A stretch of DNA of 52,534 bases from a virus: the IMG/VR virus record IMGVR_UViG_3300034072_000552, positions 1 to 52,534 of that record. One strand, written 5' to 3'. Of the stretch, positions 1 to 52,534 are shown one piece after another. Positions within the stretch are counted from its first letter, which is position 1, and every line of letters starts with the position of its first letter. The position numbers were made by a program, and so were the translations under genes. Under the pieces are notes generated by a model, which saw only the letters and a list, made by a program, of their open reading frames with translations, made no database searches and was not told the origin of the DNA.

Positions 1-61
1 TCAAACATATCTGGTTTGCTCGCCGGAGCTTGACGTCAGCTTCACATTCAAGGGCGAATGA
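1..61 (+). CDS. 3' end of the small gene at 52150-52398 (wrap-around)
   Basis: These bases repeat the last 19 codons plus stop of the 82-residue gene whose full copy is at 52150-52398. The stop TGA is at 59-61, two bases before the helicase ATG at 63. It is not a separate gene. Confidence 0.85.
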   Translation, partial: QTYLVCSPELDVSFTFKGE

Positions 62-197
62 TATGTCTCAGTGGTCGCCTCAACAGGAAAAGGCTTTAGC
101 CCGCGTCAGTCGCTGGCTTCGGGACCCTGAAGACAAGCAGCTGTTTCGCCTCTTTGGGTATGCGGGAACCGGGAAGACGACGCTGGCCAAGCACCTC
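1..197. repeat. Terminal overlap: same sequence as 52338-52534
   Basis: Read base by base, 1-197 equals 52338-52534 except at one position (T at 128, G at 52465), a synonymous change in a Pro codon of the helicase gene. This is an assembly wrap-around or terminal redundancy and shows that the genome closes on itself at about 52,337 bp. Confidence 0.95.
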
Positions 198-1328
198 GCC
201 CAAGACGTGAACGGCTCCGTCATCTTCGCGGCCTTCACCGGCAAAGCCGCCTCCGTTCTCCGGCGCAACGGCGCGAGCAACGCCAGAACCCTTCACAGCC
301 TGATTTACACGCCCAAGGAGCGATCCAAGGAGCGTTACCGGGAGCTGAAAGACGAGCTGGAAGAAGTTGAGCAGATGATTCACGAGGATCGTCTTGAAGC
401 TCAGGGCGATCCAACCTATAAGCCCCGGCGCGATTTGATGGAGCGCATTTCGAAGCTTCAAGACGCGATCCGCGTGGAGGAGCGTAACAATCAGCGACCC
501 GCCTTCAACCTCAACGAGGAAAGCGAGCTGCGGGACGCCAAACTGCTGGTTGTTGACGAGTGCTCTATGGTTGACGAGGAAATGGCGATGGACATTATGT
601 CCTTCAACAAGCCGGTTCTCGTTCTCGGCGATCCTGGGCAGTTGCCCCCGGTGAAGGGGACCGGGTATTTCACCGACGCCGAACCGGACGTAATGTTGAC
701 GGAAATCCACCGGCAGGCTCGCGACAATCCAATAGTGGAGCTTGCGACGAGGGTGCGCAACGGGGAGTGGCTACGCACCGGCGTGTACGGTGAATCAGCC
801 GTTATCGCTCGCGCCACTCCTGAGCTGGCGCTTGCCAGCGACCAAGTGCTGGTCGGTCGCAACCGTACCCGGATTTCCACGAACCATCGTATGCGGAGCC
901 TGAAGGGTTACTCTCACGCCGATTTCCCGTTGACCGGCGAGAAGCTTGTTTGTCTCCGTAATGACAAGGAACACGGCTTGCTCAATGGAACGCTTCATAT
1001 CAGCGCTTCCGATAGCGAGGAGATAGGCGGCTACGTCAATTTGCGAGTACGCCCGGAGGAGAGCCCAGAGGCCGAACCGCTGTTGATCCCGGCCCATCCA
1101 GAGCATTTCAACGGCGATCCTGATTCAATCGGCTATTGGGATCGGCGGAATGCTCAGGAGTTCACATTCGGGTACGCTCTGACTGTTCACAAGTCTCAGG
1201 GCTCCCAATGGGGGCGCGTTCTTATCATCAATGAGGCCGATGCCTTCCGGGATCGGGACACCGCTAAGAAGTGGTTGTACACCGCCATCACACGCGCTCA
1301 GGACGCTGTGACCGTTGTCGGCGGGTGA
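63..1328 (+). CDS. RecD/Dda-like SF1 DNA helicase
   Basis: A 421-residue ATP-dependent DNA helicase of superfamily 1 (RecD2/Dda type), expected to unwind DNA during replication or recombination. Visible motifs in order: Walker A GYAGTGKTT (residues 32-40), Walker B VVDECSMV, motif III GDPGQLPPV, the EIHRQ segment, motif V TVHKSQGSQW and motif VI YTAITRA near the C terminus. A charged, probably helical insertion of about 60 residues (KERSKERYRELKDELEE and following) separates motifs I and II. I chose the ATG at 63, preceded by AAGGG, over a TTG at 30 that lies inside the upstream gene. It follows the 52150 gene by one base, so the two are probably co-translated. Confidence 0.9.
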   Translation: MSQWSPQQEKALARVSRWLRDPEDKQLFRLFGYAGTGKTTLAKHLAQDVNGSVIFAAFTGKAASVLRRNGASNARTLHSLIYTPKERSKERYRELKDELEEVEQMIHEDRLEAQGDPTYKPRRDLMERISKLQDAIRVEERNNQRPAFNLNEESELRDAKLLVVDECSMVDEEMAMDIMSFNKPVLVLGDPGQLPPVKGTGYFTDAEPDVMLTEIHRQARDNPIVELATRVRNGEWLRTGVYGESAVIARATPELALASDQVLVGRNRTRISTNHRMRSLKGYSHADFPLTGEKLVCLRNDKEHGLLNGTLHISASDSEEIGGYVNLRVRPEESPEAEPLLIPAHPEHFNGDPDSIGYWDRRNAQEFTFGYALTVHKSQGSQWGRVLIINEADAFRDRDTAKKWLYTAITRAQDAVTVVGG

Positions 1329-1560
1329 ACAGCTAGACGCGGCTCACAAAGCCGCCGCCCGCGCCGCCGGGTTGTTATCCCTGATGATTGAAAAACGTCA
1401 GGTGAAACGAAGCGTTCTTGAAGAGACGCTTCAACTCCTTGATGCTTCAACGAGCACCATAAGGAGAGTGTTGACCCCCAATTCCAGCGGGAATAGGGTA
1501 GGGGTCTTGACCCCGGAGAACCCAGGAGACGAAAATGGGACCGAAGACCAGAGTGGGTGA
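1315..1560 (+). CDS. Small hypothetical protein (uncertain)
   Basis: An 81-residue reading frame starting at TTG 1315, overlapping the helicase end by 14 bases and the RNR start by 26. The first half is Ala/Leu-rich and could form helices; the last 30 residues look unstructured and overlie a predicted promoter and a palindrome. An alternative ATG at 1384 has no ribosome-binding site. I recognise no family. Because the promoter evidence falls inside it, the 3' part may be non-coding. Confidence 0.4.
   Translation: MSAGEQLDAAHKAAARAAGLLSLMIEKRQVKRSVLEETLQLLDASTSTIRRVLTPNSSGNRVGVLTPENPGDENGTEDQSG
1471..1499 (+). promoter_or_regulatory. Predicted sigma70-like promoter for the RNR gene
   Basis: TTGACC (1471-1476), a 17-base spacer and TAGGGT (1494-1499), with predicted +1 near 1506 and the RNR ATG at 1535. 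Spacing and hexamers match the promoter form before 7311, 17083 and 19335 (TTGNCY-N17-TAAGGT/TAAGTT). Confidence 0.55.
1501..1514. promoter_or_regulatory. Palindrome over predicted RNR transcription start
   Basis: GGGGTC-TT-GACCCC is a perfect inverted repeat two bases downstream of the predicted -10 hexamer, where a repressor could block RNA polymerase. It could instead form a small hairpin in the leader RNA. Confidence 0.35.
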
Positions 1561-3289
1561 TTATTTCCACTCAATGAAATACCGTGGTGATGGCGAAGAT
1601 TTTCGCGAGGCGGTCAACCGCTTCAGCAGCGCCATGAAAGACAACGACGAGCATTTTCACGCCTTCCGTGATATCGCGATGGACATGCGCTTTATGCCGG
1701 CAGGCCGCGTTCAATCGGCTATGGGTTCGATACGAGCCACAACCCCTTACAACTGCTATGTCTCGGGGACGATTGAAGACAGCTTCGTTCACGGCGAAGG
1801 CAACATCATGCAGCGCGCTACCGAAGCGGCGGCAACGATGCGGATGGGCGGCGGGATCGGCTACGATTTCAGCAAGCTGCGGCCCAAGGGGGCTCTGATC
1901 AGGAAGCTTCAATCTCATTCCTCCGGCCCGGTCTCCTTCATGGAGGTCTTCGACGCGATTTGCCGTTGCGTCGCCTCCTCTGGGCATCGCCGGGGGGCTC
2001 AAATGGGCGTGTTGCGGGTAGATCACCCGGACATTGAAGAATTTCTCCACGCCAAGCAGAATACGGACAAGCTGACCGGGTTCAATATTTCCATCGCCGT
2101 CACTGACGAGTTCATGGAAGCCGTCCGGGACGGTCGCACCTTCCATCTGCGTTGGGGCGGCGAGGTCTACAAGGAAGTGGACGCCCGCAACCTGTGGGAA
2201 GCCATTATGCGCTCGACATGGGACTGGGCTGAGCCCGGTGTCTTGTTTATCGATACGATCAACAAGATGAACAACCTCTACTATTGCGAGACGCTCGCGG
2301 CGACCAATCCTTGCGGCGAGCAGCCCCTGCCCCCGTTCGGCGCTTGCCTCCTGGGCTCATTCAATCTGGTGAAGTACATCGTCCCCAAGACGGTACGGGC
2401 GCTGGATCAGGCTTCCTGGGACTTCGATTGGGAGCAGCTGCGCGCTGATATCCCGCACGTTGTTCGCGCCATGGACAACGTTGTGGACCGCGCCCGTTAC
2501 CCACTCCCTCAGCAGGAACGCGAGGCCAAGGAAAAGCGTCGCATGGGTCTCGGCGTCACCGGTCTGGCGAATGCCGGCGAAGCCCTTGGGCATGTTTATG
2601 GCTCCCCGGCGTTCCTCGCTTGGACTGAGGAAGTGTTCAAGACTATTGCTGAGGAGAGCTACCGGGCTTCGGCCTTGCTCGCAGCTGAAAAGGGACCGTT
2701 CCCCCTTTTCGATCACCGTTATATGGACGCGGCTTTCATCAAGCAGCTCCCGGACGATGTTCAGGCCCTGATCGAACGTCACGGCATTCGCAACTCCCAT
2801 CTCACGTCTGAAGCCCCGACTGGTACCATCAGTCTTTGCGCCGACAACGTAAGCTCGGGCTGTGAACCGGTCTTCGACTACATCACAGCCCGACCGGTCA
2901 ACACGCCCGCAGGTCAGGAGCTTGTCGAAATCGAAGACTACGGCGTTGCCAATTTCGGCGTCTACGGTCGGCGCGCTTCCGAGGTCACGGCTCAAGAGCA
3001 TATCGCCGTCCTGACGACCGTTCAGCGGTGGGTTGATTCTGCCGTCTCTAAGACCTGTAACATGGACGGGTCGATGAGCTGGGACGATTTCAAGGGGCTC
3101 TACTGGTCGGCGTGGGAAGGCGGCGCGAAGGGTTGCACCACGTTCAACATCGACGGGAAGCGCATGGCCCTCCTCACCGGAAAGAGCGACAAGCCCAAGG
3201 AGGAGGACGGCGGCACCAACTCATACGCCGATCCGGTCCAGACCTCTTGTACAATAGACCCTGAATCAGGGCGGCGGGAATGCGCCTGA
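1535..3289 (+). CDS. nrdJ: Class II (adenosylcobalamin-dependent) ribonucleotide reductase
   Basis: A 584-residue ribonucleotide reductase catalytic subunit that makes deoxyribonucleotides for phage replication. The thiyl-radical site N-x-C-x-E is NPCGE (N258, C260, E262) in the segment NPCGEQPLPPFGACLLGSFN, which is typical of class II NrdJ. YNCYVSG near the N terminus carries the first redox Cys, and Cys residues near the C terminus (SCTIDPESGRREC) could be the swinging-arm pair. No small (NrdB) subunit is found anywhere in the genome, which fits a B12-dependent enzyme. The start ATG 1535 has AGGAG 7 bases upstream. A hairpin follows at 3301. Confidence 0.92.
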   Translation: MGPKTRVGDYFHSMKYRGDGEDFREAVNRFSSAMKDNDEHFHAFRDIAMDMRFMPAGRVQSAMGSIRATTPYNCYVSGTIEDSFVHGEGNIMQRATEAAATMRMGGGIGYDFSKLRPKGALIRKLQSHSSGPVSFMEVFDAICRCVASSGHRRGAQMGVLRVDHPDIEEFLHAKQNTDKLTGFNISIAVTDEFMEAVRDGRTFHLRWGGEVYKEVDARNLWEAIMRSTWDWAEPGVLFIDTINKMNNLYYCETLAATNPCGEQPLPPFGACLLGSFNLVKYIVPKTVRALDQASWDFDWEQLRADIPHVVRAMDNVVDRARYPLPQQEREAKEKRRMGLGVTGLANAGEALGHVYGSPAFLAWTEEVFKTIAEESYRASALLAAEKGPFPLFDHRYMDAAFIKQLPDDVQALIERHGIRNSHLTSEAPTGTISLCADNVSSGCEPVFDYITARPVNTPAGQELVEIEDYGVANFGVYGRRASEVTAQEHIAVLTTVQRWVDSAVSKTCNMDGSMSWDDFKGLYWSAWEGGAKGCTTFNIDGKRMALLTGKSDKPKEEDGGTNSYADPVQTSCTIDPESGRRECA

Positions 3290-3300
3290 CGTAAAATTTT

Positions 3301-3330
3301 GGCCCGGGGCGAATTATTTTGCCCCGGGCC
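3301..3330. terminator. Strong hairpin after nrdJ
   Basis: GGCCCGGGGC (3301-3310) pairs perfectly with GCCCCGGGCC (3321-3330) across a 10-base AT-rich loop. Only a weak T-rich stretch (ACTTTACTTA) follows, so it may be a leaky terminator or an mRNA 3'-end stabiliser. It separates nrdJ from the next promoter. Confidence 0.6.
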
Positions 3331-3332
3331 AC

Positions 3333-3372
3333 TTTACTTATGCGGCGATTTGTTTTAAGTTGTTCTTATCCC
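3333..3372 (+). promoter_or_regulatory. Predicted promoter with TTATCCCC element at +1
   Basis: TTTACT (3333-3338), 17 bases, TAAGTT (3356-3361), then TTATCCCC (3365-3372) over the predicted start. The stretch from the -10 hexamer to the leader AGAAATGGAGCA is nearly the same as that before 19335, so the two genes are probably controlled together. Confidence 0.55.
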
Positions 3373-3405
3373 CGGTACAGACCGGCCTAGAAATGGAGCA
3401 ACAAA

Positions 3406-4392
3406 ATGGTTAGCACTTTCGTAAAAGGTTCCACGACTTTCATCTGCTCTTGCTGTGGCCACAACACGCGTTGGACCGGCGAGCAGGGTACTGATTCCCG
3501 GACTTGCCCCGTATGTTGGGACCTTGCTGGCTTCGAAAATGCTGAACAAGACGATCAGATGACCGAAGCCTATATTGAAGAAGTCCGCAGCCAGTTCAAG
3601 TACCTCAAAGCCAATCGCACCCCTGAGCAGTACGCAAAGGCCCTCCGGTCTTTCGATCTCATCGCTCATTACGTCACCGAAGAAAAGGAGAACACAGAAA
3701 TGACACAGTTCGTAATCATCAACATCGCTGATCTCAAGGTAGACTTCGCCTCCACGCCGGTCGGCAACGAAGGCTTCATTTGCGCTCAGATCGGCGACGA
3801 AGCCGAAGCCCAGCAGCTCTCCGAACTCACCGGCCCGCAGATGGTCGCACTTTATAACACGACTGCAAAGGAGTTGGACACCGGCATCGCCGAAGTCACG
3901 CGCTTCGCCACGAAGGAAGCAGGTGTCAAGCGCCTTTGGGCAAACCTGACCGACCTGGCTGAAGCCCGCAAGGAGAGACTCAAGGAAGTCGTCAAGAAGT
4001 CGATTGTTGAAACCGACACCAAAAACAAGTCGCCTGTACCTCCTTCGTCCATCAAGAAAGCTTCCCCGATTGCCCCCCGTCGCGGCACCGGCATCAATCT
4101 CCCGGCGATGAAGAAGGCGTATCCCTGCCGCGCCGGTTCCAAGCAGGCTATTCTGGTCGATATGCTTTCCCGTCCTCAGGGTGCGACTATGGGTGAGCTC
4201 CTGGAAGCTCTTTCCGGCGGCAAGACCCCCTGGAAGGAAGTCAGCGTCAAGTCCGGTATGAACTGGGATATGAACAAGATTAAGGGCTACGGCATCCGCA
4301 CTGCTAAGCGCGGCGAGGAAGATTGCTATCACCTCGTGCTCCCCGCCGGTTTGTTGGCCCCGATCCCGCACACGGTAAAGACGGGGGCTTGA
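3406..4392 (+). CDS. Zinc-ribbon / DUF3489-like protein with internal start
   Basis: A 328-residue protein of unknown function. The N terminus carries a zinc-ribbon pattern (CSCCGH near residue 15, then CPVCW), followed by a helical stretch. The last ~90 residues (GSKQAILVDMLSRPQGATM... through the W and K-rich helix) resemble DUF3489, a small winged-helix-like module in phage and plasmid proteins, so DNA binding is plausible. The leader AGAAATGGAG precedes ATG 3406. A full second copy of the translation signal, AGAAAAGGAG, lies inside the gene and precedes an in-frame ATG at 3700. The gene may therefore be a fusion of two genes, or may yield a second 230-residue product (MTQFVIINIADLKVDF...). 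Family assignment rests on pattern only. Confidence 0.7.
   Translation: MVSTFVKGSTTFICSCCGHNTRWTGEQGTDSRTCPVCWDLAGFENAEQDDQMTEAYIEEVRSQFKYLKANRTPEQYAKALRSFDLIAHYVTEEKENTEMTQFVIINIADLKVDFASTPVGNEGFICAQIGDEAEAQQLSELTGPQMVALYNTTAKELDTGIAEVTRFATKEAGVKRLWANLTDLAEARKERLKEVVKKSIVETDTKNKSPVPPSSIKKASPIAPRRGTGINLPAMKKAYPCRAGSKQAILVDMLSRPQGATMGELLEALSGGKTPWKEVSVKSGMNWDMNKIKGYGIRTAKRGEEDCYHLVLPAGLLAPIPHTVKTGA
3681..3702 (+). promoter_or_regulatory. Internal translation-initiation site inside the 3406 gene
   Basis: AGAAAAGGAG (3681-3690), nine bases, ATG 3700, in frame (codon 99) with the 3406 gene. It is the same signal that opens at least ten other genes here, so an in-frame short product is likely. 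Confidence 0.5.
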
Positions 4393-4413
4393 TGTCCCAT
4401 AGTCTGAAGCTTG

Positions 4414-4462
4414 CCCGGGGGCCTCTCCCGGGTTAGCCTAATTCACTGATGGGGCTTTCCCC
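4414..4462. other. Two hairpins between 3406 and 4580 genes
   Basis: CCCGGG (4414-4419) pairs with CCCGGG (4427-4432), and GGGG-CTTT-CCCC (4451-4462) forms a second stem. AAGCTTG occurs on both sides. There is no clear T-run, so termination is uncertain; RNA processing or stability are alternatives. Confidence 0.4.
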
Positions 4463-4484
4463 GTCTCAAGCTTGACAGAAAGTT

Positions 4485-4501
4485 AGGAGGACGACATGTA
4501 A
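4485..4501 (+). promoter_or_regulatory. Start-stop element (AGGAGG...ATG TAA)
   Basis: A perfect Shine-Dalgarno AGGAGG (4485-4490) is placed five bases before ATG 4496, which is followed at once by TAA. The frame then stays open into the gene that starts at 4580. It is either a minimal one-codon leader that loads ribosomes, or a nonsense mutation at codon 2 of an older, longer gene. Confidence 0.5.
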
Positions 4502-4579
4502 ACGGCAGCTCAGCGCGAGCTTCTAAAGACTGACAAGAGAGTTTGGACCAGAGTGAAATCAATAACCCAGGAGGCCAGT

Positions 4580-4801
4580 ATGCTTCGCCGTTACACCCAC
4601 AGTTATTTCGTCATCTCCATTCTGAGCGTCGTCGCGTTCAGCTTGAGCCTGATTACCTTCAAGCCGACCGCTGAAACCGTCTTTCTCGCTGCCGCCGTCG
4701 CCTCCCTGATCACCGTCGCCCGTGCCTCCCCGGCCCCGGCCCGGTCGTTCCTGAAGCGTCTCCTTGCGCGCATTGATGAGCCGGTTCCGAGTACCATCTG
4801 A
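4580..4801 (+). CDS. Small membrane protein
   Basis: A 73-residue protein with two predicted membrane helices (about residues 9-27, YFVISILSVVAFSLSLITF, and 33-47, TVFLAAAVASLITVA) and a basic C-terminal tail. ATG 4580 has AGGAGG five bases upstream; a weaker GTG at 4553 and the blocked ATG at 4496 are in the same frame. Family unknown. Its place amid early genes, away from lysis, suggests a host-membrane role rather than holin function, but that is a guess. Confidence 0.6.
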   Translation: MLRRYTHSYFVISILSVVAFSLSLITFKPTAETVFLAAAVASLITVARASPAPARSFLKRLLARIDEPVPSTI

Positions 4802-4821
4802 CTGACGCCTGAATGACGAAA

Positions 4822-4855
4822 CCCAGCCCCCGGCTCCCTGAGTGCGGGGGCTGGG
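4822..4855. terminator. Strong GC hairpin before HNH gene
   Basis: CCCAGCCCCCG (4822-4832) pairs with CGGGGGCTGGG (4845-4855), an 11-bp perfect stem with a 12-base loop. No T-run follows; the leader AGAAAAGGAG of the next gene begins six bases later. Confidence 0.55.
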
Positions 4856-4877
4856 GCAGTAGAAAAGGAGCACCAGA

Positions 4878-5228
4878 ATGATCGAAGCCACTGAAGCCGA
4901 TATCGCCCGTTTTTTGAAGATGGTTGACAAGCTTCCTTGCGGTTGCTGGTTCTGGACCGGTGCCCGGTCTCGGGGTAAAGGGAACAAAAAATGGTATGGC
5001 ACTTTCTACGTCAACCGCAAAGTGGGTCGCGTCCGCGCTCACCGGTTCGCGTGTGAAGTGATCGGGAAAAAGGGACCCCTGCCCAGAGGGCACGACCGTG
5101 ACCACAATTGCTTTTTCAGCCTGTGCGTCAACCCGGATTGCCTTGAGTACGTCCCGAAGGAAATCAATCAGCAGCGCCGGATCGACCGGGCGCGCAGAGA
5201 AAAGGAGAACCAATCATGTGTGACTTGA
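4878..5228 (+). CDS. HNH endonuclease
   Basis: A 116-residue HNH-family nuclease of the type common as free-standing genes in phages. The pattern runs CWFWTGA, YGTFYV, RAHRFACE, LPRGHDRDHNC, LCVNPDCLE. DH in RDHNC is the metal and catalytic core, and N in CVNP is the central Asn. The usual final His (CVNPxHLE) is replaced by Cys here, so activity may be altered. The leader AGAAAAGGAG is at 4861-4870. The gene overlaps the next by 13 bases. It may be a homing-type mobile gene sitting just before the hypermodification operon. Confidence 0.8.
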   Translation: MIEATEADIARFLKMVDKLPCGCWFWTGARSRGKGNKKWYGTFYVNRKVGRVRAHRFACEVIGKKGPLPRGHDRDHNCFFSLCVNPDCLEYVPKEINQQRRIDRARREKENQSCVT

Positions 5229-5428
5229 GAGCGGGAGACACCGTCACAGCCGTCGCCGGGACAACTTCAGCCTTGTGGGCTGAAGGACGGACAGGAGTGA
5301 TCGCTGAAGTCCGGGACCCGAAACCCTATTCCGGTAACGACTCAAAGAATTTGGTGCGTTGGGGTGATGAGACAATCCTGGTGGGTTTCCGCCCTGATGA
5401 AGTTGAGAAGGTTTATCACAATGCGTGA
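5216..5428 (+). CDS. Small hypothetical protein, possibly SH3-like
   Basis: A 70-residue protein (MCDLRAGDTVTAVAGTTS...) with alternating beta-prone segments. The RAGDTV, GRTGVIAEV and VRWGDE segments resemble small SH3/KOW-type barrels. AGAAAAGGAG at 5198-5207 fixes the start at 5216. It overlaps both neighbours and leads directly into the hypermodification genes. Confidence 0.65.
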   Translation: MCDLRAGDTVTAVAGTTSALWAEGRTGVIAEVRDPKPYSGNDSKNLVRWGDETILVGFRPDEVEKVYHNA

Positions 5429-6239
5429 CGTCATCATAGTAGGCGGGGGCCTCTTCGGCTCCATCGCCGGGGCGGCGCTCCGGGACGCAGGAATGGACGT
5501 GCTGATCATTGACGATGGTCGCCCTCGCTCCGGGTCCCGCGCCGCCGGTTGCCTCATGAAGCCGTCCTGGCTCCAGAAGATGGGCAAGGACAACGTGGAG
5601 CAGTCCTTCAGGCTCCTTGACAGGCTGTACGGCCTTCGCACCGTCTCGCTCAAGGCGGGGCCGGTTACGGTGGGGGCGGAATGGATCAACCCTGACGAGG
5701 TGCTAAATGGTCGCCTCGTTGAATGTTTTCCATATCGGGTCGCAAAGGTCTCTTCCTTTCCCGGAGGAAATCGGGTTCGTCTTAATCCAGACCTAAAACC
5801 GATTGACGCAAAACACGTCATCGTCGCATGCGGCGCGTGGACCCGTCAGCTCATTCACGGCGTCCCGGTCGTCGGCAAGGTTGGCTTGAGCCTGCGTCTC
5901 TTCAAGGAAGTGGAGGACAACCGGATATCTGTTTGGGCTCCGTACAAGCAGCTTGTTCGGTTCTCTCAGGATGGCTTCCATTGGGCCGGGGACGGCACTG
6001 CTATCCTTGAGAAGAATTGGGACGGTCTCCGGGAAGAGCAATCTACTAAGCGCATATCCGATTTCGCCGGTCAAGGTGGCGGTGAGGTTCGGGTCGGCAT
6101 ACGTCCCTTCGCCCAGACAAGCGATCCGGCGGCGCTGGAAGAGGTTGCCCCGGGGCTCTGGAGCCTGACGGGCGGCGGCAAGAATGGAACCGCAGCCGCC
6201 GGATGGGCTGCTGCTAAATTGTTGGAGAGACTGACGTGA
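5421..6239 (+). CDS. FAD-dependent oxidoreductase (DAO-like), probable hypermodification flavoenzyme
   Basis: A 272-residue flavoprotein with the Rossmann motif GGGLFG at residues 8-13 (MRDVIIVGGGLFGS) and a C-terminal glycine-rich segment (SLTGGGKNGT) typical of D-amino-acid-oxidase/glycine-oxidase-like enzymes. In phages with hypermodified thymine, a flavin-dependent enzyme of this class acts on the amino acid attached to the base, cleaving glycyl-thymidine to 5-aminomethyl-dU. The downstream transferase, kinase and ThyA homologue make that role likely here. The ATG at 5421 overlaps the previous stop by eight bases; an upstream ATG at 5364 lies deep in the previous gene. The exact reaction is inferred. 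Confidence 0.82.
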   Translation: MRDVIIVGGGLFGSIAGAALRDAGMDVLIIDDGRPRSGSRAAGCLMKPSWLQKMGKDNVEQSFRLLDRLYGLRTVSLKAGPVTVGAEWINPDEVLNGRLVECFPYRVAKVSSFPGGNRVRLNPDLKPIDAKHVIVACGAWTRQLIHGVPVVGKVGLSLRLFKEVEDNRISVWAPYKQLVRFSQDGFHWAGDGTAILEKNWDGLREEQSTKRISDFAGQGGGEVRVGIRPFAQTSDPAALEEVAPGLWSLTGGGKNGTAAAGWAAAKLLERLT

Positions 6240-6466
6240 GCGAAAAGCACACGCGCATCCGCGTCAAGAGGACTGACGCAACCGGCTATTGGGGATATCT
6301 AGACTTTGGAGAGCTGACCCGGGAAGAAATGGTGAAGACGATCCGCGCCCGCGCTGATTGGCTTCGCAAGGAAGTCGCCGACATCGACGCGACCCGCGAC
6401 GAAGATTTTGAAGTGGACGTGGTGCGCGGTCGCTACGTTCAGAAACACATCAGGAGCGTACCATGA
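6236..6466 (+). CDS. Small hypothetical protein in hypermodification operon
   Basis: A 76-residue, charged protein (starts GTG; MSEKHTRIRVKRTDATGY...) with no family I recognise. GTGA overlap with the FAD gene stop and ATGA overlap with the transferase start show tight translational coupling, so it may be an accessory subunit of the base-modifying enzymes. Confidence 0.65.
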   Translation: MSEKHTRIRVKRTDATGYWGYLDFGELTREEMVKTIRARADWLRKEVADIDATRDEDFEVDVVRGRYVQKHIRSVP

Positions 6467-7260
6467 GGGACGTCAGTTTAGATAACCCTGTTGAGTGGGG
6501 CCGGCAGCTTATCACCACCAACGACCACGACCCGCTCTATGTCGGCCTGACGGAGTGGGACGTCAAGGGCTCGCGCCTCCGTCGCTTCATGCTTGCCTAC
6601 TGGTGTTGCTATTCGGTCGGCGCGAGCTGGTTTATCTCGCAGCAGTCGGGGTCCCGGTTCTGGGACACGCTCAAGACGGCGGCTGAGAACGTAGAGCCCG
6701 CTCCAATCGGGGGGCGTTGGCCCAGAGCACACGAGCGTCGGCACTGGCGGGGGTCGAAATGCGTGGACAGCGTCCTGTGGCTCCGTGAATCCTACCGCCA
6801 CCCGGAAGAAGCCGTTGTCAGCTTGGAGCGAGCCCGGCACCTCAGTGCTATGTCTGAGCTGATGGACTGGCCTCAGTTCGGCCCTTGGATCGCGTTCAAG
6901 GCCGCCGACATGTTAGAGCGCGTCTTGGGCGTCCCGGTTGAGTTTGAGGATAGCATCCTGACGATGTACAAGGACCCCAAAGAAGGCGCTGAGATGGCGG
7001 CTCCTCTTCTCGGGGTCTCTCATCCTCAAGAGGTTGCCGACCTGATGTGCCGCGCTTATCAGGATATATGGGCCCCGGGGATCGGCGGGGAAGCGGAACG
7101 CGCCTGTAACATCCAGGAGGTTGAGACGGTTTTGTGCAAATGGAAATCAGCCCGGAAGGGCCACTATTTCATCGGCAAGGACACTCAAGATCACCGCCGC
7201 GAGTTGACGGCTTGGGGAGCCCAAGACCTTCTCGCCGTTTACCCAACCGGCAAGGCTTGA
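6463..7260 (+). CDS. Amino acid:DNA transferase-like protein (ADDT / aGPT-Pplase2 family)
   Basis: A 265-residue protein matching the phage amino acid:DNA transferase family first predicted as alpha-glutamyl/putrescinyl-thymine pyrophosphorylase clade 2. Recognisable stretches are DPLYVGLTEW, LAYWCCYSVGAS, the basic block RAHERRHWRGSK and WPQFGPWIAFKAADMLERV. Family members displace pyrophosphate from 5-pyrophosphoryloxymethyl-dU in DNA and attach an amino acid (glycine in the Pseudomonas phage M6 system). ATG 6463 overlaps the previous stop (ATGA). The kinase that would make its substrate follows after a promoter. Assignment is from sequence pattern and context. Confidence 0.75.
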   Translation: MRDVSLDNPVEWGRQLITTNDHDPLYVGLTEWDVKGSRLRRFMLAYWCCYSVGASWFISQQSGSRFWDTLKTAAENVEPAPIGGRWPRAHERRHWRGSKCVDSVLWLRESYRHPEEAVVSLERARHLSAMSELMDWPQFGPWIAFKAADMLERVLGVPVEFEDSILTMYKDPKEGAEMAAPLLGVSHPQEVADLMCRAYQDIWAPGIGGEAERACNIQEVETVLCKWKSARKGHYFIGKDTQDHRRELTAWGAQDLLAVYPTGKA

Positions 7261-7285
7261 CTGTTATCCCCGGCGGGGATAAGGT
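7257..7285 (+). promoter_or_regulatory. Predicted promoter with palindromic TTATCCCC..GGGGATAA spacer
   Basis: TTGACT (7257-7262), 17 bases, TAAGGT (7280-7285); predicted +1 near 7292 and leader AGAAAAGGAG at 7294. The spacer contains TTATCCCC-GGC-GGGGATAA (7264-7282), an inverted repeat that runs into the -10 hexamer and is a likely operator. Confidence 0.65.
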
Positions 7286-7310
7286 CTGATTTCAGAAAAG
7301 GAGAACCAAC

Positions 7311-7919
7311 GTGATCATCAACATTCGTGGAACAAACGGGTCTGGTAAGACCCACCTTGCCCGTCAAATGATCGGCGACAATCCGAGCCCGGTTGATCTC
7401 AACAGCTACGACGCCCCGACCAAGAAGGACCCGCAGCGCCGCCTCCGGGTCGAAGGTTACGCTGGCAACGGCGTGGTGGCTATCGGGTCCTACCGTCAAG
7501 GCTGTGGCGGCATGGACACAATCCCGTCTTTCGCGATCCAACAGGGCGCTATACAATACGCTTTGGAACTGGGGTGTGCGGTTGAGCACGTCCTGTGCGA
7601 AGGGGTTCTGGCCTCCACCGTCGCCGGGAGCTGGCTTGAGTTCTTTCAGGACAAGAGCCGGATTCATCACGAGCAGGTCCTCATCGCCTATCTCGACACC
7701 CCGCTGGAGCTGTGCCTTGAGCGCATCCGGGCTCGCCAGATTGCGGCGAAGGGAGAGACCCGGGAAATCAAGGTCGATCTGGTGCGAGACAAGATCAAGG
7801 CGATCAACGCGACCCGTGCCAAGTTCGATGCTGCCGGCATCGACACCGTCAACCTGCGCCACGACCGGGCCTTTGAGGACCTCAAGGCTTACGTTGAGTT
7901 CAAGTCGGGGGAGGTGTGA
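7311..7919 (+). CDS. P-loop nucleotide/5-hmdU DNA kinase
   Basis: A 202-residue P-loop kinase starting at GTG 7311. Walker A is GTNGSGKTH (residues 7-15). The segment YGAxG-like VEGYAGNGVVAIGSYRQGCGG and the helix LELCLERIRARQ (LID-like arginines) are typical of the small phage kinases encoded with thymine-hypermodification genes. In characterised systems a kinase phosphorylates 5-hydroxymethyl-dU in DNA to give the pyrophosphoryl leaving group. Context (transferase upstream, HMUDK helical-domain protein and ThyA homologue downstream) supports that substrate, although a free nucleotide cannot be excluded. Confidence 0.78.
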   Translation: MIINIRGTNGSGKTHLARQMIGDNPSPVDLNSYDAPTKKDPQRRLRVEGYAGNGVVAIGSYRQGCGGMDTIPSFAIQQGAIQYALELGCAVEHVLCEGVLASTVAGSWLEFFQDKSRIHHEQVLIAYLDTPLELCLERIRARQIAAKGETREIKVDLVRDKIKAINATRAKFDAAGIDTVNLRHDRAFEDLKAYVEFKSGEV

Positions 7920-8209
7920 TGTTCAAGGCCGAAGACTTCAGCGCCAAGACCAATTCACAGGTTGCCAAGATCATTTTGCCGCTTGGCGACAAAGTCATCA
8001 AAATGATCTGCGATCTGTCAGAAGACCAGACCGTTATCGAATTGGCTGCTGTATCAGAAATGAGCCCGCTGACCATTGCGGAACGTTTGTTTTGTTCTGC
8101 GACCGGGTACGCTTTGTCAACCCGCCCCGGAGTTACCCAGCCGGAAAAAGCGGGGCACGCAAGCTGCTTCATGACCGGCTTGGGTTACGAGGTAGAAATC
8201 CATGGCTGA
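7919..8209 (+). CDS. Small hypothetical protein in hypermodification operon
   Basis: A 96-residue protein (MFKAEDFSAKTNSQV...) of unknown family. GGGGAGG precedes ATG 7919, which overlaps the kinase stop (TGATG); its 3' end overlaps the 8202 gene by eight bases. Lys/Ile-rich helical N terminus, then a mixed C-terminal half. Position suggests a partner of the kinase or helical-domain protein. Confidence 0.65.
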   Translation: MFKAEDFSAKTNSQVAKIILPLGDKVIKMICDLSEDQTVIELAAVSEMSPLTIAERLFCSATGYALSTRPGVTQPEKAGHASCFMTGLGYEVEIHG

Positions 8210-9179
8210 CCTCAACACAGAACCCCTCTGGAAATGGGTCAACGAGCGCCATGCGATCTATCTGCGCAAGGCGAAACGGGAGAACCCTGAAGCCTTCCTT
8301 CATCAACGCGACACCGGATTTGATCCATTTGGTTTGGGAGACCGACCTAGTGGAAGGTTGACTGAAGACGATATACTTGATGCGTTCCGCTTCTGTAACG
8401 TCTTCCGCGAGCTGGACCGGGTCACGAAGTGGATCAAGGAGCATATCCGGGAGCCCTACGCCGACCACCGGCACCTCTGGTTGATGCTCGCTATCGCCCG
8501 CTACATCAACTGGCCTGAGACGCTTCAATTTCTGAAGCAATCCGGCTACCCTTGGCCAGATTCATCGATCTTCAGCCCGTCAAATCTGGGACGGGCTCTT
8601 GATTGGTGGTCCAAGCAAGGCAAGAAGGTCTACACAGGCGCTTACATGATCCGCGCTGAAAGCAACCCGAAGGCGGAATGGTATAGCTGGACCAAGCAGC
8701 AGTACATCGCCCGGATTGTGATTGGGCGTCTGTGGGAGGATCGCCACGAGTGGGAAGCGATCCTTGAAGACCAACCGGAAGGCGGTCTGACCATGGAAGC
8801 CGTCTGGACCAGGTTCCAGCACCCCCGCTATATCGGTTGGGGACCGTTTATGGCCTATCAGGTCTGTGTTGATTTACGCCACACACATTACCTTCGTAAT
8901 GCGCCTGACATAAATACGTGGGCGGCGGTCGGCCCCGGCTCGCGGCGCGGCCTCAACCGTCTCGCTGGGCGTCCGGTCGATTTCAACCTGTCCCAGGAGC
9001 AGGGGCTGGACGAGATGCGGGCGATCTACGAAGCCCAGGACGCATACCGGGCTCCGTGGTTGCCCCGTGTCGATCTGAGCGACATTCAGAATTGTCTCTG
9101 CGAGACTGACAAATATCTCCGGGTAAAACTCGGGGAGGGAAGGCCCAGAGCGCAATATGTTCCGGGTCGCGGTTACTAA
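8202..9179 (+). CDS. HMUDK helical-domain / DNA base hypermodification protein
   Basis: A 325-residue protein of the family annotated as 5-hmdU DNA kinase helical domain (aGPT-Pplase1-like) or putative DNA base hypermodification protein. Signature stretches: WKWVNERHAIYLRK, AFRFCNVFRELDRVTKWI, LMLAIARYINWPETL, YIGWGPFMAYQVCVDL and GPGSRRGLNRL, which echoes helix-hairpin-helix DNA glycosylases. It is probably the DNA-engaging partner of the P-loop kinase at 7311, directing phosphorylation of 5-hydroxymethyl-dU in duplex DNA. Which of the two proteins holds the catalytic site I cannot tell from sequence. ATG 8202. Confidence 0.75.
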   Translation: MADLNTEPLWKWVNERHAIYLRKAKRENPEAFLHQRDTGFDPFGLGDRPSGRLTEDDILDAFRFCNVFRELDRVTKWIKEHIREPYADHRHLWLMLAIARYINWPETLQFLKQSGYPWPDSSIFSPSNLGRALDWWSKQGKKVYTGAYMIRAESNPKAEWYSWTKQQYIARIVIGRLWEDRHEWEAILEDQPEGGLTMEAVWTRFQHPRYIGWGPFMAYQVCVDLRHTHYLRNAPDINTWAAVGPGSRRGLNRLAGRPVDFNLSQEQGLDEMRAIYEAQDAYRAPWLPRVDLSDIQNCLCETDKYLRVKLGEGRPRAQYVPGRGY

Positions 9180-9205
9180 AACAACAAGTCCAAGGAGGAC
9201 AATAA

Positions 9206-10306
9206 GTGATCACTATTCAAGCACGCAACGTCAACGACGCCCTCTGGGCCGGGGCTTCGATGATCCGGGAGCACGGCGTTGTCGGCGAAAGCCGTAACGG
9301 CCCGGTTCTGCGGGCTCCCTGCCCCGTCACGACCGTCTATCAGGCCCCTATGGAACGGGTGATGTTCCACCCGGAGCGCGACGCAAACCCGTTCTTCCAT
9401 CTGGTCGAAGCCCTGTGGATGATCGCCGGTCGTAACGACCTCAAGACGCTGACACCTTACGTCTCGAATATGACCAACTTCAGCGATGACGGCGGCAAGA
9501 CACAGCCCGGAGCCTATGGCCACCGGTGGCGGGAGCATTTCCAGCTTGATCAGCTGAATTGGGCTGTGCGTCGCCTGAAGGCCGATCCGAATGACCGGCG
9601 CGTTGTCATCCAGATGTACGACGCCGAAGTGGACCAGTACGCAGCTGACAATGGCGGCAAGGACATACCGTGTAACCTGATGGCCTTGCCGGCTATCAAC
9701 GTCTACGGCTCGCTGGACCTGACGGTGTTCAACCGGTCCAATGATATGGTCTGGGGAGCCTACGGCGCCAACGCGGTTCACTTCTCTGTGCTTCAGGAGT
9801 ATCTGGCGGCTCAGATTGGCGTTCCGGTCGGCACCTACTTCCAGGTATCGAACAATTTCCATGCCTACTTGTCCACGCTCGGGAAGGCCGGTATGGATTG
9901 GCCTTGGGGCAAGTTTGCCCTCGGCGAAGTCGCCGGCACGTTCCGGCCCGACCACTACGGCGCAGGCCGGGTGAAGCCCTTCCCTATGTTCGAGCCCGGT
10001 GAAGACCCGCTCTACATCCTCAACGATATCCAGATGTTTCTGGACGATCCGGCCCGGGTCGACATCCGGTCCCCGTTCCTGCGCAAGATCGCCTGCCCGA
10101 TGGTGATGGCGCATCGCGCCTACAAGGCCGGGAAGAATACAACCGGTATCCAGGACGCCCTGGAAATACTGGAACAGATGCCAGCCGACAACGACTGGAG
10201 AGCGGGGGCCACGCTATGGCTCAAGAACCGGGCGGCGGCGCGCTCCCGGGCAGCAGACGATGGAGTGTCGCATGACGCTGCAAATCAAGATGGAGCTTCT
10301 GGCTGA
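9206..10306 (+). CDS. Thymidylate synthase-like dUMP hydroxymethylase
   Basis: A 366-residue ThyA-fold enzyme, starting at GTG with AAGGAGG upstream. The catalytic Cys is C156 (DIPCNL), the phosphate-binding Arg pair is R131-R132 (NDRRVV), and RSNDMVW plus the following GAN (N189) correspond to the nucleotide-binding RSxD...PFN segment of ThyA. Asn at this position favours dUMP; dCMP hydroxymethylases carry Asp. With hypermodification genes immediately upstream, it most likely makes 5-hydroxymethyl-dUMP rather than dTMP, but the sequence alone does not exclude a true thymidylate synthase. The C-terminal 30 residues are low complexity. Confidence 0.8.
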   Translation: MITIQARNVNDALWAGASMIREHGVVGESRNGPVLRAPCPVTTVYQAPMERVMFHPERDANPFFHLVEALWMIAGRNDLKTLTPYVSNMTNFSDDGGKTQPGAYGHRWREHFQLDQLNWAVRRLKADPNDRRVVIQMYDAEVDQYAADNGGKDIPCNLMALPAINVYGSLDLTVFNRSNDMVWGAYGANAVHFSVLQEYLAAQIGVPVGTYFQVSNNFHAYLSTLGKAGMDWPWGKFALGEVAGTFRPDHYGAGRVKPFPMFEPGEDPLYILNDIQMFLDDPARVDIRSPFLRKIACPMVMAHRAYKAGKNTTGIQDALEILEQMPADNDWRAGATLWLKNRAAARSRAADDGVSHDAANQDGASG

Positions 10307-10445
10307 GGATCGTCAGCCGAAGAACAGCTTTCGCTATGGGTTCAAGTCCGGTGACGCCGGGGTTGAATCCGTCTACATCAAACGGACGGCCTTCAAGTCG
10401 AAGCCGCCGGAAACCATCACGGTGATCATCAATGAAGACACATAA
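10272..10445 (+). CDS. Small hypothetical protein
   Basis: A 57-residue protein (MTLQIKMELLAEDRQPKN...) predicted to be mostly beta-strand. ATG 10272 has GGAG eight bases upstream and lies within the 3' end of the ThyA-like gene; the 3' end overlaps the 10432 gene by 14 bases. An in-frame ATG at 10260 is less likely. Family unknown. Confidence 0.6.
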   Translation: MTLQIKMELLAEDRQPKNSFRYGFKSGDAGVESVYIKRTAFKSKPPETITVIINEDT

Positions 10446-10863
10446 GATTTACATTGCGGCGAAATATGCCCAGCGGTTTGCGCTGCGAGAAGTCGCTGCG
10501 AAGCTCCAAGCTGCTGGTTACGAAATCACCGGCGGCTGGATTTGGGATGATGAAGCCGCTGGCGACAACATCCAATATCACGCGATCCGCGACGTGGAAG
10601 ACGTTCGCCGCGCTGACACGCTCGTCTTCATCGGCGAGCCGCAGGCCTCCGAGAACCGGGGCGGGGGGCGCTGGTTTGAGTTCGGCTACGCCCACGCTCT
10701 GGGCCACCGCACCATCGCCGTCTTGAACCTGGACCCGACGAAGGGCGGTCACGATCACCTCCCCCCGGGGCACGAGACGGTCTTCACGGCACTTCCGAAC
10801 GTGGAGCTGGTCACCTCCTGGGATGAGCTGGTTGATCATCTCACGCTGGAGGCCAGCCAATGA
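10432..10863 (+). CDS. Nucleoside 2-deoxyribosyltransferase-like protein
   Basis: A 143-residue protein with the flavodoxin-like fold of nucleoside 2-deoxyribosyltransferases and relatives (MazG-neighbour, DUF4406-type). KIYIAAKYAQRFALRE at the N terminus, DVRRADTLVFIGEPQ in the middle and the substrate-loop signature GGRWFEFGYAHALG with the nucleophile-region Glu are visible. It would cleave or transfer the N-glycosidic bond of deoxynucleosides or their monophosphates, so it belongs with the nucleotide-metabolism genes around it, possibly removing unmodified or unwanted nucleotides. ATG 10432; ATGA overlap with the next gene. Confidence 0.7.
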   Translation: MKTHKIYIAAKYAQRFALREVAAKLQAAGYEITGGWIWDDEAAGDNIQYHAIRDVEDVRRADTLVFIGEPQASENRGGGRWFEFGYAHALGHRTIAVLNLDPTKGGHDHLPPGHETVFTALPNVELVTSWDELVDHLTLEASQ

Positions 10864-11255
10864 ACGCTCACGTTGAACAGGTCGGCGGGGATCACTACGA
10901 GGCGGTTTACCAGCATTGGGATTGGGCTGCTGAAACCGGTCTCGGGTATCTGGAAGGTTGCGCCACCAAATACGTCACCCGCTGGCGCAAGAAGGACGGC
11001 GTTCAGGGCCTCAAGAAGGCAATCACCTATCTCCAGAAGGTAAAAGCATTGGGGATTACTTATTGCCCTCCGGCCTTCCGTCGCCCGATGCGCTCTGATC
11101 ATCGCCGGCACCAGTTTCTGCTGTCCAACGGTATTGACTTGGGCTCCACTGACTCGGTCGTCATCACAATGATCGACTGCTGGATGGACCACGACGATAT
11201 TGACCGGGCGATCCATTATCTGGAAAAGATGATTGATGAGGGCCCAGATGCTTGA
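10860..11255 (+). CDS. DUF3310 protein, possible nucleotide kinase-related
   Basis: A 131-residue protein with the DUF3310 signature VGGDHYEAVYQHWDWA followed by LGYLEGCATKYVTRWRKKDG and LKKAITYLQK. This domain is found in T7 gp1.7, a nucleotide kinase acting on dTMP and dGMP, and in many phage proteins named nucleotide kinase or SaV-like. Among dUMP-modifying genes, a role in phosphorylating 5-hydroxymethyl-dUMP is attractive, but the domain alone does not prove it. The C-terminal 50 residues (after ITYCPPAFRRPM) look like an added helical segment. Confidence 0.75.
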   Translation: MNAHVEQVGGDHYEAVYQHWDWAAETGLGYLEGCATKYVTRWRKKDGVQGLKKAITYLQKVKALGITYCPPAFRRPMRSDHRRHQFLLSNGIDLGSTDSVVITMIDCWMDHDDIDRAIHYLEKMIDEGPDA

Positions 11256-11529
11256 GAATGTCCTCAAGGTCGTCGGCGCTGAGTTCGGGGTTTCCCGGGC
11301 TCAGCTTCTTTCTGCCACCCGGTCGTCACCGGACGTGGCTTGGGCTCGTCAGGTCGCGATGTGGCTCTACTTCCAAGCCGGGGCTCCGTGTAACTACAGC
11401 CTGGTGGGTCGGGAATTTAACCGGGATCGCACAACCGTTCGCCACGCTGTGGCGAAGGCAAACCGCCTCTTGTCCGATCAGGACGCAGATAGACTGGTGA
11501 CCAATGTTCGCGCAATTACCTCTGTTTGA
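11248..11529 (+). CDS. Stand-alone DnaA domain IV-like DNA-binding protein
   Basis: A 93-residue protein matching the C-terminal DNA-binding domain of the replication initiator DnaA: VLKVVGAEFGVSRAQLL, the helix WARQVAMWLYFQ, and the signature YSLVGREFNRDRTTVRHA (DnaA: GxxFGRDHTTVxHA). There is no AAA+ domain. It would bind DnaA-box-like DNA. It sits directly before the DNA polymerase, and the genome carries repeated TTATCCCC elements that resemble DnaA boxes (TTATNCACA) in its promoters. I chose ATG 11248 (GAGGG upstream); ATG 11236 is possible. It overlaps the polymerase start by 26 bases. Confidence 0.8.
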   Translation: MLENVLKVVGAEFGVSRAQLLSATRSSPDVAWARQVAMWLYFQAGAPCNYSLVGREFNRDRTTVRHAVAKANRLLSDQDADRLVTNVRAITSV

Positions 11530-13555
11530 GCCTGAAAGCTCGTGGACCGCCCCGAACCTGAGAGACCTTCCGACCTCCTGGGGCTCGGGGCGTGTCGCGA
11601 TTGATACGGAAAACCGCGACGAGCTTCTGACCAAACTAGGCCCAGGGGTTCGGCGCGGGGCCTACATTGCCGGCATTTCCGTCGCGATTGAAGACGGTCC
11701 GTGCTTTTACCTCCCGATCCGGCACGCCGGGGGCGGCAACCTTCCTCCTGAGCAAGTGCTTGCCTATCTCCGGGATTGCGCCGCGAAGTTTGACGGCATA
11801 CTGGTCGGGGCCAATCTCGGCTATGATCTTGACTTCCTTGAAGAGGAGGGGATCACCTTTCCGAACGTGAAGTGGTTCCGGGATGTTCAGGTGGCCGACC
11901 CGCTCATCAATGAGCTTCACTACAGCTACAGCCTTGAGTCAATCAGCGAGCGCTGGAACCTTCCCGGCAAGGATGAGACCCTATTGCGCGAATCACTCGC
12001 CGCATACGGTTACACAGGCAAGGCCGCTAAAGGCGGTATCTGGGCACTCCCTGCCAAGCTGGTCGGCCCCTACGGCGAGCAGGACACCCGTCTGCCGCTC
12101 CAAATCCTCCGGCGTCAGGAACGCGAGATTGAAAATCAGGACCTCTGGAAGGTCTTCAATCTCGAAAGCCGAGTGCTCCCGGTTCTCGTCAAGATGCGTC
12201 GCCGGGGCGTGAAGGTCAATCAGGACAAACTGGAGCAGGTTGACGCTTGGTCTCGGGCTGAACAGCAGAAGGCGATTGACGCGGCCAACGCGGTTCATTC
12301 CGGTCGGCGTCTCACCTTTCACGACATTACAAACACTGCTGTCCTCGCCTCCGTCCTCCGTGAGCTAGGGATCGACTTGCCAAAGACTGCGAAGTCAGGC
12401 AAAGACAGCGTCACCGCCAAGGTCCTTGATTCACTCAGTCACCCTATCGGTGATCACCTCCGGCGCGCTAAGAAGATGAGCACACTGCGCTCCACCTTCT
12501 GTGATAGCGTCAAGGAGCACTTAACCAACGGTCGGGCTCACTGTACTTTCAATCAGCTGCGCCGTCAGAAGGACGATGAGAGCGGCGAGACGGAAGGCGC
12601 TGCTTTTGGGCGTTTGAGCTCCGCCAACTTCAACTTCCAAAACCAGCCAGCACGCGACCCGGAGATTGGACCCCTGTGGCGGTCGATCTACGAGCCCGAT
12701 CACGACAAGCCTTGGGCTGCACTCGACTACTCACAGCAGGAGCCCAGACAGGCGGTCAACTCGGCGATAGAGACAGGACCGGCGGCAATCGGACAGGCCG
12801 CGTATGAGAGCGCTTGCGAGGCGGCGCGTCGGTATCGGGAAGACCCCACAATGGACTTCCACGATATGATGACCCGTATGATCAACGGCGACGACTACAA
12901 GGAGCGGGAGGGCGAGAAAGCCTTCAGTCAGAAACGCAAGTATGCCAAAAACATATTTCTGGGGCTATCCTACGGTATGGGCGGCGCGAAGCTCTGCGGT
13001 GATTTGGGTCTGCCGTCCGCTTGGCGTCTGACGTGGAAGGAAGGCCGAGTCAGAAAGCAGAAGGACTTTGAAACCTACGGCGAGGTTGTTGCCAAGGCGA
13101 ACGCGGGCCGGGAAGCCGGTTATGATGTGCGCTATTGGGAATGCGCTGGAACGGAAGGTCAAGCCCTGATCGATATGTTCGACCGTCAGGTGCCGTTCGT
13201 CCGCAAGATGGCCAACTATATGCAGAAGCTCGCTGAGAAGCAGGGCTACATCGAAACAATCGGCGGTCGGCGGTGCCGGTTCCCGACGAAAGATGACGGC
13301 AGCTTCGATTGGCTCCACAAGGCGTTCAACCGCCGCATTCAGGGTGGATCGGCTGACCAGACCAAAATGGCGCTCGTTGAGATGGACGCCGCTGGGCTTT
13401 ATGTCCAACTCCAGGTCCACGATGAAATCGACGGGTCAATGACGCCGGAGGAAGCGCGCTTTGGGGCTGAGATCATGGAGAACGTCCTTCAAACCCACGT
13501 ACCATTTAAGGTCGATGTTGAGCTGGGTGAGAGCTGGGGCGCATCAATGGGATGA
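11504..13555 (+). CDS. polA: Family A DNA polymerase with 3'-5' exonuclease
   Basis: A 683-residue phage replicative DNA polymerase of the Pol I/T7 type. The proofreading exonuclease comes first: AIDTEN (D34, E36), NLGYDLDFL, and YGEQDTRL. The polymerase domain follows: motif A ALDYSQQEPR (D408), the O-helix R478-KYAK482-NIFLGLSY490, and motif C VHDE (D640, E641). There is no 5'-3' exonuclease domain. The residue equivalent to E. coli Phe762 is Leu486, the variant reported as common in marine virioplankton polymerases. If the hypermodification pathway works as predicted, this enzyme must accept hmdUTP. Confidence 0.93.
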   Translation: MFAQLPLFEPESSWTAPNLRDLPTSWGSGRVAIDTENRDELLTKLGPGVRRGAYIAGISVAIEDGPCFYLPIRHAGGGNLPPEQVLAYLRDCAAKFDGILVGANLGYDLDFLEEEGITFPNVKWFRDVQVADPLINELHYSYSLESISERWNLPGKDETLLRESLAAYGYTGKAAKGGIWALPAKLVGPYGEQDTRLPLQILRRQEREIENQDLWKVFNLESRVLPVLVKMRRRGVKVNQDKLEQVDAWSRAEQQKAIDAANAVHSGRRLTFHDITNTAVLASVLRELGIDLPKTAKSGKDSVTAKVLDSLSHPIGDHLRRAKKMSTLRSTFCDSVKEHLTNGRAHCTFNQLRRQKDDESGETEGAAFGRLSSANFNFQNQPARDPEIGPLWRSIYEPDHDKPWAALDYSQQEPRQAVNSAIETGPAAIGQAAYESACEAARRYREDPTMDFHDMMTRMINGDDYKEREGEKAFSQKRKYAKNIFLGLSYGMGGAKLCGDLGLPSAWRLTWKEGRVRKQKDFETYGEVVAKANAGREAGYDVRYWECAGTEGQALIDMFDRQVPFVRKMANYMQKLAEKQGYIETIGGRRCRFPTKDDGSFDWLHKAFNRRIQGGSADQTKMALVEMDAAGLYVQLQVHDEIDGSMTPEEARFGAEIMENVLQTHVPFKVDVELGESWGASMG

Positions 13556-13558
13556 GGC

Positions 13559-13587
13559 TAGACCCCGGGCCTAAGCGGGGATAATCT
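13559..13587 (+). promoter_or_regulatory. Predicted promoter for dCMP deaminase operon
   Basis: TAGACC (13559-13564), 17 bases, TAATCT (13582-13587). GGGGATAA (13577-13584) straddles the -10 region as in other promoters here; leader AGAAAGGGAG begins at 13596. Confidence 0.5.
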
Positions 13588-13609
13588 GAAATCCCAGAAA
13601 GGGAGAACT

Positions 13610-14026
13610 ATGGATATATTCTTCAGAGAAGCCCAAGAGGCGGCTAAATACAGCAGGGACCCGTCCACCAAGGTCGGCGCAGTCGTTCACGACAGAGTGG
13701 GTGTAGTTGGCGTTGGTTGGAACCGGTTCCCGAAGGGCGTGCCAGCGGACTGGTGGCACGACCGCGATAAGAAATATCAGGCGGTCGTTCACGCTGAAGC
13801 CGCAGCCTTGATTTCAGCTGGAAGGCTCGCTGCTGGATCAACGCTCACCGTCACGGCGCACCCCTGTAAAGAATGCGCCAAGCTCATTATCGGGTTCGGC
13901 ATCAAATGCGTCGTGTGTCCGCCGGGACCGTGGCGGGACGATCCGGCGGTGATCGAAACCGTGGAAAAGGCGGCTGAGCTGTTCAAGCTCTGTGGCGTTG
14001 AAGTGAGGGCTCCCGATGCCGAGTGA
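13610..14026 (+). CDS. dCMP deaminase
   Basis: A 138-residue zinc-dependent deoxycytidylate deaminase. Zinc ligands and catalytic Glu are H61-A-E63 and the P-C86-K-E-C89 pair. It converts dCMP to dUMP, the substrate for the ThyA-like enzyme at 9206, so it supplies the hypermodification route. The N terminus MDIFFREAQEAAKYSRDPST is typical of phage members. It is the first gene after its own predicted promoter and is followed, with an 11-base overlap, by a nuclease. Confidence 0.9.
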   Translation: MDIFFREAQEAAKYSRDPSTKVGAVVHDRVGVVGVGWNRFPKGVPADWWHDRDKKYQAVVHAEAAALISAGRLAAGSTLTVTAHPCKECAKLIIGFGIKCVVCPPGPWRDDPAVIETVEKAAELFKLCGVEVRAPDAE

Positions 14027-14441
14027 ATCACAGCAGTGGGACGCGCTGCGAGCCCCGATGCTTCATTATAAGCTGGACCCGGTGCGCGTGGAAAACCCCG
14101 CGTTCCCGGGGACCCCGGACGTCAATTTCAAGGAAGGCTGGTTTGAGCTGAAACACGCCGACCGCTGGCCGCCCCGGGGCGGTCCCCTCCGGCTCAAACA
14201 CCCCCCGACCCCTCAGCAGAAGGCGTGGCTGTATCGCCGGTGGCATTCCGGCGGCTTCGTCTTCCTTGTATTGCGGGTCGGCAAGGAATGGTTCGTGTTC
14301 GAAGGCTGGAAGGTTCGGCTGGTCTGGGTCCACGGAACCGACGCGCCGACTGAAGAAACGATAAGGCGCGAATGTTACCGCGTCTTTCAAAACCCGACCG
14401 ATCTTGCCTTCTGGGCTTCTTGTTACAAGAGAACAAAATGA
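14016..14441 (+). CDS. VRR-NUC-like PD-(D/E)XK nuclease
   Basis: A 141-residue small nuclease of the VRR-NUC/Holliday-resolvase-like group. GTPDVNFKEGWFELKH gives the D...ExK metal site, and PPTPQQKAWLYRRWHSGG provides the trailing Gln motif common to this fold. It would cut branched replication or recombination intermediates. The primase-helicase start overlaps its stop (ATGA). Confidence 0.78.
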   Translation: MPSESQQWDALRAPMLHYKLDPVRVENPAFPGTPDVNFKEGWFELKHADRWPPRGGPLRLKHPPTPQQKAWLYRRWHSGGFVFLVLRVGKEWFVFEGWKVRLVWVHGTDAPTEETIRRECYRVFQNPTDLAFWASCYKRTK

Positions 14442-16831
14442 CTATCAAGGGGAATACATCCGAATCAATCCAGTTTCTTCAGGCCTGGGCTCCAGAAGAC
14501 AACTGGCAGCTGACCGCTATTGTGCCGGACGGTAAAATCATCACCCAGACGTTCGCCCCCGGCGACGAACGCGCCAAGAACGCTCGTAAATGGATTGACG
14601 ACCGACAAGGCCGTGAAAACATATATTTCACGGTCAACCCGCTGATCCGGGCAATGAACGCGAAGCCCAAGAAGGAAGATATGCGCGGCATGTCGGCCTT
14701 GCACGTCGATATCGACCCACGCCCCGGTGAGGATATGGAGAGCGAGCGCAAGCGCGCCCTCAAGCTGCTGCGCGAGTTCAAGCCTGCCCCGACCGTCATC
14801 ATTGACTCAGGCGGCGGCTATCAGGGCTTCTGGCTGCTGGATCAGGAGCACAAGACTGATGGAGACCTTGACCGGTCGGCTGAGCTGGAGGCATACAATC
14901 TCCAGATCGAAGTGCTGACTCAGGCTGATTCGTGTCACAACATCGACCGCATCATGCGCCTCCCCGGCACGTTGAACGTCCCCAACGCCAAGAAGCGCAA
15001 GAAGGGGCGCGAGGTCTACCTTGCCCGGGTCGTGGAGGCTGAGTGGGATCGGGTCTATTCCCTGAAGCAGTTCACGCCTGCCGCTCGCGTCCAATCCCCC
15101 GGGGGCGGCTCCACTGGCGGCGGTCAGCAGGTGCGGATCAGCGGCAACCTGCCGTCAATCGACCTTGAAGACCTACCCATAACCGTTTCAGCCCGCACAA
15201 AGGCTCTGATTGTCAATGGCGACGATCCCGACGACCCGACGCGGTGGGGCTCCCGATCCGAAGCGACTTGGCACGTGATGTGCGAGCTGGTGCGCAACGG
15301 CTGCTCTGATGATCAGATTGCGGCTATCTTCCTGGACCCGGACTATGGGATCAGTGGACACGTTCTAGATCAGCCCCGGCCCCAGCAATATCTGGGTCGT
15401 CAACTCCAGCGCGCCAAGGAAGACGCAATTGACCCTTGGCTGCGTAAACTCAACGAGGAGCACGCCGTCATTGAGGATATCGGCGGTAAATGCCGCGTGG
15501 TGTCTGAGGTCTTCGACCCGGCCTTGAAGCGGCCCCGGCTTTCGCGTCAATCGTTCGATGACTTCCGCAATCGCTATATGCATATACAGGTTGTTGTGGG
15601 TCAGGATAAGGACGGCAATGACGTGCGCAAGCCCTTGGGCAAGTGGTGGCTCGAAAACCCGAACCGGCGGCAGTACAAGTCAATCGTCTTCGCCCCCGGC
15701 AAGGAGGTTTCTGACAGCTACAACTTGTGGCAGGGCTTCTCGTGCGAGGCCAAGCCGGGGGACTGTGAATTGCTATTGACGCACATCAAGGAGAACGTTT
15801 GCCGGGGCAACGAGGTTCACAGCGAATACATCTTGAACTGGATGGCTCGCGCCGTTCAGACGCCAGATAGCCCCGGCCAAGTTGCGCTCGTGTTGCGAGG
15901 CCGAATGGGTACGGGTAAAGGCGTCGTCTTCAAGCATTTCGGATCGCTCTGGGGCCGGCACTATCTTCACGTGTCCGATCCGAAGCACCTTGTGGGTTCG
16001 TTCAACGCCCACCTTCGGGATTGCGTCGTGTTATTTGCTGACGAAGCCTTCTATGCCGGCGACAAGAAGCACGAAAGCATTATGAAGACGCTGGTCACTG
16101 AAGAAATGATAATGACCGAAAGCAAGGGCGTGGACGCTGAAGCCGCCCCCAACTACGTCCACCTTGGGATGGCATCAAACGATACGTGGGTTGTCCCCGC
16201 CGGGGCCGACGAGCGGCGGTATTGCTTGATTGATGTCGGCGACGGCGCTATGCAGAACGGGGCTTACTTCGCCGCGATCCAGAAGCAGATGGACAATGGG
16301 GGCCGGGAAGCCTTCTTACACTTCCTCGTCACCCGAGACCTGAGCGGCTTCGACGTTCGAAAATTCCCGAAGACCGAAGCCCTTCAGGAGCAGAAGGTGC
16401 TGTCCATGAGCCCAGAGGAGCAGTGGTGGTTCGAAAAGCTCAACGAAGGGCACCTGACTGGCGACGACTGGAAATCTGAAGTCCCTAAGCTGGACCTCCA
16501 GAAGGATTATCTGGCCTATTGCGACCGTCAGAAGATCAACCGCCGCGTTTCCCCGACCGCTCTGGGCAAGTTTCTCAAGCGCGTCCTCCCGGACATCTTC
16601 CCGCAGACCTTCCAGAAGGTAGCTGAGGTGGAGGTTATGGACCGCTTTGGACACCCAGTCTACCGGAAGTCCAAGATTTGGTTCTACGGCTTCCCGGCGC
16701 TGGACAGGGCTCGCGCTCACTTTGATGAGCGGTTCGGTGGTCCATATCAGTGGCCGAACGTGAATGAGGCCATGGACGAGACGGAAATGCAGGGTCAGCT
16801 CGGGGAGACCGAAAGTGACACGCCGTTTTGA
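14438..16831 (+). CDS. AEP primase - SF3 helicase (DUF5906-like)
   Basis: A 797-residue replication protein. The N-terminal third is a RepB/archaeo-eukaryotic-type primase: HVDIDP (D91, D93) followed by IIDSGGGYQGFWLL and RIMRLPGTLNVPNAKK. The C-terminal half is a superfamily 3 helicase of the DUF5906 type: Walker A GRMGTGKG (K494), Walker B VVLFADEA (D535, E536), and the sensor-like MASNDTWVVPAGADERRY. It should prime and unwind DNA at the origin, working with Pol I, the SSB and the helicases. ATG 14438 overlaps the previous stop; an in-frame ATG at 14372 lies inside the nuclease gene. Confidence 0.88.
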   Translation: MTIKGNTSESIQFLQAWAPEDNWQLTAIVPDGKIITQTFAPGDERAKNARKWIDDRQGRENIYFTVNPLIRAMNAKPKKEDMRGMSALHVDIDPRPGEDMESERKRALKLLREFKPAPTVIIDSGGGYQGFWLLDQEHKTDGDLDRSAELEAYNLQIEVLTQADSCHNIDRIMRLPGTLNVPNAKKRKKGREVYLARVVEAEWDRVYSLKQFTPAARVQSPGGGSTGGGQQVRISGNLPSIDLEDLPITVSARTKALIVNGDDPDDPTRWGSRSEATWHVMCELVRNGCSDDQIAAIFLDPDYGISGHVLDQPRPQQYLGRQLQRAKEDAIDPWLRKLNEEHAVIEDIGGKCRVVSEVFDPALKRPRLSRQSFDDFRNRYMHIQVVVGQDKDGNDVRKPLGKWWLENPNRRQYKSIVFAPGKEVSDSYNLWQGFSCEAKPGDCELLLTHIKENVCRGNEVHSEYILNWMARAVQTPDSPGQVALVLRGRMGTGKGVVFKHFGSLWGRHYLHVSDPKHLVGSFNAHLRDCVVLFADEAFYAGDKKHESIMKTLVTEEMIMTESKGVDAEAAPNYVHLGMASNDTWVVPAGADERRYCLIDVGDGAMQNGAYFAAIQKQMDNGGREAFLHFLVTRDLSGFDVRKFPKTEALQEQKVLSMSPEEQWWFEKLNEGHLTGDDWKSEVPKLDLQKDYLAYCDRQKINRRVSPTALGKFLKRVLPDIFPQTFQKVAEVEVMDRFGHPVYRKSKIWFYGFPALDRARAHFDERFGGPYQWPNVNEAMDETEMQGQLGETESDTPF

Positions 16832-17057
16832 TTGCGTCGATATCTTGAAAAAGGAATTGGAGGCTGTTGGGGCCTCCTATCGGATCGAAGTGAAGAAACA
16901 CGCGAAGGTGTGGATCAATCACAACGGCAAAGACCATCTGTATTGTTGCGGCATCACGACCGGGGCGACAAACAGATCAATGGAAAACACGCGAGCGGGG
17001 ATAAGACGCTTGCTCCGTCAACTCGGGTTGCTTGCCTCCAAGCAGAACCGGGGATAA
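16815..17057 (+). CDS. Small basic protein, possibly HicA-like fold
   Basis: An 80-residue protein starting at GTG 16815 (GGGGAG upstream), overlapping the primase-helicase by 17 bases. KKELEAVGASYRIEVKKHAKVWI and the C-terminal RRLLRQLG helix resemble short phage proteins with a double-stranded-RNA-binding-like (HicA-like) fold, but the similarity is weak. The predicted promoter for the next operon lies inside its 3' end. Confidence 0.6.
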   Translation: MTRRFDCVDILKKELEAVGASYRIEVKKHAKVWINHNGKDHLYCCGITTGATNRSMENTRAGIRRLLRQLGLLASKQNRG

Positions 17058-17060
17058 GGT
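17032..17060 (+). promoter_or_regulatory. Predicted promoter for MazG-like gene
   Basis: TTGCCT (17032-17037), 17 bases, TAAGGT (17055-17060), with GGGGATAA (17050-17057) at the spacer/-10 border. The leader AGAAAAGGAG begins at 17067, the predicted +1. A further GGGGATAA lies at 16997. Confidence 0.6.
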
Positions 17061-17082
17061 AGCGCCAGAAAAGGAGAACTAA

Positions 17083-17871
17083 ATGGCACCTTCTATTAAA
17101 CTCACAGACAAAGCGCACCAGAGGGTGCGTGAATTCATCGAAGCGGGTTTTGCGGTCGGCGAAGACCGTCAACTTGCTTCCGACCTCCAAGCCCTGCTTC
17201 AGCTCCACGACGAGGTTCACGAAGTCAAGGGCAAGGAGACGGCCCAGGGGCGCGTCAACCGTCTGACGCAGGCACTGAACTGCGCTCTGACCCTGACGCC
17301 TGATCTGCGGATCGCGTCTATTGGGACGCGGGTTGAAGTGCGACCCGCTAAGGGTCACTATTACGACCCGGGTCTGGATCACGTCGCCGAATTTGCGGAG
17401 GCGTTCGGGGCTTACGTGAGCCCTGAGACGGTCGTGCCGGATTACGGACCCGTGGCGGCTGTACACCTTCGGGGGTATTGCTCGGTAGCTAAAGCTCTGG
17501 GCGAAGACCTCAAGGCTTACGCGGCTGAATGCCTTGAGTACAACGATGAGGGCGGGGCTCTTGCTTTGATCCGCCTTCAGCTCTGCCAGGAGGAGCTTGC
17601 TGAGCTGGCGCAGGGCATTATCAACCGGGATATCGTGGAGTGCCTTGACGCTCTGACTGATATGTCCTACGTCTGTGACGGCACCTACCTGACCCTGGGT
17701 CTCGGCCACTACAAGCTCGCGGCCTATGCGGAGGTTCACGCCTCCAATATGTCGAAGCTGGGGCCGGACGGCAAGCCGATATTTTGCGACGCGGGCCGGG
17801 TCGTCAAGGGGCCGAACTATGTGAAACCGGACCTGAGCGGCGTGCTCGGGATGAACGAGGAGGAACGGTGA
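17083..17871 (+). CDS. MazG-like NTP pyrophosphohydrolase
   Basis: A 262-residue protein. Its C-terminal half carries the all-alpha NTP pyrophosphatase pattern: CQEELAELAQGI, then ECLDALTDMSYV (metal-binding E/D residues), and the family tail EVHASNMSKLGPDGKP ending in KGPNYVKPDL. Such enzymes hydrolyse (d)NTPs to monophosphates. Here it could remove dUTP or dTTP so that hmdUTP is used. The N-terminal ~120 residues are of unknown function. The leader AGAAAAGGAG fixes ATG 17083. Confidence 0.78.
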   Translation: MAPSIKLTDKAHQRVREFIEAGFAVGEDRQLASDLQALLQLHDEVHEVKGKETAQGRVNRLTQALNCALTLTPDLRIASIGTRVEVRPAKGHYYDPGLDHVAEFAEAFGAYVSPETVVPDYGPVAAVHLRGYCSVAKALGEDLKAYAAECLEYNDEGGALALIRLQLCQEELAELAQGIINRDIVECLDALTDMSYVCDGTYLTLGLGHYKLAAYAEVHASNMSKLGPDGKPIFCDAGRVVKGPNYVKPDLSGVLGMNEEER

Positions 17872-18206
17872 TGGGCGACCATTATGGAAGACACGAGATT
17901 GAGGCCGACCGGCGGAAAGACGCCGGGAAGCCAGAGGCCCCGGCTAATGAAGCTTTCTTCAGATATCCGAAATCTGAAAAACGGGTATCGCTCCGGGAGC
18001 GCGCTGCCCGGGCTCAGCTCACGGAATTTCAGAACGATCTGCGCGGTATGTCGTTCAAGAAGATGAAGACGGAGCTGGACGGCGTCACCCGTCAGATCGA
18101 AGAACTGGAACCTTGGCAGGAGGCTCTGACCTTTGCCCTGGAGTTCCCCGACCTGCTGCGAGAAATCGTGGACGGGGTTACGGTGAGCGGGGAGGAGCAG
18201 AAATGA
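17871..18206 (+). CDS. Hypothetical protein
   Basis: A 111-residue charged protein (MGDHYGRHEIEADRRK...) with a probable helical C-terminal half (RGMSFKKMKTELDGVTRQIE). AGGAGG precedes ATG 17871, which shares a base with the upstream stop. No family recognised. Confidence 0.65.
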   Translation: MGDHYGRHEIEADRRKDAGKPEAPANEAFFRYPKSEKRVSLRERAARAQLTEFQNDLRGMSFKKMKTELDGVTRQIEELEPWQEALTFALEFPDLLREIVDGVTVSGEEQK

Positions 18207-18415
18207 AGATCGCCTTCTGGGCTTACATCTACATGTGCGTTGGTCTCGGGATCACGGTTGTCGTTGACAAGCGCAACGGCGGAACGTTCGGCAACCGTGA
18301 CTACATCATCGGCGTCGCAAGCTGGCCTGCGCTCGTTTCCGGCCAGCTCTTTATCAACCTGACGCAACCGGCGGCGAAGACCGTCAAGCGCGGTTTCAGC
18401 ATTGGAGACGTGTGA
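18203..18415 (+). CDS. Small membrane protein
   Basis: A 70-residue protein with an N-terminal membrane helix (about residues 5-22) and a second hydrophobic stretch (about 37-52). ATGA overlap upstream, TGATG overlap downstream, GGGGAGG as ribosome site. Function unknown. Confidence 0.6.
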   Translation: MKIAFWAYIYMCVGLGITVVVDKRNGGTFGNRDYIIGVASWPALVSGQLFINLTQPAAKTVKRGFSIGDV

Positions 18416-19245
18416 TGGCCCAGCACATTATGATCGATCTGGAGACGCTTTCGACGGCTCCTGACGCGGGTATCATCCAAATCGGGGCCCAAGTCTTCGA
18501 CCCGACCGCAGATGACGAGGGGGTGTTGATCGGCGACGGGATTTGCCTCAACGTCGATCCTCAAGCCGTGATGGACGCGGGAATGCGGATCGAATGGCCG
18601 ACCCTCTACTGGTGGATGCGACAGCCGGATGCGTTTGCGACGCTTGCTGAACCTGGGGAAGGTTTTCTGCTCAGCAAGTCTCTTGTAGAGCTTTCCGCTT
18701 TCGTGAAGGCCAACGGCGGCTCTTGGGCGAAGATTTGGGCCAACGGGGCGTCTTTTGATCCGCCGGTGCTGGAAATGTCCTATCGGCGTTGCCGACTGGA
18801 CGTGCCCTGGAGCTACAATAATGTGCTCGACATGCGCACGATGAAGTGGCTCGCTCCTTCGGTCGCTCGGGTAGAACCGGAGCTGGCTCATAATGCTCTT
18901 TCGGATTGCCGGGCTCAAGCCATCTATGTGGCGAGATGCTATCGCGCTTTGAAAGGGTCCCCCGCCGGGGAGGAGGGACGGCAGGAGACCCGCGCTGCAG
19001 CGGTTGAAAAGGTATCTGAGACTGTTGGCGGCGAGAAGTCGGAATTGCTGTTGTTCTACGAGAAGCTGGAGCGACACGATTGGTGGTACATGATGTCGGA
19101 TGACGGTTCGGTGTACGAGCGGGGTGAAAAGGCCGACCGCGAACTGCGACGGGAAGCCGCGTCAAGCGGTGAGAAAGCCCAGCTCCACAAGGCTTATTCC
19201 GAGTTCAAAGCTGGGAAGGGGCCGAAACCAGAACAACCCGCATAA
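18415..19245 (+). CDS. DnaQ-like 3'-5' exonuclease (DUF5051-like)
   Basis: A 276-residue DEDD-type exonuclease. Exo I is MIDLETLST, exo II lies in WANGASFDPPVLE, and exo III is HNALSDCRAQA, giving the D-E-D-D set with the catalytic His. The segment RIEWPTLYWWMRQPDA between exo I and II is typical of phage 3'-5' exoribonuclease Rv2179c-like proteins. A C-terminal extension of ~80 residues (helical, charged) has no assignment. It could degrade RNA or ssDNA; the polymerase already has its own proofreading domain. Confidence 0.82.
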   Translation: MAQHIMIDLETLSTAPDAGIIQIGAQVFDPTADDEGVLIGDGICLNVDPQAVMDAGMRIEWPTLYWWMRQPDAFATLAEPGEGFLLSKSLVELSAFVKANGGSWAKIWANGASFDPPVLEMSYRRCRLDVPWSYNNVLDMRTMKWLAPSVARVEPELAHNALSDCRAQAIYVARCYRALKGSPAGEEGRQETRAAAVEKVSETVGGEKSELLLFYEKLERHDWWYMMSDDGSVYERGEKADRELRREAASSGEKAQLHKAYSEFKAGKGPKPEQPA

Positions 19246-19263
19246 AAAGTTGCTCGGTTGGTA

Positions 19264-19304
19264 TTGACTTCACCGGGGATAAGGTCTAAGTTGTCCTTAT
19301 CCCC
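19264..19304 (+). promoter_or_regulatory. Predicted promoter with 12-bp inverted repeat operator
   Basis: TTGACT (19264-19269), 17 bases, TAAGTT (19287-19292). CCGGGGATAAGG in the spacer pairs with CCTTATCCCCGG downstream (GGGGATAA 19275-19282, TTATCCCC 19297-19304), so the -10 element sits inside a perfect inverted repeat. The leader AGAAATGGAG follows at 19318. Confidence 0.65.
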
Positions 19305-19334
19305 GGTTGACGGGCTTAGAAATGGAGCACAACA

Positions 19335-19607
19335 ATGATCGTTCTTTCTTCCACTGTTCTCAACGTTCTGAATGAGGACACCCTGCGCGCTATTCAGACC
19401 GATCTGATCAAGCACGTTGAAGCCCTCCGCGCAGACGATATCCGACCGGCTCGCGGTCAGGTTGTAGCGATCACTGAGATCAATGACGAGCTGAACCGCC
19501 GGGAGCGTCGTAAGGTAGAATTGTTTGAGATTGATCTGGAGCGTCAGCTTTCTGAAGGCCATATCACACTCGGCGAGTATACCACGCGGAAAATTGAGGG
19601 GAAGTGA
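19335..19607 (+). CDS. Hypothetical protein
   Basis: A 90-residue, mainly helical, charged protein (MIVLSSTVLNVLNEDTLRAI...). It is the first gene of a dense operon of very small genes (19335-22014) and has the full promoter and AGAAATGGAG leader. Its promoter region is almost the same as that of the 3406 zinc-ribbon gene. No family recognised. Confidence 0.68.
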   Translation: MIVLSSTVLNVLNEDTLRAIQTDLIKHVEALRADDIRPARGQVVAITEINDELNRRERRKVELFEIDLERQLSEGHITLGEYTTRKIEGK

Positions 19608-19608
19608 G

Positions 19609-19776
19609 ATGAGCGACAAGGCGTATAGGATCGCGATAACGACCGGCGGTATGGAGAACAAGGAAGTACATAACTTTGTTATTGCCGCCGATAATCTTGA
19701 TAAAGCGCTGGCTGAAGCAAAATCTCAACTGCCGAAGGACTCTCGTGTCCTTTGGTCTGAATCTCAGAGGGTGTGA
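19609..19776 (+). CDS. Small hypothetical protein
   Basis: A 55-residue protein (MSDKAYRIAITTGGME...) starting one base after the previous stop, with GAGGGGAAG upstream. It shares the MSDK start and approximate length with the next gene, which hints at an old duplication of the initiation region. Function unknown. Confidence 0.6.
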   Translation: MSDKAYRIAITTGGMENKEVHNFVIAADNLDKALAEAKSQLPKDSRVLWSESQRV

Positions 19777-19777
19777 T

Positions 19778-20005
19778 ATGAGCGACAAGGTTATCGTGGG
19801 GACGGTTCCGAACGGGATGAAGTTTTTCTCGGTTGAGAGGAACAATCGTAAGATACCGGTCCTGAACCAGACCGGCGACGTTGATTTCTGGGACCTGAAG
19901 GCCGACAAGTTGTCGGACTTCCGCCGGATGCTATACGTTATGGACAACCCGGAGAAGCTGAAGGACGTGACGCCGGGGCCAGGGTGGGGCTATGGTGAAT
20001 TTTGA
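19778..20005 (+). CDS. Small hypothetical protein
   Basis: A 75-residue protein (MSDKVIVGTVPNGMKFF...) of unknown family. ATG 19778 follows the previous stop by one base. The pattern of short strands and a FRRML helix is all that can be said. Confidence 0.6.
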   Translation: MSDKVIVGTVPNGMKFFSVERNNRKIPVLNQTGDVDFWDLKADKLSDFRRMLYVMDNPEKLKDVTPGPGWGYGEF

Positions 20006-20507
20006 TCACTGCTCGGAATTGTCGTTGTTGGAGCTATCCCGCTGGCAGCGGGAAGCGTGGAGAAGGATGTACGGCCTTGAAGAATTTGATAGCGTGGATG
20101 GCGGTCGGGGCGGCAGTGTCGCTGATCATCTGGATAGTGGCGTCCTCGCACGCGAAAGCGATGGAAATCTGCCAGCAGAGCGCGAGCTATGCGACGTGCG
20201 TGAGGACGATCCAATGACGGAGCGGCGCACGCCTACGGTGGCGCTCGTCGGGGCTGGTCTCTCGGGAGCCGGCAAGGCTCTTGCGGTCGCATTGCGTCAG
20301 GCTGAGGAACGCCAGATGTTGGTCTTGACCTCTGCTATGAACCCTGACGAAGTGAACAAGTATCAGGAGCTGTACATGGATGAGTCGTATATGTACGACG
20401 AGCCCTATGATGGCTCCGGGCTGAAGGTCGTCCCCGATCCTTCGAAGAACCGGAAACAACGCCGCAAGGAAGCGGCTCTCAAATATCGGAAGTGGAGATT
20501 GAGATGA
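19992..20507 (+). CDS. Hypothetical protein with probable internal start at 20214
   Basis: A 171-residue frame starting at ATG 19992. Its first ~30 residues (LELSRWQREAWRRMYGLEEF) look protein-like, the middle does not, and the last 97 residues, from an in-frame ATG at 20214 (MTERRTPTVALVGAG...), form a basic protein ending KNRKQRRKEAALKYRKW. The 20214 ATG overlaps the stop of the membrane-protein frame at 20077-20217 (ATGA), as real gene junctions do here. The true gene may be 20214-20507 only, or both starts may be used. Confidence 0.5.
   Translation: MVNFDHCSELSLLELSRWQREAWRRMYGLEEFDSVDGGRGGSVADHLDSGVLARESDGNLPAERELCDVREDDPMTERRTPTVALVGAGLSGAGKALAVALRQAEERQMLVLTSAMNPDEVNKYQELYMDESYMYDEPYDGSGLKVVPDPSKNRKQRRKEAALKYRKWRLR
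20077..20217 (+). CDS. Small membrane protein nested out of frame
   Basis: A 46-residue frame starting at TTG 20077 (AAGGA upstream) or ATG 20098, lying out of frame within the 19992 reading frame. It has a clear membrane helix (MAVGAAVSLIIWIVASS) and a Cys-containing tail (CQQSASYATC) that would lie outside the cytoplasm. The stop overlaps the ATG at 20214. The strong membrane signal makes it more than a chance frame. Confidence 0.45.
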   Translation: MKNLIAWMAVGAAVSLIIWIVASSHAKAMEICQQSASYATCVRTIQ

Positions 20508-20614
20508 AGTGGATCGCCTTGCTTCTTTTGCTGTCGGGGTGCTGTACTTCGACCTTGGACCCGGGCTGTGACCCCATGCCGAAATGGACCGGCTATAAAG
20601 TGGAGAGACTGTGA
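20504..20614 (+). CDS. Tiny lipoprotein
   Basis: A 36-residue protein with a lipoprotein signal: MKWIALLLLLSGCC, lipobox LSGC. The mature part is about 24 residues with a second Cys and Pro. ATG 20504 overlaps the previous stop (ATGA) and its stop overlaps the next ATG. It resembles an Rz1-like outer-membrane lipoprotein in size but is far from the lysis genes, which hold their own spanin pair. It could act at the envelope early in infection, for example in superinfection exclusion. Confidence 0.65.
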   Translation: MKWIALLLLLSGCCTSTLDPGCDPMPKWTGYKVERL

Positions 20615-20970
20615 TGGACAAAGTCAGAATGAACGTTGCCGGCGTCGAATTTCAAGTTGACGATGTTGAGCAGGCGAAGAAGCTCATGGAGCTCACGCTG
20701 GCGACGGAGACCGGAATGAGCCCGGACAGGGCTAAGCAATTCATACAAGCCGTCTATCAGGTTTTCATGAAACTGAACCCGGACACCCAGCGGATTGAAA
20801 AGCTGAGGGCGGCTTGCGGGTATGTTGAGAATGGGACCTCTGGTTCAGTCCAAATATCCCAGGATGATGCGACCAAGAATTGGTCTGTCGTCGGATCAAA
20901 CGCAAAAACGTATACCTGGGGCGACGGGCTCCGGGACGCTATCGACAAATTGGAGATTTGTGATGACTAA
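20614..20970 (+). CDS. Hypothetical protein
   Basis: A 118-residue protein (MDKVRMNVAGVEFQVDDVEQ...) with a helical centre and a C-terminal beta region (SWSVVGSNAKTYTW-like). ATG 20614 shares its first base with the lipoprotein stop. Family unknown. Confidence 0.65.
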   Translation: MDKVRMNVAGVEFQVDDVEQAKKLMELTLATETGMSPDRAKQFIQAVYQVFMKLNPDTQRIEKLRAACGYVENGTSGSVQISQDDATKNWSVVGSNAKTYTWGDGLRDAIDKLEICDD

Positions 20971-21109
20971 ATCTCAGCTCAACGCCCTCGTGAAGAAACA
21001 CGGCGGATGGTGGGAGAAAGGAAACGAGGAGCGTGTTGCCCGTTTCCCGACCCCCTATAACAAGGAACAATTCCTTACTGAACTCAAGACCTTGGAGAGC
21101 AAAGAATGA
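20963..21109 (+). CDS. Small hypothetical protein
   Basis: A 48-residue protein (MTKSQLNALVKKHGGWWEKG...), overlapping both neighbours by a few bases. Basic N-terminal helix with WW; no family recognised. Confidence 0.58.
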   Translation: MTKSQLNALVKKHGGWWEKGNEERVARFPTPYNKEQFLTELKTLESKE

Positions 21110-21312
21110 TACACCATGAGCTCAGGACGTGCCCCAAGTGCGGGCAGATCGTATCGGTGAAGGTTCGCCGTCCCAACCACGTGCTTCACGCCATTATGTC
21201 GCTGCTGACTTGCGGCATCTGGATCGTCGTGTGGCTCCTCGCGATCCTGGAAGCGTCGTTTCACCGGGGGCGGATCAAGTGCCCGAGACGGTGCGGAGGG
21301 TCGGGGCTGTGA
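21106..21312 (+). CDS. Zinc-ribbon membrane protein
   Basis: A 68-residue protein with two Cys pairs (CPKCG at residues 9-13 and CPRRCGG near the end) flanking a membrane helix (HAIMSLLTCGIWIVVWLLAI). This is the layout of small zinc-ribbon membrane proteins found in phages and bacteria. ATGA overlap with the previous gene. Function unknown. Confidence 0.62.
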   Translation: MIHHELRTCPKCGQIVSVKVRRPNHVLHAIMSLLTCGIWIVVWLLAILEASFHRGRIKCPRRCGGSGL

Positions 21313-21404
21313 CCGGGTTCTGGCTTGGGCTTCTCCTTGGATGCTTCATCGGGCTGATCGCCGGTTGCTTGATCTTACTGGTTTTTGCGGAGGATGTGAG
21401 ATGA
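21309..21404 (+). CDS. Single-helix membrane peptide
   Basis: A 31-residue frame starting at GTG 21309, overlapping the previous stop. Nearly all of it is one membrane helix with GxxxG-like spacing (FWLGLLLGCFIGLIAGCLIL). The tight overlaps on both sides argue for a real gene. Confidence 0.48.
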   Translation: MTGFWLGLLLGCFIGLIAGCLILLVFAEDVR

Positions 21405-21586
21405 GTAACGTTGTCGATCTCAAGAAGCCGGGGAAACAACCCCTGGAGATAATCGGCGGTGACGCCCCGGGTAAACCCGTGGTGTCGATTCAGTTCAATA
21501 GGGCTCTGACCCCGGCTGAGTGGGATTTCTTCTACGAAACCTGCCAGCGGACGGCCTTTCTTATGAGGGGGCTGAAGGATGAGTAG
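21401..21586 (+). CDS. Small hypothetical protein
   Basis: A 61-residue protein (MSNVVDLKKPGKQPLEIIGG...) with a C-terminal helix (AEWDFFYETCQRTAFLMRGL). ATGA overlap upstream and eight-base overlap downstream. Family unknown. Confidence 0.6.
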   Translation: MSNVVDLKKPGKQPLEIIGGDAPGKPVVSIQFNRALTPAEWDFFYETCQRTAFLMRGLKDE

Positions 21587-21794
21587 CGGCGCTATCGTCT
21601 TATTCAAGATTGAACCTACCTCGCATGCTGACATCTATGCCCGTCTTCAAGAATTGGGACCGGAGTACATTCGGGATTACGTTACATGGCATCGTCAGCA
21701 CGGGCCGGTTATCGTGTTCGGGGAGGTCGGGCTGGTGGCTGACCAACCTACGATTTCTGAGATTGTAGAGGGGAAGCCTGATGAAAAACCCTAA
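21579..21794 (+). CDS. Small hypothetical protein
   Basis: A 71-residue protein (MSSGAIVLFKIEPTSHADIY...) with mixed helices and strands and an acidic C terminus. Overlaps both neighbours; no family recognised. Confidence 0.6.
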   Translation: MSSGAIVLFKIEPTSHADIYARLQELGPEYIRDYVTWHRQHGPVIVFGEVGLVADQPTISEIVEGKPDEKP

Positions 21795-22014
21795 GAGGAT
21801 TGTGGCGGGGCTCCGGGGAGCAGCGAAAGGGTTCCAGAGGTCGAGCCGCGCTAATTATGCTGATCTGGCTCTGGCTCATCAAGGATCGATTGACCTGGAC
21901 CCCTTCTATTATGACTGGGCTCTCACCTTTCAAGAGCTTCAGAGGGCATCTAGCCGGAAGGCCCGGGCGGCTCTTTTCCGTCTTATGAGAGTGGAGCGAA
22001 CGTTAAGAAAATGA
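21781..22014 (+). CDS. Small basic hypothetical protein
   Basis: A 77-residue, strongly basic, helical protein (MKNPKRIVAGLRGAAKGFQR... ending RLMRVERTLRK). Charge suggests nucleic-acid or membrane-surface binding. It is the last gene before the terminator that closes the replication half. Confidence 0.6.
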   Translation: MKNPKRIVAGLRGAAKGFQRSSRANYADLALAHQGSIDLDPFYYDWALTFQELQRASSRKARAALFRLMRVERTLRK

Positions 22015-22064
22015 ATCTTGACGTGTCGCCTCCTAAGCGATTTGCGTGATTTTTCGGGTTGTGG

Positions 22065-22100
22065 ATCGGGGGTCTTTAAAAGAGGTCCCCGATTTTCTTG
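22065..22100 (+). terminator. Intrinsic terminator closing the replication half
   Basis: ATCGGGG (22065-22071) pairs with CCCCGAT (22087-22093), extended by inner G-U and Watson-Crick pairs around a TTTAAAA loop, and is followed by TTTTCTTGTT. Confidence 0.75.
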
Positions 22101-22106
22101 TTGAGC

Positions 22107-22374
22107 CGTCTTAACTTCAGATCGTGCCCAAAGGTGCGGAAAGTTAAGAACGTTAAGACGAAGTTAAGACGATGAATGCCCAGCAGGCGTGGGGACGTCT
22201 TAACTTTCTTAACGTTCTCGGGTAGTTTTATATTCGCTAGTGTAACGTCATTTACATATACCCCTTATTTAAAGTTAAGAAACATAAGAAAGTTAAGACG
22301 TTGCCAATATTGCTGGAGGTTTGGCGTCTTAACTTAGTGGTGACACGAAGTGGGAAGTTAAGAACGTTAAGACG
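22107..22374. repeat. GTTAAGA repeat array, copy 1 (origin or control region)
   Basis: Gene-free stretch 22015-22434. I count eleven GTTAAGA/TCTTAAC units (starts 22109, 22143, 22152, 22163, 22198, 22207, 22274, 22292, 22327, 22356, 22366), many as pairs nine or eleven bases apart. An AT-rich core at 22245-22298 is identical over 54 bases to 48471-48524, and the flanks are also similar. Likely an iteron-type binding array for an initiator or transcription activator. It lies just upstream of the terminase promoter. Confidence 0.85.
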
Positions 22375-22377
22375 CCG

Positions 22378-22406
22378 TTGCCGCGCCTGTGCTTTGGGCA
22401 TATATT
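22378..22406 (+). promoter_or_regulatory. Predicted late promoter for terminase/virion operon
   Basis: TTGCCG (22378-22383), 17 bases, TATATT (22401-22406), +1 near 22413 and GTG start at 22435. The -35 begins three bases after the last repeat pair of the array, as expected for an activator touching RNA polymerase. Confidence 0.6.
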
Positions 22407-22434
22407 GGCCTCACACGTGACACGGAGGTAGAAA

Positions 22435-22941
22435 GTGATCCCGGGCAATCAATTCTGGAAGGCGAGAAGCCGTCACGGGGCAAAGCCGGTCTTCCCGGTC
22501 GGCGAGGAGGGAGCCGCGAAGCTCCGCGAGGCTTGTGAGGATTATTTCCAGTGGTGTGAGGATAACCCGCTCTTTGAGGAGAAGGCTTTCGCCTATGAGG
22601 GTTGTATCACAACGCACGATAGCCCCCGGGTTCGCGCTTTCACAATCGGCGGGCTTTGCCTCTTCATCGATATCGACGGCGAAACGTGGCGCACGTGGCG
22701 TCATACTCGCCAAGACTTATCTGCGGTCATTTCGTGGGCTGAGGAAACCATCAAACAACAAAAGTTCGCAGCCGCAGCAGCGGGCCTCCTCAACGCTAAC
22801 ATCATCAGCCGCGATCTTGGTTTGGCCGACAAGAGTGAGATCAGCGGTCCCGGCGGCGGTCCTATCGAATCAATCAACAAGGACATGTCGCCTGAAGAGG
22901 CCGCAGACCTATACGCACGCACGAGGGACGGCAACAAGTGA
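22435..22941 (+). CDS. Terminase small subunit / DNA-packaging protein
   Basis: A 168-residue protein resembling P22 gp3-type small terminases: NQFWKARSRHGAKPVF at the N terminus, a helix EACEDYFQWCEDNPLFEE and FTIGGLCLFIDIDGETWRTW. It would recognise the packaging site and load the large terminase. GTG start with GGAGG upstream. Position directly before the large subunit and directly after the repeat array suggests the packaging site may lie here too. Confidence 0.82.
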   Translation: MIPGNQFWKARSRHGAKPVFPVGEEGAAKLREACEDYFQWCEDNPLFEEKAFAYEGCITTHDSPRVRAFTIGGLCLFIDIDGETWRTWRHTRQDLSAVISWAEETIKQQKFAAAAAGLLNANIISRDLGLADKSEISGPGGGPIESINKDMSPEEAADLYARTRDGNK

Positions 22942-23174
22942 AGACCGTTGAGGAGATTGCCGAGGAATTGAGGGGTACGTCTCAAACGCTTTGTCTGGTT
23001 CTTGAGCACAACGACATGGACGGTGCAGATAATGACCCGGCATTTTGCGCTTCCCTAGACGCTCTTGTTTTCTGTTGCGAGCAATGCGAATGGTGGTGTG
23101 AGCAATCCGAGATGGGCGCTCGTGATGATGAACGCTGGATATGCGAAGAATGTACAGCTGAGGAAAATGAATAG
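22938..23174 (+). CDS. Small Cys-rich (zinc-finger-like) protein
   Basis: A 78-residue acidic protein starting at GTG 22938. CCEQCEWWCEQ and CEECTAEE provide two Cys pairs that could form a zinc ribbon. It is inserted between the two terminase subunits with four-base overlap upstream and one-base overlap downstream, so it may assist packaging. No family recognised. Confidence 0.62.
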   Translation: MKTVEEIAEELRGTSQTLCLVLEHNDMDGADNDPAFCASLDALVFCCEQCEWWCEQSEMGARDDERWICEECTAEENE

Positions 23175-24874
23175 TGAACGCCCACGTAGCCGACCTCAAG
23201 GCTGAAACCGCAGCTTGGCCCCCGAACTACACCAAGTTGTTCATGTGGCGTCAGAAGCAGCTGCTCATGTTCCGGTCGAAGCCGGAGATGATCAAGGCCG
23301 CGAAGCTCTACTACACGACCCACCCAGTTGAGTTCATCAACGACTGGGTTGACACCTACGACCCCCGTAACGCGGGCGTGCCGGGGAAGATCACCCGCAT
23401 GCCCTTCATCATGTTCCCGCGTCAGGTCGATCTGACCAACTTCCTTTACGCATGCCTCCACGGCGAAGCGGACGGCTTGATTGAGAAGTGTCGTGACGCC
23501 GGGGCAACGTGGCTATCCGTCGCCGTCTCGGTCCACCTTTGGTTGTTCTATGACGGCATCTCCATCGGCTGGGGCTCCCGCAAGGAGCAGCTGGTGGATA
23601 AGATCGGGGACATGGACAGCATCTTCGAAAAGATCAGGGCTGTCATCCGCAATCTGCCGCCGGATTTCCTCCCTTTGGGCTTCAGTGAGAAGGACCACAT
23701 GACCTACATGAGGGTGCTCAACCCCGAGAACGGGGCGAGCATCACCGGGGAGGCAGGCAACAGCATCGGGCGCGGCGGTCGTAAGCGTATTTACTTCAAG
23801 GACGAAAGCGCGCACTACGAGCGGCCTGACCTGATCGAAGCCGCCTTGGGCGATAACACCCGCGTTCAGATCGATATCAGCTCAGTCAACGGCACAGGCA
23901 ACGTGTTTCACCGCCGCCGGGAGAACGGCGTGGATTGGGAGCCGGGGCAACCGGTCGTCAAGGGCAAGGCCAACGTCTTCGTGTTTGACTGGCGTCATCA
24001 CCCCGAGAAGACGCAAGAGTGGTATGATGAACGCCGACAAAAGGCTGAGGATGAGGGCCTGCTTCACATCTTCGCCCAAGAGGTGGACCGCGACTACAAC
24101 AGCTCCGTCGAAGGCATCATCATCCCGGCGGCTTGGGTTCAGGCCGCTGTAGACGCTCACAAGAAGCTCCAATTCACCGACGATGGCAAGTGGATGGCGG
24201 GGCTAGACGTAGCGGACGGCGGCGGGGACCGGAATGCCCTAGCCCAGCGCAAGGGCGTCGTGCTGAAGGGCGTCAAGGTCTGGGGGCAGGTTGATACCGG
24301 CGTCACGGCGCGGCGCGCTATCCAGTATCTTCATCGCCCCAACGAGACCTCGCTGATGTATGACTGCATCGGGGTCGGCGCTGGGTGTAAGGCTGAGTTC
24401 AACCGCCTCCGGGGTCTGGAGGATAGCGGCGAGACCAACACCACCAAGACGCAGTGGCCGACCGGCTTGCGGGTAGAGCCCTGGAACGCCGGGTTGCCGC
24501 CGCTCTACCCCGAGAAGCGGTTGATCAAGGGTGACAAGGGTTCGCCCCTCATCAAGGATCATTACCTCAATCTCAAGGCCCAAGCTTGGTGGGAGCTGCG
24601 TGCCCGGTTTTGGAAGACATGGCGAGCGATCAACGAGGGCCTGGACATCGACACTGAGGACTTGATCAGCATCGATAGCGCAAGCTTCTCCACGACCGAA
24701 TTGGCGCAGCTCATCAAAGAGTTGAGTCAGGCCACTTCCTCCTTGAGCCCGGGTCGGCTAAAGTTGATGGTGAACAAGACACCGGAGGGGACGCGATCCC
24801 CGAACATGGCAGACGCGGTTGTGATGGCTTACTGGCCGGTCATGAGCCGCTATTCGCTCGACAACGTGGGATGA
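23174..24874 (+). CDS. terL: Terminase large subunit
   Basis: A 566-residue packaging motor. The ATPase domain shows a Walker A-like CRDAGATW (residues 106-113) and Walker B IYFKDES (D210, catalytic E211). The nuclease domain has GLDVADGGGD (D345) and the C-terminal D547 (MADAVVM) of the RNase H-like fold. It cuts concatemers and translocates DNA into the prohead. GTG start. The type resembles terminases of phages that package by headful, consistent with the circular assembly. Confidence 0.92.
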   Translation: MNAHVADLKAETAAWPPNYTKLFMWRQKQLLMFRSKPEMIKAAKLYYTTHPVEFINDWVDTYDPRNAGVPGKITRMPFIMFPRQVDLTNFLYACLHGEADGLIEKCRDAGATWLSVAVSVHLWLFYDGISIGWGSRKEQLVDKIGDMDSIFEKIRAVIRNLPPDFLPLGFSEKDHMTYMRVLNPENGASITGEAGNSIGRGGRKRIYFKDESAHYERPDLIEAALGDNTRVQIDISSVNGTGNVFHRRRENGVDWEPGQPVVKGKANVFVFDWRHHPEKTQEWYDERRQKAEDEGLLHIFAQEVDRDYNSSVEGIIIPAAWVQAAVDAHKKLQFTDDGKWMAGLDVADGGGDRNALAQRKGVVLKGVKVWGQVDTGVTARRAIQYLHRPNETSLMYDCIGVGAGCKAEFNRLRGLEDSGETNTTKTQWPTGLRVEPWNAGLPPLYPEKRLIKGDKGSPLIKDHYLNLKAQAWWELRARFWKTWRAINEGLDIDTEDLISIDSASFSTTELAQLIKELSQATSSLSPGRLKLMVNKTPEGTRSPNMADAVVMAYWPVMSRYSLDNVG

Positions 24875-24878
24875 CCGC

Positions 24879-26729
24879 ATGACAACCCTTCCGACCTCTG
24901 ACAGCCTTCGCTCACTCATAACCGGGATGGGTGATCCGAATGTCGACAAGTCCGCAGCCGTGTTCTACGGAAACCTGATCCTCAGCGACAACCAGCTTCA
25001 CAACGCCTACCGCAACACGTGGTTGGCGAAGAAGATTGTCAATATCCCGGCGCTGGACGCTCTGCGCAAGTGGAGGGATTGGCAGGCTGAGCAGACCCAG
25101 ATCACGCTGATCGAAAAGGAGGAGCAGAGGCTTGGCCTCAAGCAGAAGCTGCTCCAGTGTAAGACGTTGGCCCGTCTTTGGGGCGGCGCGGTTATCTTCA
25201 TCGGCGACGGCACGAACGCTTCCCAGCCCTTCTATCCCGAGAAGGTAGGGAAGGGGGGCCTGAAGTATCTCACCGTGATGAGCCGCCGGGAAATGATCGC
25301 CAATGAGCTTCAGATCGATCCCGAAAGCGAGCAATACGGCTGGCCGATTGACTACACCATCAGCAACGGACGGCAGTTCACGACCATTCACCCCTCCCGC
25401 TTGGTGATCCAGATCGGCGATCCGCTCCCCGATCCGTGGAACCCTATCGGCTCGGTCACTTCGACCGGCTGGGGCGATAGCGTGCTTCAGTCCGTCTACA
25501 CTGCCGTGTCGAATGCCGATAGCACAGCAGCGAACGTCGCAAGTCTTGTATTCGAAGCCAACGTGGACGTGTACAAGATCGATGAGCTCATGGAGCACAT
25601 GTCCTCCGCTCCGTATCGCCAAAAGCTGCTTGATCGCTTCTCGCTCGCCAATATCGGCAAGTCGGTCAGCAAGGCCCTCATCGTGGACAAGGACGAGGAG
25701 TATGACCGCAAGCAGATCAACTTCTCCAATCTCCCAGACGTCATTCAGCAGTTCTTGATACTGGTGTCAGGTGCGTCGGATATCCCACTCACCCGGCTCA
25801 TCGGTCAGTCGCCCTCAGGTCTGAACTCGACCGGCGAGCACGACATGAAGAACTACTTCGACCGGATCACATCAGCCCAGACGCTCGAAATCCAGCCTGC
25901 CCTGTTCAAGCTCGATGAGGCCCTCATCCGGTCTGCTTTGGGCTCGCGTCCCGATGAGATTTTCTACTCTTGGGCTCCTCTGGAGCAGATGAGCGAGAAG
26001 GAGAAGGCCGAAATCGGCAAGATCAAGGTGGAGGCCGCTGCCGCGATTGTCAACACCGGGCTCTTCATGCAGGAGGAGCTTCGCAAGGTTGTCGGCAACC
26101 AGCTCGTGGAAGATGGCTTTTACCCCGGCTTGGCCGACCTCCTCAAGGAGAATGGAGACAAGCTGCCTGAATTCGACCTTGAACGCCGGTCGCAGGAAGC
26201 CTCAGTCAAGGCTCTTGAGAACCCCCAGCCCAAGACGCCGGTCACTGACGCTACCCCGCGCACTCTCTACCTGCGCCGTGATGTCGTCAACGCCGACGAG
26301 ATCATCAAATGGTACAAGGATCAGGGTGTTCAGGACGTTTACGCCCCGGAGAGCATGCACGTCACTATCGTCTACACCAAGACGCCGGTTGACTGGATGA
26401 AGATGGGCCAGCCTTGGGAAGCGCGCCTTGAAATACCGGACGGAGGCCCAAGGATCAACGAGAAGTTTGGTGATCAGGGCGACGTTCTGGTGCTGTTGTT
26501 CGCCTCCAACGAGCTTCAGTGGCGTCATATGTGCGCCAAGGAGCTTGGGGCAACGAGCGATTATCCAGAATACCAGCCGCACATCTCAATCAGCCTGCGC
26601 GGGGGCGAGCTTGACCTGATCAACCTCAAGCCGTGGCAGGGACCGATTGTCCTGGGTCCCGAAATCTATGAGGAAATCGCAACCGGCGACTGGCGCGAGA
26701 AGGTGACGACCGATGGCAGTGATGCGTAA
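24879..26729 (+). CDS. Portal (DUF1073) fused to Acb1-like 2H phosphoesterase
   Basis: A 616-residue protein. Residues ~1-440 are a DUF1073 portal (NAYRNTWLAKKIVNIPALD, RLWGGAVIFIGDG, PLTRLIGQSPSGLNSTGEHD), the dodecameric ring through which DNA enters the head. Residues ~465-605 are a 2H phosphoesterase with both catalytic motifs: H494-V-T496 (MHVTIVY) and H568-I-S570 (QPHISIS). This domain matches T4 Acb1, which cleaves cyclic di- and trinucleotides and so disarms CBASS defence; databases already name some DUF1073 proteins as Acb1 family. The linker at ~440-462 is rich in Glu, Pro and Thr. Whether the domain stays on the portal or is cleaved off cannot be seen. Confidence 0.85.
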   Translation: MTTLPTSDSLRSLITGMGDPNVDKSAAVFYGNLILSDNQLHNAYRNTWLAKKIVNIPALDALRKWRDWQAEQTQITLIEKEEQRLGLKQKLLQCKTLARLWGGAVIFIGDGTNASQPFYPEKVGKGGLKYLTVMSRREMIANELQIDPESEQYGWPIDYTISNGRQFTTIHPSRLVIQIGDPLPDPWNPIGSVTSTGWGDSVLQSVYTAVSNADSTAANVASLVFEANVDVYKIDELMEHMSSAPYRQKLLDRFSLANIGKSVSKALIVDKDEEYDRKQINFSNLPDVIQQFLILVSGASDIPLTRLIGQSPSGLNSTGEHDMKNYFDRITSAQTLEIQPALFKLDEALIRSALGSRPDEIFYSWAPLEQMSEKEKAEIGKIKVEAAAAIVNTGLFMQEELRKVVGNQLVEDGFYPGLADLLKENGDKLPEFDLERRSQEASVKALENPQPKTPVTDATPRTLYLRRDVVNADEIIKWYKDQGVQDVYAPESMHVTIVYTKTPVDWMKMGQPWEARLEIPDGGPRINEKFGDQGDVLVLLFASNELQWRHMCAKELGATSDYPEYQPHISISLRGGELDLINLKPWQGPIVLGPEIYEEIATGDWREKVTTDGSDA

Positions 26730-26898
26730 GAGGCCCTTGGATCAGGCAGTGCTGGAGAACGCCCCGGAGGTAATCCGCCGGGACTTCGCCAAGCTGCGCT
26801 CTCCTTCCGTCCCACCAGAAAAGCCTTTCCCTCGTGATGTTTTCAACCCTATGGATATTCATTGGAGCGCGGTCGGCGATCCGACCCCGAGACACTAG
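26713..26898 (+). CDS. Small hypothetical virion-region protein
   Basis: A 61-residue protein (MAVMRKRPLDQAVLENAPEV...) overlapping the portal by 17 bases. Basic N terminus and Pro-rich C terminus (SPSVPPEKPFP). No family recognised. Confidence 0.58.
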   Translation: MAVMRKRPLDQAVLENAPEVIRRDFAKLRSPSVPPEKPFPRDVFNPMDIHWSAVGDPTPRH

Positions 26899-26907
26899 GA
26901 GCCAGCA

Positions 26908-27321
26908 ATGTCTTATGCCAAGAAAAACGACACTCTTGTTTATACGGATAGCGCCGGCAACCCTCGCGCTGCGGCTGTTACGGTAGCCCTGACGCCCGAT
27001 GGAGGCTCTATCGGGGAAAAGAAGCAGTACACCATGCTCGCAAATGCTACCGAGACGGGCGCTCAAGTCGGTCCAATCGCCGGAGGGGACTATGTCTGGC
27101 GTTGCGAGGCTTCGAATTGGAATGGGGCGACGGCTACCCTTCAGTATCTTGGCCTTGACGGCGTCACTTGGTTCCCGGTTCGGAACGCAGCCAACACGGC
27201 TGACGTCGCCCTGACAGCCAACGGTCAGGTCTCGCTTGGAGTGGCTCAAGGGTCTATCCTGCGAGTTGCGATCAGCGTTGCCGCGCCGGTCGCAATGAAC
27301 TCTGTCTTGGGCGGTCTGTGA
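26908..27321 (+). CDS. Putative head fibre/decoration protein
   Basis: A 137-residue, Ala/Thr/Gly-rich, all-beta protein (NWNGATATLQYLGLDGVTWF, ALTANGQVSLGVAQGSIL) that looks like a virion surface or head-fibre protein. It lies between the portal and an SGNH hydrolase, with which it probably forms one displayed unit. Assignment is by composition and position. Confidence 0.55.
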   Translation: MSYAKKNDTLVYTDSAGNPRAAAVTVALTPDGGSIGEKKQYTMLANATETGAQVGPIAGGDYVWRCEASNWNGATATLQYLGLDGVTWFPVRNAANTADVALTANGQVSLGVAQGSILRVAISVAAPVAMNSVLGGL

Positions 27322-27322
27322 T

Positions 27323-28699
27323 ATGGTTTCACGAGCTATTCTCAATAACTGGCCTTTGGTGCCGCCGTCCGGGTTCAACATGTTGTTGAACGGCTTCAGT
27401 CGCCTGAAAGCTAAGCTTGCCGTTGGAGCGAATGCCGTTATCTTCGTTAATGGGGACAGCACGGCGTATTCCGAATACGGACCTTATTACAAGTTTGCCG
27501 TGATGCTCGGCAACTTGTACAACGCCACTGTGATCGTTCATCGCTGGGCTGAGTGGACCGGTGCTGCGGCAAACGGCCCAAAGGAATATAGCGCGCCGGT
27601 CGTGCTACGTGCTGGTAGTTCTCAGGTTGTTGAGTTGTTTCTTGCTGCTCTCCCGGGGCAGGTCATCGGCTGTATGTTTGAATCGTCTCGCAAGCAGAAG
27701 GCGATTGACGCTATCCCGACCCCAGACGTGGCGATCACTCACCACGGTCATAACATGATCTCGTTCGAAACGCCGGGTTCTGACATTTCTATCGGTCGCG
27801 GTCTGTTTTGGGCCGGTATCGGGATGATCAGCTGGCAGTGGGAGGGCGTGGCGCAAGTAATCACGACCCAGAACCCGCTGAGAGACGACACGACATACAG
27901 CAAGTTGTACAATTCGATCACGGGTGTTGCTGCTGTATTTCCGTCTATCACGATGGTTGATACCAACAAGAAGTTTACTGACGCAAATAAAAATGCAAGT
28001 CTTTACAGGGATAACGTTCACCCCTCAGACACATCTGGAAATTCGTCCGGGGCTCAGCTTCAAGCTGACGCCCTCATGGTCGAATTTAATCGTGCCCGGG
28101 TAGGAGAATTTTCAACTGAAAGCTGGATGGAGCTTCCGATTGGCTCTAATCTGTTTGTTAACGGAGACTTGTCGAATTGGACAGGTTCCACTCCGGCAAA
28201 CTTCTCGAATGTTGCTGGCAACGTGACTTCGAAGGATTTCGACCCCGCCAACATATTCCCCGGTTCAGGGGCCTCGTATTCTGCGAAAGTCGCCCCACCG
28301 GCGGCTAACGGTCAATTTGCGAAGTTGAGCAACTCATTCGACGCCACTGAAAGAGCGTCTATGTCTGGCAAGTCTGTGACGGCAATCATGTTGGTTAAAG
28401 CTAACCCCCTTCAGAAGATGCCAGTTACCTCTTTCGTGACGCTATCGCTAGGAAGCCTGAGAACGTTCACAGGCGGTGGTCTTTTGTGGGATCAGCAATC
28501 GGGGAAGAACGTTGGCGGTTGGATGCCAATCGTTTACGCGGGATTACCTTGCGACGCTAACAACTCTGACGCCAATTCAAAGTTTGCGCTGAGCCCAGCG
28601 TTCGGGGGCGCGGCTCCTCCAACTTTGGACCCGGCGTGGCTTCAGAGGGCGGTCATCATTGAAGGCTCGGTTCCTCGCCTCGGTTTGGTTCGTCCTTGA
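27323..28699 (+). CDS. SGNH/GDSL-type hydrolase in capsid gene block
   Basis: A 458-residue protein. The N-terminal ~240 residues are an SGNH hydrolase: nucleophile block VNGDSTAYS (S46), HHGHN as block III, and DNVH (D230, H233) as the Asp-His pair. The remaining ~215 residues are beta-rich (LFVNGDLSNWTGSTPANF...), like carbohydrate-binding jelly rolls. Such enzymes remove acetyl or acyl groups from polysaccharides. Being encoded amid head genes and after a putative head-fibre gene, it may decorate the capsid and process host capsule or exopolysaccharide. No other enzyme of this kind is in the tail region. Confidence 0.78.
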   Translation: MVSRAILNNWPLVPPSGFNMLLNGFSRLKAKLAVGANAVIFVNGDSTAYSEYGPYYKFAVMLGNLYNATVIVHRWAEWTGAAANGPKEYSAPVVLRAGSSQVVELFLAALPGQVIGCMFESSRKQKAIDAIPTPDVAITHHGHNMISFETPGSDISIGRGLFWAGIGMISWQWEGVAQVITTQNPLRDDTTYSKLYNSITGVAAVFPSITMVDTNKKFTDANKNASLYRDNVHPSDTSGNSSGAQLQADALMVEFNRARVGEFSTESWMELPIGSNLFVNGDLSNWTGSTPANFSNVAGNVTSKDFDPANIFPGSGASYSAKVAPPAANGQFAKLSNSFDATERASMSGKSVTAIMLVKANPLQKMPVTSFVTLSLGSLRTFTGGGLLWDQQSGKNVGGWMPIVYAGLPCDANNSDANSKFALSPAFGGAAPPTLDPAWLQRAVIIEGSVPRLGLVRP

Positions 28700-28715
28700 A
28701 ATTGAAAGTCTTCGA

Positions 28716-29528
28716 ATGTTCAGCTGCGACGCGATCCAACCACAGTCCTACCGACTGGCCAGCATGGTCCGGGGTCGTCGCCCCGGGTCCGTGGCGTTGG
28801 TCCCCGTCATTCCGGTCCCTCTGGGCTTTGAACGGAGCTACCTTGCCCAATTGCGGGCTCTTGAGCAGACCATAGCCCAAGGCATCCGGGATATCATCGT
28901 TCCGAAATATGAGACCAAGTTGGTGACCGACGCCGACGAAGACAGCTTCAACGCCTTCCGTCTTCTTGTTGGGGCTATGGTTCGCAGCGTCTCGCAGCAG
29001 GTCGGCGAGCTTTTGAAGCTGGAAGGCCGTCGCCACACCAAGGCGTGGATGGGATCGGCGCGGCGCGCTTTCAGCGTAGACCTGAGCAGCGTTATCGCGG
29101 ATGAGGACCTTGAGTCATACCTTGAAGCGGCGGCTCTGCGCAACGCCTCCCTGATCCGGGGCTTGGCAGACGATATCATGAAGCGGGTCGCCACCGAGAC
29201 GACTAACGCTCTGATTGGCGGCAAGTCGGCGGCAGAGCTCAAGACGATCCTAAAGCGCCAGCTTGAAATTGGGGACGCCCGGGCTCGCCTCATAGCCTGG
29301 GATCAGACGGGCAAGCTCACGGCTGATCTCAACCGCATTCGACATGAACAGGCCGGGATTGACGAATACATCTGGCGCACCAGTCAAGATGAGCGTGTGC
29401 GCCCCCGGCACCGCGATTTGGAAGGCAAGCAATACAAATACGGGGAGCCGACCGGCGCAGAGGAGGGATTGCCCCCTGGGCAACCCATTCAGTGTCGTTG
29501 TATTGCTCAAGGCGTAGTGAGGTTTTGA
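28716..29528 (+). CDS. MuF-like minor head (morphogenesis) protein
   Basis: A 270-residue protein whose C terminus carries the Mu gpF-like signature: YIWRTSQDERVRPRHRDLEG and LPPGQPIQCRCIAQ. It binds the portal and is ejected or placed at the head vertex in related phages. I chose ATG 28716; a TTG at 28659 overlapping the hydrolase gene is possible. The N-terminal half is helical. Confidence 0.82.
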   Translation: MFSCDAIQPQSYRLASMVRGRRPGSVALVPVIPVPLGFERSYLAQLRALEQTIAQGIRDIIVPKYETKLVTDADEDSFNAFRLLVGAMVRSVSQQVGELLKLEGRRHTKAWMGSARRAFSVDLSSVIADEDLESYLEAAALRNASLIRGLADDIMKRVATETTNALIGGKSAAELKTILKRQLEIGDARARLIAWDQTGKLTADLNRIRHEQAGIDEYIWRTSQDERVRPRHRDLEGKQYKYGEPTGAEEGLPPGQPIQCRCIAQGVVRF

Positions 29529-29707
29529 TGGCTTGTAGATGCGCAGAACGCAAAGCAGCAATTGTTGAAGCAGTCAAGAGGCCATCAACAGCCTTGACCG
29601 CCGCCACGTTTGTCGCTAAAACAGGAGCCCAAGACGTTGTCGCCGTTACCGCTCAAGGAACGAAACGTGTTTTGGATTACCTCCAGAGAAGGGGGCTGAG
29701 GAGCTGA
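29528..29707 (+). CDS. Small hypothetical protein
   Basis: A 59-residue protein (MACRCAERKAAIVEAVKRPS...) with an N-terminal CRC and a helical, Ala/Val-rich body. It starts one base inside the MuF stop and ends at the first base of the protease/scaffold gene. Function unknown. Confidence 0.58.
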   Translation: MACRCAERKAAIVEAVKRPSTALTAATFVAKTGAQDVVAVTAQGTKRVLDYLQRRGLRS

Positions 29708-30873
29708 TGCAGTTTACGGACTCAGTTGCGATTTTAGGCACGCGCCGCCGGGAAGACGGCTATCTGGTTGCTGACGCACGGGTCGCCCGCACCGGCATTC
29801 AACAGTATCTCGGCAGTGAGCTGGGCCGCCCCGATCTCAAGGTTGTTGACGTCTATCGCCCCGCTGAGGAAGTCTTCAGCGAAGACACCATGAAGTCCTT
29901 CGCCTTCCGACCCATCACTGACGACCATCCGCCCGTCGCCGTTACGGCTGACAACTGGAAGGATTACGCCCGGGGCAACACGGACGGCGAAATCAAGCGT
30001 GACGGCGAGTTTGTCCGCGTCGGCCTAATGGTGGCTGACGGCGCTTCAATTCAGAAGGTGGAAGGCAACAAGCGAGAGCTGAGCGCCGGTTACACCTGCG
30101 ATTTGGTCTGGGAAGACGGCGTGACGCCGGAGGGCAAGCCCTATCAGGCCAAGCAAACCAAAATCAGAGCCAACCATGTCGCTATTGTTCAACGCGGTCG
30201 TGCTGGTTCGGATGTACGCATTGGAGACAGTGCGTCTCACTGGGGCACAGCCCCGATCATCGCGCAATACAAGGAGACACCCATGGGTACGCGCAATGTG
30301 ATGGTGGATGGGCTTTCCGTGGAAACCACGGATCAGGGTGCCCAGGCCATTGAAAAGCTGATCGGCGACCGCAAGCGGCTCGAAGACCAGCTGAACGAAA
30401 AGGACGGCAAGAACAAGAAGGACATGGAGGCCAAGGATGCGGCGATTTCCGCTCTTCAAGCCAAGCTTGACGATGCCACGTCCAAGGTTCTCACGTCTGA
30501 CGCTATCAGCAAGCTGGTGGCTGACCGCGTTGCCCTGGAAGCGAAGGCGGCGAAGATCACCCCGGACGTGAAGCCCGCCGGTCTTTCTGACGCTGACCTC
30601 AAGACGGCAGTTGTCAAGGCCAAGCTCGGCGACAAGCTCCCGTCTGAACGGATCGGCGATCAGGCGTACATTGACGCCCGCTTCGATATCCTTGCCGATG
30701 AGTCCGCTCAGACGCAGGACACCTTCCGTCAGGCCCGTCTGGGCGACGGTCGCCCGCATTCTCCCGCCGCCGGCAGTCCCATCGCCATGAACGACGCCCA
30801 GCGCGCTCGTCAGCAGGCGTTTGACGAGCTGCTCCACTTCGACCAGACCGGCGTTGAACGCGCCGCCAACTGA
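29707..30873 (+). CDS. DUF2213 prohead protease with C-terminal scaffold
   Basis: A 388-residue protein. The N-terminal ~185 residues match DUF2213 (RRREDGYLVADARVARTG, FRPITDDHPPVAVT, KRELSAGYTCDL, RANHVAIVQRGRAGSDVRIG), a herpes-protease-like prohead protease: H of DDHPP, S of LSAGY and H of NHVAIV form a plausible triad. The rest is a coiled coil (KLIGDRKRLEDQLNEKDGKN) typical of scaffolds. An internal AAGGAG precedes an in-frame ATG at 30283 that would make the scaffold alone (about 196 residues), as with lambda C/Nu3. Confidence 0.82.
   Translation: MQFTDSVAILGTRRREDGYLVADARVARTGIQQYLGSELGRPDLKVVDVYRPAEEVFSEDTMKSFAFRPITDDHPPVAVTADNWKDYARGNTDGEIKRDGEFVRVGLMVADGASIQKVEGNKRELSAGYTCDLVWEDGVTPEGKPYQAKQTKIRANHVAIVQRGRAGSDVRIGDSASHWGTAPIIAQYKETPMGTRNVMVDGLSVETTDQGAQAIEKLIGDRKRLEDQLNEKDGKNKKDMEAKDAAISALQAKLDDATSKVLTSDAISKLVADRVALEAKAAKITPDVKPAGLSDADLKTAVVKAKLGDKLPSERIGDQAYIDARFDILADESAQTQDTFRQARLGDGRPHSPAAGSPIAMNDAQRARQQAFDELLHFDQTGVERAAN
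30271..30285 (+). promoter_or_regulatory. Internal translation start for scaffold
   Basis: AAGGAG (30271-30276), six bases, ATG 30283, in frame at codon 193 of the DUF2213 gene, exactly where the protease domain ends and the coiled coil begins. Confidence 0.6.
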
Positions 30874-30883
30874 GGGTTGTGAA

Positions 30884-31336
30884 ATGCCGTATACTGAAAA
30901 CTACAACATCGACCCGGATGTGGCGCAGGAAGGTCAGGTTGCTGACACGTCTCCGGCCACGATCCTTTCGCGCACCGTTGACGCCGAAATCGGTTTCGGC
31001 AAGGCGGTCCAGAAGGGTGCCAAGCAGCACTCTGTGAAGGCTGCTCTTGACGCCGTTCACGGCATCACTGTCCGGTCTCAGGCCACTGGCGCTCGCGCCG
31101 CTTCGCCTGATGTTTATCCGGTCAACGATACGGCAGCAATTCTCACCCAAGGCCCGATCTGGGTCAAGGTGGACAGCACCGTGGTCGAAGGCGACGATGT
31201 CACCGTTACGGTGGCGACTGGTCTTTTCGGCACCAAGGCCGTCGATGCCGGCGTCATCGCGGTTCCCGGGGCAGTCTTCGACACCGGTGCCGCAGCGAAC
31301 GGGCTTGCCCGCATCCGCGTCAACCTGCCGCAGTAA
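30884..31336 (+). CDS. Head decoration / structural cement protein
   Basis: A 150-residue beta-rich protein (SQATGARAASPDVYPVNDTA, IWVKVDSTVVEGDDVTVTVA) of the capsid-cement type (DUF2190/gp24-like), directly before the major capsid gene. It likely binds the outer capsid surface and stabilises it. ATG 30884 follows the scaffold stop by ten bases. Confidence 0.7.
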   Translation: MPYTENYNIDPDVAQEGQVADTSPATILSRTVDAEIGFGKAVQKGAKQHSVKAALDAVHGITVRSQATGARAASPDVYPVNDTAAILTQGPIWVKVDSTVVEGDDVTVTVATGLFGTKAVDAGVIAVPGAVFDTGAAANGLARIRVNLPQ

Positions 31337-31348
31337 GGAGCGCAGAAC

Positions 31349-32287
31349 ATGTTCCAGCAGAACCAGCTTCAGATCGGCGATGCGATGCAGGCCAACCTTG
31401 GCTTCGTTGAATCGCAGACCGCCCACGTCGAAGCGGGCGTGTATCGCACCCGCTTCCCGGGCATCCGCTATCCGGGTCTGATCCCGGTTGACTACTCGGC
31501 CCCCGAGTGGATCAAAACAATCACCTACTACAGCATGGACATCAGCGGTCGCGCTGACTGGATCGCCGACCGCTCCAGCGATATCCCGGTTGTGGGCACC
31601 CGTCTGGCGCAGGATGAAACTGCGATCCAGATGGCGGGTATTGGCTATGATTACGGCCTTGAAGAGGTCAATCAGGCCCAGATGCTTGGCATGAACCTTC
31701 CCGGCGAAAAGGCCGCTGCGGCTCGTCTCATCTATGAGCGCACCGTGGACAATATCGCCTTCACCGGCGATACTGAAAAGGGCTGGAAGGGTCTCTATAA
31801 CAACACGTCAGTCACGGCAGTTGCCGCCGGATTTGATTGGGACACGGCCACGGAAGACCAGATTTTGCAGACTGTCAACGAGCTTCTGGGCGGGGTCTTC
31901 ACGGCCACCAACGAGATTGCCATGGCTGACACGCTGCTGCTGCCTTCTCTCAAGCTCCAGCAGATCGCTTCCAAGCGTCTGGGCGACGGCAACGGCTCGT
32001 TGACCATCCTCCAGTTCCTCCAGCAGGCAAACGTCTACACGGCGGAAACCGGCCAGCAGCTCCGTATTCGCGGCGCACGCGGCCTGAACACGGCAGGTGC
32101 CGGCGGCACAGCCCGCATGGTGGCCTACCGCAACAGCCCGGAAGTGCTCAAGATGCACATTCCGATGCGTCACCGGTTCCTCCCGGTCCAGGTTGTCGGC
32201 CTGACCTACAAGGTCCCCGGCATCTTCCGTCTGGGTCCGCTCGACATTCGACTGCCCAAGGAAGTGCGTTACAGCGACGGCATCTGA
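31349..32287 (+). CDS. Major capsid protein (DUF2184)
   Basis: A 312-residue protein matching the DUF2184 family of HK97-fold capsid proteins: PVDYSAPEWIKTITYYSMDI, GRADWIADRSSDIP, DYGLEEVNQAQMLG, FTGDTEKGWKGLYN and the C-terminal HIPMRHRFLPVQ. It forms the icosahedral shell. GGAG precedes ATG 31349. A hairpin at 32316-32337 follows, as often seen after capsid genes. Confidence 0.88.
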   Translation: MFQQNQLQIGDAMQANLGFVESQTAHVEAGVYRTRFPGIRYPGLIPVDYSAPEWIKTITYYSMDISGRADWIADRSSDIPVVGTRLAQDETAIQMAGIGYDYGLEEVNQAQMLGMNLPGEKAAAARLIYERTVDNIAFTGDTEKGWKGLYNNTSVTAVAAGFDWDTATEDQILQTVNELLGGVFTATNEIAMADTLLLPSLKLQQIASKRLGDGNGSLTILQFLQQANVYTAETGQQLRIRGARGLNTAGAGGTARMVAYRNSPEVLKMHIPMRHRFLPVQVVGLTYKVPGIFRLGPLDIRLPKEVRYSDGI

Positions 32288-32315
32288 GCGGCCTGAAAAG
32301 GCGCGCTGACCCTCT

Positions 32316-32337
32316 GCCCCGGCGTCAAACCCGGGGC
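32316..32337. terminator. Hairpin after capsid gene
   Basis: GCCCCGG (32316-32322) pairs with CCGGGGC (32331-32337), loop of eight bases, no T-run. Probably an attenuator or mRNA-stabilising stem that favours capsid expression over downstream genes. Confidence 0.45.
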
Positions 32338-32381
32338 TGAGGCAGCAGAAGTAAGCGGAACCCCTTAACGGAGGAATACCA

Positions 32382-32810
32382 GTGACCAAAGTTACCAACA
32401 AGCATGACGGCCTCATCAACATCCTGGGTGTCGACATCGCCCCCGGCAAGTCAGTCGAAATCGACACCAAGAAGTTTGATATGTGGGCCAAGGGCGGTCC
32501 CGCCAAGCAGTGGCTGAAGGCCGGTGTCGTCATCACTGACGCCAAGGTCGATCTGAAGGATGTCAAGGAACCGGAGACCGACCGCCAGAAGCTGGAGGCC
32601 CGTGCCACTGAGCTCGGCATCAGCTTCGACGCCGAAACGTCTGACGAAGACCTCACCAACGCCGTCGCCGAACAGGAAGAAAACAGCGCCGCCAATGAGC
32701 GAGAAAATCTCCTGAAGGAAGCTCGCGATTTGGGCCTCAACCCGAACGCCAACACCGGCACCGAGAAGCTCAAGAAGCTGATCGCTGACAAGAAGGCTCA
32801 GACCGCCTAA
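32382..32810 (+). CDS. Head protein with two HeH/SAP-like motifs
   Basis: A 142-residue protein starting at GTG (CGGAGG upstream). The C-terminal part holds two similar helix-extended loop-helix units (LEARATELGISFDAETSDED and LLKEARDLGLNPNANTGTEK), a HeH/SAP-like pattern. Such domains appear in head-completion proteins near the capsid gene and may contact DNA. Exact role unknown. Confidence 0.6.
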   Translation: MTKVTNKHDGLINILGVDIAPGKSVEIDTKKFDMWAKGGPAKQWLKAGVVITDAKVDLKDVKEPETDRQKLEARATELGISFDAETSDEDLTNAVAEQEENSAANERENLLKEARDLGLNPNANTGTEKLKKLIADKKAQTA

Positions 32811-33199
32811 TGGTTCAAGTGCCCACGGCATCGGAAGTCAAGGCCCGCTACCCCGAGTTTTCCGGGGTAGCGGACGCGCTTGTCACATCAGTGATTGCGG
32901 AAGCCTCGCCGATGGTCGATGACGATTGGGTGGAGACCGACCAGAAGCCGGCAATCATGGCCTTCACGGCCCACCTTCTCTCCATGGAAGGCTACCCGAA
33001 GCGCACTGACGGAGCCCCGCTGCCCCCGTCCGCTGGGCGGGAAGTCCTCATGCGCAAGGTCGGCGACGTTACCACGCAATACGCCCAAACAGCGGGCGCA
33101 ACCGGCTCCGGTTTGCTTTCGTCCCTGAGCCTAACGGTGTATGGCCGCAGGTTCGCTCAGCTGCTCAAGCTGAATGCCCCGGCTATCGGGCTGGTGTGA
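32810..33199 (+). CDS. DUF4054 head-tail adaptor
   Basis: A 129-residue protein with the DUF4054 pattern: ASEVKARYPEFSG, ASPMVDDDWVETDQKPAIMA, FTAHLLSMEG and a C-terminal GLLSSLSLTVYGRRFAQL. It corresponds to the adaptor ring that docks on the portal. One-base overlap with the upstream stop. Confidence 0.78.
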   Translation: MVQVPTASEVKARYPEFSGVADALVTSVIAEASPMVDDDWVETDQKPAIMAFTAHLLSMEGYPKRTDGAPLPPSAGREVLMRKVGDVTTQYAQTAGATGSGLLSSLSLTVYGRRFAQLLKLNAPAIGLV

Positions 33200-33200
33200 T

Positions 33201-33635
33201 GTGGTATCGGTTACGATCCGACGCAATCGCAACATCGAAATTCCCAAGACAATTTCAGGTCCCCGGCAAGTAAAGGTCGGCTTTCCCGCTGGGAAGGTCT
33301 CCACGGCTGTGGTTGATCGGGCTATCTGGAACCATTACGGCACCTCCCGGGGCATTCCTCCTCGCCCCTTCCTTCTGAACGCAATCCGCAACAATCGGGG
33401 TGAGTACCTCCGGTTTCTCAAGTCCTCCGGCGCGAAAATCCTGCGCGGGGAGATGACGCTGGAGACGGCGATGCGTCAGTTGGGCATCCTAGCCCAAGGG
33501 GACATTCAGGAGGAAATCACCAATCTGCGCGATCCGCCGAACGCGCCTAGCACGATCAAGCAGAAGGGTTCCGACAATCCCCTGATCGACACCGGGGAGA
33601 TGCGCAGCAAGGTAACTTGGCAGGTGAAACGCTGA
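33201..33635 (+). CDS. Neck/tail-completion protein (HK97 gp10-like)
   Basis: A 144-residue protein starting at GTG 33201. VGFPAGK, IWNHYGTSRGIPPRPFL and NPLIDTGEMRSKVTW are typical of the virion-morphogenesis/HK97 gp10-like neck proteins. It is likely part of the head-tail connector or tail terminator region. Gene order adaptor, gp10-like, next neck gene, terminator fits contractile-tail phages. Confidence 0.75.
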   Translation: MVSVTIRRNRNIEIPKTISGPRQVKVGFPAGKVSTAVVDRAIWNHYGTSRGIPPRPFLLNAIRNNRGEYLRFLKSSGAKILRGEMTLETAMRQLGILAQGDIQEEITNLRDPPNAPSTIKQKGSDNPLIDTGEMRSKVTWQVKR

Positions 33636-33967
33636 TGGACGTAGCCGAAGCAATTGACGACGAGGCCGTACCGGTCACTTTCAAGCCCCCGGCTGGGGCG
33701 ACCTACACCAAGGGAGGAGACGCCGTGCCCGGCGCTGCCCCTGCCCCAGTTCCCGGCATGGCCGCCATTCAGCCCTCCTCTGGGCGTATGCTCCAGGACC
33801 TTCCCGAAGGGCTCCGGGCTGAGGTTTCAATGGTTGGTTGGTCAAGAACCATGGTTGCCGTCAAGTGGGAAGTCGTTTATGGTGGCGAGACATTCCGGGT
33901 TGTCCACGTTTGGCCTCGCCCGGGAGACGGCTTTTGTAAGTTCGCCATGAAGAGGGTCGAAGGTTGA
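33635..33967 (+). CDS. Head-tail joining (neck) protein
   Basis: A 110-residue protein (MDVAEAIDDEAVPVTFKPPA...) with a Pro/Ala-rich stretch (GAAPAPVPGMAA) and a beta-rich end (WSRTMVAVKWEVVYGGETFR). Its place between gp10-like and terminator genes marks it as a head-closure or joining protein. I recognise no named family with certainty. Confidence 0.6.
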   Translation: MDVAEAIDDEAVPVTFKPPAGATYTKGGDAVPGAAPAPVPGMAAIQPSSGRMLQDLPEGLRAEVSMVGWSRTMVAVKWEVVYGGETFRVVHVWPRPGDGFCKFAMKRVEG

Positions 33968-34449
33968 ATAACAACGAGGTCCATACCCGCTTGAATGAGT
34001 GGCTGGTTGACCTTCTTGGTGTGACCATGATCAAGGACCGTCAGCAGGCTGACCGGCCTCCCAAGACCTACGGCATGACCGACCTCGCGAATTGGCGCAA
34101 TATTCACGACAACGTTGACGATATCGCCTATGCGGGGGAGGAGGAAGTTGTTGCCACCCCGATTTTCGAGATTGAGTGGACGTTCTTGTTGTTTCTTTAC
34201 GGTGCCCAAGGAGAGAACCTTGTGCGCCGCCTCCAGTCGGCGGTTCACTTGACCCAACTCCAGGAGCCCCTGCGGCCTGATCTCATTATTCATGAGGTCA
34301 GCGCCGCTAACAGTATTCCTGAGCTCGTGGGTGAAGATTGGGAACCCCGGACTCAGGTGAACATAGTCGTGCGCGGCAAGTCCAGCGATGGCTTCGTTAT
34401 CGATGTCATTGAGGAGTACGACTTCAACATCACAGGAGAAAGGGCCTGA
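33964..34449 (+). CDS. Tail terminator-like neck protein (LIC_12616 family)
   Basis: A 161-residue protein starting at TTG 33964, four-base overlap upstream. YGMTDLANWRNIHDN, the IEWTFLLFLYGAQGENLVRR strand-helix and VNIVVRGKSSDGFVIDVIEE match a family of phage neck/tail-terminator proteins placed just before the sheath gene. It probably caps the tail tube at the head-proximal end. Confidence 0.68.
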   Translation: MNNNEVHTRLNEWLVDLLGVTMIKDRQQADRPPKTYGMTDLANWRNIHDNVDDIAYAGEEEVVATPIFEIEWTFLLFLYGAQGENLVRRLQSAVHLTQLQEPLRPDLIIHEVSAANSIPELVGEDWEPRTQVNIVVRGKSSDGFVIDVIEEYDFNITGERA

Positions 34450-34451
34450 AC

Positions 34452-35606
34452 ATGGCAAAGCTTCCATACAGCCGTGTTGTGAACGTAAGCTTGTCGCGCA
34501 ACGACAACTTCCCGACGCGACGTGGTTTTGGCACGCAGCTCATCCTCACTCACACCTCTGTCGCCGGAGTGGTGGACGCAACTCACCGCACCAAGCTGTA
34601 CGCTTCCCTTGAGGAAGTTAAGACGGATTACCCCTCCAACACGACTGTTTACGCAGCGGCGCTTGCGGCCTTCTCGCAGAACCCGCGCCCCCCGCGCATT
34701 AAGGTCGGCTTCGCTGCCACCCCGACCGGCGCTGACGACGCGGCGAAGAAGGCTAACTTCATCGCCTCTCTGGACGCGATCCTGGACTATGACCAGAGCT
34801 GGTATATGGGCACGGTTGACAAGCCCATGCGCGATCAGCCCTACCTTGACGGCCTCGTTGAGTGGACTGAAGCTCAGCAGAAGATTGCTATGATCGATAG
34901 CAATGACGTCAAGCTTCAGGACCCGGCTGACACTACCAACATCGCCGCTCGCCACAAGGGTACGGTGGAGCGCACGGCGGTTTTCTATCACACCGACCCC
35001 GACGCTTATCTGGCCGGGTCTATGGCCGCTTACATGGCAACCCGCGTCTTTGATGACGCCGACAGCGCCTACACTCTGAAGTTCAGGAAGGCCCCCGGCA
35101 TCAACAACGTGAACATCGGTTCCGCTGCTGTGACCGCCGTCACCGGCTTTATTGAAGGGGTCGGACAAAGCGAAAGCTCGGGTCACTGCGCCAACACCTA
35201 CGTCGATATTGGCGATCAGAATTTCCTGGTTGAAGGTTCGATGCTGACGCAGAACGTCTTCGTGGATGAAGTCCACGCGACGGACTGGATCATTGCGCGC
35301 ACTGAAGAAGAGGCTCTGGCCTTGTTCCTCAACAACGCCCGCATTCCTTACACTGACCAGGGCATGCAGCAGCTTGCTTCCGTCCCCCGGGCTATCATGG
35401 CCCAGGCAGTTCGCGCCGGTCTCGTGGCCAAGGACCTCAACCCGGAAACGGGTGCTTACGAGGCTGCGGTTGAAATCACCGTGCCGTCTGTCTTCGACGT
35501 GCCGGAAAGCCAGCGCAAGGCTCGCATCGCCCCGGCTATCTCCGTCCGGTTCCGGTACGCTGGAGCCGTCCATTACACCACCATCAACTACACGATGACG
35601 TTCTAA
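34452..35606 (+). CDS. Contractile tail sheath protein (DUF3383)
   Basis: A 384-residue sheath subunit of the DUF3383 family: VVNVSLSRNDNFPTRRGFG at the N terminus, PPRIKVGFAAT, TAVFYHTDPDAYLAGSMAAY and KFRKAPGINNVNIG, ending in a beta-rich domain with VRFRYAGAVHYTTI. It forms the contractile layer around the tube, so the virion is a myovirus. The tube gene follows directly. Confidence 0.88.
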   Translation: MAKLPYSRVVNVSLSRNDNFPTRRGFGTQLILTHTSVAGVVDATHRTKLYASLEEVKTDYPSNTTVYAAALAAFSQNPRPPRIKVGFAATPTGADDAAKKANFIASLDAILDYDQSWYMGTVDKPMRDQPYLDGLVEWTEAQQKIAMIDSNDVKLQDPADTTNIAARHKGTVERTAVFYHTDPDAYLAGSMAAYMATRVFDDADSAYTLKFRKAPGINNVNIGSAAVTAVTGFIEGVGQSESSGHCANTYVDIGDQNFLVEGSMLTQNVFVDEVHATDWIIARTEEEALALFLNNARIPYTDQGMQQLASVPRAIMAQAVRAGLVAKDLNPETGAYEAAVEITVPSVFDVPESQRKARIAPAISVRFRYAGAVHYTTINYTMTF

Positions 35607-35619
35607 GGGAGCCCCGAAC

Positions 35620-36045
35620 ATGACCACCATCGCATATTCGATGCTCAATGTGGTGGCGACACTTGATGGTCGTCGCGTCATTGGGCTTATGGACGGCGAC
35701 AACGCAATTCAGGTGTCTCCGGGCGCAGATGTCGGTACTATGCTCATTGGAGCGGACGGCACGCCTCTGTTCAGCCAATCGGCTGATCGGTCGGCAACCA
35801 TCACCCTGCGTCTCAAGCCCAACAGCCCGACCCATCGTCAGCTGTTGGAAAAGTGGAGGGCGCAGCGGGCCGGCATCCTCCGTGGGTTCCCGTTCGATAT
35901 CATCGACAACGGGAACAACGAAGGCGGCACCGGCACTGATTGCTTTGTGCGTACCGCTCCTGATGACGCAAAGGGCACCAATGCGACGGTGCGTGAATGG
36001 GTTATCGTGACCGGCAACTGGACGCCCAACGTCACGACCCCGTAA
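35620..36045 (+). CDS. Tail tube protein (DUF3277)
   Basis: A 141-residue protein of the DUF3277 type: YSMLNVVATLDGRRVIGLMD, ADGTPLFSQSADRSATITLR and REWVIVTGNWTP. It forms the inner tube through which DNA passes. Position between sheath and tail chaperones is standard. Confidence 0.83.
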   Translation: MTTIAYSMLNVVATLDGRRVIGLMDGDNAIQVSPGADVGTMLIGADGTPLFSQSADRSATITLRLKPNSPTHRQLLEKWRAQRAGILRGFPFDIIDNGNNEGGTGTDCFVRTAPDDAKGTNATVREWVIVTGNWTPNVTTP

Positions 36046-36059
36046 AGCGAGGAGCGACA

Positions 36060-36509
36060 ATGGCTGAGAAGAAGATCAACGGCAAGACGTTTCGGGTTTC
36101 CCACGTCCTTGCCCGGGACGCAATCAAACTTCAGGTGCGACTGCTGAAGGTTATCGGGGGCGGCGTGGATCGTCTCCCGACGATCATGGCAGGCATGGGA
36201 AAGAAGGGCAAGGACGACCCGGAAGCCAAGGCCGCGTCCGACGCGGCTCTGGTCGCCGCGCTGGCCGATATCTTTGCCAAGTGCGATCCTGACGGTGTCG
36301 TTGATCTTCTCGACAACATTGCTGCCTTCGCTCAGGTCAACACCTCAAGCGGAGCTTGGAACGCGGTCGATATCGACCAGGATTTCACGTCCAGCAAGAA
36401 AGACCTGTATCCCTTCATCGGTTGGGTTTTGAAAGAGGTGCTCGGGGATTTTTTCTCAGACGTGCCGGGAGCTGGAGACCTTCGGAAGGCAGTGGGGCTG
36501 ACGGGCTAA
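36060..36509 (+). CDS. Tail assembly chaperone, short form (gpG-like)
   Basis: A 149-residue helical protein (MAEKKINGKTFRVSHVLARD...) in the position of tail assembly chaperone gpG, just before the tape measure. Ribosomes that do not slip at the heptamer 36449-36455 stop at 36509. The two forms would bind and guide the tape measure during tail assembly. Confidence 0.8.
   Translation: MAEKKINGKTFRVSHVLARDAIKLQVRLLKVIGGGVDRLPTIMAGMGKKGKDDPEAKAASDAALVAALADIFAKCDPDGVVDLLDNIAAFAQVNTSSGAWNAVDIDQDFTSSKKDLYPFIGWVLKEVLGDFFSDVPGAGDLRKAVGLTG
36449..36455 (+). other. -1 ribosomal frameshift site T TTT TTC
   Basis: In the zero frame of the 36060 gene the codons are GAT TTT TTC, so the heptamer T-TTT-TTC is in the correct X-XXY-YYZ phase for -1 slippage. 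The -1 frame is open from here to 36715. Confidence 0.75.
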
Positions 36510-36715
36510 CCCCGGAGGAGGTCCGGGCAGTAGCTCCGAACCTCAATTTTTGGTTGCTGAGGCCGGTACTGGCTGAGCCCCAGCTTTATACGCTACGTGA
36601 CCTTAGAGAGTGGGTCACCATCGCTGATGTTCTGGACGCCCACGAGATGCTTGATCTGAAGGCGGCTGAAGCAGAGAAGGTGAGAAAGGCCCGCGACAAA
36701 AATGGCAATCGCTGA
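36455..36715 (+). CDS. Tail assembly chaperone, frameshift extension (gpGT-like)
   Basis: The -1 frame after the slip gives 86 more residues (LRRAGSWRPSEG, then LTPEEVRAVAPNLNFWLL and a helical KAAEAEKVRKARDK end), so the fused protein is 132 + 86 = 218 residues. There is no good start codon or ribosome site for this frame alone, and its last 14 bases overlap the tape-measure start, exactly as in lambda-like gpG/gpGT pairs. Confidence 0.75.
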   Translation, partial: LRRAGSWRPSEGSGADGLTPEEVRAVAPNLNFWLLRPVLAEPQLYTLRDLREWVTIADVLDAHEMLDLKAAEAEKVRKARDKNGNR

Positions 36716-38603
36716 TGAGTTGATCGCCCTCCTGGGCTTTGAGTTGACCGGCGAGGACGCTGCGAAGCGTTACGAAAACACGTTGAAGCGTGTTGAGAAG
36801 ACTGCTGAAAAGGTCGGTGCGGCAATCGGAACCGGTATCAAGATCGCCGCTGCGGCCTCCGCAGCGGCTTTCACGTTTCTCGGCAAGTCGGTCATTGAGA
36901 CCTCAGCCCAATTCGAGACCTACCAAGCGACCCTGGAGACAATTGAGGGTAGCTCTGAGAAGGCGCGCCAGTCTCTGGACTGGATCGCCGATTTCGGCAA
37001 GAAGACCCCCTACGATGTCGCCCAAGTAACAGAGGCGTTCGTCAAGCTCAAGGCTTACGGCATCGATCCAATTGCCAACGACACGTTGCGCATCCTCGGT
37101 GACACCTCCTCTGCTATGGGGAAAGACCTCAACGCGGCTGTTGAGATGTTCGCTGACGCCTCCACCGGCGAGTTTGAGCGTCTGAAGGAATTTGGTATCA
37201 AGGCCAAGCAGGAAGGCGATAGCGTCACCTTCAACTGGACGAAGAACGGCAAGGAGCTCAGCAAGACCGTCAAGAAGAACGCAACCGAAATCCGTTCTTT
37301 CTTGCTGGAAACCATGGGAGACCGCTTCAACGGCGCGATGGATCGTCAGTCCAAGACCTTTAAGGGTATGACCTCCAATATCGGCGACAGCTGGATTGAC
37401 TTTCAGCGCCGGATCGGCGAAGCCGGTTTCTTCGAAAGCGTCAACAAGAAGCTTGAAGGTCTGATCAACACCATCGACCGGCTTGACAAGGAGGGCAAGC
37501 TTGACGAGTGGGCCAACGCCCTGAGCAAGACCCTGACTTGGTTCGCTAACGTGTTCTGGGCGGTCGGCGAACGGGTGGCTTCTGTCACCGGCTGGTTGAT
37601 TGACAACTTCGAAGCCTTGAAACCAGTTCTCACCGCTCTGGGGGTAGCGCTCGGCGCGCTTCTGGTCTGGGCCTTCCCGATCCTCTCAGCGTTCGTCGCT
37701 ATCGGGCTCGCGGTTGACGACCTCATCGCCTACCTTCAGGGCGGTGAAAGCGTTATTGGCGATTTCATCGAGTGGTGTAAGCAGCTCCCCAGCGTCTTGA
37801 TGGAGGCCGCATCGGCCTTTGGAACGTGGTTGTCCAACATCAACTGGGGTGACTTGGGTCGCCAAGCCGGTCAGTTGCTTGTGGACGGGATTGTGGGGCT
37901 CGTGGTCGGGTCCGTCTCGCTTCTCGGCATGTGGAAGCAGACCGTTCAGAGCGTCGATTGGGACGCCGTTAGCAACGTGATCACTGACGGCATCAAGGCG
38001 GGCTTCCTCGCGTGGGCTGATTGGGTTTACGGCTTCTGGGCAGGGGTCGGCCAGCGTATCAATGAATACGTGAAGCAGGGCTTCAACATTGATTTGATCG
38101 CCGAAGGAACCCGGCTCGGCAACGACCTTCTTGCTGGTCTTCAGTCCGTTGGTCAGGCGATCAAGGATTGGTTCCTGGGTCTCTTTCAGCTTCCAGAATG
38201 GGTTCAAAATCTTGGCTTCGGTCCTACCGATCCGAAGGTGGTCCCCGGGGCTCCCGTTACCGGAACCGGGGAAGCGACCCCGGCTGGACCCGAGACGCCT
38301 ATCAAGTTTGATCAGGACGCTTGGGACGCGAAAATGGAGCTTCAGCGTCAAGAGTGGGAGAACATGCTCAAAAACGCAAATGACAACATTCAAAAGTTGG
38401 CACCAGATACAGCCGTGGATGCTACGATCACGGACGCTCGCGCCGACAACCGGAGCTTCCCGCAGACGAACAACGTGACCGTCAACCAGACCGTTACACA
38501 GGCCACAGACGCGCCCAAGCAGGCGGCGCAAGCGACGGCAGGAGCCGTTCAGGGTGCCGTTGCTCAGCAGCGGTCTCAGATCGAAACGGAGCCGTCATTC
38601 TGA
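36702..38603 (+). CDS. Tape measure protein
   Basis: A 633-residue protein with the typical tape-measure layout: helical, Ala/Lys-rich N terminus, the tail-family segment ETYQATLETIEGSSEKARQS, membrane-like helices around residues 300-350 (VLTALGVALGALLVWAFPIL, FVAIGLAV), and a low-complexity Gln/Ala-rich C terminus. At about 0.15 nm per residue it predicts a tail of roughly 95 nm. It determines tail length and may reach the host inner membrane during infection. Confidence 0.88.
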   Translation: MAIADELIALLGFELTGEDAAKRYENTLKRVEKTAEKVGAAIGTGIKIAAAASAAAFTFLGKSVIETSAQFETYQATLETIEGSSEKARQSLDWIADFGKKTPYDVAQVTEAFVKLKAYGIDPIANDTLRILGDTSSAMGKDLNAAVEMFADASTGEFERLKEFGIKAKQEGDSVTFNWTKNGKELSKTVKKNATEIRSFLLETMGDRFNGAMDRQSKTFKGMTSNIGDSWIDFQRRIGEAGFFESVNKKLEGLINTIDRLDKEGKLDEWANALSKTLTWFANVFWAVGERVASVTGWLIDNFEALKPVLTALGVALGALLVWAFPILSAFVAIGLAVDDLIAYLQGGESVIGDFIEWCKQLPSVLMEAASAFGTWLSNINWGDLGRQAGQLLVDGIVGLVVGSVSLLGMWKQTVQSVDWDAVSNVITDGIKAGFLAWADWVYGFWAGVGQRINEYVKQGFNIDLIAEGTRLGNDLLAGLQSVGQAIKDWFLGLFQLPEWVQNLGFGPTDPKVVPGAPVTGTGEATPAGPETPIKFDQDAWDAKMELQRQEWENMLKNANDNIQKLAPDTAVDATITDARADNRSFPQTNNVTVNQTVTQATDAPKQAAQATAGAVQGAVAQQRSQIETEPSF

Positions 38604-39166
38604 TGAGCATTATCGCCTTTTCCCGCGCTATCGGCCCTATGACAATTGATTGTATCCTCAGCGAGGATCACACGTCTGAAATTGAAATCACGGCTAACCC
38701 GATTGAAACAGGGGCTGAAGTCAACGACCATGCCTACATCAAGCCCAAGCAGGTCGTCCTGGAAATTGCTGACAGCAAAGCAGCCCTCACCTACAATGCT
38801 CTGGTGAGGTTTCAGGAAAGCCGGGTGCCTTTCTACATGGTAACGGGCCTCAGCGTGTATAATGACATGCTGATTGCGTCTATTGACGCTACCCGGGATA
38901 AGTCTAACTCCACTATCCTGCGGGCTACTGTTATGTGCCGGCAAGTGTTAATCGTTTCTACTGGATCGACTACAGACGGCAACGAGACGCAATCTAAGGG
39001 CAAGCCGGGAGGAAAGAAAAGCACCGCTTCGTCTAAGCCCACGGCGAAGAATGCGAAGGACGCGGCGACAGCGGATAAAGCAGCTTCAACTGTCCAGACC
39101 GGAGACAATCCGACCTCTACAGTCGCCCCGGCCAAAACGCAGTCCATCTTGAAGAGTATGTTCTGA
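38603..39166 (+). CDS. Dit-like baseplate protein
   Basis: A 187-residue protein. Residues ~1-115 match a Dit-like baseplate family (EITANPIETGAEVNDHAYIK, FQESRVPFYMVTGLSVYNDM). The C-terminal ~70 residues are Lys/Ala/Thr/Ser-rich and probably disordered, ending in SILKSMF. It likely forms part of the baseplate hub ring. TGATG overlap with the tape measure. Confidence 0.72.
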   Translation: MSIIAFSRAIGPMTIDCILSEDHTSEIEITANPIETGAEVNDHAYIKPKQVVLEIADSKAALTYNALVRFQESRVPFYMVTGLSVYNDMLIASIDATRDKSNSTILRATVMCRQVLIVSTGSTTDGNETQSKGKPGGKKSTASSKPTAKNAKDAATADKAASTVQTGDNPTSTVAPAKTQSILKSMF

Positions 39167-39486
39167 TGATTGAGTTTAAAATCGTAGACGAACCCAAGCA
39201 GAAATTCTCTCTTGTACTAAACGGTCGGCGTGTCACGTTCTTGCTGTGGTATAGCCGGATTTCTGGACGCTGGTCGTTTGACTTGTCGATTGACAACGGG
39301 CCGGTTATCCGGGGTCGTCGGATCGTCACAGGTGTAGATTTGCTTGCGCCGTTCAATCTTGGGATCGGAATTTTGTTCGCCTTTTCTGAAACTGGCGCAG
39401 AACCGACGCGGGAGAACCTGCCCTTGGGCATAGTGAAGCTATACCACACGACGCAGGAGGAAGTTGATGCGGCAGTGGCTGCGTAA
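39166..39486 (+). CDS. Baseplate plug protein (Pam3 gp18-like)
   Basis: A 106-residue beta-rich protein resembling the baseplate plug of cyanophage Pam3: KFSLVLNGRRVTFLLWYS, GRWSFDLSIDNGPVIRG, LLAPFNLGIGILFAFSETG. It would close the tube at the baseplate. It overlaps the next gene by 20 bases. Confidence 0.7.
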   Translation: MIEFKIVDEPKQKFSLVLNGRRVTFLLWYSRISGRWSFDLSIDNGPVIRGRRIVTGVDLLAPFNLGIGILFAFSETGAEPTRENLPLGIVKLYHTTQEEVDAAVAA

Positions 39487-40351
39487 GGTTCGGGTTACGT
39501 TCCCCGGCGGTTTTATCATCAACCCCAGCGATGCGGTTGAGGAGCAAGAATTGCGCGTGATTTTTGATGTGAGCCGGGGCATCTCCGGTTCACCTAACAC
39601 GTTTAATATCAAGTTGTATAATCTCAACAAAGATCACCGCAACGCAGTCGGACGCGAACTGGAAACTGTTCAAATTGAGGCTGGTTACGTTCCGCCGGAG
39701 GGGGGCGGCAATCTCGGCATCATCGCTAAGGGTCGCATTCGCGATTTTCAACACGACCGAGAAGGGCCGGATATCATCACCACTGTGAGCTGCGGCGATG
39801 GTGACTTGGCTTATCGACGGGCAACAATCAGCAAGACGCTCCCCAAGGGAGCGTCAGTCCCTGAAGTCGTTGACGAGCTTTACAAGGAGCTTGAGAAACA
39901 AGGGATCGCGAAGGGAGAGCTTAAATTCCCGGAGGGGGTCAAGACTTTTAAGAGGCCCTACAGCATGTGCGGCGCTTGTACTCGCGAACTCGACACCTTA
40001 GGCAGGGGTAATAACTTTTATTGGTCTATTCAAAATGAGACGTTTGAAATCATACCTGGAGACGGCTACCTTGAGGGGAAGATTTTGGTGAGCCCAGAAA
40101 CCGGTATGGTGGGTGCCCCGACCATCACAGATAATGGAGTGAAGGTCAAAGCATTGCTCAACCCCGGAGCACGTCCAAATCGTCTGGTTGAGGTTCGAAG
40201 CGAGGTGTTGGAGATGAATGCCCAGGACAACACGTATCGCATCAGCCAGATCGATTTCAGTGGAGACAACCGTGACGGGGATTTCCTGATGAGCATCACA
40301 GGGGAGGCCATGAGCGGCGGGAAGATAGATGAGGGAGCTGCTTCAAAATGA
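39467..40351 (+). CDS. Baseplate hub protein (gp27-like)
   Basis: A 294-residue protein. ELRVIFDVSRGISGSPNTFN and IKLYNLNKDHRNAV at the N terminus, AYRRATISKTLPKGASVPEV and GRGNNFYWSIQNETFEIIP are typical of phage hub proteins that sit between tube and spike. The spike gene follows with a four-base overlap. Confidence 0.76.
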   Translation: MRQWLRKVRVTFPGGFIINPSDAVEEQELRVIFDVSRGISGSPNTFNIKLYNLNKDHRNAVGRELETVQIEAGYVPPEGGGNLGIIAKGRIRDFQHDREGPDIITTVSCGDGDLAYRRATISKTLPKGASVPEVVDELYKELEKQGIAKGELKFPEGVKTFKRPYSMCGACTRELDTLGRGNNFYWSIQNETFEIIPGDGYLEGKILVSPETGMVGAPTITDNGVKVKALLNPGARPNRLVEVRSEVLEMNAQDNTYRISQIDFSGDNRDGDFLMSITGEAMSGGKIDEGAASK

Positions 40352-41010
40352 GCATGGGGAAGCGCGGAAAGACGACTAACGCCCCCCGGGAGAACGTAGC
40401 TGTTCAGGCTCAATCTGAGCGTGAATCCATGTGGGGCGAAATGCCTGGAACCATCGTATCATTCGATCCGACAACCCAGACGGCTACCGTTCAGCCCAAC
40501 TATAAGCCACGTCATAACGGTCAACCGGTGGACATGCCTCAGCTTTTGGAGGTGCCTGTTAGGTTCGCTCGCGCCGGGGGGTTCGTTATCACGAGCCCTG
40601 TCAGGGCAGGGGACAAAGTAACGCTTCGCCCTCAGATGCGCTCCAGCGAGGAGTTTCATACAGGCGGCGACTATACTGCTAACCAGGACGCCCGGAGCTT
40701 CTCCTTGAGCGACATGGAGGCATTTCTGGACGGAGGCGAGGCCCTCACCGATCCTATACCGAATTTCAACTCCAACAACATGGAAATCAGGACGGCTGAC
40801 GGATCGTTCAAGATGGAGATGAGCGAGGACGGAAAATTCAAGTTTCAAGGCGCAACGGGGAATTTCTTTGAAATGCTCGCTCGCCTTGCTGAGATTGTCG
40901 CGCAACACGAAACTCAGGTGACTCACGGCTCCTCTACCGGTCAATACTCGCATACAATGGCGGGGGAGGCAACCGAAATCGCCGCGAAATTGAGGAGCAT
41001 GGAGCTATGA
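40348..41010 (+). CDS. Tail spike / puncturing protein (Gp138 N-terminal family)
   Basis: A 220-residue protein with an OB-fold-like N terminus of the Gp138 family (GTIVSFDPTTQTATVQPNYK) and GDKVTLRPQMRSSEEF. The C terminus has short repeats (MEIRTADGSFKMEMSEDGKF) that could form the beta-helical needle. It pierces the outer membrane on sheath contraction. Confidence 0.76.
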   Translation: MSMGKRGKTTNAPRENVAVQAQSERESMWGEMPGTIVSFDPTTQTATVQPNYKPRHNGQPVDMPQLLEVPVRFARAGGFVITSPVRAGDKVTLRPQMRSSEEFHTGGDYTANQDARSFSLSDMEAFLDGGEALTDPIPNFNSNNMEIRTADGSFKMEMSEDGKFKFQGATGNFFEMLARLAEIVAQHETQVTHGSSTGQYSHTMAGEATEIAAKLRSMEL

Positions 41011-41381
41011 CTTTGAGCCGCGTTGGACTCAGCTTGAAACGTGATGGGTCGGCCCCGGCGGATGTTCATCTTGATGCTAACGGCAACCTTGCTCTTGTAT
41101 TCAACGCTGAAGCGGTCGGTCAGCACGTGGAACAACGTCTGATGGCCTATCGCGGTGAATGGTTTCTTGATACAGAAGTCGGCGTGCCTTGGGTTCGGGA
41201 CATTCTCGGCGGCCAATACGATCCGGTGTTGGCCGAAAGTGTTTTGAAGGCGGAAATCCTGGATACTGACGGAGTTGTGGAAATCACTTCGTTTAGCGTG
41301 AGGTTTGATCGATCTGTGAGAGGGCTCGGCGCATCTGACATTACGGTTCTGACCGAATATGACGAGGAAGCGAACGTATGA
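41007..41381 (+). CDS. Baseplate wedge protein (gp25/W-like)
   Basis: A 124-residue protein with the gp25/DUF2634-like pattern NAEAVGQHVEQRLMAYRGEW followed by GVPWVRDILGGQYDP. It joins wedges and starts sheath assembly in contractile phages. Four-base overlaps on both sides. Confidence 0.75.
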   Translation: MTLSRVGLSLKRDGSAPADVHLDANGNLALVFNAEAVGQHVEQRLMAYRGEWFLDTEVGVPWVRDILGGQYDPVLAESVLKAEILDTDGVVEITSFSVRFDRSVRGLGASDITVLTEYDEEANV

Positions 41382-42262
41382 GTGAATATGGTATCTTGCC
41401 AGAAGGATACGTGCGCAAGCCGCTAAGTGTTACGCTTGCCGAAATCGAAGCGGCTATGGCAACTGAATTTGGTCCAGGCGTCGTTCAAACCGCTGTCAGC
41501 CCCTTTGGGCAGCTTAACGGGTTGATGGCCGATCTTATTGCGGAAATTGATGAACGCAATTTGGACCTGTATCAATCGTATGATCCAGACCAAGCCGAAG
41601 CGACCAGGTTGGAAACTTTAGCGGCGCTTCGCCTTATCCGCCGGGGGTCTAGAACTGACGCTGAACTCAGGCAATCTCTGACCAACAAAGGTGAAGCACG
41701 GATCGATATCCAAGACTTGGCCAATGCTTTGAAAAGTCTTCCCGGCGTCACTTATGCTCAAGTATTCGTGAATGATTCCGGGGAGACCGAAAATCCAGAG
41801 CTTGAGCGCGGCTTTGTAGCGGTTGCTGTAATTGGCGGCAGCGACGACGAGATTGCCGAAGTTGTTCGGTCATACGTGGTGCCCGGGGTCAGCACCTACG
41901 GGAATGTATCCATCAGCACTAGCATAAATGGTTATTGCCGATCCGTGAGCATCATTCGACCCGTTCCGGTAGACGTGACGGCTATCGTGCAAGTGAGGCT
42001 CCATAAGGATAGAAACGGTTGCCCTCCCCCGTCTTTGTTCGCAATTGAGTCAGCTGCGGAAGCCGCTTGGTTGTCGAAGCGACAAAACGGGCTCGATGTG
42101 AACGCTTACCAACTTCGGGGTCTCACGGAAGGTGCTTTCGAAACTGTGGAATTTGTCTCGTTCAGCGCAGGTCGGAATGGAGCCGATCCACAGCTAAATA
42201 CGCCGGCAGTCGTCGCCTTTACGGAAATCGCAAACTTGAACGTTGAGGTAGTTCTCGCATGA
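41378..42262 (+). CDS. Baseplate J-like protein
   Basis: A 294-residue baseplate J/gp47-like wedge protein. GPGVVQTAVSPFGQLNGLMA and YDPDQAEATRLETLAALRLI near the N terminus, GVTYAQVFVNDSGETEN and YVVPGVSTYGNVS in the middle are typical. It links the wedge to the fibres. Confidence 0.82.
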   Translation: MSEYGILPEGYVRKPLSVTLAEIEAAMATEFGPGVVQTAVSPFGQLNGLMADLIAEIDERNLDLYQSYDPDQAEATRLETLAALRLIRRGSRTDAELRQSLTNKGEARIDIQDLANALKSLPGVTYAQVFVNDSGETENPELERGFVAVAVIGGSDDEIAEVVRSYVVPGVSTYGNVSISTSINGYCRSVSIIRPVPVDVTAIVQVRLHKDRNGCPPPSLFAIESAAEAAWLSKRQNGLDVNAYQLRGLTEGAFETVEFVSFSAGRNGADPQLNTPAVVAFTEIANLNVEVVLA

Positions 42263-43191
42263 GTTGCCCGACTGAAACTGAATTGGTGGAGGCAAGAATT
42301 GACGAGGTGCTTACTCGGTATCGGGAAAGCCCGAAGTTTCTGTTCATGCTCCGCACCTACTTGGGCCTTGCTGCCCAAGCACATCTTCAGGTGTGCGATC
42401 TTCCCAGTTTCTTCGATATCGACAATGCCGTGGGAGACCAACTTACTCTCATCGGAAAGCGTCTCGGTTGGCCGCGATGCCATTGCGTTTGTGATGTTCA
42501 ACCGGTTTTCGGTTTCGAATGCCCAGAGGAAATCACCCTTAGACCGGTTTCCGGGTTCGGCGGTTCTTGCGATCCGTCAGCTGAAGACGTTACTTGGGAA
42601 GATTGTGCCAGCGGTCTGTCCGAAATTTGCCTGGTGGACGATGAGGTCTACCGCTCTTTTCTGAGGGTTCGGCGTTACCAATTCAACCGCCAATACGATC
42701 TCAAGAGCCTTGAAACTTGTCTTGAAGAGTTTTTTGGACCTCAAGCCACCGTTTTGTATTCAGGTCAGGGTCGAATTGTAATCGCCCCGGGGCGCGATTT
42801 GACCACTGGTGAAATACTATTGCTCCAGCTTTATCCTCGTGTGTTGCCTATTGCGCTAGGCATAAAAGTCCTGTTTCATTTCGGCGAAACTCGTGTCTTT
42901 GGGTTCGGCGAAGGTTGGGGAGGATTTTGTGAGGATCGGCTTGATTTAACTCAAGCGCACCCCGCTTACGCCAGAACCAATAAGGTGTTTGGGTTTTGCG
43001 AAGGCTGGGGCGGATTTTGCGAAGGTTGGCTTATGGAAGGTTTGCCGATTGTGACCGAGAACGGCACCCCCATACTAGACGAAACTGGACAAATGCTTTA
43101 CACTGGCCCCTTGACGGAACATGCTATGTGGCTGTGCCGTGAGGGAGCCCCTTGGATGTGTGAAGTGGATGTTCACCCCTATGATTGTTAA
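42259..43191 (+). CDS. DUF2612 baseplate protein with repeated GEGWGGFCE motif
   Basis: A 310-residue protein. The N-terminal ~190 residues follow the DUF2612 family (DIDNAVGDQLTLIGKRLGWP, FLRVRRYQFNRQYDLKSLE), a gp48/wedge-associated baseplate protein. The C-terminal part carries two copies of FGFxEGWGGFCE (about residues 214-225 and 244-255, 30 residues apart) and is rich in Cys, Gly and Trp. The repeats look like a small duplicated binding or fibre-attachment element. Confidence 0.75.
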   Translation: MSCPTETELVEARIDEVLTRYRESPKFLFMLRTYLGLAAQAHLQVCDLPSFFDIDNAVGDQLTLIGKRLGWPRCHCVCDVQPVFGFECPEEITLRPVSGFGGSCDPSAEDVTWEDCASGLSEICLVDDEVYRSFLRVRRYQFNRQYDLKSLETCLEEFFGPQATVLYSGQGRIVIAPGRDLTTGEILLLQLYPRVLPIALGIKVLFHFGETRVFGFGEGWGGFCEDRLDLTQAHPAYARTNKVFGFCEGWGGFCEGWLMEGLPIVTENGTPILDETGQMLYTGPLTEHAMWLCREGAPWMCEVDVHPYDC

Positions 43192-43205
43192 CGTGGAGAG
43201 CGTGA

Positions 43206-44138
43206 ATGGCTGACTTCAGCACCCCCTTTGCTAATCAGGCTGGTCGCCGTGTGCCGACCGCAGACGAAAAAATCAACGGCTTTCCGTGTGGACCGGCAGA
43301 CCAGACGTTGTTCAACGGTTTGTTCAACCGGCTCGAAGCGGAGCTTGGGAACCTTATCAGCTATGCCGGTCTCGTTGGCAGTGACGCCGACTTTGCGCAA
43401 GTGAGAAAAGCCATTGTGGCTCTTATCGACGCGGCGACTGGCGGCGGCGACACCAGCAGCTATTTGCTTATGAGCCAGGCATCGTCTCGCCTTCCGATTT
43501 ACCCTCAGATGCTCACGGAAGATTTCAGGATCAACATCACGGCTCCGGCGACGGGAATTGTGCGTGTTCCCGGAGGCATCAATTTTCTCCATCGCGGCAT
43601 CAATCAGGTCACGACTGCCCAGACCGACTTTAACACTCAGGCAAACAAGACCTACCATTTGCGCTGGAACCCCAGCGATGGTTTCGCTCTGAAGGACTTG
43701 TCAAACGCTGGTTACAACCCGGCTGCGGCGGCGGAAACAGTCGAAGCCTTTGACAGCACTTACGATGACATGCTGCTGGCAAGAATTGTCACTAATTCGT
43801 CTAACGTGGCGACGATTACCAATCTTGCCAACGCTCACGACCTGCGGGCAACAGGTCAGAACAACGATCCACGGGGAGCGTTTTCTGGCAACGGCAATCC
43901 GTCCGCCGGTTTCCAAGACGGGGTTTCGCCATCTGCTATCACAAATTACACGGCGGTCACTCTCAACTGGGCCCGCATGCCGCAAGCTTACTTGTCGTCC
44001 ATCAACGACATGAAGCCACAAGGTGGTTCTGACAACAGTGAATTCAATTCAGGCGTTAAGCCGCTTTCTCGCTATCAGATCGGCGTTTGGGCTCAAGGCG
44101 ACATTGACGCTTGGGTTGGCTGGGTAGCGAGGACTTAA
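43206..44138 (+). CDS. Tail fibre / baseplate-attached receptor protein
   Basis: A 310-residue protein (MADFSTPFANQAGRRVPTAD...) with an N-terminal baseplate-attachment-like region, a central beta-rich region (IVRVPGGINFLHRGIN, TYHLRWNPSDGF) and a C terminus ending YQIGVWAQGDIDAWVGW. It lies between the wedge and the collar-domain fibre genes, so it is probably a fibre or adaptor. Confidence 0.65.
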   Translation: MADFSTPFANQAGRRVPTADEKINGFPCGPADQTLFNGLFNRLEAELGNLISYAGLVGSDADFAQVRKAIVALIDAATGGGDTSSYLLMSQASSRLPIYPQMLTEDFRINITAPATGIVRVPGGINFLHRGINQVTTAQTDFNTQANKTYHLRWNPSDGFALKDLSNAGYNPAAAAETVEAFDSTYDDMLLARIVTNSSNVATITNLANAHDLRATGQNNDPRGAFSGNGNPSAGFQDGVSPSAITNYTAVTLNWARMPQAYLSSINDMKPQGGSDNSEFNSGVKPLSRYQIGVWAQGDIDAWVGWVART

Positions 44139-44139
44139 C

Positions 44140-44952
44140 ATGGTAGACGGAATCAAGATCAACGAGCTTCCACTTGCCATGACGCCCGGGCTTGATTTCG
44201 AATTTCCGGCGATAAGGGACAATGTTACGCAGAAACTGACCGTTCAACAAGTCGCCGATTTGGTCACGGCAATTATCATTGATGGATCGCCGGAAGCTCT
44301 TGACACGCTCAATGAGCTCGCTGCCGCTTTGGGCGATGATGCCAATTTCGCGACGACTGTCAACACAGCTCTGGCTGCTCGTCTTAAAAGAGATGGCACC
44401 ACAGCTATGACCGGTCCTCTCAACCTCGGCGGCAACGATATTCAGAACGCCGCGAATTTGGTTGGCATGGTTGCGGCGTTCCCGGCTACGTCACCGCCTC
44501 CCGGTTGGTTGAAGCTGAACGGAGCATTGCTTACACGTGCATCTTACCCTGCCCTTTGGGCTTACGCACAGTCGTCTGGGGCGCTCGTAAGCGAAGCGAC
44601 TTGGACGGCTTCCGCTTGGGGCTCTTTTTCCTCTGGAGACGGTTCCACTACTTTCCGCTTGCCGGATGCTCGTGGGGAATTTCTCCGTTACTTCAACGAT
44701 GGTCATGCGTCTAAGGACGTTGGACGTGTGATTGGCTCGGGGCAACTTGACGCTTTCCAGGGGCATAACCATAGCGTGTTACAGACCGCCAACACAACCG
44801 GTTCCAATTCCTTATCAAAAACTGGTTCAGACGTATTCACAAGTGGAACGCTCGTGGCGTCCCCGACAACTGACTTTGTAAACGGAACGCCCAGAACAGC
44901 GTCTGAAACGAGGCCGCGTAACGTGGCTTGGTTGGCTTGTGTAAAATATTAG
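44140..44952 (+). CDS. Tail fibre with phage tail collar domain
   Basis: A 270-residue fibre. Residues ~45-105 resemble fibre trimerisation segments (DTLNELAAALGDDANFATTV, DGTTAMTGPLNLGGNDI). The C-terminal half is a tail-collar-type domain (PGWLKLNGALLTRASYPALW, FRLPDARGEFLRYFNDG, GHNHS, ETRPRNVAWLACVKY). It probably binds the host surface; HNH in the loop is the usual metal-binding signature of such tips. Confidence 0.83.
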   Translation: MVDGIKINELPLAMTPGLDFEFPAIRDNVTQKLTVQQVADLVTAIIIDGSPEALDTLNELAAALGDDANFATTVNTALAARLKRDGTTAMTGPLNLGGNDIQNAANLVGMVAAFPATSPPPGWLKLNGALLTRASYPALWAYAQSSGALVSEATWTASAWGSFSSGDGSTTFRLPDARGEFLRYFNDGHASKDVGRVIGSGQLDAFQGHNHSVLQTANTTGSNSLSKTGSDVFTSGTLVASPTTDFVNGTPRTASETRPRNVAWLACVKY

Positions 44953-44960
44953 GGGAAGCC

Positions 44961-45566
44961 ATGGACATTTATCATTTCCGACCCGAGAACGGGGAGTTCA
45001 TTGGCCAAGGTCTGGCTGACCCCGATCCGATGAACGAAGGAGAATTTTTGTATCCGGCGTTCTGCGTTACGGTTGAACCCCCGGCGAGCCAGAACGGATT
45101 TGCCCGGGTTTGGAATGGCGAGGACTGGACGCAAGTTCAAGACCATCGGGGCGAAATCTGGTGGACAACGAACGGCGAACCCGTCCAAATCGAAAATCTT
45201 GGCAATCCTTCTCAAGACGGCTATCTTGAAGAACGACCTGAGCAACCTTCGCCTCCAATGGCACCGCTTCCGAAGCTGATTGCCGTTTCGCTTCTTCAGG
45301 TCGTAGACGATGAAGTATTCACGGTTGGGGTTTCCGCCGGTATAGCGTTTGCTATGAGGATCGACACCGGACTGATCTGGGTTTTCTTTTCTGAAGAAAT
45401 GTCGGATTTGAACTACAGTTACAGTTACACGGTAACGCCTTCAAACGGTCGGGCAACGGTGACTGACCGTCAGTTGAGCTATATGGAAATCACCGTGGTA
45501 GACGGCAGTGACCAGCCGGTTGACCCGGCTGAAATATCGATACAAATTTACAGGGCAACACTATGA
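44961..45566 (+). CDS. Tail fibre assembly (Tfa-like) protein
   Basis: A 201-residue protein with the Tfa/fibre-assembly N-terminal pattern: MDIYHFRPENGEFIGQGLAD, YPAFCVTVEPPASQ and ARVWNGEDWTQVQDHRGEIW. The C-terminal ~100 residues form a separate beta-rich domain. It likely helps the upstream fibre to fold, or caps it. Confidence 0.75.
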   Translation: MDIYHFRPENGEFIGQGLADPDPMNEGEFLYPAFCVTVEPPASQNGFARVWNGEDWTQVQDHRGEIWWTTNGEPVQIENLGNPSQDGYLEERPEQPSPPMAPLPKLIAVSLLQVVDDEVFTVGVSAGIAFAMRIDTGLIWVFFSEEMSDLNYSYSYTVTPSNGRATVTDRQLSYMEITVVDGSDQPVDPAEISIQIYRATL

Positions 45567-45862
45567 CTGGAGAAACCATGAAGATGATCTGTGAATTCCC
45601 CGTGGGCACCCTTCGCACGCTCACGGCAACCACCAATCTCGCCTTGTCGGCTCAGGGTCTTATGAACGTCCCCGGTGTTGGCCAGCCCTTCCTCTTTTTC
45701 AACTCGCTCCCGGCTAAGGTCGCCGCAGCCGATTTCGAGCTTCACGACGATTGGGCCGGTCACGGCAACAAGGTCACCAACGATCTGGCCAAGAACGTGG
45801 AGATGCTTCAGGCCATGCTTGACAACCCGCCTCTTGACGCGGTGGTGTTCGTCACACCCTGA
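45563..45862 (+). CDS. Hypothetical protein between fibre and endolysin genes
   Basis: A 99-residue protein. ATG 45563 overlaps the previous stop (ATGA); an in-frame ATG at 45578 has GGAG just upstream and may be the main start. FLFFNSLPAKVAAADFELHD and a C-terminal LAKNVEMLQAMLDNPP helix are visible. Family unknown. Confidence 0.62.
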   Translation: MTGETMKMICEFPVGTLRTLTATTNLALSAQGLMNVPGVGQPFLFFNSLPAKVAAADFELHDDWAGHGNKVTNDLAKNVEMLQAMLDNPPLDAVVFVTP

Positions 45863-45873
45863 AAGGAACTAAC

Positions 45874-46683
45874 ATGGATAACCGCTCAATTCAGCGGCTC
45901 CTCAAAGCCGCCGGTTACTATGCCGGCGGTCTTGACGGGGACTTCGGCCCCAAGTCCAAGGAAGCCGTTTCCAAGGTTCTTCAACGCAATAAGCCAGAAG
46001 CTCTCAAGTGGTCTCAATCACGTCAGAACGTGGCTGCGGCTCAGGTCATTCTCAAGGCGGCGGGGTACGAGCCTGGGAACGTAGACGGTTACTCCGGGCA
46101 CAACACCCAGGAAGCCTTCAACGCCTGGGATCACTACATCACGACCGGCAAGCAGGAAGTGCTCCCGGGGCGGTCGCCTGATCTTCCCTCCAAGGCTCCC
46201 CCGAAGAACACGCGCTGGCCCACCCAGAAGAACGTTCCGTCATTCTTCGGGAAGGCCGGGAACCCGGACTGTACAGCCGGCAAAGCCGTCTTTCCCTTCC
46301 CCTTTCGGATCGCATGGAACAAGGCCCAGAAGGTCTCCAGCTTCAGTTGCCACAAGCTCGTGGCCGCGTCCTTCACAACCATCTTCGCTGAGACGGTAAA
46401 GCACTACGGCGAGGAAGAATGCCGGAAGCTCGGCTTGGACCTCTTTGGGGGTTGTTACAACCTGCGCAAGATGCGTGGCGGCGAGACAATCAGCATGCAC
46501 GGCTACGGGATCGCCTACGATCTGGACCCGGAGCGGAATCAACTTCGTTGGGGACGCGACCGCGCAGAATTGGCGAAACCTGTTTACGACCCCTTCTGGG
46601 CTATCGTTGAGGCGCAAGGCGCGTTATCTTTGGGCCGCGCACGAAATTATGATTGGATGCATTTCCAATTCGCTAATCTCTAA
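45874..46683 (+). CDS. Endolysin: peptidoglycan-binding domains plus M15 peptidase
   Basis: A 269-residue endolysin. Two N-terminal PG-binding-type units (IQRLLKAAGYYAGGLDGDFG and the related AAQVILKAAGYEPGNVDGYS) lead through a Pro-rich linker to a zinc M15/VanY-like L-alanyl-D-glutamate or D-Ala-type peptidase. Ligands are H209 and D216 (SMHGYGIAYDLD) and H263 (WMHFQ). No signal peptide, so it needs the holin downstream. AAAGGA upstream of ATG 45874. Confidence 0.88.
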   Translation: MDNRSIQRLLKAAGYYAGGLDGDFGPKSKEAVSKVLQRNKPEALKWSQSRQNVAAAQVILKAAGYEPGNVDGYSGHNTQEAFNAWDHYITTGKQEVLPGRSPDLPSKAPPKNTRWPTQKNVPSFFGKAGNPDCTAGKAVFPFPFRIAWNKAQKVSSFSCHKLVAASFTTIFAETVKHYGEEECRKLGLDLFGGCYNLRKMRGGETISMHGYGIAYDLDPERNQLRWGRDRAELAKPVYDPFWAIVEAQGALSLGRARNYDWMHFQFANL

Positions 46684-46695
46684 AGGAGGCCCTGC

Positions 46696-46929
46696 ATGTC
46701 GAAATACAATAAGCTGATCGGGGCTCTGCTCGGCAATCTCGTATCCATTCTGGTGGCTTGGCTTGCTGTTCAGTTCCCATCCATCGCCACCTGTGTTCCC
46801 GGCGTCGATCCGTCCGTGGGCGAAGTTTGCTCTGTGCTCGGTTTCGATCAGGCTCAGATCACGGCAACCCTTATGGTGTTGTTCAACTCTGCGTTCGTCT
46901 ACTTCTTCCCACCGAACAAGCCGGCATGA
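46696..46929 (+). CDS. Holin
   Basis: A 77-residue membrane protein with two hydrophobic segments (KLIGALLGNLVSILVAWLAV and ATLMVLFNSAFVYFF) between the endolysin and spanins. It would permeabilise the inner membrane at lysis. AGGAGG precedes ATG 46696. Confidence 0.75.
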   Translation: MSKYNKLIGALLGNLVSILVAWLAVQFPSIATCVPGVDPSVGEVCSVLGFDQAQITATLMVLFNSAFVYFFPPNKPA

Positions 46930-47132
46930 CTTGGCTTTCGGTCCTCAAGATCGTTCTTCAGCTCGCCGCGTTTATCGCTCGGCGAGCTGAGAAGTCTGAG
47001 ATTGAAAGGAACCTGATCAATGAACTCAAGGTCCTTCAAGGTCAAAGGGTTGAGCGCGCTGACGCTGCTCGCGATGACGTTCTCAATGGTCGGGTGCATT
47101 CCGACCCTAACGACCCATTCCGCCGGGATTGA
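46926..47132 (+). CDS. i-spanin (Rz-like)
   Basis: A 68-residue protein with an N-terminal membrane anchor (LSVLKIVLQLAAFIARR) and a charged helical periplasmic part (EIERNLINELKVLQGQRVER). It is shorter than lambda Rz. The o-spanin frame overlaps its 3' half, the classical Rz/Rz1 arrangement, supporting the call. Confidence 0.7.
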   Translation: MTWLSVLKIVLQLAAFIARRAEKSEIERNLINELKVLQGQRVERADAARDDVLNGRVHSDPNDPFRRD

Positions 47133-47262
47133 AGCGGACAAAGAAGCAGCAGGCGCAGCTTGTAGAGCTTGGAAGCCTCTGACCTATTCAAGCAAGGACA
47201 CGGAACAAACGCAACTTGAAGTGCGCGGTAACAACGCAGCCCGGGGAGCGTATTGTGACTGA
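47020..47262 (+). CDS. o-spanin lipoprotein (Rz1-like)
   Basis: An 80-residue lipoprotein in a different frame from, and overlapping, the i-spanin gene (47020-47132). Signal peptide LSALTLLAMTFSMVGC with lipobox MVGC; Cys is acylated and the rest lies on the inner face of the outer membrane. With the i-spanin it fuses the membranes in the last step of lysis. Confidence 0.75.
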   Translation: MNSRSFKVKGLSALTLLAMTFSMVGCIPTLTTHSAGIEADKEAAGAACRAWKPLTYSSKDTEQTQLEVRGNNAARGAYCD

Positions 47263-47494
47263 TCTAACCGGCTTTCTCGAAAAGGGCCGTTTGGACCTCT
47301 TCATCATAGTCGGCTTGATGGCGGCGCTTGTTTGGGTCGTCAAGCAATGGCGGGCCGCTGAGAAGTATAAAGATGATCTTCATGACGGCAGACGCGAAGA
47401 TATGATGAAGATCGTTGAACTTGCGGTGGAAGTGAAGAACAGCGTTGAGACCCTTGTGGAGCTTATCAAAAGCGACAACCGGAGGTCCAGATGA
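47255..47494 (+). CDS. Small membrane protein near lysis genes
   Basis: A 79-residue protein starting at GTG 47255 (GGGGAG upstream). One membrane helix (DLFIIVGLMAALVWVVKQW) is followed by a charged, probably coiled-coil helix (MMKIVELAVEVKNSVETLVE). It looks like a second i-spanin-type or antiholin-like protein; function unproven. Confidence 0.58.
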   Translation: MTDLTGFLEKGRLDLFIIVGLMAALVWVVKQWRAAEKYKDDLHDGRREDMMKIVELAVEVKNSVETLVELIKSDNRRSR

Positions 47495-47676
47495 TTAGCT
47501 TGTCTAAATACCTTCGCCCGGGTCGCCCCGAAAAGGAACGCAAGGAGCGTGAAAAAGAACTCACGCAGCTCCAGCACGAAATCAACCAAACTATACAGGC
47601 TGTTCAGTCTGGAAATCGTATTCTACAATCCATGGCGGGGGTTGTAGAATTGAACCGCCGGAGCAAGACCCGATGA
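47491..47676 (+). CDS. Small coiled-coil protein
   Basis: A 61-residue, very charged helical protein (PGRPEKERKEREKELTQLQH). ATGA overlaps on both sides couple it to its neighbours. No membrane segment. Function unknown. Confidence 0.58.
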   Translation: MISLSKYLRPGRPEKERKEREKELTQLQHEINQTIQAVQSGNRILQSMAGVVELNRRSKTR

Positions 47677-48389
47677 ACATCACGAGAAATCAGCTACTGA
47701 TCAATATCTGTGTCGCGCTCGCGGCTTACTGGACTTTGGGATGGTACATTCCAGGCCCGATCCTTTCTGTGACGCTTTCTGTGTTCGCCGTCCTTGTCGG
47801 GCTGGCAATCATTTTCAAATATTTCCAAGGCTGGTACGGCGTCCTTTGGAAGGGTGAGCGATCCCCGGAGCACAAGAGAGCTCATCTCGGGGCTATCGGC
47901 ATTCCCGGCGTGGCGGCCTCCGTTGTATACGGAGGCGTTTTTACGCTGCTGTGGAACCTTTTCGGACAGCCCCCGGATTGGCTCGGCACTCCAGCATCTA
48001 ACTTCAGCCGTCTGGTTCTGGTAGCAAGTTGCGTGGCGCTCTATATGACCCCGGACGATTTGAGAGGGAAATACAGCCTGCCTTCGCAGGTGTGGCTTAT
48101 TATTCTTTTCGTCACTGCGACTGTTACCGCGTACCTTCTGGGCGCATACGTGGAAGACCGGCCCCAGTTCTCGGTTATCCGCCCCGCTCACTGGGCGGAG
48201 TGTACGCGGGAAAAGCCAGTTTGGATCGCTTCCGGGTCGAAATATTACCACGGCCCAGACAGCCCCTGGAGGGAGTTGATAAGGGCTCGCGGGTGCTTCG
48301 CTACGGTTGAAGAGGCTCGTGTTGCTGGTTTTCTCCCGCCTCCCGTCTTAACGTCAAAAACCGAAAAACCTAAGAAAGTCGTTCCCTAG
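47673..48389 (+). CDS. Polytopic membrane protein with C-terminal domain
   Basis: A 238-residue protein with about five membrane helices (residues ~9-27, 31-49, 78-97, 111-128, 140-158). The soluble C-terminal part (KPVWIASGSKYYHGPDSPWR, GCFATVEEARVAGFLP) resembles Ada-type zinc-binding or sunset-like domains that contain Cys and His, though the fit is loose. It is the last gene of the virion half, and a GTTAAGA unit lies inside its 3' end. Function unknown; host-membrane modification is possible. Confidence 0.6.
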   Translation: MNITRNQLLINICVALAAYWTLGWYIPGPILSVTLSVFAVLVGLAIIFKYFQGWYGVLWKGERSPEHKRAHLGAIGIPGVAASVVYGGVFTLLWNLFGQPPDWLGTPASNFSRLVLVASCVALYMTPDDLRGKYSLPSQVWLIILFVTATVTAYLLGAYVEDRPQFSVIRPAHWAECTREKPVWIASGSKYYHGPDSPWRELIRARGCFATVEEARVAGFLPPPVLTSKTEKPKKVVP

Positions 48390-48600
48390 CTAAGACGAAA
48401 AAAGCCCAGAAGGCGTGGGGGTATCTTAACGTTCTTAACGTTCTCTAGTGACTTTATATTCGCCGGTGATACGTCATTTACATATACCCCTTATTTAAAG
48501 TTAAGAAACATAAGAAAGTTAAGATTTCCCCAGCCTGACTGGAGATTGAGCGTCTTAACTTCGCGGTAACCGGCTCGGCGAAGTTAAGAACGTTAAGACG
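48390..48600. repeat. GTTAAGA repeat array, copy 2
   Basis: Gene-free stretch 48390-48672. Seven GTTAAGA/TCTTAAC units (starts 48424, 48433, 48500, 48518, 48553, 48583, 48592), with an eighth at 48346 inside the previous gene. The 54-base core 48471-48524 is identical to 22245-22298, and order and orientation of the flanking units match copy 1. It lies upstream of the SNF2-like helicase promoter. Confidence 0.85.
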
Positions 48601-48619
48601 CCTCCCCACCCCTCTGGGC

Positions 48620-48648
48620 TAGACTGCCGCGCCCCGGCTCGCTATCTT
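48620..48648 (+). promoter_or_regulatory. Predicted promoter for replication half
   Basis: TAGACT (48620-48625), 17 bases, TATCTT (48643-48648); +1 near 48655, where the leader AGAAATGGAG begins (48657). It lies 20 bases downstream of the last repeat pair of array copy 2. Confidence 0.5.
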
Positions 48649-48672
48649 CCGGGATAAGAAATGGAGCATTCA

Positions 48673-50154
48673 ATGTACGTACCTTACACGAAGCCCTTCC
48701 AGCATCAGGCCGATCACTTCGACCAGCACAAGGCGTCGGAAAACTATGCCTTGTTTTGGGAGCAGGGTTGCGGCAAGACGAAGCCCAATATTGATACTAT
48801 CGCACACCTGTGGACCGAAGGTGAAATCCAGGGGGCCATTATTGTCGCCCCGAATGGCGTTCACCGCAACTGGATCACCGACGAGCTGCCCACGCACCTC
48901 CCGCCGGAGCTTCTCGAAGGTATGGAGCTTCACGCCTACCACCCCGATACCCCGGGGGTGAAGTATCGGCAGGAGCAGGTGCGCGACCTTCTCAACACCA
49001 ACCGCTTCCCGCTCCTCGCCATCAGCTATGAAGCGTGGCAGACGGATATGGGGAAGAAAGCCGTTTGGCAGATGATGAAGAAGCGCCGCGTGTTCTGCGG
49101 GCTCGATGAATCCCACCGCGTCAAGACGCCTTCGGCGAAGTCCACAATGTCGATCCTCGCCGGGGGCAAGCATGCCGCCTATCGCCGGATCATGTCCGGC
49201 ACGCCGGTCCCTAACGGTCCCTTTGACATATACAGCCAAGTCAAGTTTCTTGACCCGGACTTCTGGAAGCGCGAGCTTGATATTGACAGCTTCACTGCTT
49301 TCAAGGCGTATTTCGGCGTTTGGGATGTGGGTTACACCAAGCAGATGGTGAAGGGTCGTCTCAAGACGATTGAATATCCAATCCTTGATTGCTACAACAA
49401 TCTTGAGGAGCTGTATACAGCACTGAAGTTGATCAGTAGCCGCGTGACTAAGGATGAGGTCTTGGACCTCCCTCAGAAGCTCTTCAGCAAGCGTTACTAC
49501 GACATGACGCCGACGCAGGCGCGCATGTACAGGGAGCTTGACGAGGAGTTCATGACGTTCATGGATAGCGGAGAGCTTGTGGCTGCTCCACTGGCAATCG
49601 TTCGCCTCCTTCGCATGCAGCAGGTCCTGTGTGGCTATCTCCCAGTGGAGGCCGGTCAGGAGCCGGTGGAGCTTATCGACCGCGACCGCAACCCCCGTTT
49701 GAGGGCCTATCAGGAGAAGATCGAAGACACCCCCGGAAAGGCGATCACTTGGGCCGTGTGGACCCGGGATTTGGACATGATTATGGAGAGCCTCGTAAAG
49801 ATGGGTCGCAAGCCCGTCCGTTATGACGGCACCCGTTCCTCAGACGAGCTTCAGCGCGCTAAGGACGCCTTCAAGAAGGGTGACGCAACCGACTTCGTGG
49901 CGAACGTCTCTATGTGCGAGGGCTTGACCTTGAATGAGGCCAAGTCTACGATCTATTTCAACAATAATTACAATCTCCGCATGCGTCTCCAGAGCGAAGA
50001 CCGTAATCACCGCATCGGACAGGTCGATCACGTGGATTACACCGATCTGGTATGCGCCAGCACCCGAGATGAGCACGCGATTGAAGCGCTAGTCAAGAAA
50101 CTTGAAGTTGCCAGCGTGATTCTCGGGGACAAAATGAAGGACTGGATCAGATGA
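48673..50154 (+). CDS. SNF2-like SF2 helicase/ATPase
   Basis: A 493-residue superfamily 2 translocase. Walker A is EQGCGKT (K35), DEAH-type box is DESH (D145-H148), motif III is SGTPVPN, and motif VI is QSEDRNHRIGQ. The HRIGQ form is typical of SNF2/RapA-like proteins. It may remodel protein-DNA complexes or help replication or recombination. I chose ATG 48673, since the earlier ATG at 48661 lies inside the ribosome-site leader AGAAATGGAG that recurs before other genes. It opens the replication half. Confidence 0.86.
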   Translation: MYVPYTKPFQHQADHFDQHKASENYALFWEQGCGKTKPNIDTIAHLWTEGEIQGAIIVAPNGVHRNWITDELPTHLPPELLEGMELHAYHPDTPGVKYRQEQVRDLLNTNRFPLLAISYEAWQTDMGKKAVWQMMKKRRVFCGLDESHRVKTPSAKSTMSILAGGKHAAYRRIMSGTPVPNGPFDIYSQVKFLDPDFWKRELDIDSFTAFKAYFGVWDVGYTKQMVKGRLKTIEYPILDCYNNLEELYTALKLISSRVTKDEVLDLPQKLFSKRYYDMTPTQARMYRELDEEFMTFMDSGELVAAPLAIVRLLRMQQVLCGYLPVEAGQEPVELIDRDRNPRLRAYQEKIEDTPGKAITWAVWTRDLDMIMESLVKMGRKPVRYDGTRSSDELQRAKDAFKKGDATDFVANVSMCEGLTLNEAKSTIYFNNNYNLRMRLQSEDRNHRIGQVDHVDYTDLVCASTRDEHAIEALVKKLEVASVILGDKMKDWIR

Positions 50155-50513
50155 CTGTATTTGTTGTACAAGACCATCGCCGCTACGATAAGGACACGGG
50201 ACAGCTTGTCGCTGTCTACGATCTGACCCCGGCTGAGGAATTTGGCCCCCTCAAATTTTTGCTGACGCCGACCGCTGCCCCTTGGGCAACTGAATCGATC
50301 ATCAATGATCTCTGGGACGGTCTTGAGGATTTCGGCGATGATGACTATCTGCTGATGATCGGTAATCCGGTTCTCTGCGGGCTCGCGGCGGCGGTCGCTT
50401 GCGATGTGAACCGTGGACGCATCCGGTTTCTTCAGTGGAACGGTCGGATGAAAGCATATACCCCTGTTGAAGCCCAAGTCTTCGAAGTAGCGAACGCCCC
50501 GAAGCGGGGATAA
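50151..50513 (+). CDS. Hypothetical protein
   Basis: A 120-residue protein (MTVFVVQDHRRYDKDTGQLV...) whose ATG overlaps the helicase stop (ATGA). DDDYLLMIGNPVLCGLAAAV and RIRFLQWNGRMKAYTPVE suggest a compact alpha/beta fold. I have seen similar short proteins in other phages, without known function. Confidence 0.65.
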   Translation: MTVFVVQDHRRYDKDTGQLVAVYDLTPAEEFGPLKFLLTPTAAPWATESIINDLWDGLEDFGDDDYLLMIGNPVLCGLAAAVACDVNRGRIRFLQWNGRMKAYTPVEAQVFEVANAPKRG

Positions 50514-50516
50514 CCT
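50507..50516 (+). promoter_or_regulatory. Weak promoter element before 50541 gene
   Basis: GGGGATAA (50507-50514) with TAACCT as a possible -10 (50511-50516); leader AGAAAAGGAG begins at 50525. No good -35 hexamer is present (TAGCGA at 17-base spacing). Confidence 0.35.
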
Positions 50517-50540
50517 TTGACTGTAGAAAAGGAGCACCAA

Positions 50541-51089
50541 ATGACCAGTTACGAACAACTTGCCCAAGCACCTCTCAAGACCGACAATATTCTGGCGCAG
50601 ATCGCGGGCGTGGCCCGGGATATAGTCGCCGCTGCTGACGCCGTCGCTGCGGCTGAGGAGGCCCTGAAGGACGCCCAGAAGCATCTGAAGGTCCTCAGAG
50701 AGGAAGTGATGCCGGAGCTTATGGCGGCGGCGGGACAGGAAGAATTGACCACGATTGACGGTTATGTGGTGTCGATCAAGGATATGGTACGCGGCCAGCC
50801 GACGAAGGACAAGGAGCGCGAAGCGTTCAAGTGGCTCCGGGACGGCGGCAACGGCGGGATTATCAAGAGTGAGATCAATGTTGATCTCGGCAAGGCGAAG
50901 GAAGACGAAATCCAGAAGGCCGTTGAGGCTCTCAAAGCCGCCGGTCTGACCAAGGCGTTTCACAAGCAGTCCGTTCACTGGCAGACACTCGGGTCGCTCG
51001 TGCGCGAGAAGCTTTCGAAGGGCGAAGATGTTCCTCTGGAGCTTCTTGGCGTCCATATGTGGAAGCAGGCTGATGTGAAGCCGAAGTAA
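50541..51089 (+). CDS. Conserved helical protein next to SSB gene
   Basis: A 182-residue protein. The first ~65 residues are an Ala/Glu/Lys helix probably forming a coiled coil (ADAVAAAEEALKDAQKHLKV). The rest is alpha/beta (VSIKDMVRGQPTKDKEREAF, SVHWQTLGSLVREKLSKGED). It resembles a group of phage replication-region proteins of unknown role. Leader AGAAAAGGAG fixes ATG 50541. It may partner with the SSB or SNF2-like helicase. Confidence 0.68.
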   Translation: MTSYEQLAQAPLKTDNILAQIAGVARDIVAAADAVAAAEEALKDAQKHLKVLREEVMPELMAAAGQEELTTIDGYVVSIKDMVRGQPTKDKEREAFKWLRDGGNGGIIKSEINVDLGKAKEDEIQKAVEALKAAGLTKAFHKQSVHWQTLGSLVREKLSKGEDVPLELLGVHMWKQADVKPK

Positions 51090-51203
51090 GACGCGACAGC
51101 GTCTGTCAGTTCCCGTCACCTGGGTGAGTGGTGAGGGTCAACCGCTGGTTGAGCAGGGCTAGAGCCGGTGCCCGGAAACCGCCTCATTTTAGGAGAAGCC
51201 AAA
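51090..51203 (+). promoter_or_regulatory. Structured leader of the SSB gene (run of small hairpins)
   Basis: The 114-base gap holds five short inverted repeats in a row: GACGC/GCGTC (51090-51103), TCAC/GTGA (51116-51127), TCAACC/GGTTGA (51138-51152), GGC/GCC (51157-51166) and CCGG/CCGG (51165-51175, overlapping the one before). The ribosome site TTTAGGAG follows. It may be an mRNA element for autogenous control by the SSB, as T4 gp32 does, or just a processed spacer. Confidence 0.4.
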
Positions 51204-52076
51204 ATGGCAAAGCAGACCACAGCAGTCACCAAGCAGCAGGCCCAGCTCCCGGCAGAATATGCCGGTCTGGAAGAATACGCCGGTCAGGGCCTTGAGGATA
51301 TTGACAGTTCTGATCGTTCGATCCCGTTCATCAAGGTTCTGGAAAAGAACAGCCCCGAAATCGAAACCGTGGACGGCGCGAAAGCCGGCATGTTCATCAA
51401 CACGGCGACGCAGAAGCTCTACCCGTCCATTCGCTTCGTTCCGGCTTGCCGTGACCACATGTTCGTTGAATGGGTTCCCATCGACAACGGCGGCGGTCTG
51501 GTTGCTTCCTACGGCCTGAACGAACCCATCTCACAGTGGGCCAAGTCTCAGCGTGGCAAGATCAGCCTGAAGAACGGCAACGACCTCGTGGAAACGTTCT
51601 ACTTGTTCGGCATCGTGGTGCCCGAAGAAGACGATGATGAATCCGAAGCCTACCCGGCTGTCATCTCGTTCACTTCGACCCGCATCAAGGCGTACAAGTC
51701 CATCGTCAATCGCTCGGACAGCATCATGCTTCCCGGCGCGAATGGACGCAAGTTCAAGGCTCCGTGGTTCTGCCACGTCTGGCGTATTACTTCTGAAAAG
51801 AAGGTGGACGGCAACCAGTCGTGGTATGTCTTCAACGCGGCCTTCGACAGCGAAACGAAGGATGCTGCCGGCGCACGCCTCCCTGCTGATCACCCGGTCG
51901 TCCAGATGGGTGCCGAAATGGTCAAGCAGAAGAACAGCGGCGAGCTGAAGATGTCCCAGGAAGGCGCGGCTGGCGAACAGCCTGATGTTCCCGAACGCGA
52001 AGCTTCCGGCGGCTCCAACTACGGCAAGTCCGGGGGCGGTCGCTCCAAGGAAGACATGGACGATCCTCCGTTCTGA
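51204..52076 (+). CDS. ssb: Single-stranded DNA-binding protein
   Basis: A 290-residue protein. Central beta-rich region (LYPSIRFVPACRDHMFVEWV, TFYLFGIVVPEE, AVISFTSTRIKAYKSIVN, PWFCHVWRIT) fits phage OB-fold SSBs of the kind that coat ssDNA in replication. The C terminus is Gly/Ser-rich and ends in the acidic tail EDMDDPPF, with terminal Phe, the hallmark by which SSBs recruit partner proteins. AGGAG precedes ATG 51204. A terminator follows at 52094. Confidence 0.8.
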   Translation: MAKQTTAVTKQQAQLPAEYAGLEEYAGQGLEDIDSSDRSIPFIKVLEKNSPEIETVDGAKAGMFINTATQKLYPSIRFVPACRDHMFVEWVPIDNGGGLVASYGLNEPISQWAKSQRGKISLKNGNDLVETFYLFGIVVPEEDDDESEAYPAVISFTSTRIKAYKSIVNRSDSIMLPGANGRKFKAPWFCHVWRITSEKKVDGNQSWYVFNAAFDSETKDAAGARLPADHPVVQMGAEMVKQKNSGELKMSQEGAAGEQPDVPEREASGGSNYGKSGGGRSKEDMDDPPF

Positions 52077-52093
52077 TCGCCCCGGTCAGAACC

Positions 52094-52132
52094 GCCCCGG
52101 GAGGTCTGCTTCACTCCCGGGGCATTTTGTTT
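52094..52132 (+). terminator. Intrinsic terminator after SSB gene
   Basis: GCCCCGGGAG (52094-52103) pairs perfectly with CTCCCGGGGC (52114-52123), ten-base loop, followed by ATTTTGTTT. Confidence 0.85.
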
Positions 52133-52149
52133 CAGAAATGGAGAATCAA

Positions 52150-52398
52150 ATGTTCCCGCCGCTTTCAGAGAAAATGGTTTACGTTTACCGCCTTCCGAAG
52201 GACCTGTCCAACGGGTTCTGCTTTGGGCAGGGGGTGCCGATCACGTTCACCAATGTGGATTGGTTTATGGTTTTCGACGGCGCAACCCGGGAAGACCTTC
52301 AGCAGTTCATCAAGCAGAAGCGATACGTTGGCGCTGATCAAACATATCTGGTTTGCTCGCCGGAGCTTGACGTCAGCTTCACATTCAAGGGCGAATGA
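52150..52398 (+). CDS. Small hypothetical protein before RecD-like helicase
   Basis: An 82-residue protein (MFPPLSEKMVYVYRLPKDLS...) with alternating strands (GVPITFTNVDWFMVFDGAT) and a helix (EDLQQFIKQKRY). Leader AGAAATGGAG at 52134-52143 fixes ATG 52150. It ends one base before the helicase ATG at 52400 (copy of 63), so the two are co-translated. No family recognised. Confidence 0.68.
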   Translation: MFPPLSEKMVYVYRLPKDLSNGFCFGQGVPITFTNVDWFMVFDGATREDLQQFIKQKRYVGADQTYLVCSPELDVSFTFKGE

Positions 52399-52534
52399 TA
52401 TGTCTCAGTGGTCGCCTCAACAGGAAAAGGCTTTAGCCCGCGTCAGTCGCTGGCTTCGGGACCCGGAAGACAAGCAGCTGTTTCGCCTCTTTGGGTATGC
52501 GGGAACCGGGAAGACGACGCTGGCCAAGCACCTC
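52338..52534. repeat. Terminal overlap: same sequence as 1-197
   Basis: Second copy of the wrap-around sequence; one mismatch with 1-197 (G at 52465 against T at 128). Confidence 0.95.
52400..52534 (+). CDS. 5' end of RecD/Dda-like helicase (wrap-around copy)
   Basis: Repeats codons 1-45 of the helicase gene at 63-1328, including Walker A. It is truncated only by the window edge. Confidence 0.9.
   Translation, partial: MSQWSPQQEKALARVSRWLRDPEDKQLFRLFGYAGTGKTTLAKHL

Follow-up and report, generated by a model that had tools for sequence, protein, structure and literature searches.

The 52,534-nucleotide stretch of viral DNA analysed here (the window) carries a five-gene cluster that very probably directs a PaMx11-type, post-replicative hypermodification of thymidine, with 5-aminomethyl-2'-deoxyuridine (5-NmdU) as the predicted end base. 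The pathway itself is already known from phage PaMx11; what is new is the evolutionary part, the probable exchange of tailoring branches. The two ends of the window have 197 bp in common with one mismatch, and this terminal repeat indicates that the window is a complete genome, so that the absence of a gene can be argued from it.

Organization of the hypermodification locus

An initial annotation had placed a thymidine-hypermodification cluster at positions 5421-10306. All five ORFs are present there on the + strand, and their products fall into five Pfam families, each with a score over the cut-off, including the DAO, ADDT and HMUDK_hel families to which that annotation had looked for the first, second and fourth proteins. 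Given these family scores, together with collinear homologues of the five-gene set in named phages, the cluster is not a chance one, and chance or mis-annotated ORFs are ruled out. The genes discussed below are:

4878..5228, + strand, HNH-like protein; borders the tailoring slot and is not needed by the chemistry
5421..6239, + strand, predicted FAD-dependent N-alpha-glycinylthymidine lyase, PaMx11 gp47/NGTO orthologue (PDB 8Z2O/8Z79)
6236..6466, + strand, ORF of 76 aa inside the operon; overlaps the ends of both neighbours
6463..7260, + strand, predicted amino acid:DNA transferase (ADDT; glycinyltransferase), PaMx11 gp46 orthologue (PF18724; 8Z2M/8Z2N)
7311..7919, + strand, predicted P-loop subunit of 5-hmdU DNA kinase (PF18748; Walker A GTNGSGKT)
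7916..8209, + strand, ORF of 97 aa inside the operon; conserved among close relatives
8202..9179, + strand, HMUDK_hel protein, predicted helical partner of 5-hmdU DNA kinase (PF18723)
9206..10306, + strand, predicted ThyA-like dUMP hydroxymethylase (PF00303; phrog_5131)
10860..11255, + strand, DUF3310-like protein
11504..13555, + strand, family A DNA polymerase (PF00476, 3.7e-38)
13610..14026, + strand, dCMP deaminase, probable source of dUMP
17083..17871, + strand, MazG/PRA-PH-like nucleotide pyrophosphohydrolase

The first protein of the cluster matches DAO (PF01266, 1.7e-12, over the gathering cut-off) and, with an E-value of 3e-63, the PDB entries 8Z2O and 8Z79 ('flavin-dependent lyase'); the title of the latter names gp47/NGTO of a Pseudomonas phage, an FAD-dependent lyase for N-alpha-GlyT. 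Its AlphaFold2 model (pLDDT 92) superposes on 8Z79 with a TM-score of 0.94 (1.7 A, 41% identity), and behind it in the structural ranking come flavin amine oxidases, among them those of sarcosine, iminodiacetate and glycine. Sequence and model alike mark this protein as orthologous to gp47, the FAD lyase of PaMx11 that acts on N-alpha-glycinylthymidine. The second protein, which matches ADDT (PF18724, 2.1e-20, over the gathering cut-off) and the 'Glycinyltransferase' entries 8Z2M/8Z2N (E 1.5e-53), is likewise the predicted orthologue of the PaMx11 glycinyltransferase; identity between the two is about 40%, and at that distance the orthology suggests a specificity for glycine. The PDB titles, read with the PaMx11 gene map (gp46 the ADDT, gp47 the FAD protein), indicate that the solved structures are those of PaMx11 gp46 and gp47.

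The kinase appears to be encoded by two genes. The P-loop protein matches HMUDK_HMUD1 (PF18748, 8.1e-9) and its partner HMUDK_hel (PF18723, 1.9e-43), both over the gathering cut-off. The predicted model of the partner is confident (pLDDT 93) and all-helical, and a comparison of this model with the PDB gave no significant match; the glycosylase-like matches, headed by hOGG1 (E 2.0, probability 0.18), are too weak to serve as evidence on an HhH glycosylase-like fold. The last protein of the cluster matches Thymidylat_synt (PF00303, 5.8e-17, over the gathering cut-off) and phrog_5131 (6.7e-118). Its Cys156 aligns to the catalytic cysteine, and Asn189 stands at the position of an Asp in CMP 5-hydroxymethylase, a residue that, from what is understood of the ThyA family, we take to fit dUMP as substrate and not CMP or dCMP. 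Family membership and these residues together suggest that the enzyme is a hydroxymethylase, not a methylase.

Downstream genes could supply and filter the nucleotides, as the initial annotation had proposed. The dCMP deaminase it named is well supported (PF00383, 7.6e-18), and the MazG-like protein, a possible filter of the nucleotide pool, matches its family barely over the cut-off (PF01503, 5.1e-5). Its DUF3310 protein is borne out by phrog_5839 (3.5e-28), but the Pfam match itself (PF11753) lies barely under the cut-off. The family A polymerase would have to incorporate 5-hmdU.

Predicted pathway

A common scheme has been described for phages M6, ViI and phiW-14, in which a 5-hmdU DNA kinase first phosphorylates 5-hmdU in DNA, and amine transferases, among other enzymes, modify it afterwards (PMC6449724). 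PaMx11 has the FAD lyase in addition. In the phage described here, dCMP deaminase would provide dUMP, which the ThyA-like enzyme would convert to 5-hmdUMP, and the phage polymerase would place 5-hmdU in DNA instead of T. The P-loop protein, acting with the HMUDK_hel protein, would phosphorylate a share of the 5-hmdU in DNA, whereupon the glycinyltransferase would exchange the phosphate for the amino group of glycine, generating N-alpha-glycinylthymidine. Oxidative cleavage of the glycine N-C-alpha bond by the FAD lyase would then yield 5-NmdU. With no GNAT acetyltransferase encoded, its amine would stay free and positively charged, and the phage would probably gain a shield against host restriction. 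This order of reactions and its product are inferred from prior literature and from the PaMx11 orthologues, whose structures are solved and named. In particular, glycine as co-substrate and 5-NmdU as lyase product are taken from the PDB titles and from a structure paper on PaMx11 whose title names 5-NmdU (Wen et al. 2024, cited in PMC11946847). Going by that title, 5-NmdU is an already named product and not a new one.

Comparison with characterized systems

PaMx11 encodes the same five enzyme families in gp46-gp51, including the FAD lyase, and its kinase is split into separate P-loop and helical genes as in the window. The proteins are 33-50% identical, but PaMx11 carries a GNAT (gp48) between lyase and kinase whereas the window has none, and the gene order is ADDT-FAD-GNAT-kinase in PaMx11 and FAD-ADDT-kinase in the window. 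The Pseudomonas phages M6 and YuA, whose base is 5-NedU, share the core enzymes of the window, and their route too is understood to begin with glycine; their tailoring enzymes, however, are a radical SAM protein and a PLP enzyme with no FAD lyase, the reverse of the window. Thus the set of genes, which the initial annotation had ascribed to both M6 and PaMx11, is that of PaMx11 and, judging from the M6-like YuA, not that of M6. The orthology to the PaMx11 glycinyltransferase and lyase does support the glycine-derived 5-aminomethyl-dU that it had predicted. Its further suggestion of an end product different from those of characterized phages fails insofar as the title cited above already names 5-NmdU for PaMx11. 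What does differ from PaMx11 is the missing GNAT, for which reason the base is predicted to stay unacetylated.

A functional parallel to the lyase is offered by MnmC1, which has the DAO/glycine-oxidase fold and by FAD-dependent oxidation strips the carboxymethyl group from 5-(carboxymethylaminomethyl)uracil, converting cmnm5U in tRNA to nm5U (5-aminomethyluridine) (PMC3648344); since MnmC1 acts on tRNA, the two are compared in mode of action only, and no orthology is claimed.

Among phages with closely related genome organization, Pseudanabaena phage Pam3 and Rhizobium phages RHph_I65 and I72 encode the core of the window (ADDT, kinase, HMUDK_hel and ThyA) at 55-73% identity. In these phages radical SAM and PLP genes replace the FAD lyase, corresponding to the M6/YuA route (predicted 5-aminoethyl-dU). 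Rhizobium phage RHph_TM26, in contrast, has the gene order of the window, FAD-ADDT-kinase-97 aa-HMUDK_hel-ThyA, without a GNAT; its lyase is 73-75% identical, it has an extra AAA_33 (polynucleotide-kinase-like) gene at the site of the 76-aa ORF, and its core genes are nearer to those of the radical-SAM phage I65 than to those of the window. A search of bacterial genomes for the lyase returned a single match, in a metagenome-assembled Gammaproteobacteria bin, and thus gave no clue to the host.

Absence of further tailoring genes and predicted end base

The initial annotation had seen no PLP enzyme, radical SAM protein or acetyltransferase, and direct searches agree. Radical SAM genes and homologues of the YuA gp11 PLP enzyme were found in YuA, Pam3 and I65; the radical SAM search found none in the window, and the PLP search none in the window, TM26 or the relatives L007 and L008. 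A GNAT (PF00583) was likewise found nowhere in these four genomes, and neither the profiles of all known tailoring enzymes, run against every ORF of the window, nor the profile of the amidoligase that accompanies the lyase at other loci gave a match in the window. Without radical SAM or PLP genes an M6-type route is ruled out for this phage. An acetylated product was rejected on the lack of a GNAT in the complete genome and in its three nearest lyase relatives, and an amidated product on the lack of an amidoligase match in the window. As no GNAT is encoded, the predicted base is unacetylated 5-NmdU, although the amine could still be capped by a GNAT of unrecognised fold or by a host acetyltransferase.

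How general this arrangement is was assessed in 82 loci, non-redundant by ADDT sequence, whose numbers reflect seeding by lyase and ADDT searches and are not population frequencies. An FAD lyase is present in 31, a radical SAM gene without lyase in 44, and neither in 7, several of which are fragments. The lyase is accompanied by a GNAT in 9 of the 31, by an amidoligase in 12, by neither in 9 and by a radical SAM gene in one; a further locus, L067, was left out of the count of loci with both types because its scores for both were weak and it had no kinase match. A GNAT beside the lyase is therefore a variable feature and does not define the lyase branch.

That most other FAD-lyase phages carry a further enzyme bears on an alternative in which the pathway is the same but the base in vivo is another, either because the lyase does not run to completion, so that N-alpha-GlyT builds up, or because the amine is modified further by an enzyme of the host or by a phage protein that escaped recognition. 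Candidates for the latter would include the many ORFs of the window without a Pfam match and the two small conserved ORFs of the operon, of which the 76-aa ORF matches nothing in Pfam or PHROG and the 97-aa ORF belongs to no known family. Yet both small ORFs have homologues in I65, a phage of the other chemistry. The 76-aa ORF is 62% identical to RHph_I65 EVC13_004 and no homologue of it was found in L007, so that it is not specific to the lyase; I65 likewise has the 97-aa ORF, which is found also in TM26 and L007. Since GNAT is in addition absent from all four members of the lyase clade to which the window belongs, we regard a different end base as unlikely and retain 5-NmdU.

It is considerably less probable that the transferase takes another amino acid and that the FAD enzyme trims this adduct, leaving 5-NmdU or some other amine. 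ADDT-family enzymes are reported to use different amino acids in different phages, and the identity to the PaMx11 enzyme is modest, but the FAD enzyme is the predicted orthologue of a solved N-alpha-GlyT lyase, and a single ADDT clade serves FAD and radical-SAM phages, with glycine understood as the starting point in both cases. Lee et al. in 2021 are said to have placed the beginning of the M6 radical SAM route likewise at glycinyl-T.

Conservation of the locus

Residues conserved at 92% or more among the 31-86 homologues of each protein were considered near-invariant, and 199 of 201 are kept across the five proteins of the window (FAD 35/35, ADDT 51/52, kinase 14/14, HMUDK_hel 30/31 and ThyA 69/69). 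Relative to L007, the nearest relative, dN is 0.04-0.23 and dS 0.54-1.34; the P-loop protein, for example, is 94% identical (dN 0.037, dS 0.56), and the 97-aa ORF has a dN of 0.09 and a dS of 0.93. For the five cluster genes, and for the 97-aa ORF too, dN/dS is approximately 0.07-0.2; the retention of near-invariant residues and the low dN relative to dS indicate that these genes are intact and under purifying selection. The idea that the cluster is decaying or unused, leaving virion DNA with plain T or 5-hmdU only, found no support in the sequence and can practically be dismissed in view of the intact ORFs, the retained catalytic residues, a dN/dS well below 1 and the collinearity in relatives.

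Probable exchange of tailoring branches on an inherited core

Most members of the Pam3-like clade carry a radical SAM gene, usually with a PLP gene, and the lyase occurs only in the window, L007, L008 and TM26. These four group together at 100/100 in the lyase tree, whereas the core tree pairs TM26 with the radical-SAM phage I65, also at 100/100. A topology that forces the four lyase phages, a group defined by trait and not by tree, into one clade is rejected with a p-AU of 0.0002 for the concatenated core, and for each core gene alone as well (p-AU: ADDT 5e-6, kinase 4e-6, HMUDK_hel 1e-7 and ThyA 2e-40).

TM26 and I65 are 73-89% identical in DNA across most of the region, and their core proteins are 74-90% identical. 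Their alignment ends at the boundary of the I65 PLP gene, where TM26 has a 75-aa ORF of no detected relation in place of the PLP gene and a small ORF, and returns across gene 001; it ends again where FAD replaces radical SAM, to return 33-36 bases into the next gene. The two phages thus differ by replacements at gene boundaries. That the PLP and radical SAM genes differ together, despite the conserved gene between them, fits their action in one pathway. The conflict between the lyase and core trees, taken with these replacements, provides good support for at least one exchange of the tailoring branch among phages whose core was passed on by descent.

The N-alpha-GlyT/5-NmdU pathway has so far been characterized in a Pseudomonas phage; these findings extend it to Pam3-like phages with complete genomes, including the cultured Rhizobium phage TM26, with the radical-SAM form in I65. 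TM26 and I65 are therefore cultured sister phages with a similar core and different predicted thymine chemistry, and natural pairs of related phages such as these make testable the old question of whether a base change alone alters sensitivity to restriction or to type IV enzymes.

On a more speculative reading, which we hold to be less likely than not, this phage clade would end with an uncapped, cationic 5-NmdU, and Pam3-like phages would switch their DNA chemistry wholesale by replacing tailoring genes (FAD lyase versus radical SAM and PLP) while the glycinyl-thymidine core stays fixed. Such a switch, comparable to a change of serotype, would act against host restriction and might be aided by an HNH protein. 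The HNH-like protein encoded upstream of the lyase is 74% identical to Pam3_45, annotated as an HNH endonuclease, and its gene is found at the border of the slot in FAD phages and radical-SAM phages alike.

Gene replacement at the tailoring slot

In the sister Rhizobium phages RHph_I65 (L005/L112) and RHph_TM26 (L001/L111), replacements of tailoring genes fall at gene boundaries. RHph_I65 carries a radical SAM gene where RHph_TM26 carries the FAD lyase, and a PLP gene with a small ORF where RHph_TM26 has a 75-aa ORF; gene 001, conserved in both, separates the two replaced stretches. An HNH-like gene borders this slot in the window and the FAD phages L007 and L008, and likewise in the radical-SAM phages Pam3, L035, L036 and L048, and may contribute to the exchange of genes. 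Both Rhizobium phages, unlike the window, possess an AAA_33 gene beside the slot.

Window 4878-5228, HNH-like gene immediately upstream of the slot
L001:1228-1719 (RHph_TM26), AAA_33 (polynucleotide-kinase-like) gene adjoining the slot
L005:1834-2322 (RHph_I65), AAA_33 (polynucleotide-kinase-like) gene adjoining the slot

An FAD-lyase-like and a radical-SAM protein both scored beside ADDT in L050:9000-18000 and L067:9000-14000, where the FAD-lyase-like matches are weak (170 and 41 bits, respectively).

Amidoligase-like genes in FAD-lyase loci

Twelve non-redundant FAD-lyase loci encode a protein with weak similarity to Amidoligase_2 (PF12224; best E 8e-5), the following being examples:

L012:9870-10793
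L019:3787-4701
L022:4449-5354
L024:9845-10810
L028:8234-9190

In several of the 12, this gene is followed by one for a low-molecular-weight phosphatase-like protein (PF01451) and then by the kinase. This gene content suggests that 5-NmdU (5-aminomethyl-dU) may there carry an additional group through an amide bond, possibly a thymine modification not previously described.

Other genes of the window

Window 10432-10863, putative nucleoside 2-deoxyribosyltransferase-like ORF (PF05014, weak, below cut-off)
Window 24879-26729, portal protein (PF06381)

The first adjoins the ThyA gene, at a position occupied in RHph_TM26 by a DUF4406 gene, and its product might act on the dTMP pool. The window also encodes a predicted portal-Acb1 fusion, in which a C-terminal domain of the portal protein matches the anti-CBASS protein Acb1 (PF23474, E 1e-34, residues 461-607).

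Follow-up and report, generated by a model that had tools for sequence, protein, structure and literature searches.

A viral portal protein with a C-terminal Acb1-type domain, a putative anti-CBASS enzyme encoded among the late head genes

The window, the whole 52,534-nucleotide stretch of viral DNA that was analyzed (IMG/VR record IMGVR_UViG_3300034072_000552), contains at positions 24879-26729 of the plus strand an open reading frame (ORF) that starts with ATG and encodes a 616-amino-acid portal-Acb1 fusion protein. The portal domain (residues 39-387, positions 24993-26039) matches Phage_portal_3 (DUF1073, PF06381) in hmmscan with an E-value of 1.5e-104, and the ORF also scores 269 bits against TIGR01555, the HI1409 portal family, for which the cut-off is 196. 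The Acb1 2H phosphoesterase domain (residues 461-607, positions 26259-26699) matches PF23474 with an E-value of 1.1e-34 and 119.7 bits (cut-off 27) and covers positions 1-143 of the 144 in that profile. Both Pfam matches are far above chance, and they confirm the DUF1073 portal with a C-terminal 2H domain that a first-pass annotation of this DNA had described. Both 2H motifs lie precisely at the places that this annotation gave, H494-V-T496 at positions 26358-26366 and H568-I-S570 at positions 26580-26588; the domain, which it had drawn from residue 465 to 616, is C-terminal as claimed but starts at about residue 461. The match to PHROG 146 (phrog_146, 'portal protein') extends over residues 6-607, which makes the fusion an integral part of that PHROG family.

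The fusion gene is located in the late head operon, which agrees with the late production of the fused enzyme that had been proposed. Directly upstream and on the same strand is the terminase large subunit gene (23174-24874); this ORF has no significant Pfam match and is assigned by synteny and DNA similarity with the annotated terL genes of phages RHph_I65, RHph_I72, RHph_TM26 and Pam3. Downstream, also on the plus strand, are the genes for a MuF head morphogenesis protein (28659-29528; PF04233, E-value 4.2e-17), a DUF2213 prohead protease-scaffold protein (29707-30873; PF09979, E-value 9.8e-57) and the major capsid protein (31349-32287; PF09950, E-value 3.5e-76). The DUF2213 protein is a candidate protease for clipping the linker between the portal and Acb1 domains. 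Residues 9-167 of its model match the T4 gp21 capsid protease (Z 10.3, 2.7 Å over 129 residues), the next structural matches are herpesvirus capsid proteases, and long scaffold-like helices are present from residue 209 on. Residues H74, S126 and H157 are invariant in the alignment of this protein, which would fit a serine protease without proving one.

The possibility that Acb1 is translated separately, with its own start codon inside the fusion gene, was considered and, after a scan for start codons upstream of the domain, rejected as a general mechanism. In the 45 codons before the Acb1 domain of the window protein, the sole in-frame start is a TTG 43 codons upstream, which has no Shine-Dalgarno-like site, and only 32 of 112 homologues have an upstream start with such a site.

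The AlphaFold2 model of the full-length window protein, built from 17 sequences, has a separate folded domain at residues 461-610 (pLDDT about 82), which follows a disordered linker (residues 427-459, positions 26157-26255) with pLDDT values below 50. Structural matches were obtained with Foldseek and VIA-align 2. The Acb1 part, taken from the full-length model and trimmed by the aligner, superimposes on the FBB1 Acb1-3'3'-cGAMP complex (7t27) with a Z score of 16.2 and 2.1 Å over 136 of 140 residues at 31% identity; thus, structure prediction finds the Acb1-like fold that the first-pass annotation had expected. H494/T496 and H568/S570 align to H44/T46 and H113/T115 of T4 gp57B. Among the fused homologues that were retrieved without the motif as a query, all 35 unique ones have both catalytic motifs intact. 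The first motif is invariant in 27 of 27 and in 105 of 105 unique fused domains, the latter figure being partly circular because the motif served as the search pattern for some of the retrievals, which the set of 35 omits. In the second motif of these two sets, the histidine is invariant and the last residue is always threonine or serine.

The nucleobases bound by Acb1 are stacked by Y12, W74, F107 and W147, and E141 contacts the adenine (PMC9117128). Four of these positions, Y12, F107, W147 and E141, correspond in the alignment to Y464, Y562, W605 and E598 of the window protein, while the W74 position is neither clearly alignable in the window nor clearly conserved across the fused domains. 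In addition, about a third of the fused members have another residue in place of E141, and about a quarter lack the C-terminal lid tryptophan (the W147 position); this variation would suggest that the substrates may differ among members. As judged by alignment, the window domain has an intact catalytic tetrad and appears to keep most of the pocket residues. The free Acb1 proteins of T4 (gp57B) and FBB1 (7t26/7t27) resemble it in the fold, the HxT/HxT tetrad and most of the base-contact positions at about 30-36% identity, although S570 of the window replaces T115 of T4 Acb1. They also differ in setting: the T4 and FBB1 enzymes are free proteins of about 150 amino acids, with the T4 gene between gp57A and ipI, whereas the Acb1 of the window is tethered to a portal.

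We consider it fairly probable, on the basis of the sequence and the model, that the window domain works as an Acb1 that is expressed with the late head genes and is active while the host cell assembles phage. The domain would be an Acb1-type, metal-independent cyclic-oligonucleotide hydrolase held on a flexible linker of the portal and produced along with the late head genes, and as portals and proheads accumulate, it would degrade cyclic di- and trinucleotides of the CBASS type inside the infected cell. Packaging would not depend on the portal C-terminus, which would be a socket that accepts one anti-host enzyme or another. The anti-CBASS role first proposed for the domain stands as its likeliest use, although we infer the enzymatic activity, the substrate, the target system and the timing of action. 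Portal C-termini generally face the capsid interior, and so the Acb1 domain would be enclosed as the prohead forms, which counts against this explanation. A counterpoint to the CBASS reading is the breadth of the 2H superfamily, whose enzymes have several RNA and nucleotide substrates. If the domain is active, an essential head protein of the phage would carry an anti-CBASS enzyme, whose dose would track head production and which simple gene deletion could not remove.

What becomes of the domain in the virion can be approached through Pseudanabaena phage Pam3, whose virion portal (8hds) matches the portal part of the window protein with a Z score of 25.2 and 58% identity. The Pam3 protein (ON014755 gp03), deposited and annotated as a portal, is a 621-residue homologue end to end that is 58% identical including the Acb1 domain, and the gene order is similar. 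However, 442 of the 621 residues are modelled in 8hds and the alignment covers residues 29-432 with the Acb1 part outside; therefore, the Acb1 part is either mobile or absent in the Pam3 virion. Likewise, the C-terminal extension of the phage Mu portal (gp29) is not in the virion, which lacks the last 124 residues, a loss that the authors attribute to cleavage by protease I (PMC11915804). In view of the Pam3 and Mu portals, the twelve copies of the enzyme per virion that had been suggested for the window phage are unproven.

These two portals bear on another explanation, which we regard as possible but rather unlikely, namely that the prohead protease clips the linker and the freed Acb1 stays in the capsid, is ejected with the DNA and disarms nucleotide-signalling immunity as infection starts. 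Virion delivery of 2H-portal and 2H-MuF fusions is a published proposal (PMC9503650, in its treatment of these fusions). The unmodelled Acb1 domain of Pam3, the shortened Mu portal, the disordered linker and the gp21-like protease-scaffold gene 3 kb downstream of the fusion would all be consistent with clipping; however, a flexible domain would be missing from a symmetric cryo-EM model just as well, and ejection of the Acb1 domain is itself a proposal. The linkers also contain [LI]xE triplets, which we take to be a T4 gp21-like cleavage motif, in 41 of 54 cases against a shuffled mean of 20.7. This enrichment is weakened by the relatedness of the linkers, which are not independent observations, and the Acb1-less portal of phage RHph_N28_2 retains the same LxE motif; consequently, we rejected the triplet as proof of clipping and keep it as a lead only.

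It is improbable, in our judgment, that the domain is an RNase or RNA-end-processing enzyme or a hydrolase of other nucleotides, such as 2'-5' oligoadenylate-like molecules or cyclic phosphate ends. Of the two functions put forward in 2017 (PMC5512222, in its account of the 2H fusions), one was an activity of this kind, and the breadth of the 2H superfamily, a weak 2_5_RNA_ligase2 match in some relatives and the coexistence with PBECR-type nucleases would favor it. However, Acb1 is by far the best match in both family and fold, ahead of the RNA-processing 2H proteins, and the Acb1-type pocket aromatics are present in the window protein.

The distribution of the fusion displays a pattern of wide inheritance with several separate losses. 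Among 50,697 phage records, 34 matched over at least 80% of the protein, and these phages have Rhizobium, Sinorhizobium, Aminobacter, Pseudomonas and cyanobacteria as hosts. Many further matches are present in viral contigs and in bacterial genomes, the named ones being mostly Alphaproteobacteria; with free and divergent forms counted, an Acb1 match is present in 8 of the 397 genomes of Bosea's order. When the window protein is compared with near relatives (L079-L082), dN/dS is 0.09-0.12 in the Acb1 part and 0.14-0.20 in the portal part, with dS near saturation, and the Acb1 part is under purifying selection. The fusion is widely inherited across a tree of 147 portals, on which the fused label needs seven changes; about five of these are losses within the fused clade, once the Yong-M3-232 artefact described below and the deep split to the distant portals are set aside. 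No Acb1 match is present in the genomes of the complete phages RHph_N28_2, Kintu, CUB19 and Silvergun, whose portals are related. RHph_N28_2 offers the clearest example of loss. The Rhizobium phages RHph_N28_2 (L038:2974-6821) and RHph_TM3_3_3 (L029:4974-6870) are close, and their portals adjoin in the tree. RHph_TM3_3_3 has a portal-Acb1 fusion, whereas in the same interval RHph_N28_2 has a shortened portal that has lost the Acb1 part and, between the portal and DUF2213 genes, a small ORF for a PBECR3-type nuclease, all within flanking DNA that is 86-87% identical. In two contigs, portal, Acb1 and PBECR3 are joined in one chain (L012, and also L025 with a PBECR3 score below the cut-off). The Acb1 domain is therefore accessory, and the portal C-terminus behaves as a socket for exchangeable enzymes. 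This behavior speaks against a structural or packaging role, in which the domain would act on nucleic acid ends or stabilize the portal with no part in defense; such a role, which the first-pass annotation had also raised, is very improbable despite the placement of the domain in the portal and its conservation over a broad clade, since complete phages manage with related portals that lack it, RHph_N28_2 replaces it while the flanks stay intact, and a purely structural part would not need the preserved tetrad and base-stacking residues.

Two other reading frames deserve mention. The apparently split portal and Acb1 genes of Synechococcus phage Yong-M3-232 (L030:1301-2200, OM868076) were rejected as a natural split, as comparison with Ssp-JY40 (L034), which is otherwise 99-100% identical there, indicates that a tandem duplication of about 130 bases breaks the frame; the duplication is possibly an assembly fault. 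In another locus (L145:1069-4527), the portal-Acb1 frame is 1,153 codons long from stop to stop and has about 360 residues past Acb1 with no Pfam match.

Acb1 is also found on head proteins other than the portal. In Bosea vaviloviae (L075, 5908-8154), the portal has no Acb1 and the domain sits instead on the N-terminus of DUF2213; L170 (3610-4878) and L171 share this arrangement, and L167 (1354-3003) has a divergent 2H form of it. In L110 (2848-3891), Acb1 precedes a Peptidase_S78_2 (XkdF-like) domain, and in six loci (L219, L210, L214, L216, L201 and L231), a NUDIX domain occupies the slot on the DUF2213 N-terminus that Acb1 has elsewhere. Thus, Acb1 recurs on the portal and on the protease-scaffold proteins of head assembly. 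According to Richmond-Buccola 2024 (as cited in PMC12409349), the prohead protease of phage Bas13 interacts with a CBASS sensor; if the two are linked, head proteins would be an apt place for Acb1. We suggest, tentatively, that Acb1 may be attached to the proteins that initiate the prohead and bring it to maturity because CBASS would be triggered by prohead assembly and its protease. Synthesis of the hydrolase would then keep pace with the trigger, the enzyme would be positioned at it, and some temperate phages might shield their induction from their own CBASS. The presence of Acb1 or NUDIX domains on prohead-protease proteins and of Acb1 on portals raises a testable question: are nucleotide-degrading enzymes placed where CBASS senses assembly?

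One prophage has both a CBASS-type cyclase and a portal-Acb1 fusion. In Mesorhizobium sp. YIM 152430 (L063), a CD-NTase cyclase and a 2TM (SLATT-like) effector are encoded on the minus strand (2704-4325) immediately upstream of terS and some 1.6 kb away from a portal-Acb1 gene on the opposite strand (5965-7803, plus). The cyclase-effector pair, which lies beside the head genes, is type I CBASS-like and is a single case. No CBASS cyclase was found in the window itself. CBASS-type (SMODS) cyclases are present in 38 of 397 genomes of Bosea's order, a host order, and in four of 25 genomes carrying Acb1 prophages; these two proportions are indistinguishable at this sample size, and there is no clear enrichment of CBASS in the Acb1-prophage genomes. 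The cyclases of the host order and the L063 prophage count in favor of an anti-CBASS role, and the lack of a clear enrichment counts against it.

The fusion is not new. Aravind's group (Iyer, Burroughs, Aravind and colleagues; 2017 and 2022) had already described fusions of 2H domains to portal and MuF proteins, and the passages of these papers on the 2H fusions propose that such fusions of polyvalent or virion proteins counter nucleotide-signalling immunity (PMC5512222, PMC9503650); the 2022 paper assumes in the same context that they are packaged and injected (PMC9503650). The counter-immunity idea has therefore been in print for about nine years. The window protein has the same architecture and the same predicted purpose as the published fusions; the window phage is not named in the accounts of 2H-portal fusions in these two papers. 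As the domain arrangement and its guessed use are already published, the window protein adds a member to a known kind. Both the portal and Acb1 domains have Pfam models, and the link of 2H-portal fusions to Acb1 is made explicit here through PF23474 and the fold match. In the open-licence literature, we found no published experimental test of a portal-Acb1 fusion.

Elsewhere in the window, positions 6463-10306 contain genes of a thymine hypermodification pathway, namely an amino acid:DNA transferase (ADDT), a 5-hmdU DNA kinase and a thymidylate-synthase-like protein, and the DNA of the window phage is probably modified. A PRA-PH/MazG-like nucleotide pyrophosphohydrolase is encoded at positions 17083-17871 and is possibly another counter-defense that acts at the nucleotide level.
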